A stretch of 64,000 nt of DNA from Desulfobulbaceae bacterium (lineage in GTDB: Bacteria; Bacteroidota; Ignavibacteria; Kapaibacteriales; UBA2268): NCBI GenBank assembly GCA_018335795.1, contig JAGXRP010000059.1:1-64000 (forward strand), given 5' to 3'. The notes beneath the pieces were generated by a model. The model saw only the letters and a list, made by a program, of their open reading frames with translations, was not told the origin of the DNA and did no database searches. Shown in pieces: positions 1 to 64,000 of the stretch. How positions within the stretch are numbered: position 1 is the first letter of the stretch; every line of letters begins with the position of its first letter. A program made the position numbers and the translations under genes.

Positions 1-1239
1 TTGTTGGATTGGAAGATCGAATTATCCAACGGTCGTTATGACTATGACGTGTTCCAACGGGCAGGTTGGGAACCAAGAAGTGTAGACTATAGCAAATATC
101 GTACATTAATCTGGTCAGACGGTCATGACAAATCATTGACAAGATTAGAAAAACTAAACTTGACCGACTTTGTAATGAACGGTACGGTAAGCGAAAAGAG
201 CAACTTAATCATCGGTAGCCAAGAAATGGTACGCGAAAACACAAACGTAGAAGACGCAGACGAAGTATTCGTCCGCAACATCTTACGAGCAGAATATCGT
301 TTCCCGGGCAATCCATTAGGCGCAAACCAAGATTACTCAGGCAAGACATTGACGGGAGTCGCCATAGGCAGAAACTTGATATTTGATGTATTAAGCACCA
401 ACGTAGAAGGCGACATGTACCCACAACCTGCATTGATGAACATAGTCGAAAGCGGAGATGGCTTGTCGCAAATGGCATTCAGATACAACAAAGTACAAAA
501 TGACGAATGGCCAGACATCGCAAGAATCGCAGGCGTCACAAGCTCAAACTTGTACAGCAATGTAGTTTATTTAGGCTTAGACTGGAGACATTTCGGAGAT
601 ATCGAAAAAGTCGTCCGTGGAGCATTTGACTATGCAACCGGAAACGGCGGCATCATCATCCCGGTTGACTTATTGAGCTTCGACGCCCGCCAAGTTGGCT
701 CGAGAGTAGATGTAAACTGGTCAACCGCAAGTGAACAAAACACCGCCCGTTTCGAAGTCGAAAGAGCAGATGTAACAAACACAGGAACAAGCAGCTATGT
801 GAAAATAGATGAAATGTCTGCAGCAGGCAACAGTAGTGTAATCAAACATTACGGACCGGTAGTAGATAACAAAGTCAGCTACGGCAACACATACAGCTAT
901 CGTTTGAAGACCTTAGACAGAGACGGCAGTCATAGCTACAGCGATGAACAAATCGTAACAATGACAGGCTTAAGTGGCGCAGCATGGTTAGGCAACGCAA
1001 GTCCGAACCCTGCAAGCAACGACTCGAAAGTATCCTACAGAATGAGCGAAAGCGGTTCAGTAAGAATCTCGATGTACGATGCAAGCGGCAAAGAAGTAGC
1101 AGTCTTATTTGATGGCACACAAAGCATTGGTGAACACACATTGAATATAAGTGCAGGCAACTATGCAAGTGGCACTTACACATTGGTATTGCAAAGTGGC
1201 AACATTCACTTGACAACACCATTGACAATCGTGAAATAA
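1..1239 (+). CDS. T9SS-secreted protein, 3' part (5' end outside window)
   Basis: The frame is open from the first base, so the true start and any signal peptide lie to the left; about 412 residues are visible. The last ~80 residues form a type A T9SS sorting domain: a PNP motif (SPNPASND), a beta-rich stretch with YDASGKEV and a GxYxL-like strand (ASGTYTLVLQSG), ending in TIVK. In this family that domain directs export across the outer membrane and is then removed or anchored. Residues ~215-310 look like a fibronectin/Ig-like linker (FDARQVGSRVDVNWSTASEQNTA pattern, common before such domains). The N-terminal part is not recognised. The gene is visibly richer in C than the flanking AT-rich DNA, as in strongly expressed surface proteins. 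A strong terminator follows. Confidence 0.8.
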   Translation: MLDWKIELSNGRYDYDVFQRAGWEPRSVDYSKYRTLIWSDGHDKSLTRLEKLNLTDFVMNGTVSEKSNLIIGSQEMVRENTNVEDADEVFVRNILRAEYRFPGNPLGANQDYSGKTLTGVAIGRNLIFDVLSTNVEGDMYPQPALMNIVESGDGLSQMAFRYNKVQNDEWPDIARIAGVTSSNLYSNVVYLGLDWRHFGDIEKVVRGAFDYATGNGGIIIPVDLLSFDARQVGSRVDVNWSTASEQNTARFEVERADVTNTGTSSYVKIDEMSAAGNSSVIKHYGPVVDNKVSYGNTYSYRLKTLDRDGSHSYSDEQIVTMTGLSGAAWLGNASPNPASNDSKVSYRMSESGSVRISMYDASGKEVAVLFDGTQSIGEHTLNISAGNYASGTYTLVLQSGNIHLTTPLTIVK

Positions 1240-1264
1240 CCACACAAAACGCTTAAAAGCAATT

Positions 1265-1296
1265 AAGCCCTTGGCAAACGCCAAGGGCTTTTTTTT
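1265..1296 (+). terminator. Rho-independent terminator after the first T9SS gene
   Basis: Eleven-bp perfect stem (AAGCCCTTGGC at 1265-1275, its complement at 1280-1290), 4-nt loop, then a run of eight T. It sits 26 nt after the stop codon. Confidence 0.92.
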
Positions 1297-1663
1297 GTGC
1301 TATTATTTATATTGGTCAATCAATAAATATTTATATTAAAATGTGTAACTAATTAAGGAAATTATTTTATAATTACATACTAATATTTGTAGTATTTAAA
1401 TAATAGCGATTTATTATGATGAATCAATTTACAATACAAAATTTAATTATTTAAATCATTAATAAGGTTAAAAAAAATACAAAGTATTTCTTTTTTATTT
1501 AATCTATAATACTGCTTTAAAATATTTTATCATATCTCATAATTTATCCCAACTTGAAATGAGAAACTACATCATTACATTTGAACAAATTTTCTTATAT
1601 TTGGCATTGAATTTTGGCAGTCATGTAAAATGAATTTGTTAAATGGTAAGGGAGTAGTGCTAT
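1297..1663. other. AT-rich intergenic region, no gene seen
   Basis: Very AT-rich spacer with no coding frame that I trust. It holds a TATATTTG sequence at 1596-1603 matching the Bacteroidota -7 element (TAnnTTTG), but no TTG at the proper distance, so the promoter of the following DUF389 gene is only suggested. A purine-rich AAGGGAG just before 1664 is the likely ribosome binding site. Confidence 0.5.
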
Positions 1664-2989
1664 ATGATACATTTTGACTTAGTTCATAAGATTTTCAGCT
1701 ACATAAATCTTGAGAGCGAAGTTGATGACTTCGACAAGATTCACGAATCTATCGAAAAGGACTTGAACTTCAAGGGTACAAACCTTTGGATTTTGGCGTT
1801 CGCCATCATCATAGCCTCAGTTGGCTTGAATATGAATTCGACTGCAGTAATCATCGGAGCGATGTTAATTTCGCCATTGATGGGTCCTATCAACGGTATG
1901 GGTTACAGTATTGCGACATATAATATGCCCTTATTCCGCAAAGCAGCCAAGAATTTCTCATTTGCTGTTATAGCAAGTATGATAGCTTCAACCGCTTATT
2001 TTGCGATTACCCCGATTTCCACAGCTCATTCAGAATTGTTGGCACGTACAAGCCCTTCGATTTACGATGTACTGATTGCACTTTTTGGCGGTCTTGCCGG
2101 TATCGTAGCCATCAGCAGCCGACAGAAGGGCAACGTCATTCCCGGCGTGGCGATTGCGACTGCACTTATGCCGCCACTATGCACTTCGGGCTACGGATTG
2201 GCTACCGGGCAGTGGAACTTCTTTTTCGGTGCATTTTACCTATTCACCATCAACACTGTTTTCATCGCCATTTCATCGGTCGTCATATCTCAAATTCTGC
2301 AATTTCCAATCAGAACTTTGGTTGATGCCGACCAAAAAAAGCGTGTAAATCGTCTAATTTCCCTTGTCATTGCGATTGTGTTGATTCCCAGCATCTATTT
2401 CGGATATAATCTTGTCCAGAAGGAAAAGTTTGTCGGCAATGCTAACGACTTTGTGAAGAGAATAAACGTTGTGGAGGGGAGCTATTTGTTGAAGCACGAC
2501 ATTGATGCGAGTAATCGGAAATTGCTCTTGATTTATGGCGGTGCCACTTTGTCGGATGAACAAAAGGGCATAATCCGCGACAGAGCAAACGATTTCTCGC
2601 TCGAAGATGCTACTATCGAGTATCAACAAGGCTTTTCATTCGACGAAATTGCCAACCAAAGTAACGAAGCTAACGATTTGAAAGCTGAAATGAATAGATT
2701 GAATCTAATTGTAAAGGAAAAAGACCGCGAGATTCAGAGCTACGAAGATAGAAAATATCTTGGAAGTCAAATTTTGGACGAAGTAAAAATTATGTATCCG
2801 CAGGTGGTGAAATGCTCCTATGCCGAAACTTATATTTTTATCGAATCGCAGCCCGAACCCGAAAGAGTTGACTTAGTCGTGTTAACTTTGGAAGGGAAAA
2901 AACTTCAGGACAAGGACCGTGAAAAAATCGAGACTTGGCTAAAAACGCGACTTAATTCCGAAAAAGTAAAAGTCTATTTTGAGAATTAA
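1664..2989 (+). CDS. DUF389 / TIGR00341-family integral membrane protein
   Basis: 441 residues. Residues ~35-250 hold a series of hydrophobic segments with the family hallmark around ASVGLNMNSTAVIIGAMLIS and PLMGPINGMGYS, followed by ATALMPPLCTSGYGLATG, which identify the DUF389 membrane family of unknown substrate. The C-terminal ~190 residues are soluble and contain a charged, coiled-coil-like stretch (NRLNLIVKEKDREIQSYEDR) and a small alpha/beta tail. The ATG at 1664 follows a purine-rich AAGGGAG. It is monocistronic: a terminator lies upstream of its promoter region and a hairpin terminator at 3081-3113 follows. Function in the family is not established; transport or channel activity would be a guess. 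Confidence 0.85.
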   Translation: MIHFDLVHKIFSYINLESEVDDFDKIHESIEKDLNFKGTNLWILAFAIIIASVGLNMNSTAVIIGAMLISPLMGPINGMGYSIATYNMPLFRKAAKNFSFAVIASMIASTAYFAITPISTAHSELLARTSPSIYDVLIALFGGLAGIVAISSRQKGNVIPGVAIATALMPPLCTSGYGLATGQWNFFFGAFYLFTINTVFIAISSVVISQILQFPIRTLVDADQKKRVNRLISLVIAIVLIPSIYFGYNLVQKEKFVGNANDFVKRINVVEGSYLLKHDIDASNRKLLLIYGGATLSDEQKGIIRDRANDFSLEDATIEYQQGFSFDEIANQSNEANDLKAEMNRLNLIVKEKDREIQSYEDRKYLGSQILDEVKIMYPQVVKCSYAETYIFIESQPEPERVDLVVLTLEGKKLQDKDREKIETWLKTRLNSEKVKVYFEN

Positions 2990-3080
2990 TTCATTTATGA
3001 TGAATAATTCACATTCACTTTTATAACGTGGTAGTTTTAAGCGGCTTTTGTAAGCATAACAAAAAAAAATAAAATTTTTC

Positions 3081-3113
3081 AAAAAAGTATTTGCATATGT
3101 CAAATACTTTTTT
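3081..3113. terminator. Hairpin terminator after DUF389 gene (symmetric)
   Basis: Thirteen-bp perfect stem (A6-GTATTTG at 3081-3093 with CAAATAC-T6 at 3101-3113) around a 7-nt loop. Flanked by A and T runs on both sides, so it could work in either direction. Confidence 0.8.
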
Positions 3114-3334
3114 TACTTTGAAATTGTTGTAAATGGTTCATTGGAAAAAGCTATTTCATGATGTAAATTAAAACATTTAATATAGACCCATCTGGGTTAT
3201 GTGGTGTTTTCATTTATAAATTTTACAGGAGTATCTATGAATTTATCAGATGTACATAACAAGTACAAAAGTCGTGTTATAAGTACCGAGTACCGAGTAC
3301 CACTTTAAGCAACCTCTTACTTCGGAGGCTTGAG
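3114..3334 (+). other. Intergenic leader with mini-ORF and 7-bp tandem repeat
   Basis: Upstream region of the next T9SS gene. An ATG at 3237 preceded by CAGGAG opens a 23-codon frame ending at 3308; it may be a leader peptide or the stump of a lost gene. Inside it, 3283-3301 holds nearly three copies of the 7-mer GTACCGA. The next gene has its own CGGAGG-like site just before 3335. No RNA gene recognised. Confidence 0.35.
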
Positions 3335-4261
3335 ATGGTAAGAATTGCCCTTTTGTTTGTAATTTTTGTGAGCTTCACAGGAATTGCACTCGGCTCTTAT
3401 GACCCAACTCATTGTGATGAAGGGGATACTACTGCCTGGAATGGACCAATTACTGCTTGGGCTGTTGGATTACCGTCAGATGTATTAGGATGTTCAGATA
3501 CGAATTGTATTGTAACAATTACTTATTATGACCGATTTGTTCCAGGAACGGGTTATGAATTTCAAATTGCTTCAATTCAATTCCAAAATTGTGATCCTGC
3601 ATGTAAAGAGAATGCTTGGCGAACTGCAATGTGGATGATAGCAATGAAAAATCAAGTAGCTATGGGTATTCATATACCTAATGGTTGTTATCAAACTTTT
3701 ACATATAAAGCTGCAACCTGTTGGGAATATTCAAATTTGTCTCCATCAGTATCTCAATATGATGCTTGCGGTGGTGAATGCTGTGTAGGTCTTTACGAGA
3801 TTTGTAGACGTATAGGGACTTCGGGTCCATACTTTGAATTTACACAATTAGACGTTACAACTCGAGAAACTTATAATTGTGAAACACCATGTGAGTTTAC
3901 TGATTGTGAAAGTACAATGCCGGGGGATTGGAATGCTTCTATACCAGGTTCGGGTACAGGTAATATTTTCCCAAAATTGGGTATTTATGAATCTGTTCCA
4001 TCAAAAAATATCAATTTTCATCCCAACCCAACAGATGGTAATGTTATTGTATCATTAGATTTACCTGAGAAAGGGATTTATAAAATTTCAGTTTTTGATA
4101 ATACTGGGTACGAAATTTTCAAACAAGAAATCAATACAGATGCAAATTTAAATTTTGAATTTGAATTGAAATCAAATACATTTCCGATTGGGCTATTTAA
4201 TGTAATAATTTCAGGAATTAATGGTGAAATTATTAATGGTAAATTCATAAAAATAAAATAG
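3335..4261 (+). CDS. Cys-rich secreted protein with T9SS sorting domain
   Basis: 308 residues. An N-terminal signal peptide is plain (MVRIALLFVIFVSFTGIALG, cleavage near residue 20). The passenger (~21-220) carries many cysteines in CxxxC and CC patterns (DACGGECCVG, NCETPCEFTDCE), suggesting disulfides outside the cytoplasm; I do not recognise its fold. The last ~80 residues are a T9SS type A domain (FHPNPTDGNV, then a GIYKISVFDNTG strand and IKIK end). The start codon has an AGGCTTGAG-type purine stretch upstream. It is colinear with the next T9SS gene, 75 bp away, with a 7-bp-arm hairpin (4280-4286/4309-4315) between them. Role unknown; a surface or secreted protein. Confidence 0.8.
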   Translation: MVRIALLFVIFVSFTGIALGSYDPTHCDEGDTTAWNGPITAWAVGLPSDVLGCSDTNCIVTITYYDRFVPGTGYEFQIASIQFQNCDPACKENAWRTAMWMIAMKNQVAMGIHIPNGCYQTFTYKAATCWEYSNLSPSVSQYDACGGECCVGLYEICRRIGTSGPYFEFTQLDVTTRETYNCETPCEFTDCESTMPGDWNASIPGSGTGNIFPKLGIYESVPSKNINFHPNPTDGNVIVSLDLPEKGIYKISVFDNTGYEIFKQEINTDANLNFEFELKSNTFPIGLFNVIISGINGEIINGKFIKIK

Positions 4262-4336
4262 AAATTATTTAATAATAACCTCCTGCTTGTAAAATAAAAA
4301 ACTTATGAGCAGGAGTTATCTAATAGGAACATAATC

Positions 4337-5734
4337 ATGAGAATATCCCTATATATACCAATTTTAATTTTTGTTTTAAATATGAATTTACTTTCAATGA
4401 ATGAAAATTATAAAATAGAAATATTCAATAATATTCCATCAAACGTACTAACAAAATTAATGAAAATTTCTTGTATAGATGAAAATAATTGTATTTCTTT
4501 AAGAACTGATAATAATGGTACTGGTATAATGCTTGAAAAAACAACAGATGGCGGAAATTCCTGGACATTAATTTATGCAGATACTTCTTTTAAATCATCA
4601 GATTCAATATATTACCCTAAATTTTATGGAGTAGAATGTGAATATTTCGATAATGGAACAATTTTAATTCTAACTGATTATGGTAAAATAATTCGCTCAA
4701 ATGATTACGGGGAAACATTTACAGAGTATCCAGAAATCAAAAATTATCTTTATAACTCTTTTGTAATGTTTGATTCATTAAATGCAATTACAACTTCAAC
4801 AGAATGGTATGATTTGCCTGATGCTGAATATCAAATATTGAAGTCAACTGATGCTTGTGAAAGTTGGATAGATTTTACGGTACCTGATTCCATTACAGAA
4901 AAATGGAATTTTTATAGCTTAAATTTACAAAAAGATGGGAGTATATTTGTTTATATTCATGTTAAATACGGAATTGTAAGTGATTCTACAAAAAATTATT
5001 TCTATCATACAGATTTTGAAGGTAGCTTTTGGAATTTTTTAGAAGTTCCAAAATATGTTGATTATGTTTATATGTTCGATGAATATGAAGGATTTGCTAC
5101 CGGTAAAATACAAATTCCTGGTAGCTTGAATGATACTGCTGTGACCTCTAAAACATATGATGGTGGAAAGACTTGGGAAATTAAATCGAAAACAACTTGG
5201 CCCTTTGAATTATTTTCTTCTCAATTAGTCCATAATGATACAAATATATTTATTGCCGGTACAGGATTTGGATTTCTTAAATCAACTGATAAGGGTGAAA
5301 GTTGGTTTGAACCTAATCTTCAAATTACTGATGATAATATATATCTTTTACCATTATTAACAAGTGTTCATACTTATTTTGATAGTCATATTTTATATTT
5401 TGTTACACATATTAGACCCCAAGTGCTTAAAGCCACAAAAATAATTTCCTCGGTCAATGTGCCATCTGTGAAGCCCAAACGGATTTATCCAAACCCCGTA
5501 ACCTACGGCTCTGACTTCGTTGCAGAATACGAAATTGCGACTCCCGGGCATCTGAAAATGTATCTGTCCGATTTATCAGGACGCGAAGTTTGCCCTCTTT
5601 ATAGCGATTTCGCCGAATCAGGCTCTTACTCGACATCTTTGCGTTTGCCTGAGAATATCAGTTCGGGCAGCTATTGGCTCGTCTCCGAACAAAACGGCTA
5701 CAAGCATGTCCAACTATTGAATGTGGTGAAATAG
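4337..5734 (+). CDS. Secreted Asp-box (BNR) propeller-like protein with T9SS domain
   Basis: 465 residues. Signal peptide at 1-20 (MRISLYIPILIFVLNMNLLS). The passenger carries at least five S/T-x-D-x-G-x-x-W/T Asp-box motifs (KTTDGGNSWT, RSNDYGETFT, KSTDACESW, KTYDGGKTW, KSTDKGESW), typical of beta-propellers of the sialidase/BNR type, here probably a non-enzymatic surface module. The C-terminal ~85 residues are a T9SS domain (RIYPNPVTYGSDF to LLNVVK). Base composition changes sharply at about 5440: passenger DNA is ~23-30% G+C in sampled lines and the sorting domain is ~47-52%, as if the two parts have different histories. No obvious operon partner besides the upstream T9SS gene. Confidence 0.82.
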   Translation: MRISLYIPILIFVLNMNLLSMNENYKIEIFNNIPSNVLTKLMKISCIDENNCISLRTDNNGTGIMLEKTTDGGNSWTLIYADTSFKSSDSIYYPKFYGVECEYFDNGTILILTDYGKIIRSNDYGETFTEYPEIKNYLYNSFVMFDSLNAITTSTEWYDLPDAEYQILKSTDACESWIDFTVPDSITEKWNFYSLNLQKDGSIFVYIHVKYGIVSDSTKNYFYHTDFEGSFWNFLEVPKYVDYVYMFDEYEGFATGKIQIPGSLNDTAVTSKTYDGGKTWEIKSKTTWPFELFSSQLVHNDTNIFIAGTGFGFLKSTDKGESWFEPNLQITDDNIYLLPLLTSVHTYFDSHILYFVTHIRPQVLKATKIISSVNVPSVKPKRIYPNPVTYGSDFVAEYEIATPGHLKMYLSDLSGREVCPLYSDFAESGSYSTSLRLPENISSGSYWLVSEQNGYKHVQLLNVVK

Positions 5735-5833
5735 ACTGGAATTCAATTACGAGAATTTACAAATTAAACATATAATAAAAGAATTGCACAGATAATTCGT
5801 GACTTATATATTGAAAAATAATATGTTTGCGAA

Positions 5834-6949
5834 ATGTCACTTATTATACCTGAATATATAAAGGCTCTTGACCCTTACAAGCCCGGCAACCAACGCCGCG
5901 AGGCAGCCTTTAAGCATGACGTGAAGATGGTTTTCAGCCTTGCATCAAACGAGAACCCAATTGGCACTTCGACGAAAGTGATTCAGGCGATTATGGACTC
6001 AGTGAGCGGTATCGGGCTTTACCCTGATCCCGCTTCCACTGATTTGGTGGCTGCTTTAGCCGCAAAATTTGACAAAAATCCCAATCAAATCGTGTGCGGG
6101 CATGGCTCCGAATCGCTCATGGCGCACATTGTCAATGCCTTTTCCGACATCAACGAGCGTGTTTTGACTTCGCGTGGTACTTTTGCAGGGATTTATGTCA
6201 AGACGCATAAAAACGGGCGAAAGCTAAACCGTGTGCCACTGCTCAATTACGGCTATGATTTGGAAAAACTGCTGACGAGAATTCACCCAAACACACGAAT
6301 CATCTACATTTCAAACCCGAACAATCCGACCGGGACGATGATTCCGAAAGCTGAGTTAGATTGGTTCTTGGCTCAGATACCGGATAATATTTTGATTGTG
6401 CTCGACGAAGCCTACTCATACTATGCCGCTCAACACGAAGGCTACGTCAATGGTTTGCAGTATGATATGCCAAACTTAATCGTACTCCAAACTTTATCAA
6501 AAACGCACGGCTTAGCAGGACTGAGAGTGGGTTATGCAATCGGTCCCGAAGAGCTAATCAACACTTTGTATAAAGTGAAATTACCCTTCGAGCCAAGTCT
6601 TTTAGCACAAAAAGCCGCAGTTGCCGCTCTGAGCGATGACGAATTTTTGAATGAAACGATTAGGATCAATTCAATCAGTATCAAAATGTTTTTGGCATTA
6701 TTCGACAAACTTGGAATTAAATATGCCAATCCATACGCCAATTTTGTGATGATAATTATGGAATCGGAACAATTTGCAGCCGATTTTTGCAAACACACCT
6801 TCGAACATGGCGTTTCCGTCAGAAATTGTAAGCCTTTCGGGTTGGCAAATTGTGTCAGAATTTCGACCGGTACCGAAGAACAAACTGAATATGCGTGTCA
6901 AGTTTTCGAACACGCTTATAATGATATGATAAATAATATTAATAATTAA
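5834..6949 (+). CDS. hisC: PLP-dependent aminotransferase, histidinol-phosphate aminotransferase-like
   Basis: 371 residues, the usual HisC length. Fold type I signatures are visible in order: FSLASNENPIG near residue 40, YPDPAST, the SNPNNPTGTM motif, LDEAYSYYA with the PLP-contacting Asp, and TLSKTHGLAGLRVGYA with the Schiff-base lysine K223. Such enzymes transaminate histidinol phosphate or aromatic 2-oxo acids. No other his genes are near; the next gene starts 11 bp downstream and is a fumarylacetoacetase-family hydrolase, so an aromatic aminotransferase role is also possible. A TATGTTTG -7-like element ends only 4 nt before the ATG. The symbol is a family label, not proof of substrate. 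Confidence 0.75.
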   Translation: MSLIIPEYIKALDPYKPGNQRREAAFKHDVKMVFSLASNENPIGTSTKVIQAIMDSVSGIGLYPDPASTDLVAALAAKFDKNPNQIVCGHGSESLMAHIVNAFSDINERVLTSRGTFAGIYVKTHKNGRKLNRVPLLNYGYDLEKLLTRIHPNTRIIYISNPNNPTGTMIPKAELDWFLAQIPDNILIVLDEAYSYYAAQHEGYVNGLQYDMPNLIVLQTLSKTHGLAGLRVGYAIGPEELINTLYKVKLPFEPSLLAQKAAVAALSDDEFLNETIRINSISIKMFLALFDKLGIKYANPYANFVMIIMESEQFAADFCKHTFEHGVSVRNCKPFGLANCVRISTGTEEQTEYACQVFEHAYNDMINNINN

Positions 6950-6960
6950 TCTAAAATATA

Positions 6961-7980
6961 ATGAAATTAGTAACTTACATAAACTCGAAAGGAAATTATA
7001 TACCCGGAATAAATATTTCGGGACATATATTTAATTTAATTGCAGCATCTCAAATAATCAAAAAACCTATCCCTGACACGATTCTCGGAATTATCGAATC
7101 CGGCGATGAAGGGATGGAAACGGTTCGTGAAATTGAGCAAAAAATTATTAGTTCGGGTATAAATCCCGATACTGATTTAGTCAAGCTCATTTCTCCAATT
7201 CCGAATCCGCCATCATGCCGCGATGCATACGCTTTTCGTCAGCATGTGGAATCGGCTCGCCGCAACCGCGGAGTAGAAATGATTCCCGAATTCGACGAAT
7301 ACCCAATATTTTACTTTACCAATCACAACGCAATTTTTGGCGAAGGCGATATTTGGGTAGAAAAGGACCATCTCGAAAAACTTGATTTCGAGCTCGAATG
7401 GGCAGCTGTAATTGGCAAAACCGGCAAGAATGTCCCTTCGAGCGAGGCAGATAATTATATTGCAGGATTTACAATTATGAATGATTTGTCTGCGCGGCTT
7501 TTGCAAATGGAGGAAATGAAATTAAATCTCGGTCCGGCTAAGGGCAAGGATTTTGCGACTACACTGGGACCATTTCTCATCACTCCCGATGAACTCGAAG
7601 AGTATAAAACACCAACTCCTTTTGGCAACCAATATAATCTTAAAATGGAAGCCTATCATAATGGTGAGCTGATTTCCTCGGGCAATACAGCCGATATGAC
7701 TTGGACTTTTGCAGAAATCATCGAGCGAGTCTCATATGGCGTTACGATTCGTCCGGGCGAAGTAATCGGCTCGGGAACTGTCGGAACAGGATGTTATTTG
7801 GAACTTAACGGCACAGGCGCCCGAATTGCTAAAGAATCAGGCGAAAATTACACACCTGTGTGGTTGCAACCCAACGACGAAATATCGCTAAAAATTGATA
7901 TGCTTGGCACTTTGACTAATAGAATTGTATATTCAAATTCTGATTATTCAATATTATCAAAAAAGAAAATAAATAAATAA
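6961..7980 (+). CDS. Fumarylacetoacetate hydrolase family protein
   Basis: 339 residues. The C-terminal three quarters form the FAH domain: SPIPNPPSCRDAYAFRQH leading into it, LDFELEWAAVIG with the metal-ligand acid residues, GFTIMNDLSAR, KGKDFATTLGPFLIT, and GSGTVGTGCYLELNG near the end. Family members hydrolyse or decarboxylate beta-diketo and oxo acids using Mg2+ in aromatic or sugar-acid catabolism. It lies between an aminotransferase and a flavin reductase on the same strand with 11- and 23-bp gaps, so the three are probably co-transcribed. The start ATG follows the upstream stop closely; no strong Shine-Dalgarno is seen. Exact substrate cannot be read from the sequence. Confidence 0.85.
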   Translation: MKLVTYINSKGNYIPGINISGHIFNLIAASQIIKKPIPDTILGIIESGDEGMETVREIEQKIISSGINPDTDLVKLISPIPNPPSCRDAYAFRQHVESARRNRGVEMIPEFDEYPIFYFTNHNAIFGEGDIWVEKDHLEKLDFELEWAAVIGKTGKNVPSSEADNYIAGFTIMNDLSARLLQMEEMKLNLGPAKGKDFATTLGPFLITPDELEEYKTPTPFGNQYNLKMEAYHNGELISSGNTADMTWTFAEIIERVSYGVTIRPGEVIGSGTVGTGCYLELNGTGARIAKESGENYTPVWLQPNDEISLKIDMLGTLTNRIVYSNSDYSILSKKKINK

Positions 7981-8003
7981 TAAATTAAATACAGAGAAAT
8001 AAA

Positions 8004-8954
8004 ATGCTTCAATTTAATCCCAAAGAATTATCCGTTCCTGATGTTCAAAAGCTTATGCAAGGCGGAATAGCGCCAAGACCGATTTCATTTGTATCAACAA
8101 TGTCAAATGACGGAATTCCAAATTTATCACCTTTTTCATTTTATAATGCTTTTAGCTCCAATCCCCCAATAGTAGTATTTTCTCCGTCACGCAGCGGCAG
8201 AACCAATAAAACTAAGGACACATATAATAATTTGATGGAAAATGGCGAATGTGTAATCCAAGCGGTGACATTCGATATGCTTGAGCAGATGAATCTGGCA
8301 TCATCCGAATTTGCGCCCGAAGTAAATGAATTTGAGGTGACAGGCTTTACTCCGATTGAATCGAAATTAATCAAACCGTTCAGAGTGAAAGAATCACCAT
8401 TTCAGATGGAATGTAAGCTTCGCCAGATGTTTGGAATGGGCGACGGTCCATCAGCAGGGAATTTAGCCGTTTGCGAAATACTGATGTTCCATGTGGACGA
8501 ATCAATCATGAATAACGGTGCTATAGACCCACAATTGATTGACCACGTCGGGCGAAACGGAGGCTCGTGGTACACTCGAGCATCGGGAGACGCAATTTTT
8601 GAACTCGAAAAGCCCAAACATGCCAACCCAATTGGCTATTCTGCAATTCCAGTGCAAATTCGCAATTCATTTATTCTATCGGGCAATGATATTGGAAAAC
8701 TCGCAAGTTGCACAGCTATTCCTGAGAAGACATTTGTAGATGAATATTTGTCCGAAATCGAAGTTCACGAAGCATCAATGGAAACTTTCAATCGCTACGC
8801 ATCTGTCGGCGAATATACCGAAATGCTTTCGATAGCACTGCATTACCATAGCATCCATGCGCAAAACGCCAAGCACATGCTAGAACTTACGGCTAAAATC
8901 GCTTTGTCGTATAATGATACTGATTGCGCCTGGGCAGCTTTGCTTGTGAAATAG
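8004..8954 (+). CDS. Flavin reductase family (FMN-binding split-barrel) protein
   Basis: 316 residues. The N-terminal half has the flavin-reductase pattern: GGIAPRPISFVSTMSNDG, NLSPFSFYNAFSSNPPIVVFSPS, then DTYNNLMENGECVI. This is the FMN-binding split barrel that either reduces free flavin or carries an FMN-linked oxidoreductase. The C-terminal ~110 residues (from about PIGYSAIPVQIRNS) are an additional helical region seen in longer members. It is the last gene of the aminotransferase-FAH-flavin reductase run, 23 bp after the FAH gene, and ends at a bidirectional terminator shared with dnaK. Electron partner unknown. Confidence 0.82.
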   Translation: MLQFNPKELSVPDVQKLMQGGIAPRPISFVSTMSNDGIPNLSPFSFYNAFSSNPPIVVFSPSRSGRTNKTKDTYNNLMENGECVIQAVTFDMLEQMNLASSEFAPEVNEFEVTGFTPIESKLIKPFRVKESPFQMECKLRQMFGMGDGPSAGNLAVCEILMFHVDESIMNNGAIDPQLIDHVGRNGGSWYTRASGDAIFELEKPKHANPIGYSAIPVQIRNSFILSGNDIGKLASCTAIPEKTFVDEYLSEIEVHEASMETFNRYASVGEYTEMLSIALHYHSIHAQNAKHMLELTAKIALSYNDTDCAWAALLVK

Positions 8955-8986
8955 TTATATTTTTAATAAATATTATTTTAATTAAA

Positions 8987-9018
8987 AAAAGGGTTGCTCC
9001 AAACGAAGCAACCCTTTT
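8987..9018. terminator. Bidirectional terminator between flavin reductase and dnaK
   Basis: Perfect 12-bp stem: AAAAGGGTTGCT at 8987-8998 with its complement at 9007-9018, flanked by A-run and T-run, placed between two convergent stop codons. Confidence 0.9.
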
Positions 9019-9041
9019 AAATACAGAGATATATAAAAGTT

Positions 9042-10958
9042 CTATTCTTTTTCTTTCTTGGTATCGTCATCAACGACAGTATATTCTGCTTCTTCTACGC
9101 CATCATCTTTTTTCGGCTCTTGCTGTTGTTCTCCACCTGGATTTTGAGCTTGACCGCCCGCTCCTTGGTACATTTCCGAAGATGCTGCCGACCATGCGTT
9201 ATTCAATTCATCCATCGCCGAACGGATATCACCTGGATTGTCTTTGATAGCATTTGCTAAGCGTGTCTTTGCGGCTTCGATTTTTTCCTTATTCGCCGGT
9301 GTCATTTTGTCACCCAAATCTTTCAACTGCTTATCGGTAGAATAAACCAGCGCATCAGCTTGATTACGTAAATCAATTTCTTCCTTACGTTTTTTATCTT
9401 CTTCTCCGTATTTTTGAGCGTCAGATTTCATTTTTTCGACTTCTTCTTTCGACATTCCACCCGAAGATTCGATACGAATATTTTGTTCTTTATTCGTAGC
9501 TTTGTCCTTAGCAGCCACTGCCAAAATGCCGTTTGCGTCAATATCGAAAGTAACTTCAACTTGCGGAATACCTCTCGCAGCCGGTGGGATACCATCAAGA
9601 TGGAATCTGCCGAGTGAGCGGTTATCGCGAGCCATCGAGCGTTCGCCTTGCAAAATGTGGATTTCAACCGAAGTTTGGCTGTCTGCCGCAGTCGAGAATA
9701 TTTCCGATTTGCGAGTTGGAATTGTTGTATTTGCAGGTATCATCGGAGTCATTACTCCGCCAAGAGTTTCGATACCCAAAGTCAAAGGAGTGACATCGAG
9801 CAACAATACGTCACTAACATCGCCTGAAAGTACGCCACCTTGGATTGCTGCACCAACCGCAACGACTTCATCAGGATTAACTCCACGTGAAGCATCTTTG
9901 CCGAAAAATCTCTTGACAAGTTCTTGGATTTTCGGGATACGAGTCGAACCACCAACCAAAATCACGTCGTTAATATCGGTAGGTGTCATTTTGGCATCTT
10001 TCAGAGCTTGCTCGCACGGACCTAAAGTTTTCTCGAATAAATCGGCACAAAGATTTTCAAATTTGGCGCGTGTCAAATTGATATTTAAGTGCTTTGGACC
10101 GTCTGCAGTAGCAGTTATAAACGGCAAATTGACGTCAGTTTGGAGCATTTGCGATAACTCGACTTTAGCCTTTTCCGAAGCTTCGCGAAGTCTCTGTAAT
10201 GCCATTGCATCTTTACGCAAATCAATTCCTTCGAGATTCTTGAATTCATCAGCCAAAAAGTCTATCAAACGTTGGTCGAAGTTGTCGCCTCCAAGGTGTG
10301 TATCACCATTAGTTGACTTCACTTCAAATACTCCGTCGCCAATTTCAAGAATCGAGATGTCAAATGTACCGCCACCAAGGTCATAAACCGCAACGGTCAT
10401 TGATTGCCCTTTTTTGTCCAAACCATAAGCCAATGCAGCAGCAGTCGGCTCGTTGATAATACGACGAACATTCAAACCTGCGATTTCGCCGGCGTCTTTT
10501 GTAGCTTGGCGTTGCGAATCATTAAAATATGCCGGAACAGTAATAACAGCTTCGGTGACTTTTTGTCCGAGGTAATCTTCTGCAGTTTGTTTCATTTTTT
10601 GCAAAATCATCGCCGAAATTTCGGGGGGCGAATACTTTTTACCGTCAATGTCAACACGCAGTGACTGTCCATCTTCCGAAGGAACGACAGTGAAAGGCAC
10701 CATTTTGGCTTCTTCGGTCACTTCGTTCAATCTTCTGCCCATAAAACGCTTTATCGAATAAATAGTATTTTTGGGATTTGTGACTGATTGGCGCTTAGCT
10801 TGCTGTCCAACCAGACGTTCACCATTTTTTGTGAATGCAACCATTGAGGGAGTTGTTCTCGTTCCCTCGCTATTGGCTATTACTACGGGCGACGAGCCTT
10901 CCATTACAGAAACGCAAGAATTCGTTGTCCCTAAGTCTATTCCAATTATCTTACTCAT
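9042..10958 (-). CDS. dnaK: Chaperone DnaK (Hsp70)
   Basis: 638 residues, the standard length. N-terminal ATPase domain with [16 protein letters not shown], the [17 protein letters not shown] and [15 protein letters not shown] motifs, [16 protein letters not shown], and [14 protein letters not shown]; the substrate-binding domain begins after [16 protein letters not shown]; the C-terminal lid ends in the acidic [11 protein letters not shown] tail. It refolds and protects proteins in the cytosol, normally with DnaJ and GrpE, neither of which is encoded nearby. It is monocistronic: no same-strand neighbour, terminator at 8987-9018. The promoter region has four TGTCA repeats (10995-11039) rather than a CIRCE element, so control by HrcA is not apparent here. 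Confidence 0.98.
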
Positions 10959-10994
10959 TTTATAACTCCATTTGTTTTAAATTATGTGAAATTT

Positions 10995-11039
10995 TGTCAT
11001 CAATTGTCAATGTGTCACTAATTACATGAAATAATGTCA
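10995..11039 (-). promoter_or_regulatory. TGTCA repeat cluster in dnaK promoter
   Basis: Four direct copies of TGTCA begin at 10995, 11005, 11013 and 11035 (TGACA on the transcribed strand). Spacings of 10 and 22 bp are near one and two helical turns. On the dnaK strand TTGACA-N18-CATAAT can also be read here, so some copies may serve as the -35 region. The same core word forms inverted repeats upstream of the hsp20 genes (24885-24920). Confidence 0.45.
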
Positions 11040-11097
11040 CCAAAAAGCAACATACATACAAGTGTGAAAATACCATGCCAAAAATATTATGTAAATA

Positions 11098-11135
11098 GGG
11101 GATAGGGGTTTGGGGCTAAAGGTTTGGGTGTTGGG
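11098..11135 (+). other. G-tract cluster with G-quadruplex potential
   Basis: Three GGGG tracts (11098-11101, 11105-11108, 11112-11115) separated by 3-nt spacers, then GGG at 11126 and 11133. It lies in the divergent spacer between dnaK and nfnA in otherwise AT-rich DNA. The same low-complexity sequence occurs as C4 tracts at 35519-35543. Confidence 0.6.
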
Positions 11136-11144
11136 ATCTTTATC

Positions 11145-11175
11145 CCGAAGGTTCCAAACCTTCGGAAGGTTTTTT
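11145..11175. repeat. CCGAAGGTT dispersed hairpin, terminator-like
   Basis: Nine-bp arms CCGAAGGTT (11145-11153) and AACCTTCGG (11157-11165) with a 3-nt loop, followed by a partial third arm and a T6 run to 11175. Relatives are at 23205-23225 and 35381-35401, so this is a small dispersed palindrome family. Upstream of nfnA it cannot terminate a plus-strand gene. Confidence 0.6.
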
Positions 11176-11340
11176 GTTCTTAATACCCTTTAATATATTG
11201 TGATACCTTTCTCGCAAAAGATACAAAACGATTAATATTGTGTCATAATCAATTGAATGTGTGCCGTCTTTTTTTATGTCCAAAAAAAGTCGTAATTTAG
11301 TAGTGTTAAATGAATTACATAAACATTGCATAGTAACAAT

Positions 11341-12219
11341 ATGAACAAAATATTAGAAGCGAAATTTATAGGACCGGACATCAAGCTATTCAAAATTGAT
11401 GCTCCAAAGATTGCCCTCAAGCAGAAAGCCGGGCAATTCATTATTCTTCGAATCGCCGAAAACGGTGAACGCATTCCGCTTACCATTGCGGATTCGCACA
11501 AGGAAGAAGGCTGGATTACACTTATTGTCCAAGGAATTGGCGCTACTACAAAGGCGCTGAACCAACTCGAAGCAGGTGATTTTGTCCGTGACCTCGTTGG
11601 TCCTCTCGGGCAGGCTTCCCACATCGAAAACTTTGGTACGGCTGTCAGTATAGGTGGCGGTGTCGGAACTGCGATTGCTTACCCGACTGCAAAGGCTCTC
11701 AAAGCTGCCGGCAATAAGGTCATTTCAATTATCGGCGGCAGAAGCAAGCAGCACGTAATACTCGAAAACGAGCTTGCCGCAACATCAGATGAGGTTTATC
11801 CCTGCACCGATGATGGTTCGTACGGTTTCCATGGCTTTGTGACCCAAAAGTTGCAGCAATTGCTTGATAGCGGCGAAAAAATTGATTTCGTGCTTGCGAT
11901 TGGTCCTATTCCTATGATGTCGGCTGTGGCGGAAGTTACTCGCCCGCATGGCATTAAAACAGTTGTGAGCCTCAACCCTGTAATGGTGGATGGCACCGGA
12001 ATGTGCGGTGGTTGCAGAGCTTACGTTGACGGCAAACAAGTTTTCGTCTGCGTTGACGGACCGGAATTTGACGCTCACCAAGTTGATTTCAAAATTTTGC
12101 AACAACGCAACAGAACTTACGGAATCCAAGAGCAAGCCGCTCTGGAAGCACATATGTGTAATATTGATGTAGTTTATAACGAAGAATTAAAAAATAAAAA
12201 AATAGCGGAGTCTATATAA
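11341..12219 (+). CDS. nfnA: NADH-dependent ferredoxin:NADP+ oxidoreductase, FAD/2Fe-2S subunit (NfnA-like)
   Basis: 292 residues from the ATG at 11341; an in-frame TTG at 11326 is less likely. The ferredoxin-reductase-type FAD domain comes first (AGQFIILRIAENGERIPLTI), then an NAD-binding half (GTAVSIGGGVGTAIAYP), and a C-terminal cysteine cluster DGTGMCGGCR...VFVCVDGPEFD that binds [2Fe-2S]. It overlaps nothing and the partner gene starts at the very next base after its stop, as in nfnAB operons. In that complex the small subunit takes electrons from NADH while the large subunit handles NADPH and ferredoxin (flavin-based bifurcation). A role as a sulfide dehydrogenase or dihydroorotate-type accessory subunit is the alternative reading of the same family. 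Confidence 0.85.
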   Translation: MNKILEAKFIGPDIKLFKIDAPKIALKQKAGQFIILRIAENGERIPLTIADSHKEEGWITLIVQGIGATTKALNQLEAGDFVRDLVGPLGQASHIENFGTAVSIGGGVGTAIAYPTAKALKAAGNKVISIIGGRSKQHVILENELAATSDEVYPCTDDGSYGFHGFVTQKLQQLLDSGEKIDFVLAIGPIPMMSAVAEVTRPHGIKTVVSLNPVMVDGTGMCGGCRAYVDGKQVFVCVDGPEFDAHQVDFKILQQRNRTYGIQEQAALEAHMCNIDVVYNEELKNKKIAESI

Positions 12220-13644
12220 ATGGCTGAATTAAAAACTAAAGAAAGAATGCAAATCCCAAGGCATGATATGCCTGAGCAAGAGCCTCACCAAAGGGCTACG
12301 AACTTTGAAGAAGTGAATTTGGGCTATTCAATTGAAATCGCTATGGAAGAAGCCGAAAGATGTATCAGATGCAAGAATCCAGTTTGCGTTGATGGATGCC
12401 CCGTATCGGTCAAAATTCCCGAATTTATCAAAATGATTGCGGATGGAAAATTTGACGAAGCTGCCGAAATTTTGAAAACCGATAATGCACTGCCTGCGGT
12501 TTGCGGTCGCGTTTGTCCGCAAGAGGAACAATGCGAAGCTGTTTGCGTACTTGCCAAAAAAGGCAAACCGGTTGCAATCGGCTATTTGGAACGCTTTGCA
12601 GCTGATTGGCAACGCAAGCATTCAAATTTGAAGCATGCTCACGTTCAGCAAAAAACAGGTAAAAAAGTCGCAATCGTGGGTGGCGGACCTGCGGGATTGA
12701 GTTGTGCCGGAGATTTAATCCAAATGGGGCACGACGTAACTGTCTTTGAAGCACTTCACGAAATTGGCGGTGTACTTGTATATGGAATTCCGGAATTTAG
12801 ATTGCCTAAGGAAATTGTACGCGCCGAAGTTGATGCCTTGCACGAGCTTGGTGTCGAATTTGTCACTAATTACGTAATCGGATTGACCGAAACTATCGAA
12901 GAGCTTCAAGCCCGTTTCGATGCGATTTTTATCGGTGTTGGTGCAGGATTGCCATATTTCCTAAATGTTCCTGGCGAGCATTTGAATGGGGTTTACTCGT
13001 CCAACGAATTTTTGACACGAGTGAATTTGATGAAAGCCTATGATTTCCCGAATAATGTAACTCCAATTTATGATTTGAAAGATAAAAATGTGGCAGTTTT
13101 CGGTGGTGGAAACACTGCGATGGATGCCGTCAGGACTTCGAAGCGCATGGGTGCTAAACGAGCGATGATTTGCTATCGCCGTACCGAAAAGGAAATGCCC
13201 GCCAGAGTGGAAGAAATCAAACACGCCAAAGAAGAGGGCATAGAATTTATGCTGCTTGTGGCGCCTTTGGAACTTGTGGGCGATGACAATGGCGTACTCA
13301 GAGCAATCAAATTGCAACAAATGGAACTCGGCGAGCCGGACAGTTCAGGGCGTCGCCGTCCCGTACCAATCAAAGATGCAATTGAAGAAATTCCGGTTGA
13401 TGCAGTGGTAATCGCTATCGGCAATGGCTCAAATCCAATTATCAGCCAAACAACCCCGGAACTCATCGTAAATAAATGGGGAAATATTTTGGTTGATGAA
13501 TCAAATATGAAAACAAATATGAAGGGAATATTCGCAGGTGGCGATATTGTAACGGGTGGTGCAACGGTAATTCTCGCAATGGGTGCCGGCAGAACTGCCG
13601 CCAAAGCCATTGACGATTACTTGAAAAATCCCGAAACTTGGTAA
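12220..13644 (+). CDS. nfnB: NfnB-like NADPH/ferredoxin subunit (glutamate synthase small-subunit family)
   Basis: 474 residues. The N-terminus carries two cysteine sets for [4Fe-4S] clusters (AERCIRCKNPVCVDGCP and VCGRVCPQEEQCEAVCV), followed by an FAD-binding GGGPAGLSCAGDL and an NADPH-binding GGGNTAMDAVRTSKRMGA, ending in GAGRTAAKAIDDYL. The family includes the GltD subunit of glutamate synthase, but here the immediate upstream partner is an NfnA-type protein and no large glutamate synthase is present, which favours the bifurcating transhydrogenase. Reduced ferredoxin could come from the 2-oxoacid oxidoreductase encoded 1.5 kb away. Terminator at 13669-13700. Confidence 0.87.
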   Translation: MAELKTKERMQIPRHDMPEQEPHQRATNFEEVNLGYSIEIAMEEAERCIRCKNPVCVDGCPVSVKIPEFIKMIADGKFDEAAEILKTDNALPAVCGRVCPQEEQCEAVCVLAKKGKPVAIGYLERFAADWQRKHSNLKHAHVQQKTGKKVAIVGGGPAGLSCAGDLIQMGHDVTVFEALHEIGGVLVYGIPEFRLPKEIVRAEVDALHELGVEFVTNYVIGLTETIEELQARFDAIFIGVGAGLPYFLNVPGEHLNGVYSSNEFLTRVNLMKAYDFPNNVTPIYDLKDKNVAVFGGGNTAMDAVRTSKRMGAKRAMICYRRTEKEMPARVEEIKHAKEEGIEFMLLVAPLELVGDDNGVLRAIKLQQMELGEPDSSGRRRPVPIKDAIEEIPVDAVVIAIGNGSNPIISQTTPELIVNKWGNILVDESNMKTNMKGIFAGGDIVTGGATVILAMGAGRTAAKAIDDYLKNPETW

Positions 13645-13668
13645 ATATAAAAAACAATTATTTTACAA

Positions 13669-13700
13669 AAGCAGTTCATTTAATTGAATTGCTTTTTTTT
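13669..13700 (+). terminator. Terminator after nfnAB
   Basis: Ten-bp stem with one G-T pair (AAGCAGTTCA at 13669-13678 with TGAATTGCTT at 13685-13694) and a T8 run, 24 nt after the nfnB stop. Confidence 0.85.
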
Positions 13701-13836
13701 ATTGATTTTTTCGCGATTTCACTCAGAAAAGCAGTTTCCAAGAACAACTCAACAGCATCCTGAAGGTTTGACTTGGCTTCTTCTACGCTACAACAAATAT
13801 TGTAAAAGCGATTTCTCCCACAGAGGTTCTATGGAA

Positions 13837-14133
13837 TTAATAAACTTCGTCATGAGTGCCGATAGTTTCAAGGAAGATAATCTTGTTTTTATTGTTGCCC
13901 AATTCAGATTCGTAAAATATCTTGAAAATTAATCTATATTCAAAATTTATACTGCATGAATAGGAACTTTCGAGCTGTCCTTTAAGTTTGTGCGTGCGGA
14001 GCGAAGGAGTGAATGGGTCTTCAATCAACAAATGAAGTGTTCTGACGAATGAATCTTTTAAAGCAGGATTGGATTTTAGTAATTTAGCGGCTTTTCGGGT
14101 GAATTGACCGGATTTTATCAGTTCAAAGTTCAT
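13837..14133 (-). CDS. Type II toxin, RelE/YafQ-like mRNA interferase
   Basis: 98 residues, the normal size for RelE/ParE-superfamily toxins. The pattern fits YafQ-type members: an N-terminal helix pair (FTRKAAKLLKSNPALKDSF), a basic patch HKLKGQL, then CSINFEYRLIFKI, where the arginine after the tyrosine is typical of the RNase fold, and a final strand IIFLETIGTHDEVY with a His-Asp pair. Such toxins cleave mRNA on the ribosome. Its start overlaps the stop of the antitoxin gene by 11 bp, the usual translational coupling. The neighbourhood (RHS remnant, broken gene) is typical of accessory DNA. Confidence 0.85.
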   Translation of the reverse strand: MNFELIKSGQFTRKAAKLLKSNPALKDSFVRTLHLLIEDPFTPSLRTHKLKGQLESSYSCSINFEYRLIFKIFYESELGNNKNKIIFLETIGTHDEVY

Positions 14134-14332
14134 TCTCGATATCGCTCATTATTTGGTCAATAGTTTGAATTTTAAGCTTCCCGCTTTTCAACTCTTGATT
14201 CGCTTCTACAATTTCTTGAACCAAGATTTCCCTTCTGTCTTCAATCAATCTTTGTTGCAAAATACGCGTCAACTCGATCCTATCTTCGATTGGAAGGATA
14301 TCAACAGCATCAAGTATTTCAGCAAAACTCAT
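14123..14332 (-). CDS. Antitoxin of the RelE-like pair
   Basis: 69 residues, acidic, mostly helical (ILDAVDILPIEDRIELTRIL near the start), like the small addiction-module antitoxins paired with RelE/ParE toxins. It precedes and overlaps the toxin gene. No DNA-binding fold is obvious in so short a protein, so autoregulation cannot be inferred. Start ATG at 14332 has a GAGG-like site upstream on the minus strand. Confidence 0.8.
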   Translation of the reverse strand: MSFAEILDAVDILPIEDRIELTRILQQRLIEDRREILVQEIVEANQELKSGKLKIQTIDQIMSDIENEL

Positions 14333-14353
14333 ATTAACCTCAATTATTTACTT

Positions 14354-14479
14354 TCAATTTAAACGTTGATAAGCGCTTTTTATTTGAACAGATGAACTGG
14401 GCTTAGGTGGCACGTACTTGCGGACGCCGTGGTCGCCCAGATTGTTTTCCTTGTCTTTCTCTTTGCCGATATAGCTCAT
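14354..14479 (-). pseudogene. Remnant of an RHS-repeat core domain
   Basis: A 41-codon frame starting at ATG 14479 reads MSYIGKEKDKENNLGDHGVR followed by KY, then an unrelated VPPKPSSS-type tail. In RHS/YD-repeat proteins the core ends with a Y-x-G-K-E-x-D...G-x-R-x-Y block, so this is the isolated end of such a core. G+C is locally high compared with the flanking sequence. No RHS repeats remain upstream, so I read it as a fragment, possibly an orphan tail from a displaced toxin cassette. Confidence 0.5.
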
Positions 14480-14483
14480 TCTT

Positions 14484-14983
14484 TCATTCACATTCAAAAT
14501 AACTTTCTAAATTCTTAATATTCTCAAAATACTCCTCTTGGTAAATTGATGGTAATCGCTCTGTAAATAGTTTTAATAGTGGTATTATAGGCTTATATAA
14601 ATATTGATTAAAAACTACAACAAAGCACTCTCCAACAGCTAACGTATCAATCTACCTGATTTTCTGAATACCAATGCTACTAATCTAAAATCATTGCAAT
14701 TATCAATATATACTGGTGTTGTGAATTTATTGAATTCTTCTTCAAATAAACCCAATAAGGAATCAGATGTTATTGTATCTCTTTGAATATATCTCAGTGA
14801 ATTTTTATCGAGAAATAGGTCTAATGACAAATCAGTTTGTGTGTGTATTCTTAAACCAACATAATTAACAGCTATATATTTAATCGAATCACCATTTAGA
14901 GAATTCAAGATCGAATCACCATTTAGAGAATTCAAGATTGATAAAAACAAAAATATAGACAATATCATAATAGTTAGTTTCAT
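14484..14983 (-). pseudogene. Frameshifted gene for a small secreted protein
   Basis: From ATG 14983 (AGGAG 12 nt upstream) a 114-residue frame with a signal peptide (MKLTIMILSIFLFLSILNSLNGD) ends at 14639. Just before that stop the -1 frame is open for another 55 residues to 14484 and reads convincingly as continuation: ...FRKSGR joined to IDTLAVGECFVVVFNQ and a helical LPSIYQEEYFENIKNL end. A single-base loss near 14651 explains it, either a real disruption or a sequencing error. The signal peptide contains a perfect 27-bp duplication. The protein family is not recognised. Confidence 0.5.
14884..14937. repeat. Perfect 27-bp tandem duplication
   Basis: Two identical 27-bp units (14884-14910 and 14911-14937), keeping the frame and duplicating nine residues (ILNSLNGDS twice) at the end of the signal peptide of the adjoining gene. 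Confidence 0.92.
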
Positions 14984-15130
14984 TTCATTTCATTTCTCCT
15001 ATTCCTATCGCCAGACAATAATAGACTCTGTCTGTCTCCGAACCCCCATTTTCAACATTAATATGTATTTTAGTTTTTATCATTGACAAACTTGCATATT
15101 CTTTGCTAATAATGCAAATCAAATATCACA

Positions 15131-15156
15131 AAAAAAAACCGCCACAATGTGACGGT
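15131..15156 (-). terminator. Terminator after the 2-oxoacid oxidoreductase operon
   Basis: On the minus strand: stem of eight bp with one mismatch (15138-15145 with 15149-15156), 3-nt loop, then a T-run (A-run 15131-15137 on plus). Lies 29 nt after the last stop. Confidence 0.7.
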
Positions 15157-15184
15157 ATTAGGAGGTCTTAGAGATTTAGAGAGA

Positions 15185-15724
15185 TTAGTTTGTTACGAAA
15201 CTTGTACCGACGTTGAATGCTTCCATGTTTAGTGGGACTAATTTATGGTAGCGTTCGGGGAGCACTTGCTTGAGTGCTTCGGTGATTGTTTCTTCTTTTA
15301 CTATTTTTGTAGCTCTAACGAATGCACCTAACATCAGCATATTCAATACTTTGATGTTTTTGAGCTTTACTGCTTCTGCGCTACCGGGCACATTGTAAAT
15401 TGTGATGTCGGTACGAGTGGGCGGAGTCAATATATTTGTGCTATCGTAAATTATCATGCCACCGGGTTTGACTCTCGATTCGAATTTATCAACTGATGGT
15501 TGATTGAGTGCAATTACTGAGTCAAATCTCGATATAATTGGCGAACTGATATAATCGTCGGATACAATTGTGATTGCATTTGCTGTGCCGCCGCGCATTT
15601 CGGGTCCGTATGATGGCATCCAGCATACTTCTTTATTTTCTAGCATGCCTGAATAAGCCAAAATCATTCCCATCGAAAGTACGCCTTGCCCGCCGAATCC
15701 TGCGAAAATTGCTTCTTGTGTCAT
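15185..15724 (-). CDS. korC: 2-oxoacid:ferredoxin oxidoreductase, gamma subunit
   Basis: 179 residues, standard for a separate gamma subunit. It opens with EAIFAGFGGQGVLSMGMILA, the hallmark of the family, followed by CWMPSYGPEMRGGTANA and DSVIALNQPSVDKF. With alpha, beta and ferredoxin-like subunits it oxidatively decarboxylates a 2-oxo acid to its CoA ester and reduces ferredoxin. It is the last gene of a four-gene minus-strand operon, 1 bp after the beta gene. Whether the substrate is 2-oxoglutarate or a branched-chain oxo acid cannot be read off; the symbol follows the commonest naming. Confidence 0.88.
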   Translation of the reverse strand: MTQEAIFAGFGGQGVLSMGMILAYSGMLENKEVCWMPSYGPEMRGGTANAITIVSDDYISSPIISRFDSVIALNQPSVDKFESRVKPGGMIIYDSTNILTPPTRTDITIYNVPGSAEAVKLKNIKVLNMLMLGAFVRATKIVKEETITEALKQVLPERYHKLVPLNMEAFNVGTSFVTN

Positions 15725-15725
15725 A

Positions 15726-16550
15726 TTATTTGCCCTCCGGAACTTTTATATCGCCAAGCGGATAAAATGGAATCATTTTTTCTTCGACGAATTGATTTGA
15801 TTGCTTGGGTGTCATTTTCCAGTTGGACGGACAATTAGTCACGATTTCAACTAAGCAAAATCCGAGCCCTTGCTTTTGATATTCCAAAGCTTTTGCTAAT
15901 GATTTTTTGGCTTTGCGTACATTATTCGGAGTATGGACTGAATGACGACTTACGTATGCCACACCCGGCAAATTTGCCAATAAATTGCTAATATAAAGCG
16001 GATGTCCTTGTGTTTTGACATCGCGACCGTATGGTGAAGTTGTTGTCACCATTCCGGGCAATGTAGTAGGAGCCATTTGACCGCTTGTCATTCCATAAAT
16101 ACCGTTATTGATGAAAACGACCAGGATGTTTTCGCCACGATTTGCTGCGTGAACAGTTTCAGCGGTGCCAATTGCTGCCAAATCGCCGTCACCTTGGTAA
16201 GTGAAGACATATTTTTCGGGCATAATGCGTTTGATACCGGTAGCAACAGCACATGCACGTCCGTGGGCTGCTTCTTGCATATCTACATTCATGTAGTGAT
16301 AGGCGAATACGGAGCATCCAACCGGCGCTACACCGATGATTTCTTCTTGAATTCCCATTTCGTCCACAACTTCCATCAGAATTTTATGTGCTGTACTGTG
16401 ACCGCAACCCGGGCAATAGTGCATCGGGATGTCAATCAATGTTTGTGGTTTGACATAAACCACATTTTCTGCAAGACAAATATCTTCGTCAAAATTGATT
16501 GGTTGGTCGGTTAATTCAGCTTCTATATCAACATATGTTCTTTCGCTCAT
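15726..16550 (-). CDS. korB: 2-oxoacid:ferredoxin oxidoreductase, beta (TPP) subunit
   Basis: 274 residues. MHYCPGCGHSTAHKILMEV supplies cluster-binding cysteines; the thiamine diphosphate site is visible as YQGDGDLAAIG followed by the NNGIYGMTSGQ stretch. AHGRACAVATGIKR is typical of beta subunits. Its start overlaps the alpha stop by 4 bp (ATGA), so the two are translationally coupled. It contributes the catalytic TPP centre with the alpha subunit. The ferredoxin partner could be the small subunit encoded first in the operon. Confidence 0.9.
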   Translation of the reverse strand: MSERTYVDIEAELTDQPINFDEDICLAENVVYVKPQTLIDIPMHYCPGCGHSTAHKILMEVVDEMGIQEEIIGVAPVGCSVFAYHYMNVDMQEAAHGRACAVATGIKRIMPEKYVFTYQGDGDLAAIGTAETVHAANRGENILVVFINNGIYGMTSGQMAPTTLPGMVTTTSPYGRDVKTQGHPLYISNLLANLPGVAYVSRHSVHTPNNVRKAKKSLAKALEYQKQGLGFCLVEIVTNCPSNWKMTPKQSNQFVEEKMIPFYPLGDIKVPEGK

Positions 16551-17620
16551 TTTGTTTCTCCTTTGATGTAGATTCTTTCAAAATTTTCGAGAATTTCTTC
16601 GGGTGAGGGAATCATACCGCCCATTCTGCCGTAAAATTCAACTTTTGTGGCGCCATTTACCGATAGGCGAACGTCTTCGACCATTTGCCCGGCGTTCATT
16701 TCCACATCTAAAATTCCTTTTAGTTGTGGAGCAATGTCAGCATAAACTTGTGTCGGGAATGGGAATACAGTAATCGGTCTAATAACACCCACTTTGTAGC
16801 CTTTGGCGCGAGCCATTTCCATTGCTTTGATACAAATCCGAGCAACTAAGCCAAATCCTGTGAAAACGTATTCGGCATCGTCAAGATTGACAGCTTGGTA
16901 ACGGATTTCATTTTTTTCGATTTCTTTGTATTTTGCTTGAAGTCTTAGGTTAATTTCTTCCATTTTTTCGGATTGAATATGCAAGGAAGTAATATAATTT
17001 CTGTCTTTGCCGGGTTTTTTGCCTGTGGTTGCCCAATCGGGGAATTCCGTTTTGCGAGGCATTTGCTCGAACAAAACGACTTTTTCCATCATTTGTCCGA
17101 TAGCGCCGTCAGTTAAAATCATCACAGGATTGCGATATTTTTCGCCGAGTTCAAATCCGAGCTTGACAAAATCGACCATTTCTTGAACGCTTGACGGAGC
17201 TAAAACGATTAATTTATAGTCACCATGTCCGCCACCTTTGACAGATTGAAAATAATCAGCTTGCGAAGGCTGAATAGTTCCAAGTCCGGGACCACCTCTG
17301 ACAACATTCGCCAAGAGGCAAGGCAGTTCGGCACTCGCGATATATGAAAGCCCTTCTTGCATAAGACTAATGCCCGGGCTTGATGAAGTAGTCATAACAC
17401 GTCTGCCGGCGCCTGCAGCACCGTAAATCATATTAATAGCCGCAACTTCGCTCTCGGCTTGCAACACCACCATTCCGGTGCGTTGCGATGCTTCACGAGC
17501 AAGATATTCGAGTACTTCGGATTGCGGAGTGATAGGATAACCGAAATATGCATCACATCCGGCTCTAATCATTGCCTCGGAGAGTGCTTCGTTTCCTTTC
17601 ATAAGCTTTAGATCGCCCAT
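16547..17620 (-). CDS. korA: 2-oxoacid:ferredoxin oxidoreductase, alpha subunit (KorA/VorB type)
   Basis: 357 residues. The N-terminus LMKGNEALSEAMIRAGCDAY plus FGYPITPQSEVLEYLA is the pyrimidine-binding alpha domain, and it most resembles VorB-type subunits named for 3-methyl-2-oxobutanoate oxidation. GGPGLGTIQPSQADYF and TTSSSPGISLMQEG follow, then the C-terminal domain ending KVEFYGRMGGMIPSPEEIL. The short length and separate gamma and delta genes fit the four-subunit class. It starts 15 bp after the ferredoxin gene. Substrate (2-oxoglutarate versus branched-chain oxo acids) is uncertain. Confidence 0.87.
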   Translation of the reverse strand: MGDLKLMKGNEALSEAMIRAGCDAYFGYPITPQSEVLEYLAREASQRTGMVVLQAESEVAAINMIYGAAGAGRRVMTTSSSPGISLMQEGLSYIASAELPCLLANVVRGGPGLGTIQPSQADYFQSVKGGGHGDYKLIVLAPSSVQEMVDFVKLGFELGEKYRNPVMILTDGAIGQMMEKVVLFEQMPRKTEFPDWATTGKKPGKDRNYITSLHIQSEKMEEINLRLQAKYKEIEKNEIRYQAVNLDDAEYVFTGFGLVARICIKAMEMARAKGYKVGVIRPITVFPFPTQVYADIAPQLKGILDVEMNAGQMVEDVRLSVNGATKVEFYGRMGGMIPSPEEILENFERIYIKGETK

Positions 17621-17635
17621 TTCTGTTCCTTTTAG

Positions 17636-17896
17636 TTAATCTTCAATTTCTATTACTTTGACAGGTCTTTTTGCTTTGTCCACCTTACGGTAAACTGTAA
17701 TTACAGCGTCAGGACATACCAATGCACAACTTGCGCAGCCGTTGCATAAGTCGTTGACCTTGATTGCAAATTGGTATCCTTTGGAATTTATCGTGTCGCT
17801 CAACTGAATAGCTTCTTTCGGGCATGCATCGAAGCATAGTTCACAACCCTTGCACCTTTCGATATCAATGATGATTTCGCCCATTACTTTTGCCAT
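17636..17896 (-). CDS. korD: 4Fe-4S ferredoxin (delta subunit of the oxidoreductase)
   Basis: 86 residues with two CxxCxxCxxxCP clusters: CKGCELCFDACP and CNGCASCALVCP. First gene of the operon. Such two-cluster subunits pass electrons from the TPP/cluster centre of the oxidoreductase to soluble ferredoxin. An inserted loop between the two motifs (SDTINSKGYQFAIKVND) is normal for the delta subunit family. A GAGG-type site lies before the ATG on the minus strand. Confidence 0.9.
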   Translation of the reverse strand: MAKVMGEIIIDIERCKGCELCFDACPKEAIQLSDTINSKGYQFAIKVNDLCNGCASCALVCPDAVITVYRKVDKAKRPVKVIEIED

Positions 17897-18238
17897 GTTT
17901 TACCTCGTTCTTTTCTACGATGTTACTAAATGTTAGCTATTATGCTAATCTTATCTCATAAAAAAATGTTTTTTGCCATTTTTATACATTTAAAATTACG
18001 AAAATTTCTTTACATGGCAAAAGAAAATCGTACTTGCATCAAAATAAATGCATTAATAATTAAGGACTTGCGAAGAATGATATTATGCACGACTAAATAT
18101 ATTGTTACCAAAGTCACATAAACGAGCCCAATTTCTTTGTTTTACATTTCTAAAATTAATTTTCAAGAACACTAAAAATAACTTGCATACAATCGAATTA
18201 TTATCTATCTTTGTTTAGTATAACATTTGAAATTGCTT
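17897..18238. other. Divergent intergenic region with a Bacteroidota-type promoter for the kinase
   Basis: AT-rich spacer between divergent kor operon and histidine kinase. A TTG at 18183-18185, 20 nt, then TATCTTTG at 18206-18213 matches the TTG-N20-TAnnTTTG pattern, 25 nt before the kinase ATG. No matching element was found for the kor strand and no gene is seen in the rest. Confidence 0.55.
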
Positions 18239-21145
18239 ATGAAAATCAAGGAAATTGATTCGGAGAGTAAAATAACGCCATTTAACAAGTCATTCCTGAT
18301 AATATTTGTAGCAGGTATTTGCACGCTATTAATTGCTATCGCATATTATTACTACAACTCAACACGTGAGATTGTAGTAAATGAGAAATATAACGACTTG
18401 AAGACATTGTGCAAAATTAAAGCTTCTCGCATCAATCAATGGCTTTTCGAACGTCATTCCGATATAAAGTTTTTCTCGAACAACAACTATCTCACTGACT
18501 TGATAATCGAATATAACAGCAAAGCCCATTCTGATGAGCTTGAGAACCAAATAATTGATATACTCGAGCCTGTATTGCTCAATGATAGATACCATGACAT
18601 TATTATCCTTGATACAAATCGTGAAATTTCATTATCACTCAAAAACGGTTCACGTTTGATGCCTTCTATTCTTAACGCATATATTGATAAAGCAATCGCT
18701 GCCGATAGTATTGTATTGAGCGACTTGTATAAAGATGAAATCCGTGATGTGATTTTTATAGACTTAGTTGCTCCGATTAATGATAGTTCCGGCAATCTCA
18801 GAGCTATTATGTTGTTCAGAATAGACCCCTCAATCAATTTTTATCCTTTGATTGTAAGTTGGCCCGGTCCAAGCCCTTCGGCAGAATCATTTTTGGTAAG
18901 ATTTCAAAATAATGAACTACTTGTGTTAAATGAACTTCGCCATGCAAAAAATACAGCACTTAAACTTACTATACCAATGAGATATTCTGAAAATACTGCC
19001 GTCCAAGCTGTTAAGGGCGCAAGTGGTATTTTAATTGGTGAAGATTATAGAGGTGTGCAGGTACTGAGTCACGCACAAGCAATTAAAAATACTAATTGGT
19101 TTATTATAACCGAAATTGATATGGGCGAAGTCGTAAATGAATTACGGAAGCGCGAATTGGTCATAATTATTTCAGTTGGAGTTATAATATTAATTCTCAT
19201 ACTCGGGTTAACTATTTATTATAAAAACCGTAAAGAGCAGATTTTCCATAAACTTTATGAAAAAGAAAAAGCACTTCGCGAAACAAACGAAATTTTCAGA
19301 ACTACACTATATAGTATTGGCGATGCTGTTATAACCACCGGAGTTGATGGCAAAATTATTAGAATGAACAAAGTCGCCGAACAACTCACCGGTTGGCTCG
19401 AATCTGAAGCTATTGGACAGAATGTAGAAACGGTATTTAAAATAGTAAGTGAACACGATTTAAGTCGAGTGGAAAATCCCGTTAGAGTTGTACTTCAGAA
19501 AGGTAAAATCGTAGGGTTAGCAAATCACACATTACTCATTGCTAAAGACGGCAATCAAATCCCAGTAGTTGATAGTGGTGCTCCAATCAAAAATGATGCA
19601 GGCGAAATTTTCGGAGTAGTGTTAGTATTCCGAGACCAAACTGAAGAGCGTCTGGCGCAAAATCAGATAAACGAATCGCGAGAGTTTTTTGTCCGGTTGT
19701 TCAATTTATCGCCATTACCCACTGCAATTTTGAATGCTGATGAGATGCTCTATCTTAATATTAGCGATAGCTTTACAGATATTATTGGCTATGAGCCGGA
19801 CGATGTTATTTCTAAGAGCTTTTATCATCTTCCAATTTGGATGCAGCCCGAATCAATCATTGAGCAGATGAGTTCGCTATTGACTTTGAAAAAAATCAGA
19901 AAATTCGAAATTGAAGTCATTACAAAAACCGGCGAAGTTAAACAGATGCTGCTTTTCCTTGATTTATTTGAACAAAAAGAAAGGCAATATATTTTCATGA
20001 AATTATTAGATATTACTAACGAACACCAATACGTTCAAACTATTCGTGAAAGTGAAGCCCGATTCAAAACAATGTTCGTTTCCAATCCGCAGCCGATGAT
20101 GGTATATGATGTGGAAACCGAGAGTATTTTGGAAGTAAATGATGCCGCTATTAAGCATTTCGGGTATAGCTACGAAGAATTCATAAATCTTAAACTAAAT
20201 TCAATTAAATCTGAAGACACTGCAAATCTAATTCAAGTGAAATCCTTTTATGGTCCCGGTTGGGAAAAGCTCAAATGCTTAAGAAAAAAATCAGGTGATT
20301 CATTTGTTGCTGATGTTATAACCGATAAAATTGCTTGGCAAGGAATTGATGCGAAAGTATTGTTGATCATTGACATTACAGAAAGAATCAATGTTCAGAA
20401 AACTTTAATTGAAGCTAAAGAAAAAGCAGAGATGAATGATAAGTTAAAATCTGCTTTTCTTGCAAATATGTCGCACGAAATCAGAACTCCTCTTAATGGT
20501 ATTATCGGTTTTTCGGAATTATTGAAACAGATGAATTTTTCCGAAAACGAACAATATGAATTTTTTGAGATAATAAATAGTAGTGGGAAACGATTGTTAG
20601 CATTGGTCAATGATATTATTGATTTGTCCAAAATTCAATCGGGCAACATCAAAGCAAAATTTGCACAATTCAATTTGAACAAGACTATTAATGACTTATA
20701 TGTTTTTTTCAAACCAATAGCAGAAACCAAATCCCTTATATTATCAAAACACATCGGATTACCGGATGATGATTCGCTTATAGTATCAGACGAACAAAGA
20801 GTATATCAGATTCTCGCCAATTTAATCGGAAATGCAATTAAATATACCGATAGAGGTAGTATTGAATTTGGATACAGAATTAACGAAGCAAAAATCATAT
20901 TCTACGTAAAAGATACAGGCATCGGAATACCCGAAGAGGCTCGAGAAAGAGTCTTTGAGCGTTTCATGCAATTAGAACGCCCGGACAAACAAGTGGACGG
21001 AACCGGGCTTGGATTGGCAATTTCGAAGGGTTTGGTGGATATTCTTGGCGGAACGATTAACTTTGAATCCAACAACGACGAAGGTACAACTTTCTTTGTC
21101 GAGATTCCATATTTGAAAACGATGGTAATGGAATTTAAATCGTAG
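18239..21145 (+). CDS. Membrane PAS-domain sensor histidine kinase
   Basis: 968 residues from ATG 18239 (an in-frame TTG at 18227 is less likely). Order: short cytoplasmic tail, TM1 (~16-38, [20 protein letters not shown]), a ~270-residue extracytoplasmic Cache-like sensor, TM2 (~305-328, [19 protein letters not shown]), three PAS domains (~345-460, ~480-600, ~605-720), HisKA with the phospho-acceptor H746 in [20 protein letters not shown], and HATPase_c with [23 protein letters not shown] and [11 protein letters not shown]. No receiver domain or adjacent response regulator; an orphan kinase whose partner is elsewhere. Its stop codon coincides with the left end of a dispersed repeat. Confidence 0.92.
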
Positions 21146-21260
21146 GGACCGCAACTGCGTTATGTCCGAACAGCTGGTCATTCTGAAGACGAAGTCGAAG
21201 AATCAAGCTTTCATAAATTCATGGATTCTTCGCTTCGCTCAGAATGACACTATGTTTTCC
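21143..21260. repeat. Dispersed palindromic repeat, copy A
   Basis: A 72-bp imperfect palindrome at 21177-21248 with outer arms GTCATTCTGA and TCAGAATGAC and inner arms around GAAGAATC/GATTCTTC. It is preceded by a ~30-bp conserved flank starting TAGGGACCGCAAC at the kinase stop codon. The second copy, at 35226-35335, shares both flank and palindrome. Confidence 0.8.
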
Positions 21261-21422
21261 GTCTCTGTAACAAAAACTGGACAAAAATTTTGAAATTTTA
21301 TTTGGAAATAAGAAATTTTATTTATACTAGCAATGTACAGACATACAATATGGAAAATTGATGTTGAAAATTTGTAAAATAAGGATTTCTACAGAGCTAC
21401 AGAGCTACAGAGGAGCGACGAG

Positions 21423-21584
21423 ATGCTAAAATCTTATTGTATCCTATTACACGAAACTTTTCCACAAACGAAAGAACTTGAAACACACAAGAATCATAAG
21501 TTAATTCTACCAACCAAACTCTCGCAAAGTTCATTGACATACCATAAATCGTATTCGCTCAAAAACAGGCGAGGTCGTTTATGA
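21423..21584 (+). CDS. Possible 53-residue small protein
   Basis: ATG at 21423 lies 7-8 nt after a strong AGAGGAG ribosome binding site, and opens a 53-codon frame (MLKSYCILLHETFPQTKELE onward), basic and rich in His, Lys and Leu, ending in RRGRL. An 8-bp tandem repeat (TACAGAGC-like, three units, about 21391-21414) precedes it. No homology recognised; the ribosome site is the only real support. It could be a stub of a deleted gene or a chance frame. Confidence 0.3.
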   Translation: MLKSYCILLHETFPQTKELETHKNHKLILPTKLSQSSLTYHKSYSLKNRRGRL

Positions 21585-21596
21585 TTGTCAGCTAAG

Positions 21597-21625
21597 CACC
21601 CGAAGCATGGGGAGCTTTGGGGGTG
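21597..21625 (+). promoter_or_regulatory. Stable hairpin in the 5' region of the T9SS gene
   Basis: Nested stems CACCC/GGGTG (21597-21601 with 21621-21625) and AAGC/GCTT (21603-21606 with 21614-21617) enclose ATGGGGA. It is unusually G-rich for this region and sits 74 nt before the next start codon. No known riboswitch class matched by eye. Confidence 0.35.
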
Positions 21626-21698
21626 AGATGATTCCCAAGCGGCTTTATCTTTTTGGTATTTATTAAATTAACAATTTTAAATATATTCAGGAGCTACT

Positions 21699-23120
21699 AT
21701 GAAAATCGCACATAAAATTCTAATCATCATAATCATTTTGGCGAATTTTTCATTTGTACATAGTGAAACGCCAAATTTGAAATTTATAACTAAATTTAAT
21801 GATGTAAGTTTGCAAAATAAAGTCTCAACTTCACTCAATCTTGGCGATACTATTTTGTTTACATATGAAGACTCTGAATTAGATCTTTCATATTTGAATA
21901 TTTGTTTTGATAATAAATGTATCCAATTTACAAATCTTGAAATGGGCATTCCAAACAAAAAAAATATTAAACTTCATGGTGCCGTTCATGTAAATAAAAA
22001 CAATAATGAGCTATGGTTTATTACTAAAGATGGCTTATTTATTTTCGATGGATCTAAAATTGTAAGAAATGAAAATGTTCTTAATGATTTAGATTCTCCC
22101 AGTAAAGTTTACTACAGACATTCTTTGTATAAACATACTAATGGAGATATTTATATCTCGACACCAATTCTGCATTTAATAAAATATGATGGTATAAAGT
22201 ATGATACAATTGTATCTCCCATAAGTGATGAAGAAATTCACATTAAAGGAAAGAACTTTAACACTAATTTAGTAGCTATTGGTAACAAATTATACTTTCG
22301 AACACTTCAATACGATATAGCATATTTAGATATAGAAACTCTAGAGTATCACTACCCTTTTGTGAAAGATACGATTTTAAAAAAATATTTAACTAATGAA
22401 GAGATATTGCCGCTTGACGAACCATTCTTAAGAGATATTTTCAAACATGAAAATAGGTTATTGATGCATTTTAATAATTTATTTATTAGCAGCTTTTTCT
22501 TTTATAATGGTCAAGAAATTGAAAAGGTTATATTAGATACAAACTTAATTTTCCCAAATGATTCTGCCTATGTTCTCCATTTTATAGAAGTAGATAATAA
22601 AGGTAGAATATGGGCTAAAATTCAAACACAAAAAAGTATTTATCCACCTTATGATTCCAAAACACATTTTTTTATCATTAATAAGAATTTTGATTATTAT
22701 AGGATTAATAATGATGAATTAGGTTTTGAAACTAGTACGAATTTTTCGGGTTTGCATAATTTAAGCAACGGCACAACATATTTAAATATAAACGGCGGAT
22801 TTTTAGTAGATGACCCTCTTGGCGTTTCGGTAACTGAAAGTGTACCTTCTTTCTTTATGAACAAAGTTAGACCAAATCCATTCAAAGACAGAACACAAGT
22901 TGAACTAACAGCTACACGCACTGCAATTGATAATATGAAAGTAGAAATCTTCGATTATCTTGGTAAAAGCATCAAACAAATTGAACCTTTCATTACGTAT
23001 CAACCACTGACCGGTCTTGCAACTCTCGAATTAGAAACCGACGGAATCCGTCCCGGCTACTACTATCTCGTACTAACAGACCATAATGACACTCGTACAA
23101 TGCCGATATTGATTAAGTAA
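21699..23120 (+). CDS. Secreted propeller-like protein with T9SS sorting domain
   Basis: 473 residues. The signal peptide is clear (MKIAHKILIIIIILANFSFV, cleavage after HS near 24), and the ATG follows CAGGAGC. Residues ~90-340 have strand-rich repeats such as NNELWFITKDGLFIFDGSKI and NGDIYISTPILHLIKYDGI that resemble the two-component-regulator-type beta-propeller. The last ~80 residues are a T9SS type A domain (VRPNPFKDRTQVEL to GYYYLVLTDHNDTRTMPILI). As in the gene at 4337, the sorting-domain DNA is visibly richer in G+C than the passenger. Terminator-like hairpin at 23140-23164. Confidence 0.8.
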   Translation: MKIAHKILIIIIILANFSFVHSETPNLKFITKFNDVSLQNKVSTSLNLGDTILFTYEDSELDLSYLNICFDNKCIQFTNLEMGIPNKKNIKLHGAVHVNKNNNELWFITKDGLFIFDGSKIVRNENVLNDLDSPSKVYYRHSLYKHTNGDIYISTPILHLIKYDGIKYDTIVSPISDEEIHIKGKNFNTNLVAIGNKLYFRTLQYDIAYLDIETLEYHYPFVKDTILKKYLTNEEILPLDEPFLRDIFKHENRLLMHFNNLFISSFFFYNGQEIEKVILDTNLIFPNDSAYVLHFIEVDNKGRIWAKIQTQKSIYPPYDSKTHFFIINKNFDYYRINNDELGFETSTNFSGLHNLSNGTTYLNINGGFLVDDPLGVSVTESVPSFFMNKVRPNPFKDRTQVELTATRTAIDNMKVEIFDYLGKSIKQIEPFITYQPLTGLATLELETDGIRPGYYYLVLTDHNDTRTMPILIK

Positions 23121-23139
23121 AATGGATTAAGACAATCCT

Positions 23140-23164
23140 CCCGTCAGATGTAACAACTGACGGG
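23140..23164 (+). terminator. Hairpin after T9SS gene
   Basis: Perfect 8-bp stem CCCGTCAG/CTGACGGG (23140-23147, 23157-23164) 20 nt after the stop. No T-run follows, so termination is uncertain. Confidence 0.5.
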
Positions 23165-23204
23165 ACAATTTGCCCACGACAGAATATATTACAAATCTAA
23201 ACTA

Positions 23205-23225
23205 CGGAAGTTTTGGAAACTTCCG
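23205..23225. repeat. CGGAAGTTT dispersed hairpin
   Basis: Perfect 9-bp arms CGGAAGTTT/AAACTTCCG around TGG, followed by a partial third arm GAAGTTTT. Same architecture (arm, 3-nt loop, arm, partial arm) as 11145-11175. Confidence 0.65.
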
Positions 23226-23289
23226 AAGTTTTATGTGTTAAATCAAAATATAAAAAGGTCAGAACGCTGTTCTGTTCCATCATACACCA

Positions 23290-23697
23290 CTATTGTAGCA
23301 TATTGAATCTTTTCTCAAACTTTTCTTGTATCTTGTATCCTGTACTGAGGTAACTTGCATACCAAGGTGCATCCTGCTTTAGTTTCAGCTTGATTATCCA
23401 AATGCCGAATAGCCAGATCGGACTGTAAAAATCATATAGAATTTTGTTGTCTTCAATCGCAATCTCAAGAACAATGAGCGAGCCTTTGGGTCCTACAATA
23501 TAATAAGTACGGTAATTTTCCCTTTCGATTAATTTGAACCCTATTGTACGATTGCCCCAGTATGTAGAAACATAATCTCGACCTTTCTTGAATTCTGCTT
23601 GTTTAAATCCGTGCGATTCTATCCAAGCATAAATTGATTTCATGTCCGGGCTTATGCTAATTGAACCGTAATCTATTATTTGAGTCTCTGTATTCAT
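23290..23697 (-). CDS. Hypothetical protein
   Basis: 135 residues from ATG 23697 (MNTETQIIDYGSISIS); a second in-frame start at 23727 would add ten residues. Mixed alpha/beta with a hydrophobic segment IWLFGIWIIKLKLK near the C-terminus and a WGNRTIGFKLIERENY stretch. I do not recognise the family. It is monocistronic, opposite to the T9SS gene upstream and followed by no same-strand neighbour. Could be cytosolic; no signal peptide is seen. Confidence 0.6.
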   Translation of the reverse strand: MNTETQIIDYGSISISPDMKSIYAWIESHGFKQAEFKKGRDYVSTYWGNRTIGFKLIERENYRTYYIVGPKGSLIVLEIAIEDNKILYDFYSPIWLFGIWIIKLKLKQDAPWYASYLSTGYKIQEKFEKRFNMLQ

Positions 23698-23859
23698 AAT
23701 TTGTATATACTTAACATATTTAAACATCTCTATATAATTAACGAAAAATTCACAATAATGTTTTTATTGAGGACTATTAAATACCAAGTAGTTGCAATAA
23801 ACAAAAAAAGGCAAGGCATGTAACACATACCTTGCCAATTTTATTTAGAAGCGATTTAC

Positions 23860-24327
23860 TTAATCAATCGAAACTTCGATTTGCTTTGGTTTGACAGGCT
23901 CAATCTTTGCCAAAGTCACAGTCAAAATGCCATCGTCATACTTTGCCGAAATGCTGTCCTTATTTATATTTTCGGGCAAAGTAAATGAGCGAGTGAATTC
24001 ACCGTAAGCCCTTTCGGCTCTGATGTAAGTTCTCTCAGGCTTTTGAACTTCACCGTCAACAACTTCCTCCTGTGCATAAGGGCTTTTCTTCGTACCCTTA
24101 AAATAGATGATTTTGTCATCGCTGATGGCCACCTTCACGTCCTCTTTCTTCACTCCGGGCAATTCCGCTGTAAAGTAAAGATGATTTTCGTCCTCGCTAA
24201 TGTCAATCCTGGGAGCGAAAGGACCGTACTCGATAGAAAATCCCTTTTCGAATTCATCGGCAATATTTGCCATTCTGCGTGATAATTTCTCGAACCCTTT
24301 GAAAGGGTCTAATCTTAAGTATGTCAT
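23860..24327 (-). CDS. Hsp20/alpha-crystallin small heat shock protein (second gene)
   Basis: 155 residues. The alpha-crystallin domain spans ~45-150: FAPRIDISEDENHLYFTAEL, PGVKKEDVKV, the acidic loop and RAYGEFTRSFTLPENI, then YDDGILTVTLAKIEP. It lacks the usual IxI motif in strict form (PKQIEVSID at the end). It is 21 bp downstream of a second hsp20 gene and probably co-transcribed from the promoter at 24885-24960. Such chaperones hold unfolding proteins as oligomers without ATP. Confidence 0.95.
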   Translation of the reverse strand: MTYLRLDPFKGFEKLSRRMANIADEFEKGFSIEYGPFAPRIDISEDENHLYFTAELPGVKKEDVKVAISDDKIIYFKGTKKSPYAQEEVVDGEVQKPERTYIRAERAYGEFTRSFTLPENINKDSISAKYDDGILTVTLAKIEPVKPKQIEVSID

Positions 24328-24348
24328 GGTAATACCTCCTTTGATTGA

Positions 24349-24777
24349 TTAATTAATAATAACTTCATATTGTTTTGGTGTTTCCGGTATTTTTTTCTCG
24401 ATAGTCAATTCCAATACACCTTGGTTGTATGTAGCTTTGATTTTTTCTACATCAGCAGTTTCGGGCAATTGTAAATTGCGTTTGAAAGCTCCGAAAACGC
24501 GTTCGCTACGTAATAGATTTGATTCATCGGAACGTTTCTTTTCGCCTTCGATAGTCATCAAATACTCGTCGTTGACCGATACTTTCACATCGCTTTTAGC
24601 CACACCGGGCAATTCGATATGAACAATAAAATTAGCATCATTCTCGGTAACATCAAGTCTGGGGCTGAAATTGCCTGTTTCGACTGTGATACCTTTTTCA
24701 ATTGAGTCGGCGATACCTTGGAATTGTTTAACAAATTCTTCGATGCCGCGTGCCGGGTTCATTCTGTAATATCCCAT
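24349..24777 (-). CDS. Hsp20/alpha-crystallin small heat shock protein (first gene)
   Basis: 142 residues with the same domain layout as its neighbour: FSPRLDVTENDANFIVHIEL, PGVAKSDVKVSVND, SERVFGAFKRNLQLPET and YNQGVLELTIEKKIP. The two proteins differ throughout, so this is an old duplication and they may form mixed oligomers. AAGGAG lies before the ATG on the minus strand. Upstream are two GACA-N3-TGTC inverted repeats 22 bp apart. Confidence 0.95.
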   Translation of the reverse strand: MGYYRMNPARGIEEFVKQFQGIADSIEKGITVETGNFSPRLDVTENDANFIVHIELPGVAKSDVKVSVNDEYLMTIEGEKKRSDESNLLRSERVFGAFKRNLQLPETADVEKIKATYNQGVLELTIEKKIPETPKQYEVIIN

Positions 24778-24884
24778 TTTAAAAACTCCTTATTATTAAT
24801 ATTTATGAAATAACATTTTCAAATTCGAAAGATGAATTACGAAAAGCGTGCCAAACGAAAAAAGTGCCGAAATGGCGCAAAATA

Positions 24885-24920
24885 GCGACATGTTGTCGCA
24901 AAGAATTTGACAAATTGTCA
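24885..24920 (-). promoter_or_regulatory. Pair of GACA-N3-TGTC inverted repeats upstream of hsp20 genes
   Basis: GCGACA-TGT-TGTCGC (24885-24899) and TGACA-AAT-TGTCA (24908-24920) are both perfect palindromes around an identical GACA-N3-TGTC core, with centres 22 bp apart (two helical turns). They lie 108-143 bp upstream of the first hsp20 start. Reads as a dimeric repressor or activator site pair; the protein is unknown. Confidence 0.6.
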
Positions 24921-25030
24921 GCTACTATTGCAATAATGACAATATGGCACTTTAATGCAATAATTGGCACAGATGAAAAATTTAAAATATAATTTTTTTA
25001 TTACCCAAACTTTTGCTAATTTTACATTTT

Positions 25031-25103
25031 GCGAAAGTAGCTCAGTTGGTAGAGCGACGGCTTCCCAAGCCGTAGGTCGCGGGTTCGAATCCCGTCTTTC
25101 GCT
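25031..25103 (+). tRNA. tRNA-Gly (anticodon CCC)
   Basis: 73-nt cloverleaf: acceptor GCGAAAG pairs with CTTTCGC, D-arm contains AGCTCAGTTGGTAGAGC, anticodon stem ACGGC/GCCGT with loop TTCCCAA (anticodon 25064-25066), T-arm CGGGTTCGAATCCCG. The CCA end is not encoded. It reads GGG codons. Confidence 0.97.
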
Positions 25104-25110
25104 CACTATT

Positions 25111-25797
25111 ATGGATAAATCATACAATAAGATATACACAAATTGCTCTGCCAAGAAGCTTAATATCGAACATGCCTGCGAGGTTGGTGTTTATCTACCT
25201 AAAATCTCTAATGTTATTGATTTTATTGAAAAAGGAACGAGAACAACATTAGTAGAAGCCGACCCGGAATCAGTAGCGCTAATTCGGGATTGCTTCGACG
25301 AATACCCGAATGTTCAAATTCATTCGGTGGCAGTATTTGACCGACGCGGACGTGTGAAACTCTCTCGAGCAAAGGCTTCCACATTTATTACAGAATTGCC
25401 CCAAAGTCCTGCATTGGTCAATGATTCATACTTAAAGAATCCTGACAACGAATTTGAGACTGATTGTGTACTGTTTTCCGATATTGACGATGGGACGATT
25501 GATTTGCTCAGTATAGACATCGAAGGAGCAGAATGGTTCGTGTTATCGTACATGAAGAGCTTGCCCAAAGTTGTTTCGGTAGAAACTCATGGCAAATATT
25601 ACACAAACCCATATATAGATAAAATCCGTGCTTTCATGTTCGGTAACGGTTATAAAGAGTGGTTTATGGACAAATCGGATACTGTTTATCTAAATGAAAA
25701 TGCTGCTCGAGTTACGCTACCCGAGAAACTCAAGCTCACAATCATGAAATTTCGCATATTTGCTAGTAGATTGAAGCGATATTTAAGGAGGCGCTAA
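25111..25797 (+). CDS. FkbM family SAM-dependent methyltransferase
   Basis: 228 residues from ATG 25111. Motifs: HACEVGVYLPKISNVIDFIE (degenerate SAM-binding loop; the family usually has D-x-G-x-x-x-G), TTLVEADPESVALIRDCF, VAVFDRRG, and DLLSIDIEGAEWFVL with VSVETHGKYY, which define FkbM. Such enzymes O-methylate sugars, lipids or peptides in surface-polymer or natural-product pathways. It starts 7 nt after the mature end of tRNA-Gly, without a Shine-Dalgarno, so it is probably expressed from the tRNA transcript or starts inside a processed transcript. C-terminus is basic (RRR). Confidence 0.85.
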   Translation: MDKSYNKIYTNCSAKKLNIEHACEVGVYLPKISNVIDFIEKGTRTTLVEADPESVALIRDCFDEYPNVQIHSVAVFDRRGRVKLSRAKASTFITELPQSPALVNDSYLKNPDNEFETDCVLFSDIDDGTIDLLSIDIEGAEWFVLSYMKSLPKVVSVETHGKYYTNPYIDKIRAFMFGNGYKEWFMDKSDTVYLNENAARVTLPEKLKLTIMKFRIFASRLKRYLRRR

Positions 25798-25909
25798 TCA
25801 GAACTGAATATACTAAAATCGATATTTAGAAGTCAATGATTTCATCAAGGGGACGCGAATGACTCCTAAATTCATGCTCATATTTTCCGTATGATGCGTT
25901 CCCTTGGTA

Positions 25910-26683
25910 TTATTTTGCTTTGACTTTAATTTTGAAATGATTGACCAATCGCTGAATCTCCTCTAATTTTATTTCGCTGTGTATGTGGAGGATGGCAATA
26001 TTGGCTATATGCTTCGAATCATGCTTCTCAAATAGTATAATTGCTTCTGCAAGGTCGTGCCATTCACCGATTTCTTCTTGAATTTCATCAAGATAATCAA
26101 CATTGAGATAGACTCTGTTCTTGAGTTTTGTCGGCATTAAGCGATAAGTGTAAATTAGATTCTTGATTCTTTTGCGGCATTCATGTAGCACGGTTTCTAT
26201 ATCAGCTGATTTTAAGAGGTCTGCCAGTACATTAATCTGATTCTTATAAAAGATTTTGATGTCTTTTTCACTAATTCGCACAATTCCACGATTGATTTTC
26301 TTCAGCGAGCGGCTTAATTTTTCAGTATTGTCGTAGTAATTCATCCGAAATTCCATCAGATGATTGTCTAATACTGCGTTTTGCATCTCAATCATTTCAA
26401 TATCAGTAAGTTCATGCTTATCGGCAAGATTTAAATTGAGTTGAGCCATTCTTACTAAGCCGGCTTTTTTGAAAATCGGGCGAATGGCATTGAGTTGCTT
26501 TTTCAGTTTCGGATTTATATTAATGAGTGTCAAAAAGGTGACTAATGAAGAGATTTTTTTGAACTCAAGGCGCATTTTATGCAAATCTTCGGGATTTTCG
26601 AATTCATTAAAAAGGTGATAGCTACGAAGTAATTTCTTAGTTCGCTTCTTGAGGTACTGCTTTTGTGAACTTTTAGATAGCAT
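25910..26683 (-). CDS. CHAD domain protein
   Basis: 257 residues, all helical and basic, with two repeats of the CHAD helix pattern: EDLHKMRLEFKKISSLVTFL and VLHECRKRIKNLIYTY, whose conserved His and basic residues bind polyphosphate in characterised members. Many bacteria have CHAD fused to a CYTH triphosphatase domain, but here it stands alone. It is monocistronic on the minus strand between the FkbM gene and the divergent MarR operon. Association with polyphosphate granules is an inference from the family. Confidence 0.85.
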   Translation of the reverse strand: MLSKSSQKQYLKKRTKKLLRSYHLFNEFENPEDLHKMRLEFKKISSLVTFLTLININPKLKKQLNAIRPIFKKAGLVRMAQLNLNLADKHELTDIEMIEMQNAVLDNHLMEFRMNYYDNTEKLSRSLKKINRGIVRISEKDIKIFYKNQINVLADLLKSADIETVLHECRKRIKNLIYTYRLMPTKLKNRVYLNVDYLDEIQEEIGEWHDLAEAIILFEKHDSKHIANIAILHIHSEIKLEEIQRLVNHFKIKVKAK

Positions 26684-26830
26684 TTAAAATTCTTTAATTT
26701 GTATGACAAAGCAATGCAATATATGCGTTTTAGGATATTTTTATCTTAACAAACAACACATTCTTTTTATCCATTCACAAATTTTTTCAAAATATTTTCA
26801 ATAACCCTACAATAACAAAAAATAATGTAC

Positions 26831-26850
26831 GTTATAACATTAGTTGTTAT
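26831..26850 (+). promoter_or_regulatory. Palindromic operator upstream of marR-yceI
   Basis: ATAACA-TTAGT-TGTTAT (26834-26850) is a perfect 6-bp-arm inverted repeat, 22 bp before the MarR start; GTTATAAC (26831-26838) overlapping its left arm is itself palindromic. Size and position fit MarR-family autoregulatory sites. Confidence 0.6.
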
Positions 26851-26871
26851 TACATATATCGGAAAGCACCT

Positions 26872-27321
26872 ATGAAATTAGAAGACGAAATAAAGCAAAG
26901 TAAGTTCAAAAGCGAGCACCACAAGATGGTTTTGAACATTATTTTTACTGCCCATTGGGTTGAATTGCAAAATACGAGAATGTTGAAACCATTTGGCATT
27001 TCGCCACAACAATTCAATATCCTCAGAATTTTGAGAGGGCAATATCCCAATCCTGCATCAATCACATTGCTTCAGGATAGGATGATGGACAAGATGTCGA
27101 ATGCATCGCGATTGGTTGAAAAATTGAGAATCAAAGGCTATATTGAGCGTATTCAATGCGAAGAGGATAGACGCCAATGCGATGTTTTCATCAGCAAAAA
27201 AGGGCTTGAAATACTGAAAGAATTAGATGAAATCATTGACAAGCAGAACGAAACATTTGAAGAGCTTACCCATGAGGAAGCTAAAATCGTCAATGAATTA
27301 TTAGACAAATTAAGAAAATAA
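26872..27321 (+). CDS. MarR family transcriptional regulator
   Basis: 149 residues. Winged-helix layout: dimerisation helix 1 (HHKMVLNIIFTAHWVE), then GISPQQFNILRILRGQ, recognition helix region DRMMDKMSNASRLVEKLRIK, wing GYIERIQCEEDRRQCDVFIS, and C-terminal dimerisation helices. Such dimers bind palindromes and are released by ligands or oxidants; two cysteines (IQCEEDRRQC) flank the wing, which would allow redox sensing, though this is speculative. It precedes a YceI gene by 30 bp, and the upstream palindrome suggests autoregulation. Confidence 0.93.
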   Translation: MKLEDEIKQSKFKSEHHKMVLNIIFTAHWVELQNTRMLKPFGISPQQFNILRILRGQYPNPASITLLQDRMMDKMSNASRLVEKLRIKGYIERIQCEEDRRQCDVFISKKGLEILKELDEIIDKQNETFEELTHEEAKIVNELLDKLRK

Positions 27322-27351
27322 GTTTTTAATCAATTTTTTAGGAGATTTATT

Positions 27352-27960
27352 ATGTTTAAGCAAAGTGCTATTATTATTATTATCGGAGCGTTTCTAATGC
27401 TCACGGCAACTGCTATGCAGGCTCAGAAATACACTATTGATGCCAAATCCAGCACAATCAAATGGATTGGCGAGAAAGTAATAGGCAAACATTGGGGAAC
27501 TATCAAATTACAAGAAGGACACTTAATGCGTAACGATAACCAAACACGTGGAGAATTCCGCATTGACATGACTACGATTAAAATTGACGATTTGAAAGAT
27601 GCAGGTACAAATGCTAAGCTTTTAGGTCATTTGAAATCCGATGATTTCTTTAATGTTGATAATTTCAAAACAGCTACTTTCATATTGGACAAAATTACTC
27701 CATATAATCCTAAGCCCGGCGAGAATTATAACTATTGGGTATCAGGCAAATTGACTATCAAAGGCATAACAAATGAAATTCGTTTTCCGGCGCAAATAGA
27801 TTTCTCCGAAACAAGTTTTACATCAAATGCCGAATTTACTATTGACCGCACAAAATGGAATGTAAAATATAATTCCGGTAGCTTGTTCAGTGGCTTAGGC
27901 GATAGCATGATTTATGATGATATTAAATTCGAGTTGGTCTTGAAAGGCTTTGCAAACTAA
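27352..27960 (+). CDS. YceI family periplasmic lipid-binding protein
   Basis: 202 residues with a signal peptide (MFKQSAIIIIIGAFLMLTAT, cleavage after MQA near residue 23). The mature part is the YceI barrel: YTIDAKSSTIKWIGEKVIG, the GEFRIDMTTIKI strand, HLKSDDFFNVDNFKTATF, and KLTIKGITNEIRFP. Members bind isoprenoid-like lipids in the periplasm; they are often induced by stress or low-polarity chemicals. Start preceded by AGGAGA. It is the second gene of the marR operon and followed by a strong terminator. Confidence 0.95.
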   Translation: MFKQSAIIIIIGAFLMLTATAMQAQKYTIDAKSSTIKWIGEKVIGKHWGTIKLQEGHLMRNDNQTRGEFRIDMTTIKIDDLKDAGTNAKLLGHLKSDDFFNVDNFKTATFILDKITPYNPKPGENYNYWVSGKLTIKGITNEIRFPAQIDFSETSFTSNAEFTIDRTKWNVKYNSGSLFSGLGDSMIYDDIKFELVLKGFAN

Positions 27961-27997
27961 GAATTTCTGTTAATTAATAACCATGACTTTAAGATTT

Positions 27998-28030
27998 GGA
28001 GCATCAATAATTATTACTGATGCTCCTTTT
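27998..28030 (+). terminator. Terminator after yceI
   Basis: Perfect 9-bp stem GGAGCATCA/TGATGCTCC (27998-28006, 28018-28026) with a T4 run. Confidence 0.85.
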
Positions 28031-28090
28031 ATTAAAACTAAAAATCTTCACTTATGTGTTTAAAATTATAATAAATTAAACGGGATAAAA

Positions 28091-29185
28091 ATGTCAGAAA
28101 ATATGCTATTTGAATCGTACAAATATGGCGGGATGGAACTGAAAAACAGGTTAGTTATGGCGGCAATGACTCGTAGCCGTTCATTTGAAAGAGGAGTTCC
28201 GCACGAATTAGCAACTTTATATTATTCTCAACGTGCTTCAGCCGGATTGATAATCACTGAAGGCACTCATATATCACCTACAAGTGCAGGTTATTTGTGG
28301 TGTCCGGGAATATATACAGAAGAACAAATGGAAGCATGGGCAAAGATTGTAAGCGCTGTCCATGATAAAGACGGCAAAATCTCTATGCAGTTATGGCATA
28401 CAGGTCGAATTTCTCATACTGATTTTCATGGTGGCGAAAAGCCTCCTGCACCTTCCGCAATCAAAGCTATAGGCAGAACTTATACCAAGGATGGATGGAA
28501 GGAGTTTTCTGAGCCGAGAGAAATGAATCGCGACGAAATTAAAAGCGTTATCAAGGATTACACAAATGCTGCTAAAAATGCTATAGAAGTAGGATTCGAC
28601 GGAATTGAAATCCACGGTGCTTTCGGGTATTTGCCTGAGCAATTCCTGTGTTCGGGGTCGAATCAGCGTACTGACGAATATGGCGGCTCAATCGAAAATA
28701 GGTCGAGATTTGTAATTGAACTAATCGAATCTATTTCGCAAGTTATTGATTCATGGCGTATTGGTATCAAACTATCACCTTCAAATATCGCAAATTCGAG
28801 TAGTGATGATAATCCAACCGAAACATTTGGTTATCTTGTCAATAAATTGAATGATTACAATTTGGGACATATACAATTGATGGAAGCAGAAGAAGCTGCC
28901 AAAACATTACCCAATTATATTCCTAATGTTGCCGATTATTTTCGCAATATTTACAAAGGGACTTTGATTACGAATAATCATCATAATCGAGAAACTGCAA
29001 TCGAATTTCTCGAATCAGGTAAAGCAAATTTGGTATCATTTGCAAGGTGGTTTTTGGCAAATCCTGATTTGCCCCAAAGATTCAGAGTTAATGCACCTCT
29101 GAATGAGCCACTCAAAAAAAGTTTCTATGGTGGCGGTGCTGAAGGCTACGTTGATTACCCATTTTTGGATACTTCCCAAAACTAA
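28091..29185 (+). CDS. Alkene reductase (Old Yellow Enzyme family)
   Basis: 364 residues. TIM-barrel flavoprotein motifs: FESYKYGGMELKNRLVMAAM, TRSRSFERGVPHELATLYYSQRAS, LWHTGRISHTDFH, EVGFDGIEIHGAFGYLPEQF, then SNQRTDEYGGSIENRSRF and ASFARWFLANPDLPQRF near the end. NADPH-dependent reduction of activated C=C bonds is the family role. The site H175-G-A-F178 has Phe where the family has Asn or His to hold the substrate carbonyl; Y180 (proton donor) is present. Thus activity or substrate range may differ. Its stop overlaps the convergent response-regulator gene by 4 bp. Resembles NemA in length and composition. Confidence 0.9.
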   Translation: MSENMLFESYKYGGMELKNRLVMAAMTRSRSFERGVPHELATLYYSQRASAGLIITEGTHISPTSAGYLWCPGIYTEEQMEAWAKIVSAVHDKDGKISMQLWHTGRISHTDFHGGEKPPAPSAIKAIGRTYTKDGWKEFSEPREMNRDEIKSVIKDYTNAAKNAIEVGFDGIEIHGAFGYLPEQFLCSGSNQRTDEYGGSIENRSRFVIELIESISQVIDSWRIGIKLSPSNIANSSSDDNPTETFGYLVNKLNDYNLGHIQLMEAEEAAKTLPNYIPNVADYFRNIYKGTLITNNHHNRETAIEFLESGKANLVSFARWFLANPDLPQRFRVNAPLNEPLKKSFYGGGAEGYVDYPFLDTSQN

Positions 29186-30363
29186 TGAAATACGATTTTT
29201 AGTATGGTGAAATCGTCCTTTTGGATGGTTTCGCCATACATTCCCAAAATGTATTTATGCAAATTATTCAACTCAGATGCCTTTTTATCTTTGCGTGTAT
29301 CCAAAAAATGAATCAAATCATTAATTGTCCATTGTGTACCATCAGACGTCAAAATCTCAAATGTGCCATCTGAAAAAACGAACAATTCGCTTTCGGGTTC
29401 AATCTTCAAAGTCTCTTGCTTAAAATTGTATTCATCCATCCCACCGATGATAAAATTGCCTTCGTTCAACTTGCAAAATGAGTCGTCAGATTTGAACAGA
29501 ACTGATGGGTGATGCCCTGCGGCTGAATAATTCAACTCGCGTTTCGGGATATTGTAAACTCCATACCAAATTGTAAAATACATGCCATGATGCTCTGTTG
29601 TTTGGAAAATTTTATTCAGAGAAGAAAAAACATCCTTAGGTTGGCGAAAATCAGTATTCGGAAGATTACGAAAGCGGAGAATATTCAATAATGACACTGA
29701 ATATAGGCCGGAAGCTATACCATGACCGCAAACATCGAACAAATAGAATACAAAATTCTCTTCGTCAAGCATAAAATAGCCAAATGCATCTCCGCCTAAC
29801 TTTTGAGTAGGAACATAATGCCAATAAGTAGAAATAGATTTGTTGTCAATCTTTTCGGGTAGTAATGAGCGGAAATACTCGGCAGCAATTGATAACTCTG
29901 TATTGAGTTTGTTGTTCAATAAATTGATTTCATCAGCAATACTTTTCAACTCATCTCGAGAACGTTTTAGTTCAATTTGACTTTTTATTCTTGCTTTGAT
30001 TTCCTGCTTGTGAAATGGCTTAGTTATGTAGTCAGTCCCACCTACAGCAAAACCTTTCAAAATATCATCAATATCATTTTTGGCAGTCAAAAAGACCACA
30101 GGCACATCAGCAGTTTCTGGCATTTGCTTTAGTTGTCTGCAAACTTCGTAGCCATCCATATTAGGCATCATAATGTCGAGTAAAATCAAATCGGGTTTGA
30201 TTAACTTTGCCGTTGTCAAAGCTTGCTCACCGGTCATTGCCAGCGATATATCGTAGCCCGTTTCAATCAAATGATTACCGATGATTTGCAAATTTCTTAC
30301 TACATCATCTACAATCAAAATCAGCGGTTTTTTAGTATTTCTATATTTATCAGGCATTGACAT
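29182..30363 (-). CDS. Response regulator with SpoIIE/RsbU-type PP2C phosphatase
   Basis: 393 residues. Receiver domain ~13-130 with VDD (19-20), the phospho-acceptor D63 in DLILLDIMMPNMDGYE, and the TAKN and K-PF motifs; a coiled linker ~130-165; then a PP2C-type serine phosphatase ~175-392 with GGDAFGYFMLDEENFVFYLFD, VCGHGIASGLYS, SAAGHHPSVL and FVFSDGTFEIL. This architecture is that of anti-anti-sigma phosphatases in partner-switching stress pathways. A divergent histidine kinase gene (30530-31438) is the likely partner. Confidence 0.93.
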   Translation of the reverse strand: MSMPDKYRNTKKPLILIVDDVVRNLQIIGNHLIETGYDISLAMTGEQALTTAKLIKPDLILLDIMMPNMDGYEVCRQLKQMPETADVPVVFLTAKNDIDDILKGFAVGGTDYITKPFHKQEIKARIKSQIELKRSRDELKSIADEINLLNNKLNTELSIAAEYFRSLLPEKIDNKSISTYWHYVPTQKLGGDAFGYFMLDEENFVFYLFDVCGHGIASGLYSVSLLNILRFRNLPNTDFRQPKDVFSSLNKIFQTTEHHGMYFTIWYGVYNIPKRELNYSAAGHHPSVLFKSDDSFCKLNEGNFIIGGMDEYNFKQETLKIEPESELFVFSDGTFEILTSDGTQWTINDLIHFLDTRKDKKASELNNLHKYILGMYGETIQKDDFTILKIVFH

Positions 30364-30529
30364 CTCCTTTTAGTTCCAAAGTAAAGAATTTGTAGCTTAC
30401 TAAAAAATAGTTTCTGTTTTTTCAAAGTTTATATTTAAAATTTTCAAATTAAAATTTCAATAATCATAAATTTTTGTCATTCTTTATAAAAAAATGTTTA
30501 TGTTTGTTTATTCTTTGAAAAGGAAAAAT

Positions 30530-31438
30530 ATGAAAAAAGAAATTATACACCCGATAGTGTTGGACTCATCCCAACAATCTATTCTTGATATGCATAGTTT
30601 GCTCAATATTCTCAATATCATAGTGAGCGAGTTGTATATACTACAAATAAACACCTTTTTTGACAACGAGATTAAAGAAGCTCTCGAGCTCAACCAGTCA
30701 TTTGCCAAAGACATGTATATAAAAAAAGCTCGGCTTAAACGTTTCAGCATGATAGATGATTTCATAAAACAAAATATCTCGCATCTCGAAAAATTTAAAG
30801 AGCAGCTCCCAAATGACAAACTTGAGGTGTATGAAAGTTCAAATTCTAACCTACATTCAGTTTTTGGAATTTTGAAAACACGCATCTCAGAAATTATGAA
30901 CAGATTTGACTCCGAAGAAAGATGGATTCCGCATAACATATCGCAGCTAATGACAAATTTCGCAGATGTTTTTGCAGCAATCGAAAAAAACAGTAAAGGT
31001 CGTTACAAAATAGTTTACTCCAATGAGGAGCATGACGACAATTCCTATCTTGTTGATTTGAAAATCCAAAGCGGAGATAGTGAAGTAATTTACATGCCGC
31101 CAGTAATACAAGATGTCTTTCGCGATTTAATTGCAAATGCTCGAAAATATACTGAGATTGGTGGTAAAATCAGTGCGACCTTAATCAACGATGGCGATAA
31201 TCTTACAATCGAAGTCAAAGACACCGGAGTAGGAATCCCTGATGAGCAAATTGACTTAGTTGTAGATTTTGGTTATCGCGCAGATAACGTACTTCACCTC
31301 CAAACCAGAGGCGGTGGCTTCGGGCTGACTAAAGCATATCAAATTTGCAAAAAGAACAACGGTAGATTCTGGATTGATTCCAAAATTGGTCAGGGAACCT
31401 TAGTAAAAATTGAAATTCCCGTTAATAAGGATGAATAG
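30530..31438 (+). CDS. Cytosolic sensor histidine kinase
   Basis: 302 residues from ATG 30530, preceded by AAAAGGAAAAAT; a longer frame from 30494 is possible. No transmembrane segment. The N-terminal ~200 residues are helical; QSILDMHSLLNILNIIVSEL could be a divergent H-box (M-H-S-L-L) like that in HWE/HisKA-like kinases, but the family is not certain. HATPase_c follows with FRDLIANARKYTEIGG (N-box), KDTGVGIPDEQ, and RGGGFGLTKAYQI. Divergent from the response-regulator/PP2C gene by 166 bp, so the two probably form one signalling pair. Confidence 0.85.
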   Translation: MKKEIIHPIVLDSSQQSILDMHSLLNILNIIVSELYILQINTFFDNEIKEALELNQSFAKDMYIKKARLKRFSMIDDFIKQNISHLEKFKEQLPNDKLEVYESSNSNLHSVFGILKTRISEIMNRFDSEERWIPHNISQLMTNFADVFAAIEKNSKGRYKIVYSNEEHDDNSYLVDLKIQSGDSEVIYMPPVIQDVFRDLIANARKYTEIGGKISATLINDGDNLTIEVKDTGVGIPDEQIDLVVDFGYRADNVLHLQTRGGGFGLTKAYQICKKNNGRFWIDSKIGQGTLVKIEIPVNKDE

Positions 31439-31446
31439 CAAAAATT

Positions 31447-32145
31447 TTATTCCATGAATTGCACTTCGCCGGTTTCAATATCGTAGTAAGCGCCGACTAT
31501 TGCAATTTTTTTCTCATGAACTAATTCGCTTATAATGGCACTTTTGGATAAAATGTCTTCAATAGTCATTATAACACTGTTTTTCACAGTTTCGTTGATA
31601 ACATCGGGGTTGTTCAAATCGCTTTTGATTGCAGGTTTGATTTGAGCCAATAATTGTGTCAGATTTCCCATTTTGACGTCGTGCACTGCACCTGTTACCG
31701 CTCCGCAATGACTATGTCCCATCACAACAATAAGCTTGGAACCTGCGTGGTCAACTGCATATTCCAAACTGCCAAGAATGTTTTCGTCTTCGATATTGCC
31801 CGCATTACGTACAGCGAATATATTCCCAATCCCTTGGTCGAATATGATTTCCGGCGGAACCCGCGAATCCATGCAACTCAGAATAATCGAATGTGGCTTT
31901 TGACCGGATTTAGTTTCTTCAATATTTTCGCTATAATTAGTATTAATCATCTTTTCTGATAGAAATCTGCGATTTCCTGCTTTTAGCTCGGCGATGGCAT
32001 CTTCAGGTGTTAATATCTCAACTTTCTCAACACTTTGCATAGTGTCTTGTATTTCAGCATTTTCCGCTACCTTCTCTTGCTTATTGCAAGAAATGAGAAT
32101 CAATCCAAAAATGAGTGACAATACTGTAAAATATGACTTTTTCAT
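31447..32145 (-). CDS. Beta-class carbonic anhydrase, predicted lipoprotein
   Basis: 232 residues. The N-terminus MKKSYFTVLSLIFGLILISC has a lipobox (LISC), so the mature protein is probably lipid-anchored outside the cytoplasm. The catalytic domain starts around residue 45 with AIAELKAGNRRF; zinc ligands and neighbours are ILSCMDSRVPPE (Cys, Asp) and VVMGHSHCGAVTGA (His, Cys), with AVRNAGNI between. It hydrates CO2 to bicarbonate. A TAATTTTG -7-like element lies at 32212-32219 on the minus strand, without a clear TTG upstream. The stop is 8 bp from the converging kinase stop. Confidence 0.92.
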   Translation of the reverse strand: MKKSYFTVLSLIFGLILISCNKQEKVAENAEIQDTMQSVEKVEILTPEDAIAELKAGNRRFLSEKMINTNYSENIEETKSGQKPHSIILSCMDSRVPPEIIFDQGIGNIFAVRNAGNIEDENILGSLEYAVDHAGSKLIVVMGHSHCGAVTGAVHDVKMGNLTQLLAQIKPAIKSDLNNPDVINETVKNSVIMTIEDILSKSAIISELVHEKKIAIVGAYYDIETGEVQFME

Positions 32146-32252
32146 GACATCCTTTATATGAAACTATTAATAATTTGCTTTCAATTTTTCAATAAACTAA
32201 ATACTGATTTTCAAAATTACAAAAGATTTTGTTTAGATAAGAAAAAACTTTG

Positions 32253-32283
32253 TTGCTTTTATTCAAAAGTTTCTGTAATTTTG
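32253..32283 (+). promoter_or_regulatory. Bacteroidota-type promoter for the small lipoprotein gene
   Basis: TTG (32253-32255), 20 nt, TAATTTTG (32276-32283). The ATG at 32287 is 3 nt downstream, so the transcript may be leaderless or nearly so. Confidence 0.5.
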
Positions 32284-32286
32284 TTT

Positions 32287-32667
32287 ATGGCTAAAATGAT
32301 GTACATATTATTAATTGTGATGATTGCCTCATGTACCCACAAGGATGAGGACGAGAAGTACATGGAGCTTACCGGTGATTGGATTAGCCGATTTGACGGC
32401 AGTAAGCTGATGATTACTAAGGAGGAAACATTTGCCGTTCAAATCAAAGATGGTTCTTCAGTCACAATCGAAGGCACGCTTTGGCACAATAAGGGCAATG
32501 TTTACTTCCTCAACTCTCCGGATGCTGTACGCTGCAAGGGTGATACCGGCGTTTATCAATTTGTTTTGGTGGGTGGGAATCTCGAATTTTCCGTTGTCAA
32601 GGACAAATGTAAAAGTCGTATCGAACATCTTACTAACATCTGGGTTCGGAAATCCACGCTGCAATAA
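32287..32667 (+). CDS. Small hypothetical lipoprotein
   Basis: 126 residues from ATG 32287. The N-terminus MAKMMYILLIVMIASC is a short lipoprotein signal with the lipobox IASC (mature Cys16). The mature part begins with acidic residues, and contains ELTGDWISRFDGSKLMI and EGTLWHNKGNVYF, a beta-rich lipocalin-like or DUF-like fold I cannot place. The start could be ATG 32296 or 32299 (MMYILL) if transcription begins at the promoter's expected +1. Same strand as rimO, 77 bp away. Confidence 0.65.
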   Translation: MAKMMYILLIVMIASCTHKDEDEKYMELTGDWISRFDGSKLMITKEETFAVQIKDGSSVTIEGTLWHNKGNVYFLNSPDAVRCKGDTGVYQFVLVGGNLEFSVVKDKCKSRIEHLTNIWVRKSTLQ

Positions 32668-32744
32668 ACTCCATTCGCAATCTTTTTATCATAAAATCAA
32701 AATCTGACGTCTATATATAATTGTATTATTTATACTTAGAGATT

Positions 32745-34055
32745 ATGCGAAAGATTGAAATAGATAAAACGATTAAAAGTATCAACGTGATGACACTCGG
32801 TTGTGCTAAAAATCTGGTTGATTCGGAGAGATTCACGGGCTTGCTTTTGGCTAACGGTTTTGAATATACCGACAACGCCGATACAGCCGATGCATTGATT
32901 ATCAACACTTGCGGCTTTATTAAGTCGGCGAAAGAGGAAAATGTGCAACTGATACTGCAAGCTGCAGATATGCGTCGCCGCGGTAAATTGAAAAAGCTGA
33001 TTGTAACCGGTTGCCTAAGCGAGCGCTACAACAAGGAGCTAAGTACGCAAATCAAAAATGTGGACTTCTTCTTGGGTATAAATTCTGACGAAAAAATCCT
33101 GAAAATCCTCAAAGGCGACTCCAAGTACATTTTGCATGGCGAGCGAGCCTTATTTACTCCCAAGCATTATGCTTATCTGAAAATTTCTGAAGGTTGTAAT
33201 CAAAAATGTTCATTTTGTGCGATTCCGCTCATGCGAGGCAAGCACATTTCCGAACCACAAGAAAAATTGCTGAACGAAGCTCGCAGACTTGCCCAAAACG
33301 GTACTAAGGAATTGGTATTGATAGCCCAAGATAGCACATACTACGGTAAAGATGCGTCCGGAAAGCAAATTTTAGCCCAACTTTTGCAAAATATCGCCGA
33401 TATCGAGGAATTGAAATGGGTGCGCCTCATGTATGCATATCCGCGCCAATTTCCTCATGAAATATTGGATGTAATCGCCAATCACCCCAAATTATGTAAC
33501 TATATAGATATTCCGCTCCAACACATTTCGGATAATGTACTGAAATCTATGAAACGCGGAATTAAAGCGTTCAAAATCAGGAATTTAGTCGAAACAATTC
33601 GTGAAAAAATTCCGAATGTTGCAATTCGCAGCACATTTATCGTCGGCTATCCGTACGAAACTGAGCAAGATTTTGAGCTGCTCTTAGACTTTATTCGCGA
33701 GACCGAACTCGATAGAGTCGGTGTGTTTACATATTCGCATGAAGAAGGAACGACTGCTTATCCGCTTGGCGACCCAATTCCACAAGAAGTCAAAGATGAA
33801 CGCCGTGGCAGACTTATGTTGGTGCAGCAGGAAATTTCGCTCAAAAAAAATAATGCTAAAATCGGCAAAAAAATCGAGGTCATGATTGACGGGCTAGAAA
33901 ATGGTCATTATATAGCACGAAGCCGTCATGACGCACCTGAAGTGGACAATTTTGTGTTTTTAGAATCGGATGCCGAATTGCAAAATGGCGATATTATGGA
34001 AGTAATTATTAACAAAGCAGAAGAATACGATTTATGGGCGACTCCGACAAACTAA
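32745..34055 (+). CDS. rimO: Ribosomal protein S12 methylthiotransferase RimO
   Basis: 436 residues from ATG 32745 (an in-frame upstream ATG at 32721 adds eight unlikely residues). UPF0004 domain with three cluster cysteines (TLGCAKNLVDSER, INTCGFIKSAKEE, VTGCLSERY), radical SAM core with SEGCNQKCSFCAIPLMRG, and a C-terminal TRAM domain (IEVMIDGLENGHYIARS). It adds a methylthio group to Asp of ribosomal protein S12. The next gene starts 22 bp before its stop, so translation is coupled with the rRNA methyltransferase. Confidence 0.96.
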   Translation: MRKIEIDKTIKSINVMTLGCAKNLVDSERFTGLLLANGFEYTDNADTADALIINTCGFIKSAKEENVQLILQAADMRRRGKLKKLIVTGCLSERYNKELSTQIKNVDFFLGINSDEKILKILKGDSKYILHGERALFTPKHYAYLKISEGCNQKCSFCAIPLMRGKHISEPQEKLLNEARRLAQNGTKELVLIAQDSTYYGKDASGKQILAQLLQNIADIEELKWVRLMYAYPRQFPHEILDVIANHPKLCNYIDIPLQHISDNVLKSMKRGIKAFKIRNLVETIREKIPNVAIRSTFIVGYPYETEQDFELLLDFIRETELDRVGVFTYSHEEGTTAYPLGDPIPQEVKDERRGRLMLVQQEISLKKNNAKIGKKIEVMIDGLENGHYIARSRHDAPEVDNFVFLESDAELQNGDIMEVIINKAEEYDLWATPTN

Positions 34056-35215
34056 TCCCGAAAATACAACTAAAAAAATATCATAACAAATACCAAAGCG
34101 GGTATTTGTGGATTTTCAGCAACGAGCTTGTTGAAGTGCCAAAAATCGAAGCCGGAACTTTAGTAGAAGCTATTGCCGGCGACAAGGTCAGCCTTGGTCT
34201 GGCATTTTATAATCCTAACAGCTTGATTTCATTGCGATTATTGCTAACTGACGCCAATTCAGATGTTTCCAAATTAATCAAATATAGAATAATCGGTGCA
34301 AATAATCGCCGTAAACAATTATTAGCGAACTCTGACAGCTACCGCATGGTGTTTGGCGAATCGGATTTATTGCCCGGATTAATCATTGACAAATATGGTT
34401 CATATTATGCCGTTCAGATTCAATCTGCCGGATTTGAGAGTATGAAAAAATTAATTTCAGATACAATCTTGGAAATTGATTCAAATGCAAAAGGAATTAT
34501 TTTAAAAGCAAATTCTAAATCTCGCGAAATCGAAGGGCTGTCCACAATTGATGAAATTCTATTTGGCGAAATTCCCGAATTAATTCAAATAAAAGACAGA
34601 GAAATTAAAATAAATATTAATATTTCCGATGGTCAAAAAACTGGATATTTCTTAGACCAATGCAAAAACAGACATTTATTATCGCAAATTAGTCGCGGAA
34701 AAAAGGTGCTTGATTGCTTTACGCATATCGGCGGATTCTCCCTAAATGCTGCTTATGGCGGTGCTACAGAAATTACGGCAGTAGATTCATCTGCATCTGC
34801 CATTGAATTAGCGAAGATAAATGCAGCAAATAATAATTATAATATTAATTTTATTACGCAAGATGTTTTCGACTTTTTCAAGAATAATTCCGATAAAAAA
34901 TGGGATATAATTGTACTCGACCCTCCGGCATTTGCAAAGAATAAAAAATCTGTATCAAATGCAAAAGCAGCGTATTTGAAAATGAACCAAATAGCTCTCG
35001 AAGCCTTAGCTCCGAGTGGAATTTTGCTAACTGCAAGTTGCTCGCACCACATTTACGAAGATGTATTCTACGACATCATCACAAGAGCCGCTTTGCGAGC
35101 GGACAAAACCGTTAATATGATTTATCGTGGCTCCCAAGCGCCCGACCATCCGGTTTATCCGCCAATGCCCGAAACCTCATACTTGAAATTCTACGCCTTG
35201 CAAAGCATAGATTAA
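34034..35215 (+). CDS. rlmI: Class I SAM-dependent rRNA methyltransferase (RlmI-like)
   Basis: 393 residues. A PUA-like N-terminus (GYLWIFSNELVEVPKIEAG) is followed by a central EEHEE-type region and the methyltransferase: GQKTGYFLDQCKNR, KVLDCFTHIGGFSLNA, EITAVDSSASAIELAKINA, DIIVLDPPAFAKNKKSV and LLTASCSHHI with a catalytic-type Cys. These features match the 23S rRNA m5C methyltransferase RlmI family. It overlaps rimO by 22 bp, so both ribosome modification genes form a unit. Exact target cytosine is by family analogy. Confidence 0.88.
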   Translation: MGDSDKLIPKIQLKKYHNKYQSGYLWIFSNELVEVPKIEAGTLVEAIAGDKVSLGLAFYNPNSLISLRLLLTDANSDVSKLIKYRIIGANNRRKQLLANSDSYRMVFGESDLLPGLIIDKYGSYYAVQIQSAGFESMKKLISDTILEIDSNAKGIILKANSKSREIEGLSTIDEILFGEIPELIQIKDREIKININISDGQKTGYFLDQCKNRHLLSQISRGKKVLDCFTHIGGFSLNAAYGGATEITAVDSSASAIELAKINAANNNYNINFITQDVFDFFKNNSDKKWDIIVLDPPAFAKNKKSVSNAKAAYLKMNQIALEALAPSGILLTASCSHHIYEDVFYDIITRAALRADKTVNMIYRGSQAPDHPVYPPMPETSYLKFYALQSID

Positions 35216-35225
35216 AGCGAATTGT

Positions 35226-35335
35226 AGAGACCGCAACAGCGTTCTGTCCGAATGACGGTCATTCTGAACTGCAGGAGAAGAATCAAGTTTTCATAAAATA
35301 CATGGATTCCTCACTTCGTTCAGAATGACCGACAC
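35226..35335. repeat. Dispersed palindromic repeat, copy B
   Basis: A 74-bp imperfect palindrome at 35257-35330 with perfect 11-bp ends GGTCATTCTGA/TCAGAATGACC, preceded by TAGAGACCGCAACAGCGTT, which matches the flank of copy A at 21143. It lies right after the rlmI stop. Confidence 0.8.
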
Positions 35336-35368
35336 TGTTCAGACATTGATCTTAACCGCAAAGTTCAA

Positions 35369-35516
35369 AAAAAAAGCCTTCCGAAGGTTTTAAAGCTTCG
35401 GGAGCTTAAATGTTTTTTATAGATATTCAAGCCCTTCAGGCTTGTAAATAGGGTGCATATGCTTCTTTCCCCGCATTTCATACGGGGTTATTCATATTCT
35501 ATCCCTTCGGGATATA
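35369..35516. repeat. Array of four hairpins
   Basis: Four separate inverted repeats in 130 bp: CCGAAG/CTTCGG (35381-35386, 35396-35401), CAAGCC/GGCTTG (35428-35433, 35439-35444), CCCCG/CGGGG (35469-35473, 35483-35487), ATCCC/GGGAT (35501-35505, 35509-35513). Looks like a non-coding dispersed element; no protein or RNA gene recognised. Confidence 0.65.
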
Positions 35517-35518
35517 AA

Positions 35519-35543
35519 CCCCAAACCCCAAACCCCAAGCCCC
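35519..35543 (-). other. Perfect four-tract G-quadruplex motif on the minus strand
   Basis: CCCC tracts at 35519, 35526, 35533 and 35540, each separated by a 3-nt spacer (AAA, AAA, AAG). It ends 4 nt before the stop codon of the minus-strand IPTL-CTERM gene, thus lies in its 3' region. Confidence 0.75.
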
Positions 35544-35546
35544 AAA

Positions 35547-36179
35547 TTATACCATTTTCCGCATTACATACCAGCCACCAAAGCTTGCGAAAAGAAGTCC
35601 GAGAGCGATTAATCCCCACTCGCCGAGCGTGGGAATTGTTGTGAAGATGCGTTGCTGTCCGTAGAATGTGCCGTCGCTATTCACCATGTAAGCTCGCACA
35701 TAATATTTTGTGCCTAATTGAAGCCCGGTCAGATTTGATACGAATATTAAAGAATTGCCTGATGTTGGTCCGGCACCTTGTTCGGTTTTTCCGGTGTAAA
35801 CTTCAATTGTTGGCATTGATGAAGTGGACCAGACAACACCTTTTTGGGTGACATCGTTGTCATCTTCAGTTAAATAAATGGAGCCACCACTTATTGCCGA
35901 ATTATCTGTGATATTATAAACCGGTTGGGTTGAAATCGTTGCTCCGAATAAATCCTGGGCATTTAGAAATCCTTCCTTATTTTTGTAAGAAGAATTTGAG
36001 CTGGTGCTCGCCGCTGGTTGAGCAGTAGTTCCGAAATTCTTGTACTGAGTATTATCCGATTGCCCGCCACCTGAAGGAAATACATCTGCTCTTTTGGTTT
36101 GGCTGTTTGCAATCAGAGATAACATCAATATTAACAAAAATATTGATATTAGTAAGTTTATTATTCTATTTTGAATCAT
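35547..36179 (-). CDS. IPTL-CTERM sorting-signal surface protein with FN3-like domain
   Basis: 210 residues. Signal peptide or anchor at 5-27 (RIINLLISIFLLILMLSLIA). A Ser/Thr/Gly-rich linker follows, then an Ig/FN3-like domain (VTQKGVVWSTSSMPTIEVYT to GTKYYVRAYMVNSDGTFYG). The end FTTIPTLGEWGLIALGLLFA plus a GWYVMRKMV basic tail is an IPTL-CTERM signal: I-P-T-L, a hydrophobic helix and basic end, usually processed by exosortase-like systems. It is the last gene of a three-gene minus-strand operon, 18 bp after the subtilase gene. No exosortase gene is visible here. Confidence 0.85.
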   Translation of the reverse strand: MIQNRIINLLISIFLLILMLSLIANSQTKRADVFPSGGGQSDNTQYKNFGTTAQPAASTSSNSSYKNKEGFLNAQDLFGATISTQPVYNITDNSAISGGSIYLTEDDNDVTQKGVVWSTSSMPTIEVYTGKTEQGAGPTSGNSLIFVSNLTGLQLGTKYYVRAYMVNSDGTFYGQQRIFTTIPTLGEWGLIALGLLFASFGGWYVMRKMV

Positions 36180-36197
36180 TATATTTCGCCTAAAAAA

Positions 36198-37874
36198 TTA
36201 ATTTACACTTTCAACAGCTTCGAATTTTAACTCCCAGCCATTGCCTGTTATAAAGTCATTTGACAAAAACCAAATCATAACTTGGTTAGTGTTTGATGTA
36301 ATTATTGGAGGCTTATTAGCTCCTGAAAACTGAGCTAATAAGTTTTCCTGTAAACTTTTATCGCCATCATATATATATACAAAATCAACATTGGGTTCGG
36401 TATGCATTGTAGTAAAATCAAGTTTGATTTTCTTATTTTGAGATGCAGTAATAATCCATTTGCAGACAGATTTGTTTGCATAATTATTTTCTCCACTGCC
36501 ATCAGTTATAATTCCTGAATCACTATTTATATAAACAACGTCGTTACAAAATAATTTCGTAGAATCAATTGTTTGCATGAAATATTTGATTTCAGTCGAA
36601 TTCTTCTTACCTTTTATTGCACCTGATTCAATCGTAATTGAATTGCTTTCGATATATAATCCCGTTTTGAATTCATTAGTCTTGCCTTCGTAAAAAACGG
36701 AATCATTTGAGTAAATTTTAAGCTGTGCAGAATTATCAATTTTTATTGGCAAGATATGAATTCCCCGATATTCACCGATTGGATTAATTAATCTGGTTTG
36801 ATTTTTACTGCTTGGTCCAAACAAAACCTTACCTTCGGGTAACTTTTCGTTAAAGTGACTGAACTTATAATCAGGATTTATAATGTACTCAACTGCTTTA
36901 TCCATATCCGGGAAACCGGCACCTAATTTACCGGCATAAGTAAGATTAAACTCATCAATTGGCTTTGCAGTCAAGAAAAGTGCGTCTTTAATCAATTCAG
37001 TATCTGCATCGTAATTGAGCGATTTTAATATTGCAATGCAACCAGAAATGAATGCAGTTGCTGGAGACGTACCATTACTGAAAGTGAAAGCATTATCAGC
37101 AGTGGGATAAGCACCATAAATCGAATCTCCCGGAGCGCAAATATCAACACGCATATCATAGTTTGCTTTTTGTATTTTTCGGTAGTTAATATCTACACCC
37201 GAAACCGCTATGATACCATCATGTTTTGCGGGATAATTTACATTTTCAGTGAAAAAATTACCGGCAGAACTAACAATAATTTGCCCTTTTGATAAAGACT
37301 CATCAATAATTGCTTTTTCATCTTTGCCAAATTCGCCACCACTCCAAGCGCAGCAAATAATATCAGCACCAATCTTAGAGGCATATTCTATTCCTTTGTA
37401 ACCTTCTTCCAAATAAGTACTTTTGGTATGGTCAGATAGAACTTTAACAGGGATTATTCTCAAATATTTCGGTGCATCTTTGCCGTAATATCTCTCGAAG
37501 ACTTTTATTACAATGCTTGCAATGTAAGTTCCGTGCTTAAACTCGCTTTCGCGTCCTTCGATAATACCTACATTATTATCATTATCGGAAACATCCCAAC
37601 CATAAATATCATCTACACAACCGTTTTTATCATCATCACGAAAATTATTCGGAATTTCATTCTCATTTTTGAAAATGTAATTCTTTAAAACTTTGTGCGA
37701 TAATCTAAAACCATCATCTACGATAGCAACCTTTACCATTTTGTTATTCATTGATTTCTTTGCTACAATATTCAGCATATCATATGCTAAATTTTGGTAC
37801 AAAGTATCATTTGCAAAAACGGAGTTAATGCTTGATAATATAATCATGGCAATTACTATTGCTTTGATAATCAT
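36198..37874 (-). CDS. Secreted subtilisin-like (S8) peptidase with C-terminal CUB domain
   Basis: 558 residues. Signal peptide at 1-21 (MIIKAIVIAMIILSSINSVF). The peptidase domain has D53 (VAIVDDGF), H114 (FKHGTYIASI), N206 (SSAGNFF, oxyanion) and S270 (FSNGTSPATAF), a full catalytic set. Residues ~445-555 form a CUB-like domain: CNDVVYINSDSGIITDGSG, CKWIITASQNKKIKLDF and NVDFVYIYDGDKS. No propeptide or T9SS domain. It lies 1 bp downstream of the tail-collar gene and 18 bp upstream of the IPTL-CTERM gene, so the three are surely co-transcribed. A surface-processing role for its partners is an inference. Confidence 0.9.
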   Translation of the reverse strand: MIIKAIVIAMIILSSINSVFANDTLYQNLAYDMLNIVAKKSMNNKMVKVAIVDDGFRLSHKVLKNYIFKNENEIPNNFRDDDKNGCVDDIYGWDVSDNDNNVGIIEGRESEFKHGTYIASIVIKVFERYYGKDAPKYLRIIPVKVLSDHTKSTYLEEGYKGIEYASKIGADIICCAWSGGEFGKDEKAIIDESLSKGQIIVSSAGNFFTENVNYPAKHDGIIAVSGVDINYRKIQKANYDMRVDICAPGDSIYGAYPTADNAFTFSNGTSPATAFISGCIAILKSLNYDADTELIKDALFLTAKPIDEFNLTYAGKLGAGFPDMDKAVEYIINPDYKFSHFNEKLPEGKVLFGPSSKNQTRLINPIGEYRGIHILPIKIDNSAQLKIYSNDSVFYEGKTNEFKTGLYIESNSITIESGAIKGKKNSTEIKYFMQTIDSTKLFCNDVVYINSDSGIITDGSGENNYANKSVCKWIITASQNKKIKLDFTTMHTEPNVDFVYIYDGDKSLQENLLAQFSGANKPPIITSNTNQVMIWFLSNDFITGNGWELKFEAVESVN

Positions 37875-37875
37875 T

Positions 37876-38946
37876 TTATTCGTATATCACTGTATGACTA
37901 TGTGCTGGAAGCTGACCAACAGTTATAGTTATGGTTTCAGTGCCACCGACTTCTCCCCAACTTCTGTTGGTTAAACCGGGTCCTTGCCCTGGTCCAATTG
38001 GAACTCTACCTCTCAAATCAGGTAGCGCAAAAGTTGTTTGTCCATTTCCACCATAAGTTGTTCCAAGTAATGAAAATAGGGCTGTGTTTTGAGCAATAGA
38101 AAGCAGTTGACCTTCACAAAACGCCCAATTCCTTGGAGCGAAGTTAAAGCCATGAATGCTTATTGCGCCAATAAATGGCTCAGTATTGTTCCTTGATGGG
38201 AAAATACCATATAAAGCAATACTATAATAAACAGCTAAATATGGTTGCATATTATTAACGGATTGACCTGAACCAGTGTTTTGAATAACTATATTTCTTG
38301 CAATCCAGTTTGTGCCGTCAAAAGAAAGCAAATCATTTGCAACAGCACCTGATGGGACAGGGATGCCGCTGCCACCACTGGCGGGCGTTTCCCAACTTAA
38401 ATTACCCGTTCCGTCAGTTACTAATACTTGACCATCAGCCCCATCTTCGGATGGGAATGCATATGAATTAGTTGTTCCAACTGTAAGTTCTGTAAACGTT
38501 CCGCTATTTGGAGTAGTAGAGCCAATTGCACTAGGTGAAGCCCATCCATTTGCTGTTAAATTATTTGATAATAACGAAAATGGTACGCTGGTAATACTTG
38601 TTCTTGGGAGAGTAGTAGAATTTACTCCGACTTCCAGATATGGCGTAATACCATTAAAAATGCTTGGTTCAATCGACTCGTCATTGCCTGAACCAGTACC
38701 AAGAATTACTGAGTATAATCCATTTACTATGTCAATGGATTTTGTAGAAGCGGCATTATTGGGGGGCCATATTTTATTGCCACCTGTTTCAGCATCAAAG
38801 ATAGCAAAAGTAAATGCTACAGCCGATTCGTTGATAGGCTTATTGCTATTATCAAGCAGCTTACCCTGATATGTTATAGTAGTTGGCTGCGAAAATGCAA
38901 AGAAATTGCATAATAGAAACAAAACGATGAAGGTGAATTTTTTCAT
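37876..38946 (-). CDS. Secreted tail-fibre-like protein with truncated tail-collar domain
   Basis: 356 residues. Signal peptide at 1-19 (MKKFTFIVLFLLCNFFAFS), then TITYQGKLLDNSNKPINESA and AFTFAIFDAETGGNKIWPP, the N-terminal pattern of long fibre-like surface proteins. From ~265, HGFNFAPRNWAFCEGQLLSI, TALFSLLGTTYGGNGQTTFA and LPDLRGRVPIGPGQGPG match the phage tail collar domain, which normally continues beyond L-P-x-H-S-H; here the protein ends at LPAHSHTVIYE, so the domain lacks its usual tail. First gene of the operon with the subtilase (1-bp gap). A TATATTTG -7-like element is at 38998-39005 on the minus strand. Confidence 0.85.
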   Translation of the reverse strand: MKKFTFIVLFLLCNFFAFSQPTTITYQGKLLDNSNKPINESAVAFTFAIFDAETGGNKIWPPNNAASTKSIDIVNGLYSVILGTGSGNDESIEPSIFNGITPYLEVGVNSTTLPRTSITSVPFSLLSNNLTANGWASPSAIGSTTPNSGTFTELTVGTTNSYAFPSEDGADGQVLVTDGTGNLSWETPASGGSGIPVPSGAVANDLLSFDGTNWIARNIVIQNTGSGQSVNNMQPYLAVYYSIALYGIFPSRNNTEPFIGAISIHGFNFAPRNWAFCEGQLLSIAQNTALFSLLGTTYGGNGQTTFALPDLRGRVPIGPGQGPGLTNRSWGEVGGTETITITVGQLPAHSHTVIYE

Positions 38947-39038
38947 AAAGTATCTCTTAATAATTAATTAAAAATTTGGAACCTAAACATTAATTAACAA
39001 ATATACAAAATAATTTTAGCATTACCTAATTTATTTTG

Positions 39039-39066
39039 CCTCTTTCTTTGGTTACAAAGAAAGGGG
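39039..39066. repeat. 12-bp-arm hairpin in intergenic region
   Basis: Arms CTTTCTTTG (39042-39050) and CAAAGAAAG (39055-39063) are perfect, extendable to 12 bp with one G-T pair, around GTTA. No gene in 38947-39221 apart from the operon promoter and the terminator at 39153. Confidence 0.65.
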
Positions 39067-39152
39067 AAAAATAACCGTCTTGTCAGTTGTTACAAAAGAC
39101 AGCCTAAAAATAAAGAGCATTTTTACGGTCTTTATAACACCTGACCGGACAC

Positions 39153-39190
39153 AAAAAAAAATCATCCGATGACTCGCAGTCATCAGATGA
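39153..39190 (-). terminator. Terminator after the HtrA gene
   Basis: On the minus strand a 12-bp stem with one mismatch (39162-39174 with 39178-39190), 3-nt loop, then T8 (A-run 39153-39160 on plus). Confidence 0.88.
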
Positions 39191-39221
39191 ATGTATAAAT
39201 ACTACGCAAAAGCCTATCTAT

Positions 39222-40751
39222 TTAAGACGGTCCGACTTCGAGAGCAACGATTTGGCTACGATTCGGATACTTTACGTTCAAAATGATTACGTCGCCCTTC
39301 TTTTTGCTGTCCAAAATCTTTTTCAATTCTTTGGGCGAATTTACAGGTTTGCGGTCAATATTTGTAATCACTCCGCTTGGCATCAATCCGCGTTCGGCAG
39401 CAGCACCGAATCTTGCAACATCGCTTACTAATACGCCACTCTTCACATCGTATTCAGTTTTAATATCATTTGTCAAAGATTCTACTGTAAAGCCGAGATT
39501 GTCAAATTTTATAACATTATCTTCACTCTCTTCTTTTTCATCGGGTGTACTTGTTTTGCCGGCAATTACCTCATCTTCTTCTCTTGCTTTCAGAGTTACA
39601 GGAAGTTTGATTGTTTTCCCATCTCTCCATATCGTAAGCATTACTTTATCGCCAGCCCTTTGAAATACGATTCGACTTTGCAATTCGGAAGGCGAATTTA
39701 CTTCTCTGCCTTCGATTTCGAGTATTACGTCGCCTTTTTCAACTCCGGCTGATTTTGCAGCGCCATCGGGGACCAAATCTTCAACTAAAACACCTTGAAC
39801 TTTTGGCATCCCAAAACCTTTTGCAGTCAACTCATCAACATTTGTGATAAAAACCCCGATATAACCGCGATTTATTTGCCCATCGTCAATCAAGTCATCA
39901 ACGACAGCTTTAACCAAATCAACCGGAATCGCAAAACCGTAACCCATGAAAGCACCTGTTTCTGTGGCGATTGCAGTATTGATGCCAATAAGCGAGCCGT
40001 TAATGTCGAAAAGTCCGCCGCCACTATTTCCGGGGTTGATTGCCGCATCTGTTTGGATGTAATGCTCGATACTATTTGGAGCTGACCTGCCACGCGCGCC
40101 TCTACCGGTGGCGCTAACTATGCCACTTGTAACGGTGTGATTCAGTCCGATTGGATTGCCAACAGCAAGCACCAACTCTCCGACTTTTAGATTATCAATA
40201 TTTGCGAAATGTGCAGGGTTTAGTCCTTCAACATCAATTTTAAGCAATGCCAAGTCTGTCAATGGGTCAGTACCAACTACTTTGGCGGTATATTCTTTCT
40301 TATCGAAAGTCATTACTTTGATTCCACCTTTTGTGGCATTTTCTACAACGTGATTATTTGTTACGATGTAACCGTTAGATGATATGATTACGCCTGAACC
40401 GCTTCCACGTTGGCGACGTTGTTCGGGTTTAATATCGGGATGACCATCGGGTTGTCCGAAAAATCTTTCGAACCAACCGTCCATAGGATTGCCACCACGA
40501 CGAGTAATTTCTGCATCTACACTTATATAGACGACTGTTGGCAGCACAGCTTCACTTGCCGCAACAAAAGTTCTGTTCAAAATCATAGCAGCTTCATCCA
40601 CCTTGATTGGTGGATTATCTGCCCCTAATTTTGTATTTTCGTCAGCAAATAGTGAGTTTAAAGAGCCCAAACTAAGATTGGACACAAGCAAGACACCCAT
40701 GAAGATGCCGATTCCGACCATCAGGACTGAGATAATTAAAGTCCTTTTCAT
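39222..40751 (-). CDS. HtrA/DegP-family (Do) periplasmic serine protease
   Basis: 509 residues. N-terminal membrane anchor or signal (MKRTLIISVLMVGIGIFMGV). Trypsin-like domain with H134 (IVTNNHVVE), D166 (TDPLTDLALLKI) and S243 (AINPGNSGGGLFD); two PDZ domains follow (~300-390, VQGVLVEDLVPDGAAKSAGV; ~425-505, SGVLVSDVARFGAAAERGL). It degrades or refolds damaged envelope proteins. A QRRQRGSGSG stretch precedes the catalytic core. Monocistronic, followed by a terminator; no two-component envelope-stress genes alongside. Confidence 0.95.
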   Translation of the reverse strand: MKRTLIISVLMVGIGIFMGVLLVSNLSLGSLNSLFADENTKLGADNPPIKVDEAAMILNRTFVAASEAVLPTVVYISVDAEITRRGGNPMDGWFERFFGQPDGHPDIKPEQRRQRGSGSGVIISSNGYIVTNNHVVENATKGGIKVMTFDKKEYTAKVVGTDPLTDLALLKIDVEGLNPAHFANIDNLKVGELVLAVGNPIGLNHTVTSGIVSATGRGARGRSAPNSIEHYIQTDAAINPGNSGGGLFDINGSLIGINTAIATETGAFMGYGFAIPVDLVKAVVDDLIDDGQINRGYIGVFITNVDELTAKGFGMPKVQGVLVEDLVPDGAAKSAGVEKGDVILEIEGREVNSPSELQSRIVFQRAGDKVMLTIWRDGKTIKLPVTLKAREEDEVIAGKTSTPDEKEESEDNVIKFDNLGFTVESLTNDIKTEYDVKSGVLVSDVARFGAAAERGLMPSGVITNIDRKPVNSPKELKKILDSKKKGDVIILNVKYPNRSQIVALEVGPS

Positions 40752-40966
40752 ATTTACTCCTACCTTTATTAATTATTATTATTTAACCTGTTTATAAACG
40801 TTCAAAAAATCAAATTCTTGTTTGATTATAGTATAGACGAAATAAGTTATCAATAGGTAACTAACAATTATTTTGATATTGAAAATTTTTGTCATAAACA
40901 ATTGAAACATTTTTTCTTGAGTTCCGTTTTACAATTATATTTTAAAACATATAGGTGGAAATTCTT

Positions 40967-41758
40967 ATGACTAAATTTTGGACTATCAGCTTGACAGCTT
41001 TTGCATTGTTTGCTCTTTTTTCTTGTTCGGAGGATAAGGACACAACTAAAAATACCGAAACGGAGTTGTTCCCCATGAAAATCGGTTCTTACTGGGTTTA
41101 TGATGCAAAGGAATTTGATGCCGAAGGCAAAGAAACAGGTGCTTCTACCGACTCGATGGCTATTTCGCGAACAACCACAAAATTGGACAAAGAATGTTTC
41201 GAATTTAAGACTTATGTTGACGGTCAACATGATGGAGACTTTTATCAATATAAAGTTGGGGCACAACTTTTTACTTTACTTGAATCTATCCTGCCTGAAG
41301 ATAATGCAATCGGACTCCCTTTTGGCGAAATAGAAGACCAGTGGGTTATTATTGCTGATTTGAATGCTTCACAGTGGAATATTTACGAGCTCGATTTGAA
41401 CGGTTTCGATATTGACTATGGTGGAATAGGCGGAAAATTAAACGGAACATTTAAAATGGTCGGAAAGAAGGGCAATAAAGTTATATTAGATAATATCATG
41501 GGTGCTTCGCATACTGCACAGGAATTCGTTATTGAAAATATTATCACAGGTAAATTTTCTATAACCTCATTGCCGTTTCCAATTACAGTTGATGTTGACT
41601 CCAAAATTATAGCAAGGTCCTATTATGTGGATGGGATTGGTCTAATTAAGTCCTCGGCAGAACCTACTACTATTGATTTAGTTATACCCGGAATCGGACT
41701 ACAAAAATTACCGGTACCCGGAAATCAAGGTATTCTTTTACGAACTAACGTTAAATAA
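40967..41758 (+). CDS. Hypothetical lipoprotein
   Basis: 263 residues from ATG 40967 (a GTG-type start at 40955 would add four). Lipoprotein signal with the box LFSC (MTKFWTISLTAFALFALFSC); the mature part starts SEDKDTTKN. LFPMKIGSYWVYDAKEFDA is a pattern often seen in secreted or surface lipoproteins of Bacteroidota, ending in a beta-rich IARSYYVDGIGLIKSSAEPT. No catalytic motif is seen. It is opposite to HtrA and converges on the DtxR gene via the terminator 41778-41809. Confidence 0.75.
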   Translation: MTKFWTISLTAFALFALFSCSEDKDTTKNTETELFPMKIGSYWVYDAKEFDAEGKETGASTDSMAISRTTTKLDKECFEFKTYVDGQHDGDFYQYKVGAQLFTLLESILPEDNAIGLPFGEIEDQWVIIADLNASQWNIYELDLNGFDIDYGGIGGKLNGTFKMVGKKGNKVILDNIMGASHTAQEFVIENIITGKFSITSLPFPITVDVDSKIIARSYYVDGIGLIKSSAEPTTIDLVIPGIGLQKLPVPGNQGILLRTNVK

Positions 41759-41777
41759 TATAGATATTAGATAAAAA

Positions 41778-41809
41778 AAACGCTGTCTTGATTGCTCGAG
41801 ACAGCGTTT
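41778..41809. terminator. Bidirectional terminator between lipoprotein and DtxR genes
   Basis: Perfect 11-bp stem AAACGCTGTCT/AGACAGCGTTT (41778-41788, 41799-41809), with an A-run before and T-rich after. Confidence 0.9.
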
Positions 41810-41830
41810 ATTTATTTTGGAATCTAAATC

Positions 41831-42484
41831 TTATATGGCATCAACGTAGATGTTTCTTCCTACTTCGTTGCCAACGATGTATTCCTTACCGCTGTACTTA
41901 ATCGTAAGAGGTCCGTTAAACGGAGCTTTGGAAAGGACCATAATATCAACACCCGGAATCAACCCGACTTCCTCAAAATAGGCAACCATTTCATGATTGT
42001 CATCTGCAATTCGTTTGATGATGTATTGCTTGTTGAGTTCTGCATCAGTCACAGGCAAATAGCTGCTTTCGGGAATCCTGCCTTCCTTAGTTGGAATAGG
42101 ATTGCCTAATGGGCTGTATTCGGGGCGACCTAACAAATCGTCAATACGCTCAACAAATTCATCTGAAACATAATGTTCCAAACGACAAGCTTCATCATGA
42201 ACCTTAGCTAAAGAAAATCCGAGCGATTCTTTTAGATAAAGCTCTAAAAGTCTGTGGTGGCGCAATATTTCAAGTGCAACTTTTGTTCCGTCTTCGGTCA
42301 AACGTACACCCTTGTATGAGTTATAGTCCACTAATTTCATAGCGGCTAAACGCTTTAACATTCCGGTAACTGAAGCACCGGAAATATCCAACTCTTTGGC
42401 TATTTGAGTTGTGGAAACTGCTGAAGTACTTTCCTGCAGCTTATAGATTGTTTTCAAGTAGTCTTGAACTGATTGACTTAACAT
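41831..42484 (-). CDS. DtxR/MntR-family metal-dependent repressor
   Basis: 217 residues. Winged helix at the N-terminus (VQDYLKTIYKLQESTSAVST, then QIAKELDISGASVTGMLKRL), metal-binding and dimerisation domain with HHRLLELYLKESLGFSLAK, VHDEACRLEHYVSDEFVERI, and a C-terminal FeoA/SH3-like domain (FEEVGLIPGVDIMVLSKAPF). Such proteins repress uptake genes when Fe2+ or Mn2+ is abundant. It lies 92 bp downstream of feoB on the same strand, which argues for iron; the boxes over the feoA promoter are its natural target. Iron versus manganese specificity cannot be told from sequence alone. Confidence 0.93.
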   Translation of the reverse strand: MLSQSVQDYLKTIYKLQESTSAVSTTQIAKELDISGASVTGMLKRLAAMKLVDYNSYKGVRLTEDGTKVALEILRHHRLLELYLKESLGFSLAKVHDEACRLEHYVSDEFVERIDDLLGRPEYSPLGNPIPTKEGRIPESSYLPVTDAELNKQYIIKRIADDNHEMVAYFEEVGLIPGVDIMVLSKAPFNGPLTIKYSGKEYIVGNEVGRNIYVDAI

Positions 42485-42543
42485 AACATTAATATCTTAA
42501 TTTTAACACAATAATTTACACTTACAAAGAAACTAATTTTTAA

Positions 42544-42560
42544 TCTTACCTAAAGTAAGA
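42544..42560 (-). promoter_or_regulatory. Inverted repeat upstream of the DtxR gene
   Basis: Perfect palindrome TCTTAC-CTAAA-GTAAGA in the 92-bp feoB-dtxR gap, 60 bp before the dtxR ATG. It may be an autoregulatory site; it could also be a weak hairpin after feoB (no good T-run). Confidence 0.45.
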
Positions 42561-42576
42561 AATTTTTTACAAATAT

Positions 42577-44517
42577 CTAAATAAAATATTCAATAACATA
42601 AAATAAAAATCTAAAAATAAGTGCAGAACCGATTGCAACAAAAATGCTTAAAATCGCCGAACCTGTTGCTACCTTTGCTCCAAACTCTTTCCAGATGACA
42701 ATAAAAGTTGTAAAGCAAGGAAAATAAAAAGTGACGAAGGCGATGAATGTCATAACTTGTGCTGTCGCAAGTGGCAAAAGTTCCAAACTTTCAACACCTA
42801 ATGCTTGATTGACCATAACTAAAATCAGCTCTTTCCTAAAAAATCCAAACACTAATGTAGAGCCCAATTCTTCAGGTAAATTCAATACGTACTCGAGAAT
42901 TGGTGCGAAAAGTAAATCTACATACATAGCAACGTCAAAATATTCTATCCATCCTAAGAATATGCTTCCAAGAATCAAAAATGGCAACGCTTCTTTGAGA
43001 AATTCTATGATTTTATACCACGTCTTGCGGAATGTCATTGATATCTGTGGCATTCTAAGTACAGGAATTTCTAAAATTAAACCTATAGGTTTCTTTAAGA
43101 ACAATGAAATCAGTTTGCCGTTGACTGCGATTACTAAAATCACATACAAAAATATGACTATTGCCCAAATCGGTCCTGCGAATGCCGCCGTTAGAGCAAA
43201 TATTACGGCTATTCGCGCAGAACATGGCACAAATGGGACTAATATTCCTGTCAAAATCCTGTCTCGACGCGATTCGAGTATGCGCGTGGCATAGATTGCA
43301 GGCACTGAGCACCCTACACCCAAAATAAATGCAGCGACAGATTTGCCATGCAAGCCTATTCGGTGGATTGTATTGTCTATCAAAAAAGCTAATCGAGCCA
43401 AATAGCCCGTATCCTCGAAAAATGCAGTAAGGAACACAAGAGGCAGAAAGTAGGGCAATACTATTCCTATTGCACCTGTGACCCCTTGGACAATTCCGTC
43501 AACTGTAAACCATGCGAATTGATTCCATTCTTTCAATGGGGAATATAAGCCACTAATGAAATCAAAAGCAGGTTCAATCAGTTCCGTGAGGAAATTCCCT
43601 ACATAAAATATTGTAACAAACATCAATCCGAAGAAAATTGGAAGCGATAAGAATCCATATCTTGGATTCATAATCAACCTATCAAGTCTATCAATAAAGT
43701 TGGACTTATCCTTTGGTGTAAAGCGTGATGACTTTTCGGCTATTTTCATTGATAAATGGTGTCGCTCATACGATATAGCTTCATAAGTATCAATATTGTG
43801 TTCAAGTTTGATGTCTGATTCGACTTCTTTCAAAACAGAAGTTAGTGATGACCGCAATTCAATGGGCAATAGTTCAGGATTTTCGATTGCCTTGATTGCC
43901 AAAAAAATATCACTAACACCGTTTGATGTTGTTCGATGATTTTGTATTTCTTTACTGATTCGTTGGACGTGTTGCTCCATATGTTGAGTATATGGAAATC
44001 GAACAATATCGCTTTCAGATTTTCGGAGTTCCTCGTAGCACTTTGATGTCAGTGTCTTTACACCTTTTCCATAGATTGCCGAAATAGGGACGATTGAAAC
44101 ATTAAGTTCATTAGCCAAAATATCCTGATGTATCTCTAAGCCACTAAACTTTGCTTCGTCCATCATGTTGAGAGCCACCACCATCGGAATACCTAATTCC
44201 ATTATTTCAATGGTCATTTCCAAACTACGAACAAAAAGCGACGCATCCATCACATTGATTATAAGGTCAACTTTTTCGTTAAGGAGGAATTCATAAGTCA
44301 CTTTTTCGGCATTATCGGAATAGTTCAGCGAATACGTACCCGGCAAATCAACTATTTTGAAGTAATCACCATAGATATTAATCATTGATTCCGATAACTG
44401 GACAGAAGTCCCGGCAAAATTTGAAGTTGAAGTCTTCAAATCCGAAAGAACGTTAAATAGAGTGCTCTTTCCGGCGTTAGGTTGCCCGACAATTGCAATA
44501 GTTTTAGTAGTTGGCAT
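42577..44517 (-). CDS. feoB: Ferrous iron transport GTPase/permease FeoB
   Basis: 646 residues. N-terminal G-protein domain: GQPNAGKSTLFNVL (G1), IVDLPGTYSLNYSD (G3), ALNMMDEAKFSG (G4), then the ~280-residue linker and ~10 membrane segments with FEDTGYLARLAFLID, GCSVPAIYATRILE, GAIGIVLPYFLP and PFVPCSARIAVI, hallmark Gate motifs of FeoB. It moves Fe2+ across the inner membrane. Its start overlaps the feoA stop by 14 bp. It is slightly shorter than E. coli FeoB, which is common in this phylum. Downstream is the DtxR regulator. Confidence 0.96.
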   Translation of the reverse strand: MPTTKTIAIVGQPNAGKSTLFNVLSDLKTSTSNFAGTSVQLSESMINIYGDYFKIVDLPGTYSLNYSDNAEKVTYEFLLNEKVDLIINVMDASLFVRSLEMTIEIMELGIPMVVALNMMDEAKFSGLEIHQDILANELNVSIVPISAIYGKGVKTLTSKCYEELRKSESDIVRFPYTQHMEQHVQRISKEIQNHRTTSNGVSDIFLAIKAIENPELLPIELRSSLTSVLKEVESDIKLEHNIDTYEAISYERHHLSMKIAEKSSRFTPKDKSNFIDRLDRLIMNPRYGFLSLPIFFGLMFVTIFYVGNFLTELIEPAFDFISGLYSPLKEWNQFAWFTVDGIVQGVTGAIGIVLPYFLPLVFLTAFFEDTGYLARLAFLIDNTIHRIGLHGKSVAAFILGVGCSVPAIYATRILESRRDRILTGILVPFVPCSARIAVIFALTAAFAGPIWAIVIFLYVILVIAVNGKLISLFLKKPIGLILEIPVLRMPQISMTFRKTWYKIIEFLKEALPFLILGSIFLGWIEYFDVAMYVDLLFAPILEYVLNLPEELGSTLVFGFFRKELILVMVNQALGVESLELLPLATAQVMTFIAFVTFYFPCFTTFIVIWKEFGAKVATGSAILSIFVAIGSALIFRFLFYVIEYFI

Positions 44518-44755
44518 TTATGTAGCTAATAATGATGTTCGATGCCAAATTTTGCCCCAGTGCTATAGGGGTTGACATATTTGAAACATTGCTTATCAAT
44601 ACAGGGCTAGCGGAATTACCGCCCGTTTTCACATAAATATTGCGAGCATGGATGCCCATTGTATGAAGGCGTAGCTTTGATTCTTTATCTAAATCTATCT
44701 TTTCGATTACAAAATTTCTACCTATTTCTGCTTGAAGTAAATTCAACTCATTCAT
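44504..44755 (-). CDS. feoA: FeoA-domain protein
   Basis: 83 residues from ATG 44755 (MNELNLLQAEIGRNF); a TTG at 44770 would add five. SH3-like fold: AEIGRNFVIEKIDLD, KLRLHTMGIHARNIYVKTGG, and a terminal GQNLASNIIIS strand. FeoA aids FeoB in Fe2+ uptake. It begins the feo operon; promoter and boxes at 44777-44824. The glycine-rich TGGNSASPV loop differs from the usual basic stretch. Confidence 0.85.
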   Translation of the reverse strand: MNELNLLQAEIGRNFVIEKIDLDKESKLRLHTMGIHARNIYVKTGGNSASPVLISNVSNMSTPIALGQNLASNIIISYINANY

Positions 44756-44776
44756 TTGATACACACACAATTTTCA

Positions 44777-44824
44777 TTAGAAAAATCTAAGTACAAAATT
44801 AGACAAATCTAACTAAATTTGCAA
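44777..44824 (-). promoter_or_regulatory. feoA promoter with two TTAGA-N4-TCTAA boxes
   Basis: On the minus strand TTG (44822-44824), 20 nt, TAATTTTG (44794-44801). Box 1 (44777-44790) lies just downstream of the -7 element; box 2 (44799-44812) overlaps it and the spacer. Both are perfect TTAGA-N4-TCTAA palindromes, starts 22 bp apart, the expected arrangement for repression by the DtxR-family protein encoded in the same locus. Confidence 0.7.
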
Positions 44825-44839
44825 GTATAGATTGTATTA

Positions 44840-46057
44840 TTATTTAATAATCAACATCAATTTTGCTTGTGCACCATCCAAAGATTCTTTTGATGATTTC
44901 TTTCCGTATAGAGCTTCGACTGCCGCTTCCTCAATTATAGCTTCTATATCCAACCATTTAGGGTGAACAGGTGTCATTTTGGCATGATTGAGTTGATTAG
45001 CAAACACTAATCTATTTGGATGGCTTTGGTAAAAGTCGTCGTCATAATAGTTAATATCTGCCGGAAAACCTGCTTCTATTATTTGGCTACTGAATTTGAT
45101 AGCATTTTTTCCATTAGTCATGTATTTGATAAATTTCACTGCAAGTTCTCGATTCGGAGTTGATTTGCTTATTGCGAGATATTCTCCACCTGCAAATGAA
45201 ATGCCCGGATTATCATCGAGACCGGGAATTAAACTTACCTCAAAATTGAGCTCAGGATTTTCATTCTTGATTTTTTCCAATAACCAACCACCCGAAACCC
45301 AATAACCGAGTTTGCCTTCAGCGAATCGCGAATCTAATTGTCGCTGAGTCTCGATTAGACCATTTTGGGAAAGTCGAACGTAGGATTCGAGAGCCTTTAC
45401 ATTTTGGGCAGAATTGATAACAGGAGCACCCGACGAATCCAAAATCGTACCGCCATAAGTCCAAAATAATGAAACGACTTTTTTGTAAATCATGTGCGAG
45501 CCGGAACCCGTTGCTCCGTAACCATAGACTCCATCTAAAGCATTAACTTTTTCGGCATTGTTAAGCAATTGCTTTGTATTCTTTACCTTAGTGTCCGTAA
45601 TTCCGGCTTGATTGACCAAATCCCTGTTTACGTATAGCACGCGTGTATCAACTATCCAAGGTAAGGCATAAATACTGTCTTTCCATAATGCCGGGGCTGT
45701 CGAAAATTCGACATATTGATTCAGGTTTGCTTCATCATCTGTCAATTTTTCGAGTACTCCAGCGGATGAAAATTGCGCCACCCAATCGGAACCAAGTTCT
45801 AAGACATCAGGGGCAGTTTGTGAATTGAACGCCGCAAACAACTTAGTTTTACCGTCAGACCAACTCAATTCGACAGTTTCGACCTTGCAATCATATTCTT
45901 GTTCGAATCCGTTGATAATTTCCTTCAGCGCTTTGCGATGATTGGGTTCGCTCCAGAAGTGCCAAAAGACTAATTTCCCTGTTTCTCCGACTTGTTCTTC
46001 TTTCTCAGAACAAGATAAAACAACAAAAGCCAAAAGAATAAAAAGTAACTTTTTCAT
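44840..46057 (-). CDS. Extracellular solute-binding lipoprotein (ABC sugar type)
   Basis: 405 residues. Lipobox VLSC after MKKLLFILLAFVV. The mature fold fits family 1 sugar-binding proteins: KLVFWHFWSEPNHRKALKEI, FEQEYDCKVETVELSWSDG, TAPDVLELGSDWVAQF, GAFAAGKLGY-like ASGGWLLEKI and the AGGEYLAISKSTPNRELAVKF stretch. It would deliver a sugar or oligosaccharide to an ABC permease, but no permease or ATPase genes lie near, so it is orphan here. Between the feo operon and divergent pyrG. Confidence 0.88.
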   Translation of the reverse strand: MKKLLFILLAFVVLSCSEKEEQVGETGKLVFWHFWSEPNHRKALKEIINGFEQEYDCKVETVELSWSDGKTKLFAAFNSQTAPDVLELGSDWVAQFSSAGVLEKLTDDEANLNQYVEFSTAPALWKDSIYALPWIVDTRVLYVNRDLVNQAGITDTKVKNTKQLLNNAEKVNALDGVYGYGATGSGSHMIYKKVVSLFWTYGGTILDSSGAPVINSAQNVKALESYVRLSQNGLIETQRQLDSRFAEGKLGYWVSGGWLLEKIKNENPELNFEVSLIPGLDDNPGISFAGGEYLAISKSTPNRELAVKFIKYMTNGKNAIKFSSQIIEAGFPADINYYDDDFYQSHPNRLVFANQLNHAKMTPVHPKWLDIEAIIEEAAVEALYGKKSSKESLDGAQAKLMLIIK

Positions 46058-46190
46058 TGTATAAAGTTTAAATTTAGAATTGTTTCAAATTTAAATATAA
46101 GAAATTTTTCAAAACTGACTTTTTTTTACTTGTAATCCTTTGTAATTTTGTTAATTTGTAACAGATTTTTGTAACAAATGAAATATAATA

Positions 46191-47837
46191 ATGTCAAAAA
46201 ATGAAAAATTTACGACTAAGTATGTATTTATAACAGGAGGGGTGCTCTCGTCCTTAGGAAAGGGCATTGCATCTGCGTCATTGGGCTTACTATTGCAACA
46301 ACGTGGTTTCAGTGTAACAATGATGAAGCTCGACCCTTATATAAACGTTGACCCGGGAACCATGAATCCATTCCAACACGGAGAGGTATTCGTTACTGAT
46401 GACGGTGCCGAAACTGACCTTGATTTGGGGCACTACGAAAGGTTCTTGGGCTATTCCTTGAACAAAAAAAATAACCATACTACCGGTCAAGTATATTTCG
46501 AAGTTATAACTAAGGAACGCAAAGGGCAATATCTTGGCAAAACGGTTCAAGTAATTCCACATATCACTGATGAAATCAAAAAACGCATTTTCAGTTTCGA
46601 AGGCGAGTTTGATTTCGTGCTAATTGAAATTGGCGGAACAGTTGGTGATATAGAATCATTGCCATTTTTGGAAGCCCAAAGACAAATTAACCTTGAATTG
46701 GGCTCATCAAGAACAATCAATCTGCATTTGACTTACGTGCCTTATATTAAGTCAGCCGGTGAAGTAAAGACCAAACCCACACAGCACTCGGTCAAAACTT
46801 TGATGGAATTTGGAATAAGGCCCGATATTTTGTTATGCCGCTCCGAGTCTAAGCTTTCTAGGGATGTACGCCAAAAAATTGCTCTCTTTTGTAGTGTAGA
46901 GGAAAATTCCGTAGTCGAAGTTGTTGATGTTGATACAACTATTTACGAAGTCCCAATTATGTTTGCCAAAAGAGGATTGGAAGAAATTGTCCTCAAAAAG
47001 CTAAATCTTCCTGAAAGCAAATTGGAAATTGAAACTTGGAATAAATTCGTTAATCGCATCAAAAGCCCCAAACACGAAGTTACTATTGCATTAGTAGGCA
47101 AATATACAAAATATAGAGATTCTTATAAGAGCATACTCGAAGCATTTATTCATGCAGGCTCGATAAATAACACGCGTGTAAATGTAGAATTAATAAACGC
47201 TGAAAGCATTAATGAAGAAACAGTTGACGAAATCTTAGGCAATGTAAACGGTATATTGGTAGGTCCCGGATTTGGACACAGAGGTATTGAAGGCAAAATC
47301 ACGGCTATTAAATATGTACGCGAACACAACATCCCATTTTTCGGTATATGTCTTGGTATGCAATGTGCAGTAATCGAATTTGCTCGAAATGTTTGCAATA
47401 TGGCTGATGCAAATTCAGGTGAATTTGATAAATCGGAGCATAACGTTATTGATTTGATGGAAGAACAGAAAAAAGTCACAAATAAAGGTGGAACTATGCG
47501 ATTAGGTGCATATCCTTGCACTATAGAATCCGGCACAAAAGCATTCCAAGCCTATAAAAGCAAAGACATTTCTGAGCGACACAGACATAGATATGAGCTA
47601 AACAATAACTTCAAGCAAGATTTGATTGCTAGTGGCATGATTATGAGTGGACATTCGCCCGATGGAAATTTGGTCGAAATAGTTGAGTTGAAAAATCACC
47701 ATTGGTTTGTCGGAGTTCAATTCCACCCCGAATTAAAATCGAGAGCCGTTACGGGACATCCGCTTTTTATCAGTTTTATCAAGGCGACTTTGCAATCAAA
47801 TAACAAGACTAATCGAAACAAAAAGGCTGAGAATTAA
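46191..47837 (+). CDS. pyrG: CTP synthase
   Basis: 548 residues. Synthetase domain: [20 protein letters not shown] at the start, [38 protein letters not shown]; the glutaminase domain (~295-540) has the nucleophile Cys in [16 protein letters not shown], and [12 protein letters not shown] near the end. It makes CTP from UTP, ATP and glutamine. The next gene starts 7 bp after its stop. A TAATTTTG sequence lies at 46143-46150 but without a TTG at the right distance. Confidence 0.98.
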
Positions 47838-47844
47838 TCAACTC

Positions 47845-49104
47845 ATGGACATCAAAAACATAATACTGTTCGAAAACAAGAATACGAGCGATTTGTATCC
47901 TTTCTCCATAATGCATTGTAGTTGGGAATTGCGGACAGGTGTGTTCAGGAATTGCGATAGAGTCCAACATTTGTTCTCTAAAGTCAATATCGCTTATATC
48001 GGAAGGCCATTTCATATAGCCTCATTTCTTGCTCGGGAAGGGAAAGAAAATAAGATTATTGATGGCAATACACTTTTGATAGATGGTTCTGCTTATATCA
48101 ATTATGATTTCCCTGAGCATTTAGAATTCAAGCTGGATTCAACAAGTGATAAGCCGGTTGTTTTGACTTGTTCCGGAAAAAGATTCGCTTGTTATATCCC
48201 TGAAAATTATGATTCTAAATCAATATATAATTCACAAAATATTGCACTTGATGACGATTTTTTCAATGGATTTGAAGAGTTAGAATTCCCGAGTATAAAG
48301 CTATACAATTATCTTTGGGATACTCTCGATACGGTTGGAGCTAATATAACTAACGATGCAAAAACAATTACGAAAAACTACCATAGATTATATTTACCCC
48401 AATTTCACGGCATTCATGCACACAATCCTGATAATGTACTCGTCGGTAAAAACATTGTAATTTCGCCAAATGTCTTGCTCGATGCCACTGAAGGACCTAT
48501 AATTATTGGTGACGGTGTCCGAGTCATGCCCAATTCGACAATAATCGGTCCATCCACAATAGGTGACAACTCGATTATAAAAATAGGGGCGAAAATATAT
48601 GGCAATAATATATTCGGTCCTAATTGTAAGGTTGGTGGCGAAATCGAAAATAGTATAATTCATGGCTTTTCCAACAAACAGCATGATGGATATTTGGGAC
48701 ATTCTTATATTTGCGAATGGGTTAATTTGGGTGCCGATACGAACACTTCAGATTTGAAAAATACATATTCGGAAATCACAATGGAATTGCCCCACAAATC
48801 AATCAATACCGGTAAAATATTCGTCGGTTTGATGTGTGGAGACCATACCAAAAGCGGCATTAATTCGATGTTTACAACCGGCACAACTGCAGGAATTTGC
48901 GGAATTCTTGTCAAAGAATGGTTTTTGCCTAATTATATCAAATCTTATTCTTGGGGTGGTAAATCAACATCGCCTGTTTACAAATTCGACAGAGCAATAG
49001 AAACAGCCAAAATTGTAATGGCAAGAAGGAATAAAACGATAACTGACGAAGAAATTGCACTTATGCAAAATGAATATGATATTGTTAGGGAAAGCCAAAT
49101 TTGA
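47845..49104 (+). CDS. Bacteroidota-type GlmU-like sugar nucleotidyltransferase/acetyltransferase
   Basis: 419 residues. N-terminal half is nucleotidyltransferase-like but degenerate (MDIKNIILFENKNTSDLYPF); from ~190 a left-handed beta-helix is obvious with hexapeptide repeats (GKNIVISPNVLLDATEGPII, IGDGVRVMPNSTIIGPSTIG, NSIIKIGAKIYGNNIFGP), then GVNSMFTTGTTAGICGILVK-like GINSMFTTGTTAGICGI. This is the Bacteroidota GlmU-like family (TIGR03991) thought to replace GlmU. It follows pyrG by 7 bp. UDP-GlcNAc synthesis is the assumed function. Confidence 0.85.
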   Translation: MDIKNIILFENKNTSDLYPFSIMHCSWELRTGVFRNCDRVQHLFSKVNIAYIGRPFHIASFLAREGKENKIIDGNTLLIDGSAYINYDFPEHLEFKLDSTSDKPVVLTCSGKRFACYIPENYDSKSIYNSQNIALDDDFFNGFEELEFPSIKLYNYLWDTLDTVGANITNDAKTITKNYHRLYLPQFHGIHAHNPDNVLVGKNIVISPNVLLDATEGPIIIGDGVRVMPNSTIIGPSTIGDNSIIKIGAKIYGNNIFGPNCKVGGEIENSIIHGFSNKQHDGYLGHSYICEWVNLGADTNTSDLKNTYSEITMELPHKSINTGKIFVGLMCGDHTKSGINSMFTTGTTAGICGILVKEWFLPNYIKSYSWGGKSTSPVYKFDRAIETAKIVMARRNKTITDEEIALMQNEYDIVRESQI

Positions 49105-49106
49105 AT

Positions 49107-50648
49107 ATGAAATCAATTTGGCATATTGCATTATGTATCATAATTATAATCCCCGTAATTTATTTTCCATACTCGGGAGATTTGTGGATTTATGTCACCG
49201 GAGGACAAGTAATTGCCGAAGGTGGCAAAATATTCAAAGACTTTGTTGACTTAAAGCCACCTTTCTTATTTATGCTCTTTTCTGTTATTTACACCATTTT
49301 CGGTAATACAGATATAAACGTTCGTTTTGCTGAGTTTTTAATCCAATCCGGAATAATTGTTTCATTATATTATTTAATGCGAAAAGTGTTTGATTCGGAT
49401 AATTTAGCATTTTATGGTATATTTTTTTATGCTTTATCTTATGGTGCGCTGACCCATTCTAATTCCTTCCAATCCGAATCATTCCTTCCGCTATTTATTA
49501 TTCCTTTAATATATCTCAGATTGAAATCACCTGCAACAACAAACTTGATTTTGCAAGGCATTTTAATTGGTTTATCCGGAGGTTTGAAATATACATTTTT
49601 AGCAGTCTATTGTGGAATCTTTATTGCTGATTTATTTACCGAAAAAAGAGCAAAGCAATTATTGAAGGAGCAAATATTAATAATTTCAGGTATAATCATT
49701 GGATTTAGTTTTACTTTTATATTGTTATTGGATTCCGATATTAGAGCCGGATTTTGGGAAGTTCAGAAATTTACTTATTTCTATGCACAACTTCCGGAAG
49801 TAAATTTTGCTCTATTCAAGTTAGCGCACGACAAAGCGACATACTTTTTTGGCAATCATTTGTCATTGCTTTTTCTATCAATCATTATTATCGGACTTAT
49901 CAATACTTTCAGCAAAAAAAACAGCTATCAAAATCAGAAGCAATTAATTAATCTTTTAGTTACCATTTCTGTAATTCTGTTAACTACTGTCTTTGTAGAG
50001 AAAAAATTTGTGCCTTGCCACTTCACAAGATTATTCATCCCCTTAGCATTTATTTTTGCTATCGGGACAAATGAATTAATAAAAATATTAAAAACAAAAT
50101 TAGAATCCATCACTGTCCCCAAAGTCATAGTAATACTAATTATAACTCCTTTCGTCATCTTTTTTTCACCTCTGCCTCGTTATATTACCGTATTGACTCC
50201 AATACCGCATTTTTACTCGAATAAAGATAAATATCTCGAGCATTATAATAAACCCGAAACTCATTCCGTACTTCATAAAGAAATGGAGAATATTGCCCAA
50301 TACCTTAAGAATTCGGAATATTATAATGAAAATGATAAAATTATGGTTCTAAGTTTGGGATGTCAGACATTCAATTATTATTTAGACAACAAAGATATTT
50401 CAAAATTCCCATTACCGTTATTTCCATTATCCGGTGTAAGTGATAAATGGCTCAAGGAATATATTTACGAAATTGAAAATTCCGATATCTTAATTATTCA
50501 AACTGATGATTCCCACCCGATTGTAAGTGGATATATTGAGCCTACTTTTGACAAAATTAATATGAATACTGAAATAAAGAATATTTTGCAAAATGATTTT
50601 CACATGATATATCAAGACGACTATTTTGTAATTTTCAAAAGAAATTAA
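49107..50648 (+). CDS. Membrane glycosyltransferase, GT39/ArnT-like
   Basis: 514 residues from ATG 49107 (a TTG start at 49101 would overlap the previous stop by 4 bp). About 10-12 membrane segments; the first luminal loop has GDLWIYVTGGQVIAEGGKIF and FKDFVDLKPPFLFMLFSVIY, the D-x-K-P-P pattern of family 39 transferases that use polyprenyl-linked sugars. A soluble C-terminal domain (~400-514, YLKNSEYYNENDKIMVLSLG) faces the periplasm. It follows the GlmU-like gene without a gap, so cell-surface glycan synthesis is the likely context; substrate unknown. It converges on the PepSY gene with an 8-bp gap. Confidence 0.8.
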   Translation: MKSIWHIALCIIIIIPVIYFPYSGDLWIYVTGGQVIAEGGKIFKDFVDLKPPFLFMLFSVIYTIFGNTDINVRFAEFLIQSGIIVSLYYLMRKVFDSDNLAFYGIFFYALSYGALTHSNSFQSESFLPLFIIPLIYLRLKSPATTNLILQGILIGLSGGLKYTFLAVYCGIFIADLFTEKRAKQLLKEQILIISGIIIGFSFTFILLLDSDIRAGFWEVQKFTYFYAQLPEVNFALFKLAHDKATYFFGNHLSLLFLSIIIIGLINTFSKKNSYQNQKQLINLLVTISVILLTTVFVEKKFVPCHFTRLFIPLAFIFAIGTNELIKILKTKLESITVPKVIVILIITPFVIFFSPLPRYITVLTPIPHFYSNKDKYLEHYNKPETHSVLHKEMENIAQYLKNSEYYNENDKIMVLSLGCQTFNYYLDNKDISKFPLPLFPLSGVSDKWLKEYIYEIENSDILIIQTDDSHPIVSGYIEPTFDKINMNTEIKNILQNDFHMIYQDDYFVIFKRN

Positions 50649-50656
50649 TAATTTAC

Positions 50657-52192
50657 TTAACGGCGATAAAACCAATCAAATACTCCCGTAATAATTAATA
50701 TCATAAAGATTAATGACGCTAAAGGTATTAATAGCATATGATAAGGACCAAGTATAGATTGGAATATTCTGCCATTATGCAATTCAAACAAAAAATTCCA
50801 AAAAGGCAGTTCCGCCGAATTCAAAATATGCTCCGGCATTAGGAATTTATCGCTTTGTGAAGCCTTTTTATTTACCGGAATCAAACCTGCAAAATGCGTA
50901 GCTATAAATTCTTCACCATCAGGAGTTGCGAAATATCCTGTGACAAGATTTGCGCCCGGTCTGAGTGCTGTTACTTTGTAAGGCGCTTTACCGGTAGATA
51001 CATCAACTATTTTTCCGGAATAATCCACTTTGAATAGTCCAGCGAATGAGCCGAGCAAATGATTCCCCGTATAATCCGTTTCCATGACAGTTGCTCCCAT
51101 TGCAAATATTGGCGCCGGAGGAGCTTGCTGTGTGTAAAATCCCCGTAAGCCGTTATCAGATACCCAATAACCATCTTTCGTATCAATTATGAATTTATCT
51201 CGACTTACATCATACATTGCGTTTCGTATTCTATGATTCCATGGATTCGATTTGTCCATACCGAGTATCCAAGATTTATCAATATCACTCCCAAAAATAA
51301 CCGCAATCATCGGAGGGCGCATGAAAAATCCTGTCAAACCAAAAATAAAGAGTATAAGTGCTGAGTATATACCAAGTTTGAGGTGATACTTAGTGAAAAA
51401 TTTATAAAGCGTCCATCGCGATTTACGATACCTTTCGAGTAATTTGAGCTTAAAAACGCTCTTTTTGGGCGTAATCCACAAGAAGAAGCCACTAATCGAG
51501 AGAAACAATAATATCAATCCGGCGACATCAAACAGCAATTTGCCCGGTAAACCCCAAAGTTCGCCGGTATGAAGGTTAAACATGAATTCAACCATTGTTA
51601 ATTTATTATCATCGTCCAATCTTATTAATTTAGCTTTATCAAACCTTAAAGGTAGCTTGGCATGACTAACGTAAGCATCGGATTCGGTGAAAACCGCTAA
51701 ACTGTCCTTAAAACTTAGAATTCGTGTGATTCTCGAATTCTTTCCGCCAAGTTTGATATTTGACCATGTTTTGCATTGTTCGTCAAAAGCAAACAATCCG
51801 CCGTATGTGCCAGCCAGAAGCAACTCCTTGCCTTCAATGTCAGTGAGCATCATAGATTTGACCCTTCTGTAATATCTCGAATCGGGTAAGCCATCTACAT
51901 TAAGACTCGAAAAATTCACTCCGGCATCAGTAGTTTTCCAAACTCCCTCAAAACCGCCGATGTAAGCGAGCTTTTGGTCGTCATTAGAGAATTGAACATT
52001 GTTCAGAGTGCTTCTAGCCCAATTGTGTGCACTATAACCATCCGGCAAATACTTATAAGGAATAGAGAGTCCGCTTATTAGCTCCGGATGATTCATCAAA
52101 ATGCCTGAGATACTCATCCAAATAAGGAACACAATCAGCGTCAAGCTGGAGTATTTATGTAAAAACTTCGATATTCTATATAATCTTTTCAT
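50657..52192 (-). CDS. PepSY-associated membrane protein with propeller-like periplasmic domain
   Basis: 511 residues from ATG 52192; longer frames run into the tmRNA gene and are not credible. TM1 (SLTLIVFLIWMSISGILMNH), then a ~170-residue periplasmic part with AYIGGFEGVWKTTDAGVNFS and LLAGTYGGLFAFDEQ, an Asp-box propeller pattern, then the PepSY-TM core (LHTGELWGLPGKLLFDVAGL to FLWITPKKSVFKLK), the GIYSALILFIFGLTGFFMRP helix, a second periplasmic propeller-like part (VETDYTGNHLLGSFAGLFKV-like) and a final TM (LIFMILIITGVFDWFYRR). PepSY-TM proteins are often linked to iron or quinone metabolism. Confidence 0.82.
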   Translation of the reverse strand: MKRLYRISKFLHKYSSLTLIVFLIWMSISGILMNHPELISGLSIPYKYLPDGYSAHNWARSTLNNVQFSNDDQKLAYIGGFEGVWKTTDAGVNFSSLNVDGLPDSRYYRRVKSMMLTDIEGKELLLAGTYGGLFAFDEQCKTWSNIKLGGKNSRITRILSFKDSLAVFTESDAYVSHAKLPLRFDKAKLIRLDDDNKLTMVEFMFNLHTGELWGLPGKLLFDVAGLILLFLSISGFFLWITPKKSVFKLKLLERYRKSRWTLYKFFTKYHLKLGIYSALILFIFGLTGFFMRPPMIAVIFGSDIDKSWILGMDKSNPWNHRIRNAMYDVSRDKFIIDTKDGYWVSDNGLRGFYTQQAPPAPIFAMGATVMETDYTGNHLLGSFAGLFKVDYSGKIVDVSTGKAPYKVTALRPGANLVTGYFATPDGEEFIATHFAGLIPVNKKASQSDKFLMPEHILNSAELPFWNFLFELHNGRIFQSILGPYHMLLIPLASLIFMILIITGVFDWFYRR

Positions 52193-52205
52193 ATCATTCT
52201 CAAAA

Positions 52206-52255
52206 CAGATAAATATATCTGATTCAAAAGTAACATTAAAAGTTGTCATACGCAA
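52206..52255 (-). promoter_or_regulatory. Promoter and palindromic operator of the PepSY gene
   Basis: On the minus strand TTG (52253-52255), 20 nt, TACTTTTG (52225-52232). Three nt downstream lies the perfect palindrome CAGATA-AATA-TATCTG (52206-52221) over the expected start of transcription, 14 nt before the ATG. Confidence 0.6.
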
Positions 52256-52339
52256 GAAAAATCGTACAAAATTTGTTAATAAATCAAATATTGAGGCTTT
52301 ACTACAACAATTGTAGTCAAGTACGTCTATTACAATCCC

Positions 52340-52699
52340 GGGGATGTAACGGATTCGACGGGGTGATGGACGTTTGATGTGGCATGTCGTGCTTAGTCGG
52401 TGGCGCACGTAAATTCAACTGACACAGCTATAAATGCTGACAATAACTATGCTCTGGCTGCTTAATTAAAACGTAGCCACATTCTTTTAAGGACTTGCCT
52501 GTTAGTTCTTACGAGGGTGACGCAAACAAACAGGATAGTGTGTGTGCTCTCATTCGGTACCCATGCGAAATAACAGAATGATAGGTTTTCGGAGACCCGT
52601 CCGTTGGTCACCCGAAGAAAGAAAATTAGAAAGCGGAATAAACATGTAGAGGCTCAGATTGAAACTCTTCGGACGCGGGTTCGACTCCCGCCATCTCCA
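52340..52699 (+). ncRNA. ssrA: tmRNA (ssrA)
   Basis: 5' GGGGATG (52340-52346) pairs with CATCTCC (52692-52698) as the acceptor stem; GTAACGGATTCGACGGGG follows the 5' end and GCGGGTTCGACTCCCGC forms the T-arm. The encoded tag reads GCT GAC AAT AAC TAT GCT CTG GCT GCT then TAA (52436-52465): ADNNYALAA. About 360 nt. It rescues stalled ribosomes with SmpB and tags the peptide for proteolysis. The CCA end is only partly encoded (CACAAA). A prophage tail module begins 194 bp beyond it. Confidence 0.96.
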
Positions 52700-52712
52700 C
52701 AAACGAAACCTG

Positions 52713-52738
52713 AAAACCCTGACTGTGTCGGGGTTTTT
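52713..52738 (+). terminator. tmRNA terminator
   Basis: Stem AACCCTGAC/GTCGGGGTT (52715-52723, 52727-52735; one G-T pair), 3-nt loop, T5 run. Its presence right after the 3' end suggests that the native tmRNA terminator was kept or rebuilt. Confidence 0.8.
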
Positions 52739-52892
52739 ATTTTGAAGTATGAAAAACGTGCCAAATGCGTGTCAAATTCAAACGAAATTTGATTTTCTTG
52801 TTAATATTTTTGTCGCTAAATTCTCAAACTATAATTGAAATTGTTAATCAAATTTTCGGCAATAAACTGATTCAATTGCCAATAATTTGAAT

Positions 52893-55800
52893 TTATTTTT
52901 TCCTCGAAAGATTATGTATGTTTGTTCTTCTGAGTGCTATATCAATATCACTCCCTCGAAGAGTTGTTTTCAATTCTTGAGAAGCAAGTAATTTTTCTAC
53001 TCGGTCAAGTTTAGCTATTAGCATAGAATTTGAATTTGCTCCTGCCATTTGAACAGTAGCAATCAATTGAGAATCGTTGAAAATCCATTCTCGGTTTCTG
53101 CCTCCCAAGCGTGAACCATCTCCAATAATAGCCATAGTCGGTTGGTCAATTCTACCACCAGTTGAAAAGCTAAGGATTGTTGATATTATCGGGTCTGTTA
53201 TAGCCTTAACAGCAGCATTGATTGCAGTTGTTATTACGGGAATTGCAACAACATTTGCAGGGAAAGGCAAGGCTGATATATACTGCATTGTTCCGGGCGA
53301 CAATACCAAATCCAATATAAATGCCGAAGCCTTTGCTTGCAACATACCTGCAAGTTGTGAAAAGAATTTCCTCCAACTGTCTGCTGCGGCTTCCGGGTCG
53401 CCTGCGAATAGATTACTCAAACTATCGGTTACTGTTGTTTGAAGTTCTGTAACAATTAATCCAAGTGAATCACCACGTTCGGAAATCAATTTCTCTGTTT
53501 CGAGCAGTTTCTTTGATAATGCATCATATTCTTCTTGTTCCTTTTGATTATCAAATATCGGTCTGCCATATAAATCAAACTTGTTTGCTTTTTCTTCCAA
53601 TAGTTCCAGTTGTTTCTTTAAAGCATCTTTCTGAATATTCAAAGATTCATTATCTTTACGCCTTTGCAATTCTATTTCAAGACCCTGCCTTTGAGAATCT
53701 GCTCGCAATTGCTTCCTTCGGAATTCTTCTTCTTTCTTCTCACGCTCTTTTCTACCGTTCTCCTCGATTTCTGCTTTCTTCTTCTCAAAGACTTCTGAAC
53801 TAATTGAATTCATATCACGCCACTTTTCAAGTTCTGCAAGTTTAGCTTTCTCGGTGTCTTCAATCTTTTTTAGTTCGGAATCCTTATCTTCACTTAGACT
53901 TTTATCAGTTGCCCTATTATAGATTTCGTTGAACTTATTCAAAATTTCGGATTCTCTTTTAAATCTGTTCTCTATTTCAGAAAGTTTTTCTTCTTCACTT
54001 ATCTTAATAGAATCTACCCTCGATTTATAGATTCTATCTTCAATATCTTTTATCTTCTGTTGGGTATCTAATTCATTCTGAATAAGCTCAAGGTTCTTCT
54101 CTTTTGCTTCTTTGATTTTCAATTCATATCTAATCCTAATTCTCTCAGTTTCTTGTACAGAATTTTCTCCAGACACTCTGCTTAATTCATTCTCCAAATC
54201 CTGATTCAATTTTACAATGACATCATTGTTGGTTTCGATTTTATTTCTTGTTATCGAAAGCTTATTTCTGTATTCATCAATGTAAGTCTCAAGAGCTGTT
54301 TCTTCCTTAATGCCTATTGAAATCTCCCATTCAATTTTCTTTTTCTCAAGTTCACTTAGTTTGTCTTTAAGAGCTATATCATCAGCTTTTAGCTTAACTT
54401 TTAGTTCAAGTATCTTAGATTGCTCTTCCTGAACTTTAAAATTAAAATCCTGAATGATAGTTTTAATCTCTGTTTTATCTGCTTCTTTCACTTTTGAAGT
54501 GAATATGATTTCGCCTTCATTCGTTACTTCACTTATCAACTTCTTGGTTTTTAGTGCTTCTATCCAAGCTAATCTTTGGTTTTTGATTGTTTCCAATTGC
54601 TTTTGATTGATAAGCAGTTCATCATAGGTATCAGCTTTACGGTTTTCTTGAATCAAACTTTGTTTCTGGACATACTCATAATTCTTTTGTTCAATATCCA
54701 AATTCTTATTTTTCAGTTCTGCTTCTTGTTTAGCCAATTCAAAAGCAGACTTACCTTCTTTAGTTTTAAGCCCTGCTCTAATTTGATTAGTTTCATCAAT
54801 ACGGTCGAGGTTCTTCTTTTCTTTTACATTTTCTTTAAGACTTTTCAGTTCTGAATTGTATTGCTCTTGTAATTCTTTCTGCTCTTCTTTGCTCAAAGCC
54901 TTATTTTTAAGCTGTTTCGACATTTCATTAATAGCACTAAGTTGCGTTTTAATATTATTATCTATCTCGGAAGTTGCAGCTGACCAAGCTTCTGCTAATT
55001 TATCTATAACTTTTACTTGCGATTCTCCAACTGATTTACTTTCCTTTTGAACGTTTACAAGGTTCTTTGCTTCTTCAACACTGATGCCGAATGACTTTGC
55101 TATTTGCTCATATACTCTATTGGCATCAATTCCACCTTGAATAGCTTTTCCTGCCCAATCAATAATGCCATCCTTTTGAGCATTCATCTTTTGTTGAATA
55201 GCATTGTAACTCTTTTCAAGTTCTTTAGTATCAAGCCCCTTTGCTTTACTCTTATTGATTTCATCTTGAAGTTCTTTGAGTTTAGTCTGCCCGGATTTAT
55301 AAGCATCTTCTTCTTTCTTTAAGTTGCCAAGATATGCTTCTTGTTTGGACTGAAGTTCACTCGAATATCTTTGTTTCATCTTCTCCGAAACTTCAAGAAT
55401 CTTCTCATTTTGAATGTCATATTGCTTAATCAGTTTGCCTTCTTTGTCTTGGATTACACCAATTTCTTTTACTGCTTCGGGTGCTGTTCGTTTAATTTGT
55501 TCAGCGATTGATGCTTTTTCAATGTTCGTCTTTGCTTTGGAGAACTTTTCAACTAATTTACCAATATTATCTTGCTCGTCAAGATTCTTTTGAATACTAA
55601 TCATTTCAGTTACTGCTTCTCCGAATTTAGTATCTTTGACCTTGTTCCTTATTTCAATTAATTGCACATTGAATTGTTCTTCTACTTCGCTTGGCAGTTC
55701 AACCTTATCAAATTCAATTCCGATTTTTGAACCTTCGGCAAGTGTCTTTGACATCTCTTCGGTTTGGGATTTAAGTTCTTCTTTGACTTTTTGATACTTA

Positions 55801-58619
55801 GCTTTGATTTCAGAAACATCTTCGCCCTTCTTTGAACCTTCAACAATCTTATTTGCAAGCGTTTCTGCCTGAACGGACAGATTTTGATATAAGTCTGCTT
55901 TTTCTTTCAATGCTTCTGTGAATGTATTCTGTTCTGATTTCAATTTACTTGAATAAGATTCTTCATTCGCCTTTGTGAATTCTTTTACCTTTTCAATATT
56001 CAAATCAATAGCTTGAACTACTTTCCCATTTTCATCAATAAGTTGCTTATAACCATTCACAGCACCGGGTACTTGCTTTGCAATTTCTTCAGCTATACTT
56101 TTCTTTTCGATTTCTGACTTGGCACTTTCAAACTTCTTTACAAGTTCATCTATCTTTTTGTTTTTGTCAATTTCTTCTTTGATTGTCATTGCATTCTGAA
56201 TAGCAAAGTCAAGTTTGGATTCTGCTATTGTGTTCTTTGCTTTATTCATTGCACCAGAAACGGCATTTGTAAGTCGGTTTGAAAGCTCTTTCTCATATTC
56301 ATCATCTCCGCTTATCCAATTCACAGGATTAAGATAATACTTAGCATAGTCCATTAAGACAGAAAACAGTTCAGGTATTGATTCAATAAAGCCCAACACA
56401 AAATCCTTTGCTATTCTAACTGAATATATCAACACTTGAACTCCTTTGGCTGTCATCTCAAAATATTTACCTATTAGTTTCAATGCTTCTCCAAGGTTTT
56501 GGAAGGCATTAGAAGATTCATTTGATACACCAACTAAGTCAAGAATGACATTGACTATTTCGGAAACAAATGATATTGCTATTTCTATCGGAGTAATTAG
56601 CATCTCAAAAACAAATTCGCCTATTTTGATTAAGTAATTGATAAATTCTTCTCCTGCGTCAAGAAAAGCATCAATAACTGGTTGTGCTTTATTCCAAAGT
56701 TCTTTTGCCGAATCGCCCCAACGTTCAAGGATTTGCTTGCCCTTTTCTGTTTTTGTTAGATACAAAGTAAGTCCAGCTACAGCCGCCCCAATCCCTAAAA
56801 CCCAAGGATTTGCTATTGCCGGTCCCAACTTGGCTAAAATCCCACCGCTTTCTTGCATTTTTGAGCTTAAACCTTTTATTACTCCACCTGTGCTTTCAGC
56901 ATTTTTAATTAAACTTGTGAATCCTGATGATATACCTGATATTTGTCCCTTGATTTTATCTACCGGGATGATTTGTCCAAGACCAGCAAAAGAAGTTATC
57001 AAAGGTGCTAACTGAGTAGAAGCTGACAATACAGTTTGTCCGGTACTACCAATTGTTTCCATTAGATTATTAAAACCTGCTTGGATTGAATTAAGCATAA
57101 TTTTTGTTTTTACTCCGATTCCCTCCGAAGCCACTTTGAATGCTTCTTCAGTTGTGCCAACAGAATTTGCAACTGCAATGTAATCATCAGCAGCCATTTG
57201 AGCATTTTTACCAGACAACAACATAACTGCTCCTGCAGCTTCGACAGATGAAAATATCTGTGTAGCCGATTTCCCAGCATCATCAATTGCACCACCAATC
57301 TTTTTCAAAGATTCTTGAAGCCCATCCTTCTTTAATGAATCCAATGAAACACCTGCTTTCTGCATAATTGGAGCTAATGTAGCACCCGGTTTGGCAAGTT
57401 CTGTTAGTGCCGCTCTAATTTGAGTAGTCGCTTGGGCAGTGGGTGTTCCTTGTTTTGTCATTGTAGCAATTGCAGCTGCTACTTGTTTGAATTCAACTTC
57501 AAATGCGGCAGCTGTTGGTATCACATTAGCAAGTGAGGCATTAAGTTCTGGAATTGTAGTTTTTCCAACATTGACCGCACCAAAGAAAATATCAGCTACT
57601 TCACTTGATCGTCCTGCTTCAATACCATAAGCATTCATTACTGATGTTAGACCATTCACAGCATCTTGTGTAGATGTTAACCCAGCAGTAGCAAGTTTTG
57701 AAGCCGTTTCAACAAATACCATACCTTCTGTAATATCTGCAAAGCCATCTTTTACTTTAATTGTTCCTGCGGAAATTGCATCATAAACACCTTGAGCGAT
57801 TTCACCCGCAGAATCAGGGACGGTTGTTGATAGATTTGTAGCAGCTGAAGCAAATTCTTGAAAGTTTTTGACTCCTAATGTGCCTATGTTTCTAACTTGT
57901 TTGTCTAATTCTATAAAAGGTTCTTGAAATGAATTTAGTGTTGATGTCAATTGTTCGATTCCTTGAACTGCCATCCCGAAGGTTGCCATTCTATCGCCAA
58001 TGGTTTTGGTATTTTTTGATGTTGAATCTAACTGTATCAACTTTGCTTCGGCTTCGGAAATTTCTTTTTGAAGCTTATTATATGCCTCACTTCCTTCGTT
58101 TCCACTTGCTTTCAATGATTGGAGTGCTAATTTTTGTTTGGCAACCAACTGTTCTGTTTCTTGGCGTGCTCTTAGGAAAGATTCGGCAAGTTTTTCTACT
58201 TCTTTGTCAAACTTAGTTGCATCCATTTCTTTAAGTGCCTTGTCAAGATTTTGGATGTTTTCGTCAAGGTTTCCTTGCTGCAATTCATTTAGAGTTTTCT
58301 CGATTTCGGACAGGTCTGTCTTATCAATATCTGTGAGTATTGATTCTATATCACTAAGAGCTTTCTTCGCTTCTTCTGTGTCTAAATCAATTTCTAATGC
58401 TGAAAGAACTTTCTCCAAATCTTTGGCTCCTTGTTCTGCTTCCATAAGAAATTGAACTACTTGCTTAATACCATTCTTGAATTCAGTACTATCGAAATCC
58501 AAATCCGGACTTACCTTACTTAGAATAGTTTCAACTTCTTTTGCTAATCTCTCAACTTGGGATTTATCAGATTTTAGATTAACCAGAAAGTCAAGCACTA
58601 CTTGAAAACTCTTTGCCAC
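52893..58619 (-). CDS. Phage tail tape-measure protein (TP901 type)
   Basis: About 1,908 residues from GTG 58619 (AGG 8 nt upstream; TTG at 58625 is also in frame). Order: N-terminal coiled coil (~1-200), a TP901 tape-measure core (~220-520, e.g. GEIAQGVYDAISAGTIKVKD and FGAVNVGKTTIPELNASLAN), hydrophobic segments (~545-780), two tandem ~196-residue repeats (~805-1000 and ~1001-1195), long charged coiled coil (~1200-1720), and a C-terminal domain with hydrophobic helices and FSTGGRIDQPTMAIIGDGS. At the usual ~0.15 nm per residue it would set a tail of ~285 nm. No further tail gene lies between its stop and the tmRNA. Confidence 0.92.
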   Translation of the reverse strand: MAKSFQVVLDFLVNLKSDKSQVERLAKEVETILSKVSPDLDFDSTEFKNGIKQVVQFLMEAEQGAKDLEKVLSALEIDLDTEEAKKALSDIESILTDIDKTDLSEIEKTLNELQQGNLDENIQNLDKALKEMDATKFDKEVEKLAESFLRARQETEQLVAKQKLALQSLKASGNEGSEAYNKLQKEISEAEAKLIQLDSTSKNTKTIGDRMATFGMAVQGIEQLTSTLNSFQEPFIELDKQVRNIGTLGVKNFQEFASAATNLSTTVPDSAGEIAQGVYDAISAGTIKVKDGFADITEGMVFVETASKLATAGLTSTQDAVNGLTSVMNAYGIEAGRSSEVADIFFGAVNVGKTTIPELNASLANVIPTAAAFEVEFKQVAAAIATMTKQGTPTAQATTQIRAALTELAKPGATLAPIMQKAGVSLDSLKKDGLQESLKKIGGAIDDAGKSATQIFSSVEAAGAVMLLSGKNAQMAADDYIAVANSVGTTEEAFKVASEGIGVKTKIMLNSIQAGFNNLMETIGSTGQTVLSASTQLAPLITSFAGLGQIIPVDKIKGQISGISSGFTSLIKNAESTGGVIKGLSSKMQESGGILAKLGPAIANPWVLGIGAAVAGLTLYLTKTEKGKQILERWGDSAKELWNKAQPVIDAFLDAGEEFINYLIKIGEFVFEMLITPIEIAISFVSEIVNVILDLVGVSNESSNAFQNLGEALKLIGKYFEMTAKGVQVLIYSVRIAKDFVLGFIESIPELFSVLMDYAKYYLNPVNWISGDDEYEKELSNRLTNAVSGAMNKAKNTIAESKLDFAIQNAMTIKEEIDKNKKIDELVKKFESAKSEIEKKSIAEEIAKQVPGAVNGYKQLIDENGKVVQAIDLNIEKVKEFTKANEESYSSKLKSEQNTFTEALKEKADLYQNLSVQAETLANKIVEGSKKGEDVSEIKAKYQKVKEELKSQTEEMSKTLAEGSKIGIEFDKVELPSEVEEQFNVQLIEIRNKVKDTKFGEAVTEMISIQKNLDEQDNIGKLVEKFSKAKTNIEKASIAEQIKRTAPEAVKEIGVIQDKEGKLIKQYDIQNEKILEVSEKMKQRYSSELQSKQEAYLGNLKKEEDAYKSGQTKLKELQDEINKSKAKGLDTKELEKSYNAIQQKMNAQKDGIIDWAGKAIQGGIDANRVYEQIAKSFGISVEEAKNLVNVQKESKSVGESQVKVIDKLAEAWSAATSEIDNNIKTQLSAINEMSKQLKNKALSKEEQKELQEQYNSELKSLKENVKEKKNLDRIDETNQIRAGLKTKEGKSAFELAKQEAELKNKNLDIEQKNYEYVQKQSLIQENRKADTYDELLINQKQLETIKNQRLAWIEALKTKKLISEVTNEGEIIFTSKVKEADKTEIKTIIQDFNFKVQEEQSKILELKVKLKADDIALKDKLSELEKKKIEWEISIGIKEETALETYIDEYRNKLSITRNKIETNNDVIVKLNQDLENELSRVSGENSVQETERIRIRYELKIKEAKEKNLELIQNELDTQQKIKDIEDRIYKSRVDSIKISEEEKLSEIENRFKRESEILNKFNEIYNRATDKSLSEDKDSELKKIEDTEKAKLAELEKWRDMNSISSEVFEKKKAEIEENGRKEREKKEEEFRRKQLRADSQRQGLEIELQRRKDNESLNIQKDALKKQLELLEEKANKFDLYGRPIFDNQKEQEEYDALSKKLLETEKLISERGDSLGLIVTELQTTVTDSLSNLFAGDPEAAADSWRKFFSQLAGMLQAKASAFILDLVLSPGTMQYISALPFPANVVAIPVITTAINAAVKAITDPIISTILSFSTGGRIDQPTMAIIGDGSRLGGRNREWIFNDSQLIATVQMAGANSNSMLIAKLDRVEKLLASQELKTTLRGSDIDIALRRTNIHNLSRKK

Positions 58620-58731
58620 AAGCAAACCTATTGCAATATTTAAAAATTACAAAATAAAGCAATTGGCTCGAAAGTTTACAAGTAATGAGTACAGGTATTG
58701 AATGTATGTATTGGGTGCAGGTAAAATAATT

Positions 58732-59220
58732 CTAATCAAGGAATGGTAAGATACCGAATGTTTCATTATAATGGACGTTTAAGTCAACAAATTGAAATTT
58801 TGGTTCGGTTTCTTGTTTTATCAGGTTAAAGACCTTTAAACTTTCTGTATCTGAAGACAAATATATACCTATTGTTTTTTCACAATCAGCCTGTGCAAAT
58901 AGTTTAGTATCATTTGGAATGATATTTCTTGAATTAACTTTTAACTCACCCTTCTTTCTTTTTTCATAAGCAATCCGGGCAAACTCACCAGTACGTTTTG
59001 AATGATTCAGATTAAAAGGTAAGATTTGAAGATTTTTTAAAGGAAGTTCATTTAAATCACCACCAACACAATACTCGGCTACACTAATTGTAGATATAAT
59101 CATAACAATATCCTTTTGCAGAAAATAGCGAAAGTAATCATCAGCATTTTTAAATAATGGGTCTTCATCATTTAAAAATCTTAAAAAGAAACTTGTATCC
59201 AGCAAAACTGCATTAATCAT
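58732..59220 (-). CDS. PIN-domain ribonuclease of the cargo cassette
   Basis: 162 residues from ATG 59220 (GTG 59226 is in frame). PIN fold with all four acidic positions: D8 (AVLLDTSFFLRFL), E49 (SVAEYC), D104 (IIPNDTKLFAQAD) and D124 (YLSSDTES); these bind the metals that cleave RNA. Start overlaps the previous gene's stop by 8 bp. It is the third gene after XRE-ImmA and an unknown protein. PIN proteins are typically the toxin of VapBC pairs, but the usual small VapB is absent. Gap to the tape-measure start is 112 bp. Confidence 0.85.
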   Translation of the reverse strand: MINAVLLDTSFFLRFLNDEDPLFKNADDYFRYFLQKDIVMIISTISVAEYCVGGDLNELPLKNLQILPFNLNHSKRTGEFARIAYEKRKKGELKVNSRNIIPNDTKLFAQADCEKTIGIYLSSDTESLKVFNLIKQETEPKFQFVDLNVHYNETFGILPFLD

Positions 59221-59998
59221 AGCCACCTCTAACTTCAGAAAGCCAATTCTCAGTGTTTATCATTCCAAGCCAACTTTTTTTTGCTTTCATTCTTAATCCA
59301 GACAAATAATTTTCATCATATTTAGGTCGATAATCGATTAATTCAATAAATTTTAAAGAAGAAGTATCTATTTCACCTGTTTCAGAATGTTGTTTACCAA
59401 TAGCGTGAACACCAAAAGTTTTGTATAACAAATTTTCGTCATATTGTTCTAAAAAGCTTATCGGAGTCTGAATTCTTACTGTTCCAAGTTCCTCAATAAA
59501 AAGGTGGATATTTGCTTTATCTTTACCACCTGCATTTGTAATTTTTCCATAGAAATATAAATCCGCATCAACCCACAAAGCTGCAGTCCTGAAATACTTT
59601 GTTGTTTTGTCAATATAAAACTCATTTGTTTGTTCAAGAGAAGTTCTTAAACTAAATGCATAGTTCTGTTTTATTGAAATATTCTGTATGTTTTCTATGG
59701 CTGTAGCAGTACTAATATCAAGAAAGTCAATATTGTGAACTTGATTGATTTGTCCAATTATTGCATTAAATCCTATTATATATTGAAGAGATGTTTTAAA
59801 TAAATGCTTAACAGACCCTTCTTCTAACTTGTAACTTATTATTGGTCTTTCCTTTTTTTCACTTGGATATAATAAATTTTCTACATTAGTAAGTATAGCA
59901 ATTACTTCCCGAATATCATAGTTATCAGGATGTAATTCAAGGTTCCCTCTATTTCCAGTAATCCTTATTTCTATTTGTCCAAGTTTATCCAAGTTCAA
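59213..59998 (-). CDS. Unknown middle protein of the XRE-ImmA/PIN cassette
   Basis: 261 residues, soluble. The N-terminal half is alpha/beta (GQIEIRITGNRGNLELHPDN, NVENLLYPSEKKERPII); the second half contains YFYGKITNAGGKDKANIHLF, a Y-G-x-I-x-x-x-G-G-K pattern, then LGTVRIQTPISFLEQ and a final strand-rich GEIDTSSLKFIELIDYRP. I do not recognise a family, though I recall related sequences standing beside XRE-ImmA and PIN genes. Start follows 114 bp after the XRE-ImmA gene. Overlap with the PIN start suggests translational coupling, hence joint function, possibly as PIN inhibitor or adaptor. Confidence 0.7.
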   Translation of the reverse strand: MNLDKLGQIEIRITGNRGNLELHPDNYDIREVIAILTNVENLLYPSEKKERPIISYKLEEGSVKHLFKTSLQYIIGFNAIIGQINQVHNIDFLDISTATAIENIQNISIKQNYAFSLRTSLEQTNEFYIDKTTKYFRTAALWVDADLYFYGKITNAGGKDKANIHLFIEELGTVRIQTPISFLEQYDENLLYKTFGVHAIGKQHSETGEIDTSSLKFIELIDYRPKYDENYLSGLRMKAKKSWLGMINTENWLSEVRGGYD

Positions 59999-60111
59999 CT
60001 TATCATAAAATTATAAGAAACGTATTTATTTGAATCAAATTGCAATCTCTAAAAGAGCATCTTTTAAAATTACAAAAATACGAAATTTTATATTTTTAAA
60101 TACTACTTTCA

Positions 60112-61173
60112 TTAGAATACTTCAAAACCTCGCCTAAATTCTTCAAGGTTCTGTTTCATAAGTTGAGAAGCTTTACTGAAAGTGATAATTTCCTCGCTTG
60201 CAGCTTTTAGAACTAATCTTTCAAATCTACTGCTTGATTCTTCTCCAACGTATTTTCCTAAATTCGCTTCATTCCTTTGCTTTTCTTTATTAAGCCCAAA
60301 AAAAAATCCTTTTAAGAAAGATTCGGGAATAATATTTAGATTGTATGCACGATATACAATAGCGGCGATAGATATTCCAAAATAGTCTTTAATTTCAATC
60401 AATTCCTGAATTGATATATGATTTCGTTTTACCCCAAGAAAACTCTTCAATGATGCTTCAGGTAAGAGGAATGCACCAGCAAAGTTATTGCAAAATTTCT
60501 CAATGGATTTATCGTTTAAATTTTCGTGAAATGACAGTAGTAAATGTGCTAACTCGTGAATCACAGTAAATCTCTTTCTTACTATGTCAATATTTTGATT
60601 TACAACTATAACTGGGATACTCTCAACCCAAGTAGCAAGACCGTCAAAGCTCTGATCTGCGTCAATCTCAACTATCTTCACACCCTTATCTTCGAGCATT
60701 TCAATAACGTTTGAGACCGGATTCATTCCAATTTCCCAATTCTTTCTTAATTCTTGGCTTGCAGTCTCTATGTCCTCTATTGAATTAATTACTATCTTTT
60801 CTAATGGATTAGTGAATTCGTATCTTACATTTAATATTCTTTCAATTTCAATATAGCGTTCAAGGTAATCAATAACAAATTCTTTTATTTTTTGAATATC
60901 TTTTTTTCCAAGTTTAGATTTCTTTCTAAACTCAACATTCCCTAACTTTATATTTGAATCTCTGAAAAAATAATCAATCGGAACTTGTAAAGCTTCCGAC
61001 AATGCTATAATAATTGAACTATCTGGTTTTCTTTCGCCCTTTTCATACAAATTAAGAGCTTGAGCTGATAAATCAATAGACATCTTTTCAGCAAGCTTTC
61101 TTAATGATAAGCCTGAAAGCAACCTTGCTGATTTTAACTTCTTTGCAAAAACATTTTCGATGCAATTCTCCAT
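60112..61173 (-). CDS. XRE-ImmA/IrrE fusion (HTH regulator with zinc metallopeptidase domain)
   Basis: 353 residues from ATG 61173; a longer frame begins at 61218 but overlaps its own promoter. XRE HTH at ~10-70 (LKSARLLSGLSLRKLAEKMS, AQALNLYEKGERKPDSSIII), a linker, then the M78 peptidase domain with HELAH (H206, E207, H210; TVIHELAHLLLSF) and the downstream FCNNFAGAFLLPE segment expected to bear the third ligand. Family members cleave a repressor when triggered and thereby switch immunity or stress genes. First gene of the cassette with its own boxed promoter (61179-61260). Confidence 0.9.
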   Translation of the reverse strand: MENCIENVFAKKLKSARLLSGLSLRKLAEKMSIDLSAQALNLYEKGERKPDSSIIIALSEALQVPIDYFFRDSNIKLGNVEFRKKSKLGKKDIQKIKEFVIDYLERYIEIERILNVRYEFTNPLEKIVINSIEDIETASQELRKNWEIGMNPVSNVIEMLEDKGVKIVEIDADQSFDGLATWVESIPVIVVNQNIDIVRKRFTVIHELAHLLLSFHENLNDKSIEKFCNNFAGAFLLPEASLKSFLGVKRNHISIQELIEIKDYFGISIAAIVYRAYNLNIIPESFLKGFFFGLNKEKQRNEANLGKYVGEESSSRFERLVLKAASEEIITFSKASQLMKQNLEEFRRGFEVF

Positions 61174-61178
61174 TTCAA

Positions 61179-61260
61179 TGTTGACAAAAATACTAAAATA
61201 TTTTCTTACTGTCAACAAAAATGTTTACAAACATTCAAAATAATTAACGTTTTGTCAACA
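61179..61260 (-). promoter_or_regulatory. Boxed promoter of the XRE-ImmA cassette
   Basis: On the minus strand TTG (61213-61215), 20 nt, TATTTTTG (61185-61192). TGTCAACA/TGTTGACA boxes occur at 61179-61186 (overlapping -7/start), 61210-61217 (overlapping -33) and 61253-61260 (upstream). The palindrome AATGTTT-AC-AAACATT lies at 61220-61235. The arrangement fits autorepression by the XRE domain. Confidence 0.65.
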
Positions 61261-61365
61261 CTTTTGTTTTAAGTAATAGAGAATTTGGATGCTCAAAGTT
61301 GTATTAAATATGCAGATCATTAACAAAAGCCAAAATTCTTATAATTTGGCTAACGTTAATATTTG

Positions 61366-61701
61366 CTATCTTGTATTAATCATTATTTCAAGAGTTTTGA
61401 TCGCATCTGACAGTAAAGATTGGCGAACTGTTGGGTACTTGGTAATGTCATTATTTGCAAGAACAGGTACATACCAAATATTTACCAGTGCTATTCCTAA
61501 CCTCCTACTAAGTTCACACACTTTGTAGCAGTTTTCAATTTTCTCCTGTTCTTCAATTAAGCGTCTTGATTCAAGTTCCCTTGCATAGTCTTCTGCAAAA
61601 TCGGTAATAACATTTCTATTCCGTTGCGCTTCTTTTCGCCTTGCAAGTTCGCCAAGATAAGAGGTTTTTTCCCTATACCTGAAAAAAAATCCGTTGCACA
61701 C
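61366..61701 (-). CDS. Tail-assembly chaperone extension (gpT-like), -1 frame
   Basis: A 111-codon frame overlapping the end of the chaperone gene by 145 bp in the -1 frame. It has no plausible start of its own (GTG at 61701). The likely use is as an extension reached by -1 slippage at T-TTT-TTT (61689-61683): residues 1-117 of the first frame would join residues 7-111 of this one to give a ~222-residue fusion, like gpGT of lambda-type tails. It is charged and helical (ELARRKEAQRNRNVITDFAE). Confidence 0.7.
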   Translation of the reverse strand: MCNGFFFRYREKTSYLGELARRKEAQRNRNVITDFAEDYARELESRRLIEEQEKIENCYKVCELSRRLGIALVNIWYVPVLANNDITKYPTVRQSLLSDAIKTLEIMINTR

Positions 61702-62033
61702 TCCCTCAAATCATTCAAGTATGATATAGGTAGGTTCTTTATAAATGCCTCAACTTCCGATTCCGCTTTGTCTTTATTAAATGGTTGGAGAATATCATTT
61801 TTGACTTCACGCAAGAGATAGCTTAAAACGATTGAAAGCCATTCTGCCCCTCTTGATTTGATAACCTGCCTAAAATTTTCAGGTTCGTTCTGGAGTTGAT
61901 TGTATTTGAATTCGCCTGCTTCACGGGCAAGTTCAGCCTGCTCTACAGTCAAGAGATTAAAATCATATTTATATGTTTTGCCCGAGTGAATAAACACTTT
62001 AGCTTCAATTGGAATGTGTTGCTCTTCTAACAT
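61557..62033 (-). CDS. Tail-assembly chaperone (gpG-like)
   Basis: 158 residues, 14 bp after the previous tail gene. Mixed helical protein (QHIPIEAKVFIHSGKTYKYD, LREVKNDILQPFNKDKAESE) with no similarity visible by eye, but its size, the position two genes before the tape measure, the overlapping -1 frame and the slippery heptamer all fit gpG/gpGT-type chaperones, which coat the tape measure during tail assembly. After residue 117 the ribosome either continues to residue 158 or slips. Confidence 0.7.
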   Translation of the reverse strand: MLEEQHIPIEAKVFIHSGKTYKYDFNLLTVEQAELAREAGEFKYNQLQNEPENFRQVIKSRGAEWLSIVLSYLLREVKNDILQPFNKDKAESEVEAFIKNLPISYLNDLRECATDFFSGIGKKPLILANLQGEKKRNGIEMLLPILQKTMQGNLNQDA

Positions 62034-62047
62034 TTTAATTGTTCCTT

Positions 62048-62548
62048 TTAAAATACTATTTCTGAAAGTCTTTTTACAAAACCAAAAAGTCTCAACACAA
62101 CTCTTGGTCTAAATTCAACTGATTCTATTTCAATTGAATGATTCATTGAAAAACTTGATATGCTCATACGTGTACCGTAAGTTGAATTAATTGCTTTTGG
62201 TGGCGTATATCCATTTTCAGTCCAACCCCTCGAAGTTCCAAGAATTAGACTTAATGAATATCTGCCTTTTAATACTTCTTCAAGAATAAAATCAAGGTTG
62301 TTGTCATAAAGTTTGTTGTAAGGAATATACAAAGTTGCTTCAAATTTATAACCGAGCCGTTTAATTGTTCCTAAGTGGGTGTTCCGAGTGATAGGAGAAA
62401 GCCGAAAACTTGATTCTGCTTCAAGATTATGAATAATGATATTGGCATCATAAGGATCGCCCCATTCTACTTGGGAAAAGAATTGAATACCTCGAATTGG
62501 CATCAAAGCCACTTCTCCAGCAAAGTTTTGAAGTATAATCTCTATCAT
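62048..62548 (-). CDS. Phage tail protein (hypothetical)
   Basis: 166 residues. Beta-rich (QFFSQVEWGDPYDANIIIHN, GYKFEATLYIPYNKLYD), with a C-terminal region of repeated strands ending in VVLRLFGFVKRLS. Start overlaps the stop of the upstream gene by 4 bp (ATGA), and the chaperone follows by 14 bp. Position between the tail-tip-like gene and the chaperone suggests a tail tube or tube-associated protein, but I do not recognise a family. Confidence 0.6.
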   Translation of the reverse strand: MIEIILQNFAGEVALMPIRGIQFFSQVEWGDPYDANIIIHNLEAESSFRLSPITRNTHLGTIKRLGYKFEATLYIPYNKLYDNNLDFILEEVLKGRYSLSLILGTSRGWTENGYTPPKAINSTYGTRMSISSFSMNHSIEIESVEFRPRVVLRLFGFVKRLSEIVF

Positions 62549-62958
62549 AACGGATTCACATAAGATAAATTTAATGCTACTTCAGGTAAATCTCGTATTT
62601 CGTCTACATAACTAATTGGAAACCTCCCAGTTTCAGTCATAACTTGCTCATAATTGCCCCAGATTGAATCTTTTTGAATTGCAATGTATTTAAACCTACC
62701 AATCCAAAAACTTTGTAAGAAGTCAAGAATCTCACTATGATATATTTCATCGGCACTGATAATGACTTCAATGTCCCTATGGCAATATAGAATGTGATTG
62801 AATTTTCTACCATTTAGTAAAATCCCAGATTCTTCAGTTTTGTTTAATAACAAGTCTGTACATTTGACTGTTTCAAATAACTTTTGATTTGTTGAATTTT
62901 CATCAAAAACCAATGAAGTCAATCTTTCATCTCCATATCTCAATGCTATTTCTTTCAC
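62545..62958 (-). CDS. Phage tail protein (hypothetical, small)
   Basis: 137 residues starting at GTG 62958; both ends overlap the neighbours by 4 bp (tight coupling). Contains RKFNHILYCHRDIEVIISAD and FLQSFWIGRFKYIAIQKD, strand-rich with aromatic residues. No family recognised. Likely a minor tail component from its position. Confidence 0.55.
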   Translation of the reverse strand: MKEIALRYGDERLTSLVFDENSTNQKLFETVKCTDLLLNKTEESGILLNGRKFNHILYCHRDIEVIISADEIYHSEILDFLQSFWIGRFKYIAIQKDSIWGNYEQVMTETGRFPISYVDEIRDLPEVALNLSYVNPL

Positions 62959-64000
62959 GGCTGTTGCAGTACTCCTGATTCGTAAGGAAATTCAACGATT
63001 TCAAGTATAAAGCTATTTGGAGAATCAATCGTTCCTAAGCAAATAACCATATCTTCAGCAAAGTTAGGACTATCCAAGATATTTTCTGTTATATTAATAC
63101 CATATAAATTTGTTCTTGCATAAACTTGTCCGCCAATCTTAGTAAAAGCATAGCTATCACTAACTACTCTTCCTGAAATCTGAACCAAAATAATTTCTTG
63201 TCCTGAACCTGATTCTTTTGCAATCCCAATTGTTTTGTTATGATAGATACTTCTGCTTTTTGATTTTGCTATACGTCCACTAGGAAGTAACATAACAGCA
63301 TCACCAGACAAGATTTCTTCATTTTCTTCAATTTCATAGTTTTGAACCAATGTTGAATCTTCTGAAGTAAAACCGCTATTAAGCATAGACATCATAAACA
63401 AGGGCAATAACCCTTCATTTCCTTCCCACCAACCGTAAGCAAATCTCTCCAATGAATGTAACTTTAACTTAGTCTCTGGTTTTTGGAGATTAATTTCAAT
63501 TCCAACAACGACAAAGTCCCTTTGAATATCTTCTTCGAGCCAATTACCATTATGAAATCTTTTGACTGTTTCAGCAATCTTGACTTTTGAGCCAAGTTTG
63601 ATATTCTTCCAAGAAGAGTTTGAGCCATCTGCATTTTTTGAAAAAGCATTCCAATATGGAACAGTCAATGAATATTCAGTTTCGTAATATTGTTTATCTC
63701 TTGCAAGAATATAGTTTACATATTTAGATAGCGAATCAAAATCTAAATCTGTTCCATTGATATTAGCGAAAATCTTTGAAGCAGGTCTCCAAACATCAAC
63801 AAGTCCAATTCTTTGTATTTGAGTTGGCTCAATTGGTTTTGTCTTAACATATATACCAGTATGAATCCTCTCAATTGAACTGCTACTACCTTTGCCGGGA
63901 GCATTAGCAATTGATTGGAGAATAGTTGTTTCCCAATTACTGCTGTTACGAGTAACGTTTAAGGGGATATGATAGTAGAAATGACCACCGTAATCATTGA
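62955..64000 (-). CDS. Tail-tip-like structural protein, 3' part (5' end outside window)
   Basis: A TTG at 63668 could start a 237-residue protein, but the frame is open without a stop to the right edge (codons back to 63998, at least 347 residues), so the gene is longer. Residues near the former start read KLGSKVKIAETVKRFHNGNW, then EDIQRDFVVVGIEINLQKPE and TKLKLHSLERFAYG, a pattern resembling the beta-domain of tail-tip proteins (K-V-x-V ... r-x-F-V-V-x-x-I ... T-K-L-x-L). A C-terminal strand domain follows (NKTIGIAKESGSGQEIILVQ). It overlaps the next gene by 4 bp. Confidence 0.6.
   Translation of the reverse strand, partial: NDYGGHFYYHIPLNVTRNSSNWETTILQSIANAPGKGSSSSIERIHTGIYVKTKPIEPTQIQRIGLVDVWRPASKIFANINGTDLDFDSLSKYVNYILARDKQYYETEYSLTVPYWNAFSKNADGSNSSWKNIKLGSKVKIAETVKRFHNGNWLEEDIQRDFVVVGIEINLQKPETKLKLHSLERFAYGWWEGNEGLLPLFMMSMLNSGFTSEDSTLVQNYEIEENEEILSGDAVMLLPSGRIAKSKSRSIYHNKTIGIAKESGSGQEIILVQISGRVVSDSYAFTKIGGQVYARTNLYGINITENILDSPNFAEDMVICLGTIDSPNSFILEIVEFPYESGVLQQP

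Follow-up and report, generated by a model that had tools for sequence, protein, structure and literature searches.

What holds together three neighbouring genes that encode a fibre with a phage-like tip, a protease, and a small protein with a sorting tail? And why does none of them carry a T9SS domain, in a genome that uses T9SS? We examined these genes within a 64,000-nucleotide stretch of DNA (the window). The first-pass annotation had described them as a three-gene operon, and its coordinates are exact (Table 1), with 1 nt between the fibre and subtilase genes and 18 nt between the subtilase gene and the gene for the IPTL protein.

Table 1. Features of the cassette and its upstream region (positions in the window)
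Feature	Positions	Strand	Description
Fibre gene, 356 aa	37876..38946	-	Signal peptide-like N-terminus, MAT-like N-domain (~residues 20-125), linker, gp12-like collar tip
Region encoding signal sequence and fibre N-domain (FN)	38557..38946	-	Bdello_MAT_N NF053851 match
Phage tail collar domain PF07484, residues 260-316	37999..38169	-	Pfam E 1.9e-27
Subtilase-CUB gene, 558 aa	36198..37874	-	Triad D53, H114, S270
CUB domain, residues 443-551	36222..36548	-	Pfam
Candidate tether gene, 210 aa	35547..36179	-	A domain, FN3-like part, IPTL-CTERM tail
A domain (GGG.SN..Y...GT..Q...GFL)	35955..36101	-	~45 residues; without Pfam model
IPTL-CTERM sorting tail (IPTLGEWG, hydrophobic stretch, basic end)	35559..35636	-	TIGR04174
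Promoter-like -7 element TATATTTG	38998..39005	-	59 nt upstream of fibre start
Terminator-like hairpin after htrA	39162..39190	-	Separates htrA from cassette

The cassette is probably one transcription unit, with further promoters possible within the genes. This is because the gaps are so short, because the promoter-like TATATTTG has similar motifs in relatives (58, 60, and 61 nt upstream in G002, G001a, and G217a), and because a terminator-like hairpin follows htrA. (We call TATATTTG promoter-like for its likeness to the consensus of the -7 element.) A caveat is that the hairpin is weak by itself, as the region has 3 terminator-like hairpins and 2.9 are expected in shuffled sequences.

The same triplet adjoins htrA in a congener (locus L045 of genome G002) and occurs at another location in a genome of another genus (L133 of G217), so it is not a chance arrangement. 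We found the full triplet in only three genomes (G000, G002, and G217) and part of it in G020. A search for conserved triplets, which the first-pass annotation had proposed as a check, thus confirmed the co-occurrence, but what is widely conserved is two pairs of genes inside the triplet rather than the triplet itself. The operon is real, and it unites these separately conserved pairs: the fibre tip with the protease, and the fibre base with the A domain.

The collar tip and its protease

The collar domain at the C-terminal end of the fibre scores 95.4 bits (the gathering score is 24), and the fibre ends 5 residues past the invariant HxH of the collar tip. The same profile also matches T4 gp12 (PDB:1ocy), 1pdi, 5iv5, and a long tail fibre (8kec). 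The collar domain is what the fibre has in common with the short tail fibre of T4 and other phage tail collar proteins; it differs from gp12 in its signal peptide-like start, its non-phage neighbourhood, and its protease and putative tether partners. (A single-chain AlphaFold2 model of the fibre was poor, with a mean pLDDT of 42, and unfit for structure search.)

The fibre base resembles those of the MAT (mosaic adhesive trimer) fibres. All 17 of the FN sequences match the Bdello_MAT_N model (NF053851) at E ≤ 0.001. The window's FN scores 38.7 bits (E = 8.5e-10), which is under the curated cut-off of 60, so we class the fibre by its profile score as MAT-like and not as a member of the family. 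MAT fibres from Bdellovibrio bacteriovorus are described as chimeric, with a related N-domain, a constant N-terminal part, and exchangeable tips (PMC10769870). Besides falling under the cut-off, the window's fibre differs from them in having a collar tip (the main text of that paper does not contain the word "collar"), a coupled protease, and a partner gene with a sorting tail.

The protease has the catalytic set and the CUB domain that had been claimed for it: Pfam's Peptidase_S8 (5.7e-29) and CUB (6.7e-19) both match over their curated cut-offs. H114, S270, and the oxyanion residue N206 are invariant in an alignment with 13 rows, and D53 is nearly so (the row for L080 lacks that part), which gives the Asp, His, Ser, and oxyanion Asn expected of an S8 peptidase. 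The 50 PDB matches listed for its predicted model show common subtilisin folds, apart from a single CUB-type match, PCPE-1. The predicted protein would share its fold and catalytic residues with subtilisin and thermitase, but we found no propeptide family before the catalytic Asp, and it has the C-terminal CUB and, in the model, an additional beta region (approximately residues 347-435).

We then looked for relatives of the subtilase-CUB protein. One scan of a genome collection found 13 loci. Two were left out, because L080 starts within the protease and L089 matches the catalytic part only. The 11 assessable loci (L077-L079 and L081-L088) have full-length relatives, from Bacteroidales, Cytophagales, Chitinophaga, Flavobacterium, and others, and in all 11 a collar fibre is encoded directly upstream, on the same strand. 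Among 12 fibres, the last 150 or so residues are conserved, while the N-terminal parts differ.

The fibre base and the A domain

The third protein had been annotated as FN3-like with a C-terminal sorting signal. The sorting signal is confirmed: TIGR04174 scores 36.1 bits for the tail and 32.1 for the protein (cut-off 20.5), and Pfam's IPTL-CTERM model matches with E = 3.4e-8, over its curated cut-off. The FN3-like part did less well, as Pfam gave no FN3 match, only sub-threshold matches to other families.

As noted in the first-pass annotation, T9SS tails are missing from the trio. Neither TIGR04183 nor PF18962 matches any of the three proteins, so we rejected the idea that the cassette is T9SS cargo. 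TIGR04183 has at least 150 matches across this genome, which also has two IPTL genes. Among 37 proteins with A domains, 32 have a T9SS tail and 3 have an IPTL tail (E ≤ 0.01), so that 35 of 37 have a sorting tail. The window's genome also encodes an exosortase. Of 11 matching models, exosortase H (XrtH) is the best, at 65.7 bits, which is under the curated XrtH cut-off of 86; the general exosortase signature scores 49.7 (cut-off 23). Across 40 genomes, IPTL tails are found in 10, including this one. All 10 have an exosortase-family match (E ≤ 0.001), versus 2 of the 30 others (Fisher p = 8e-8, ignoring relatedness). Judging by these models, the window's candidate tether is an IPTL-tailed member of a mostly T9SS-tailed group, in a genome with an exosortase. 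This would explain why the cassette has no T9SS domain in a genome that uses T9SS.

Are A domains also found beside other fibres? Around A-domain genes, we fetched 60 stretches with 62 A-domain frames. An FN or FN2 fibre lies within 300 nt, on the same strand, of 42 of these frames (outside the class, 8 of 12). The first search for A domains may favour linked members, as all eight seeds came from fibre cassettes. The other 20 frames include 8 stand-alone genes of family f19. All five A genes of the window's genome lie within 4 kb of an FN fibre on the same strand. (Two of these, C57 and C68, score alike and may be one locus counted twice.) By comparison, just 1 of the 150 listed matches to T9SS tails in this genome is near an FN fibre, and it is itself an A gene. 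The order and distance of the A gene relative to the fibre vary, and in G217, clusters of three fibres end in one A gene. Of the 60 stretches, L133 alone matched the subtilase profile, so the pairing of base and A domain is independent of the subtilase.

The collar-subtilase loci point the same way. An A gene is present in all 8 loci with an FN or FN2 fibre base and in none of the 5 with a fibre base of the type labelled FN3. Of those 8 A genes, 6 pass HMMER's inclusion threshold or were found in earlier searches, and those of L085 and L087 only exceed shuffled sequences. In more detail, hhalign first gave a probability of 25% for the similarity between the IPTL A domain and the small T9SS proteins of L084, L085, L087, and L088, and 75% with a deeper alignment. 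With the earlier A model, the number of shuffles (of 500) that reached the score was 0 for L084, 0 for L088, 3 for L085, and 32 for L087. Once ten A domains were added, each of the four beat all of its 988-998 scored shuffles, with L085 weak and L087 barely over (11.2 vs. 11.0). Another caveat is that base type and lineage are confounded, because the FN3-base loci are titled Bacteroidales (four) or Bacteroidetes (one). Overall, gene neighbourhoods indicate that the A gene goes with the fibre base and not with the tip. Among the open-access articles listed by our literature searches (titles and the starts of abstracts), none concerned the A domain or either of the two pairs (fibre with A gene, collar fibre with subtilase).

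Sister cassettes and exchange of parts

A sister cassette in G001 (L047), which also adjoins htrA, has a different tip and an M28 peptidase as its enzyme. Its fibre base is 92% identical to the window's over 130 residues and its tether is 79% identical, versus unrelated tip regions (10 of 32 residues identical in the best local piece). Another cassette (L049) has a thioredoxin-like protein, a Fib_succ_major tip, and a base with 53% identity. These three fibres combine a conserved N-terminal part with diverse C-terminal tips, as MAT fibres do. Given that L047 has an M28 peptidase in place of the subtilase, and given the near absence of its relatives around A genes, the base and the tether do not need this subtilase.

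We also compared the window's cassette to that of G217. The subtilases are 90% identical (558 residues), the fibre bases 88%, the tips 71%, the A part of the tether 79%, and its remainder 43%; for reference, RimO is 73% identical and HtrA 64%. Since these values differ from part to part, we dropped the idea that the cassette was transferred between genera as one unit. The subtilase, the base, and the A part exceed RimO and HtrA, so parts of the cassette were probably transferred. The tail half of the tether, at 43%, is probably not among them, and the tip, at 71%, is unremarkable.

What the cassette might do

We propose, with a probability of somewhat under one half (about 0.47), that the cassette encodes a tethered fibre for adhesion, a trimer whose base is fixed and whose tip is exchangeable, along with a tip-associated protease. 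The small third protein would be sorted to the cell surface through its C-terminal tail, and its A domain would be the docking site for the MAT-like N-domain. An XrtH-like exosortase would handle the IPTL-CTERM tail; most relatives have a T9SS tail instead. The gp12-like collar tip would bind a surface ligand. The subtilase, secreted along with this type of tip, would act at the bound target, and its CUB domain probably keeps it on the fibre or the ligand. Trimerisation, docking, surface location, and the substrate of the protease are what we infer from the sequences. The earlier proposal of an adhesive structure can be counted as supported. The A domain is a candidate docking partner because it is near FN fibres far more often than expected by chance (in one genome), because 35 of 37 A proteins have a sorting tail, and because it was not found in the five loci with the other base.

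An unlikely alternative is that the A-domain protein does not tether the fibre but instead assists export, forms a subunit of a pilus-like structure, or is a surface protein that is co-regulated yet independent. Stand-alone A genes do occur, order and distance are variable, and some route of export would be needed for the fibre and the protease, neither of which has a sorting tail. Also, 8 of 30 isolated A domains weakly match NCBIfam's CPR_pilus_PamT (NF058579) at E ≤ 0.1 (best E = 4e-4), and 11 of 37 A proteins match at E ≤ 0.01. (This led us to drop an earlier claim that the A domain is matched by none of the NCBIfam models.) In the proteins we looked at, the first 80 or so positions of the PamT model align to the A-domain region. 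For some A domains, this likeness could indicate a part of a pilus-like structure rather than a simple tether. But A proteins are far under the curated cut-off (the best score seen was 23.3 bits vs. 240), and the window's own A domain has no match at E ≤ 0.1. (PamT was not mentioned in the open-access articles among the matches listed for it.) Against this alternative, nearly all A proteins have a surface-sorting tail, the A gene follows the base type among loci with both tip and protease, and a single A gene ends the three-fibre clusters of G217.

It is distinctly unlikely that the subtilase is a maturation or release protease for the fibre tip or the tether, which was the first-pass reading of a structure "processed by its own protease." Its strict adjacency to the collar tip and the tight coupling of the genes (1 nt) would fit with this. 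However, the sister cassette with nearly the same base and a similar tether has an M28 peptidase instead, another has a thioredoxin-like protein, and a relative of the subtilase is missing from 59 of the 60 stretches fetched for their A genes. These results make a general processor of all three proteins unlikely; the subtilase may still mature the collar tip alone. Because sister cassettes pair other tips with other enzymes, the target bound by the tip is a likelier substrate of the protease than the neighbouring proteins are.

It seems very improbable that the cassette is a secreted device for lysis or defence, with a fibre that directs the protease to competitors. In T4, gp12-like tips bind lipopolysaccharide, and here a phage-like tip and an intact protease travel together, but with domain models we recognised no known toxin or delivery module in the cassette, and the enzyme varies between cassettes. 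Finally, a remnant of a prophage or contractile tail, as the collar domain and PHROG tail matches might suggest, is largely refuted by the neighbouring genes, which appear by eye to be chromosomal housekeeping genes (RimO-, HtrA-, and FeoB-like translations), by the signal peptide-like starts, and by the lack of any relative of the protease in our scan of viral contigs or, at 80% coverage, in phage and plasmid records.

If the fibre is indeed tethered, then the cassette may be one case of a phylum-wide, two-part adhesin, which we suggest tentatively, as something short of an even chance. A sorted A-domain "socket" would hold exchangeable MAT-like fibres, the tails of the socket would be swapped between T9SS and exosortase systems, and the tips would come with matched enzymes. 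Cassettes could then take up new combinations of tip and enzyme. The fixed pair of collar tip and protease suggests that these fibres are armed with tip-specific enzymes. The exchange of a T9SS tail for an IPTL tail would show two unrelated sorting systems doing the same job, and the likeness to PamT could tie the A domain to pilus-like structures.

The surface element bound by the MAT N-domain is described as awaiting identification (PMC10769870). For chimeric fibres, which lack a membrane anchor, the A domain is a concrete candidate for the docking partner that would keep them on the cell. If the two-part adhesin is real, then the A domain would be the type of surface partner that is missing for the MAT fibres of Bdellovibrio.

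The cassette and its relatives

The three genes of the cassette (a fibre gene, a subtilase-CUB gene, and an IPTL-CTERM gene) are separated by gaps of just 1 and 18 nt. The assignments of Collar, Peptidase_S8, CUB, and IPTL-CTERM domains to the three proteins are all above the curated cut-offs, and, judging from the sequence by eye, each protein has a secreted-type N-terminus. A promoter-like TATATTTG lies 59 nt upstream of the fibre gene; the relatives G002, G001a, and G217a have a similar motif at 58-61 nt. The htrA gene, upstream of the cassette, ends with a terminator-like hairpin. These may be transcription signals for the cassette, but neither is proof. As read, the flanking genes are of an ordinary chromosomal kind. 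(An inverted repeat of 17 nt and a short tandem array of AAACCCC lie just 3' of the operon and may represent a repetitive element at the cassette's edge. The window also contains a tmRNA and one tRNA.)

Coordinates of features in the window and at other loci (G, sampled genome; C, contig; L, fetched locus)
Feature	Location	Coordinates	Strand
Fibre (356 aa), subtilase-CUB (558 aa), and IPTL-CTERM (210 aa) genes	window	38946-35547	minus
17-nt inverted repeat and AAACCCC tandem repeat	window	35253-35334 and 35516-35546	
tmRNA	window	52340-52702	
tRNA	window	25031-25103	
Cassette with M28 peptidase	L047 (G001 C10)	13500-21500	
Large protein upstream of collar fibre	L078	2454-4985	
Large protein upstream of collar fibre	L083	2529-5057	
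Collar-domain array	G032 C23	~11000-20300	
Collar-domain array	G034 C67	~22800-24500	
A-domain protein, weak PamT match	L134	4023-4562	
A-domain protein, weak PamT match	L159	2764-4143	
Surface-like protein without its own IPTL tail	L050 (G000 C21)	582-4862	
Small IPTL protein	L050 (G000 C21)	4892-5380	

The congener G002 (HGW-Ignavibacteriae-1; PGYU01000022, locus L081) has the same gene triplet adjoining htrA. In another congener, G001, a cassette (L047) adjoins htrA in the reversed orientation. Its fibre base (the signal sequence and N-domain) is 92% identical to the window's over 130 residues and its IPTL protein is 79% identical; the tip is different and the enzyme is an M28 peptidase. 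The second G001 cassette, L049, combines a thioredoxin-like protein with a Fib_succ_major tip and a base of 53% identity.

The triplet is also present in G217, which is from a different genus, and there it is not beside htrA. The subtilases are 90% identical (558 residues), the fibre bases 88%, and the tips 71%; the N-terminal part of the IPTL protein (the A domain, ~45 residues) is 79% identical and the rest 43%. As a housekeeping reference, RimO is 73% identical and HtrA is 64% identical. Because the protease, base, and A domain exceed these values, we suggest that they were transferred laterally and joined to a local tail. At a contig end, G020, from the same genus as G217, encodes a fibre, a subtilase with 53% identity, and an A-domain protein that lacks the IPTL tail.

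The tip and its protease

With the subtilase as the query, one scan of the genome_contigs collection found 13 loci. Two were not assessable (L089 matches in the catalytic part only, at 26%, and L080 starts inside the protease). At all 11 remaining loci, a collar fibre is directly upstream of the subtilase on the same strand. By title, these are from Bacteroidales (L077-L079 and L082), Bacteroidetes (L083), Sunxiuqinia (L084), Cytophagales (L085), Chitinophaga (L086 and L088), Flavobacterium (L087), and Ignavibacteriae (L081). The 12 aligned fibres have three distinct N-parts and a common final ~150 residues; they end a few residues past an invariant HxH, which, by analogy only, may bind metal. 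Structures matched by the tip profile include T4 gp12 and a long tail fibre. Across the protease alignment, H114, S270, and N206 never vary, and D53 is nearly invariant. A scan of viral contigs found no relative of the subtilase, and phage and plasmid records gave no match covering 80% of the query.

At L078 and L083, where no A gene was found, the gene immediately preceding the collar fibre and subtilase encodes a large protein that looks, by eye, cohesin-like with a T9SS tail. Separately, G032 and G034 have numerous collar-domain matches in short adjacent frames, with no match to the fibre base.

The A domain and the fibre base

The A-domain pattern (~45 residues at the start of the mature IPTL protein) has 60 matches in 39 of the 197 sampled genomes of the class, and a broader model has matches in 45 of 395 genomes of the phylum. 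We considered 60 stretches around A matches: 40 from the class search (41 of its 60 rows) and 20 from the phylum list (including 12 of its 14 rows outside the class). The first search was seeded from fibre cassettes. In these stretches, 42 of 62 A frames are within 300 nt of a same-strand fibre with an FN or FN2 base; outside the class, 8 of 12 are. The remaining 20 of the 62 are 12 other frames and 8 stand-alone genes; the latter are all of family f19 (L135, L136, L137, L142, L146, L148, L163, and L220), and their fetched stretches contain no FN or FN2 fibre. Just one of the 60 stretches, the G217 triplet (L133), has a relative of the subtilase.

In G000, the window's own genome, all five A genes are no more than 4 kb away from one of six FN fibre positions; two of the five (on C57 and C68) may be a single locus represented twice. 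By comparison, among 150 listed T9SS-tail matches just one is that close to an FN fibre, and it is an A gene.

Among loci with both collar fibre and subtilase, an A gene is present at 8/8 with an FN or FN2 base (the window, L081, L133, L046, L084, L085, L087, and L088; the window and L081 are closely related) and at 0/5 with an FN3 base (L077, L078, L079, L082, and L083). The A domains of L085 (E = 0.012) and L087 (E = 0.083) are under HMMER's inclusion threshold and were counted since they are above their shuffles; without them, the count is 6/8. (L086 is outside this comparison because its contig begins inside the fibre.) A genes accompany the base type, and the subtilase accompanies the tip.

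Neither the window's protein nor any of ten relatives inspected singly has a Pfam family covering the A domain. In NCBIfam, one model alone was seen to overlap it, that of the CPR pilus protein PamT, which matches 11 of 37 full A proteins at E ≤ 0.01; in the 4 matching of 10 proteins checked, the match spans the model's first ~80 positions. Isolated A domains match in 8 of 30 cases at E ≤ 0.1, and the window's is not among them. (L134 and L159 are examples of weak matches.) This likeness makes a link between A-domain surface proteins and the pili of Patescibacteria possible, and leaves room for a role other than tether.

Sorting tails and the role of the third protein

Among 37 A proteins, 32 have T9SS tails and 3 have IPTL tails. 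Of 40 genomes, 10 encode IPTL tails, and each of these has a match to the exosortase family at E ≤ 0.001, versus 2 of the 30 others. (In three of the ten, G008, G011, and G020, the exosortases are under the Pfam cut-off but above the NCBIfam exosortase signature.) For the window genome's exosortase, XrtH is the best model, with a score under its curated cut-off, and the protein has the Cys, Arg, and His motifs expected of the family.

This genome has two IPTL genes versus at least 150 T9SS tails. The second IPTL protein (L050) is 82% identical over 139 residues to the tail half of the window's protein and lacks an A domain, so the A domain and the tail are separate modules. It follows a large surface-like protein, and the pair may be another split anchor that depends on the same exosortase. 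L048, L056, and L057 have similar arrangements.

The model for the N-domain of mosaic adhesive trimer (MAT) fibres of Bdellovibrio (NF053851) matches 17/17 FN sequences. The window's is under the cut-off, so we call its fibre MAT-like rather than a MAT member. Trimerisation and docking of the fibre are predictions only, and its structure model is of poor quality. All of the support for our reading of the cassette is comparative. On that basis, a tether is the best reading of the third protein, because it alone in the cassette was found to carry a surface-sorting tail and the A domain follows the type of fibre base.
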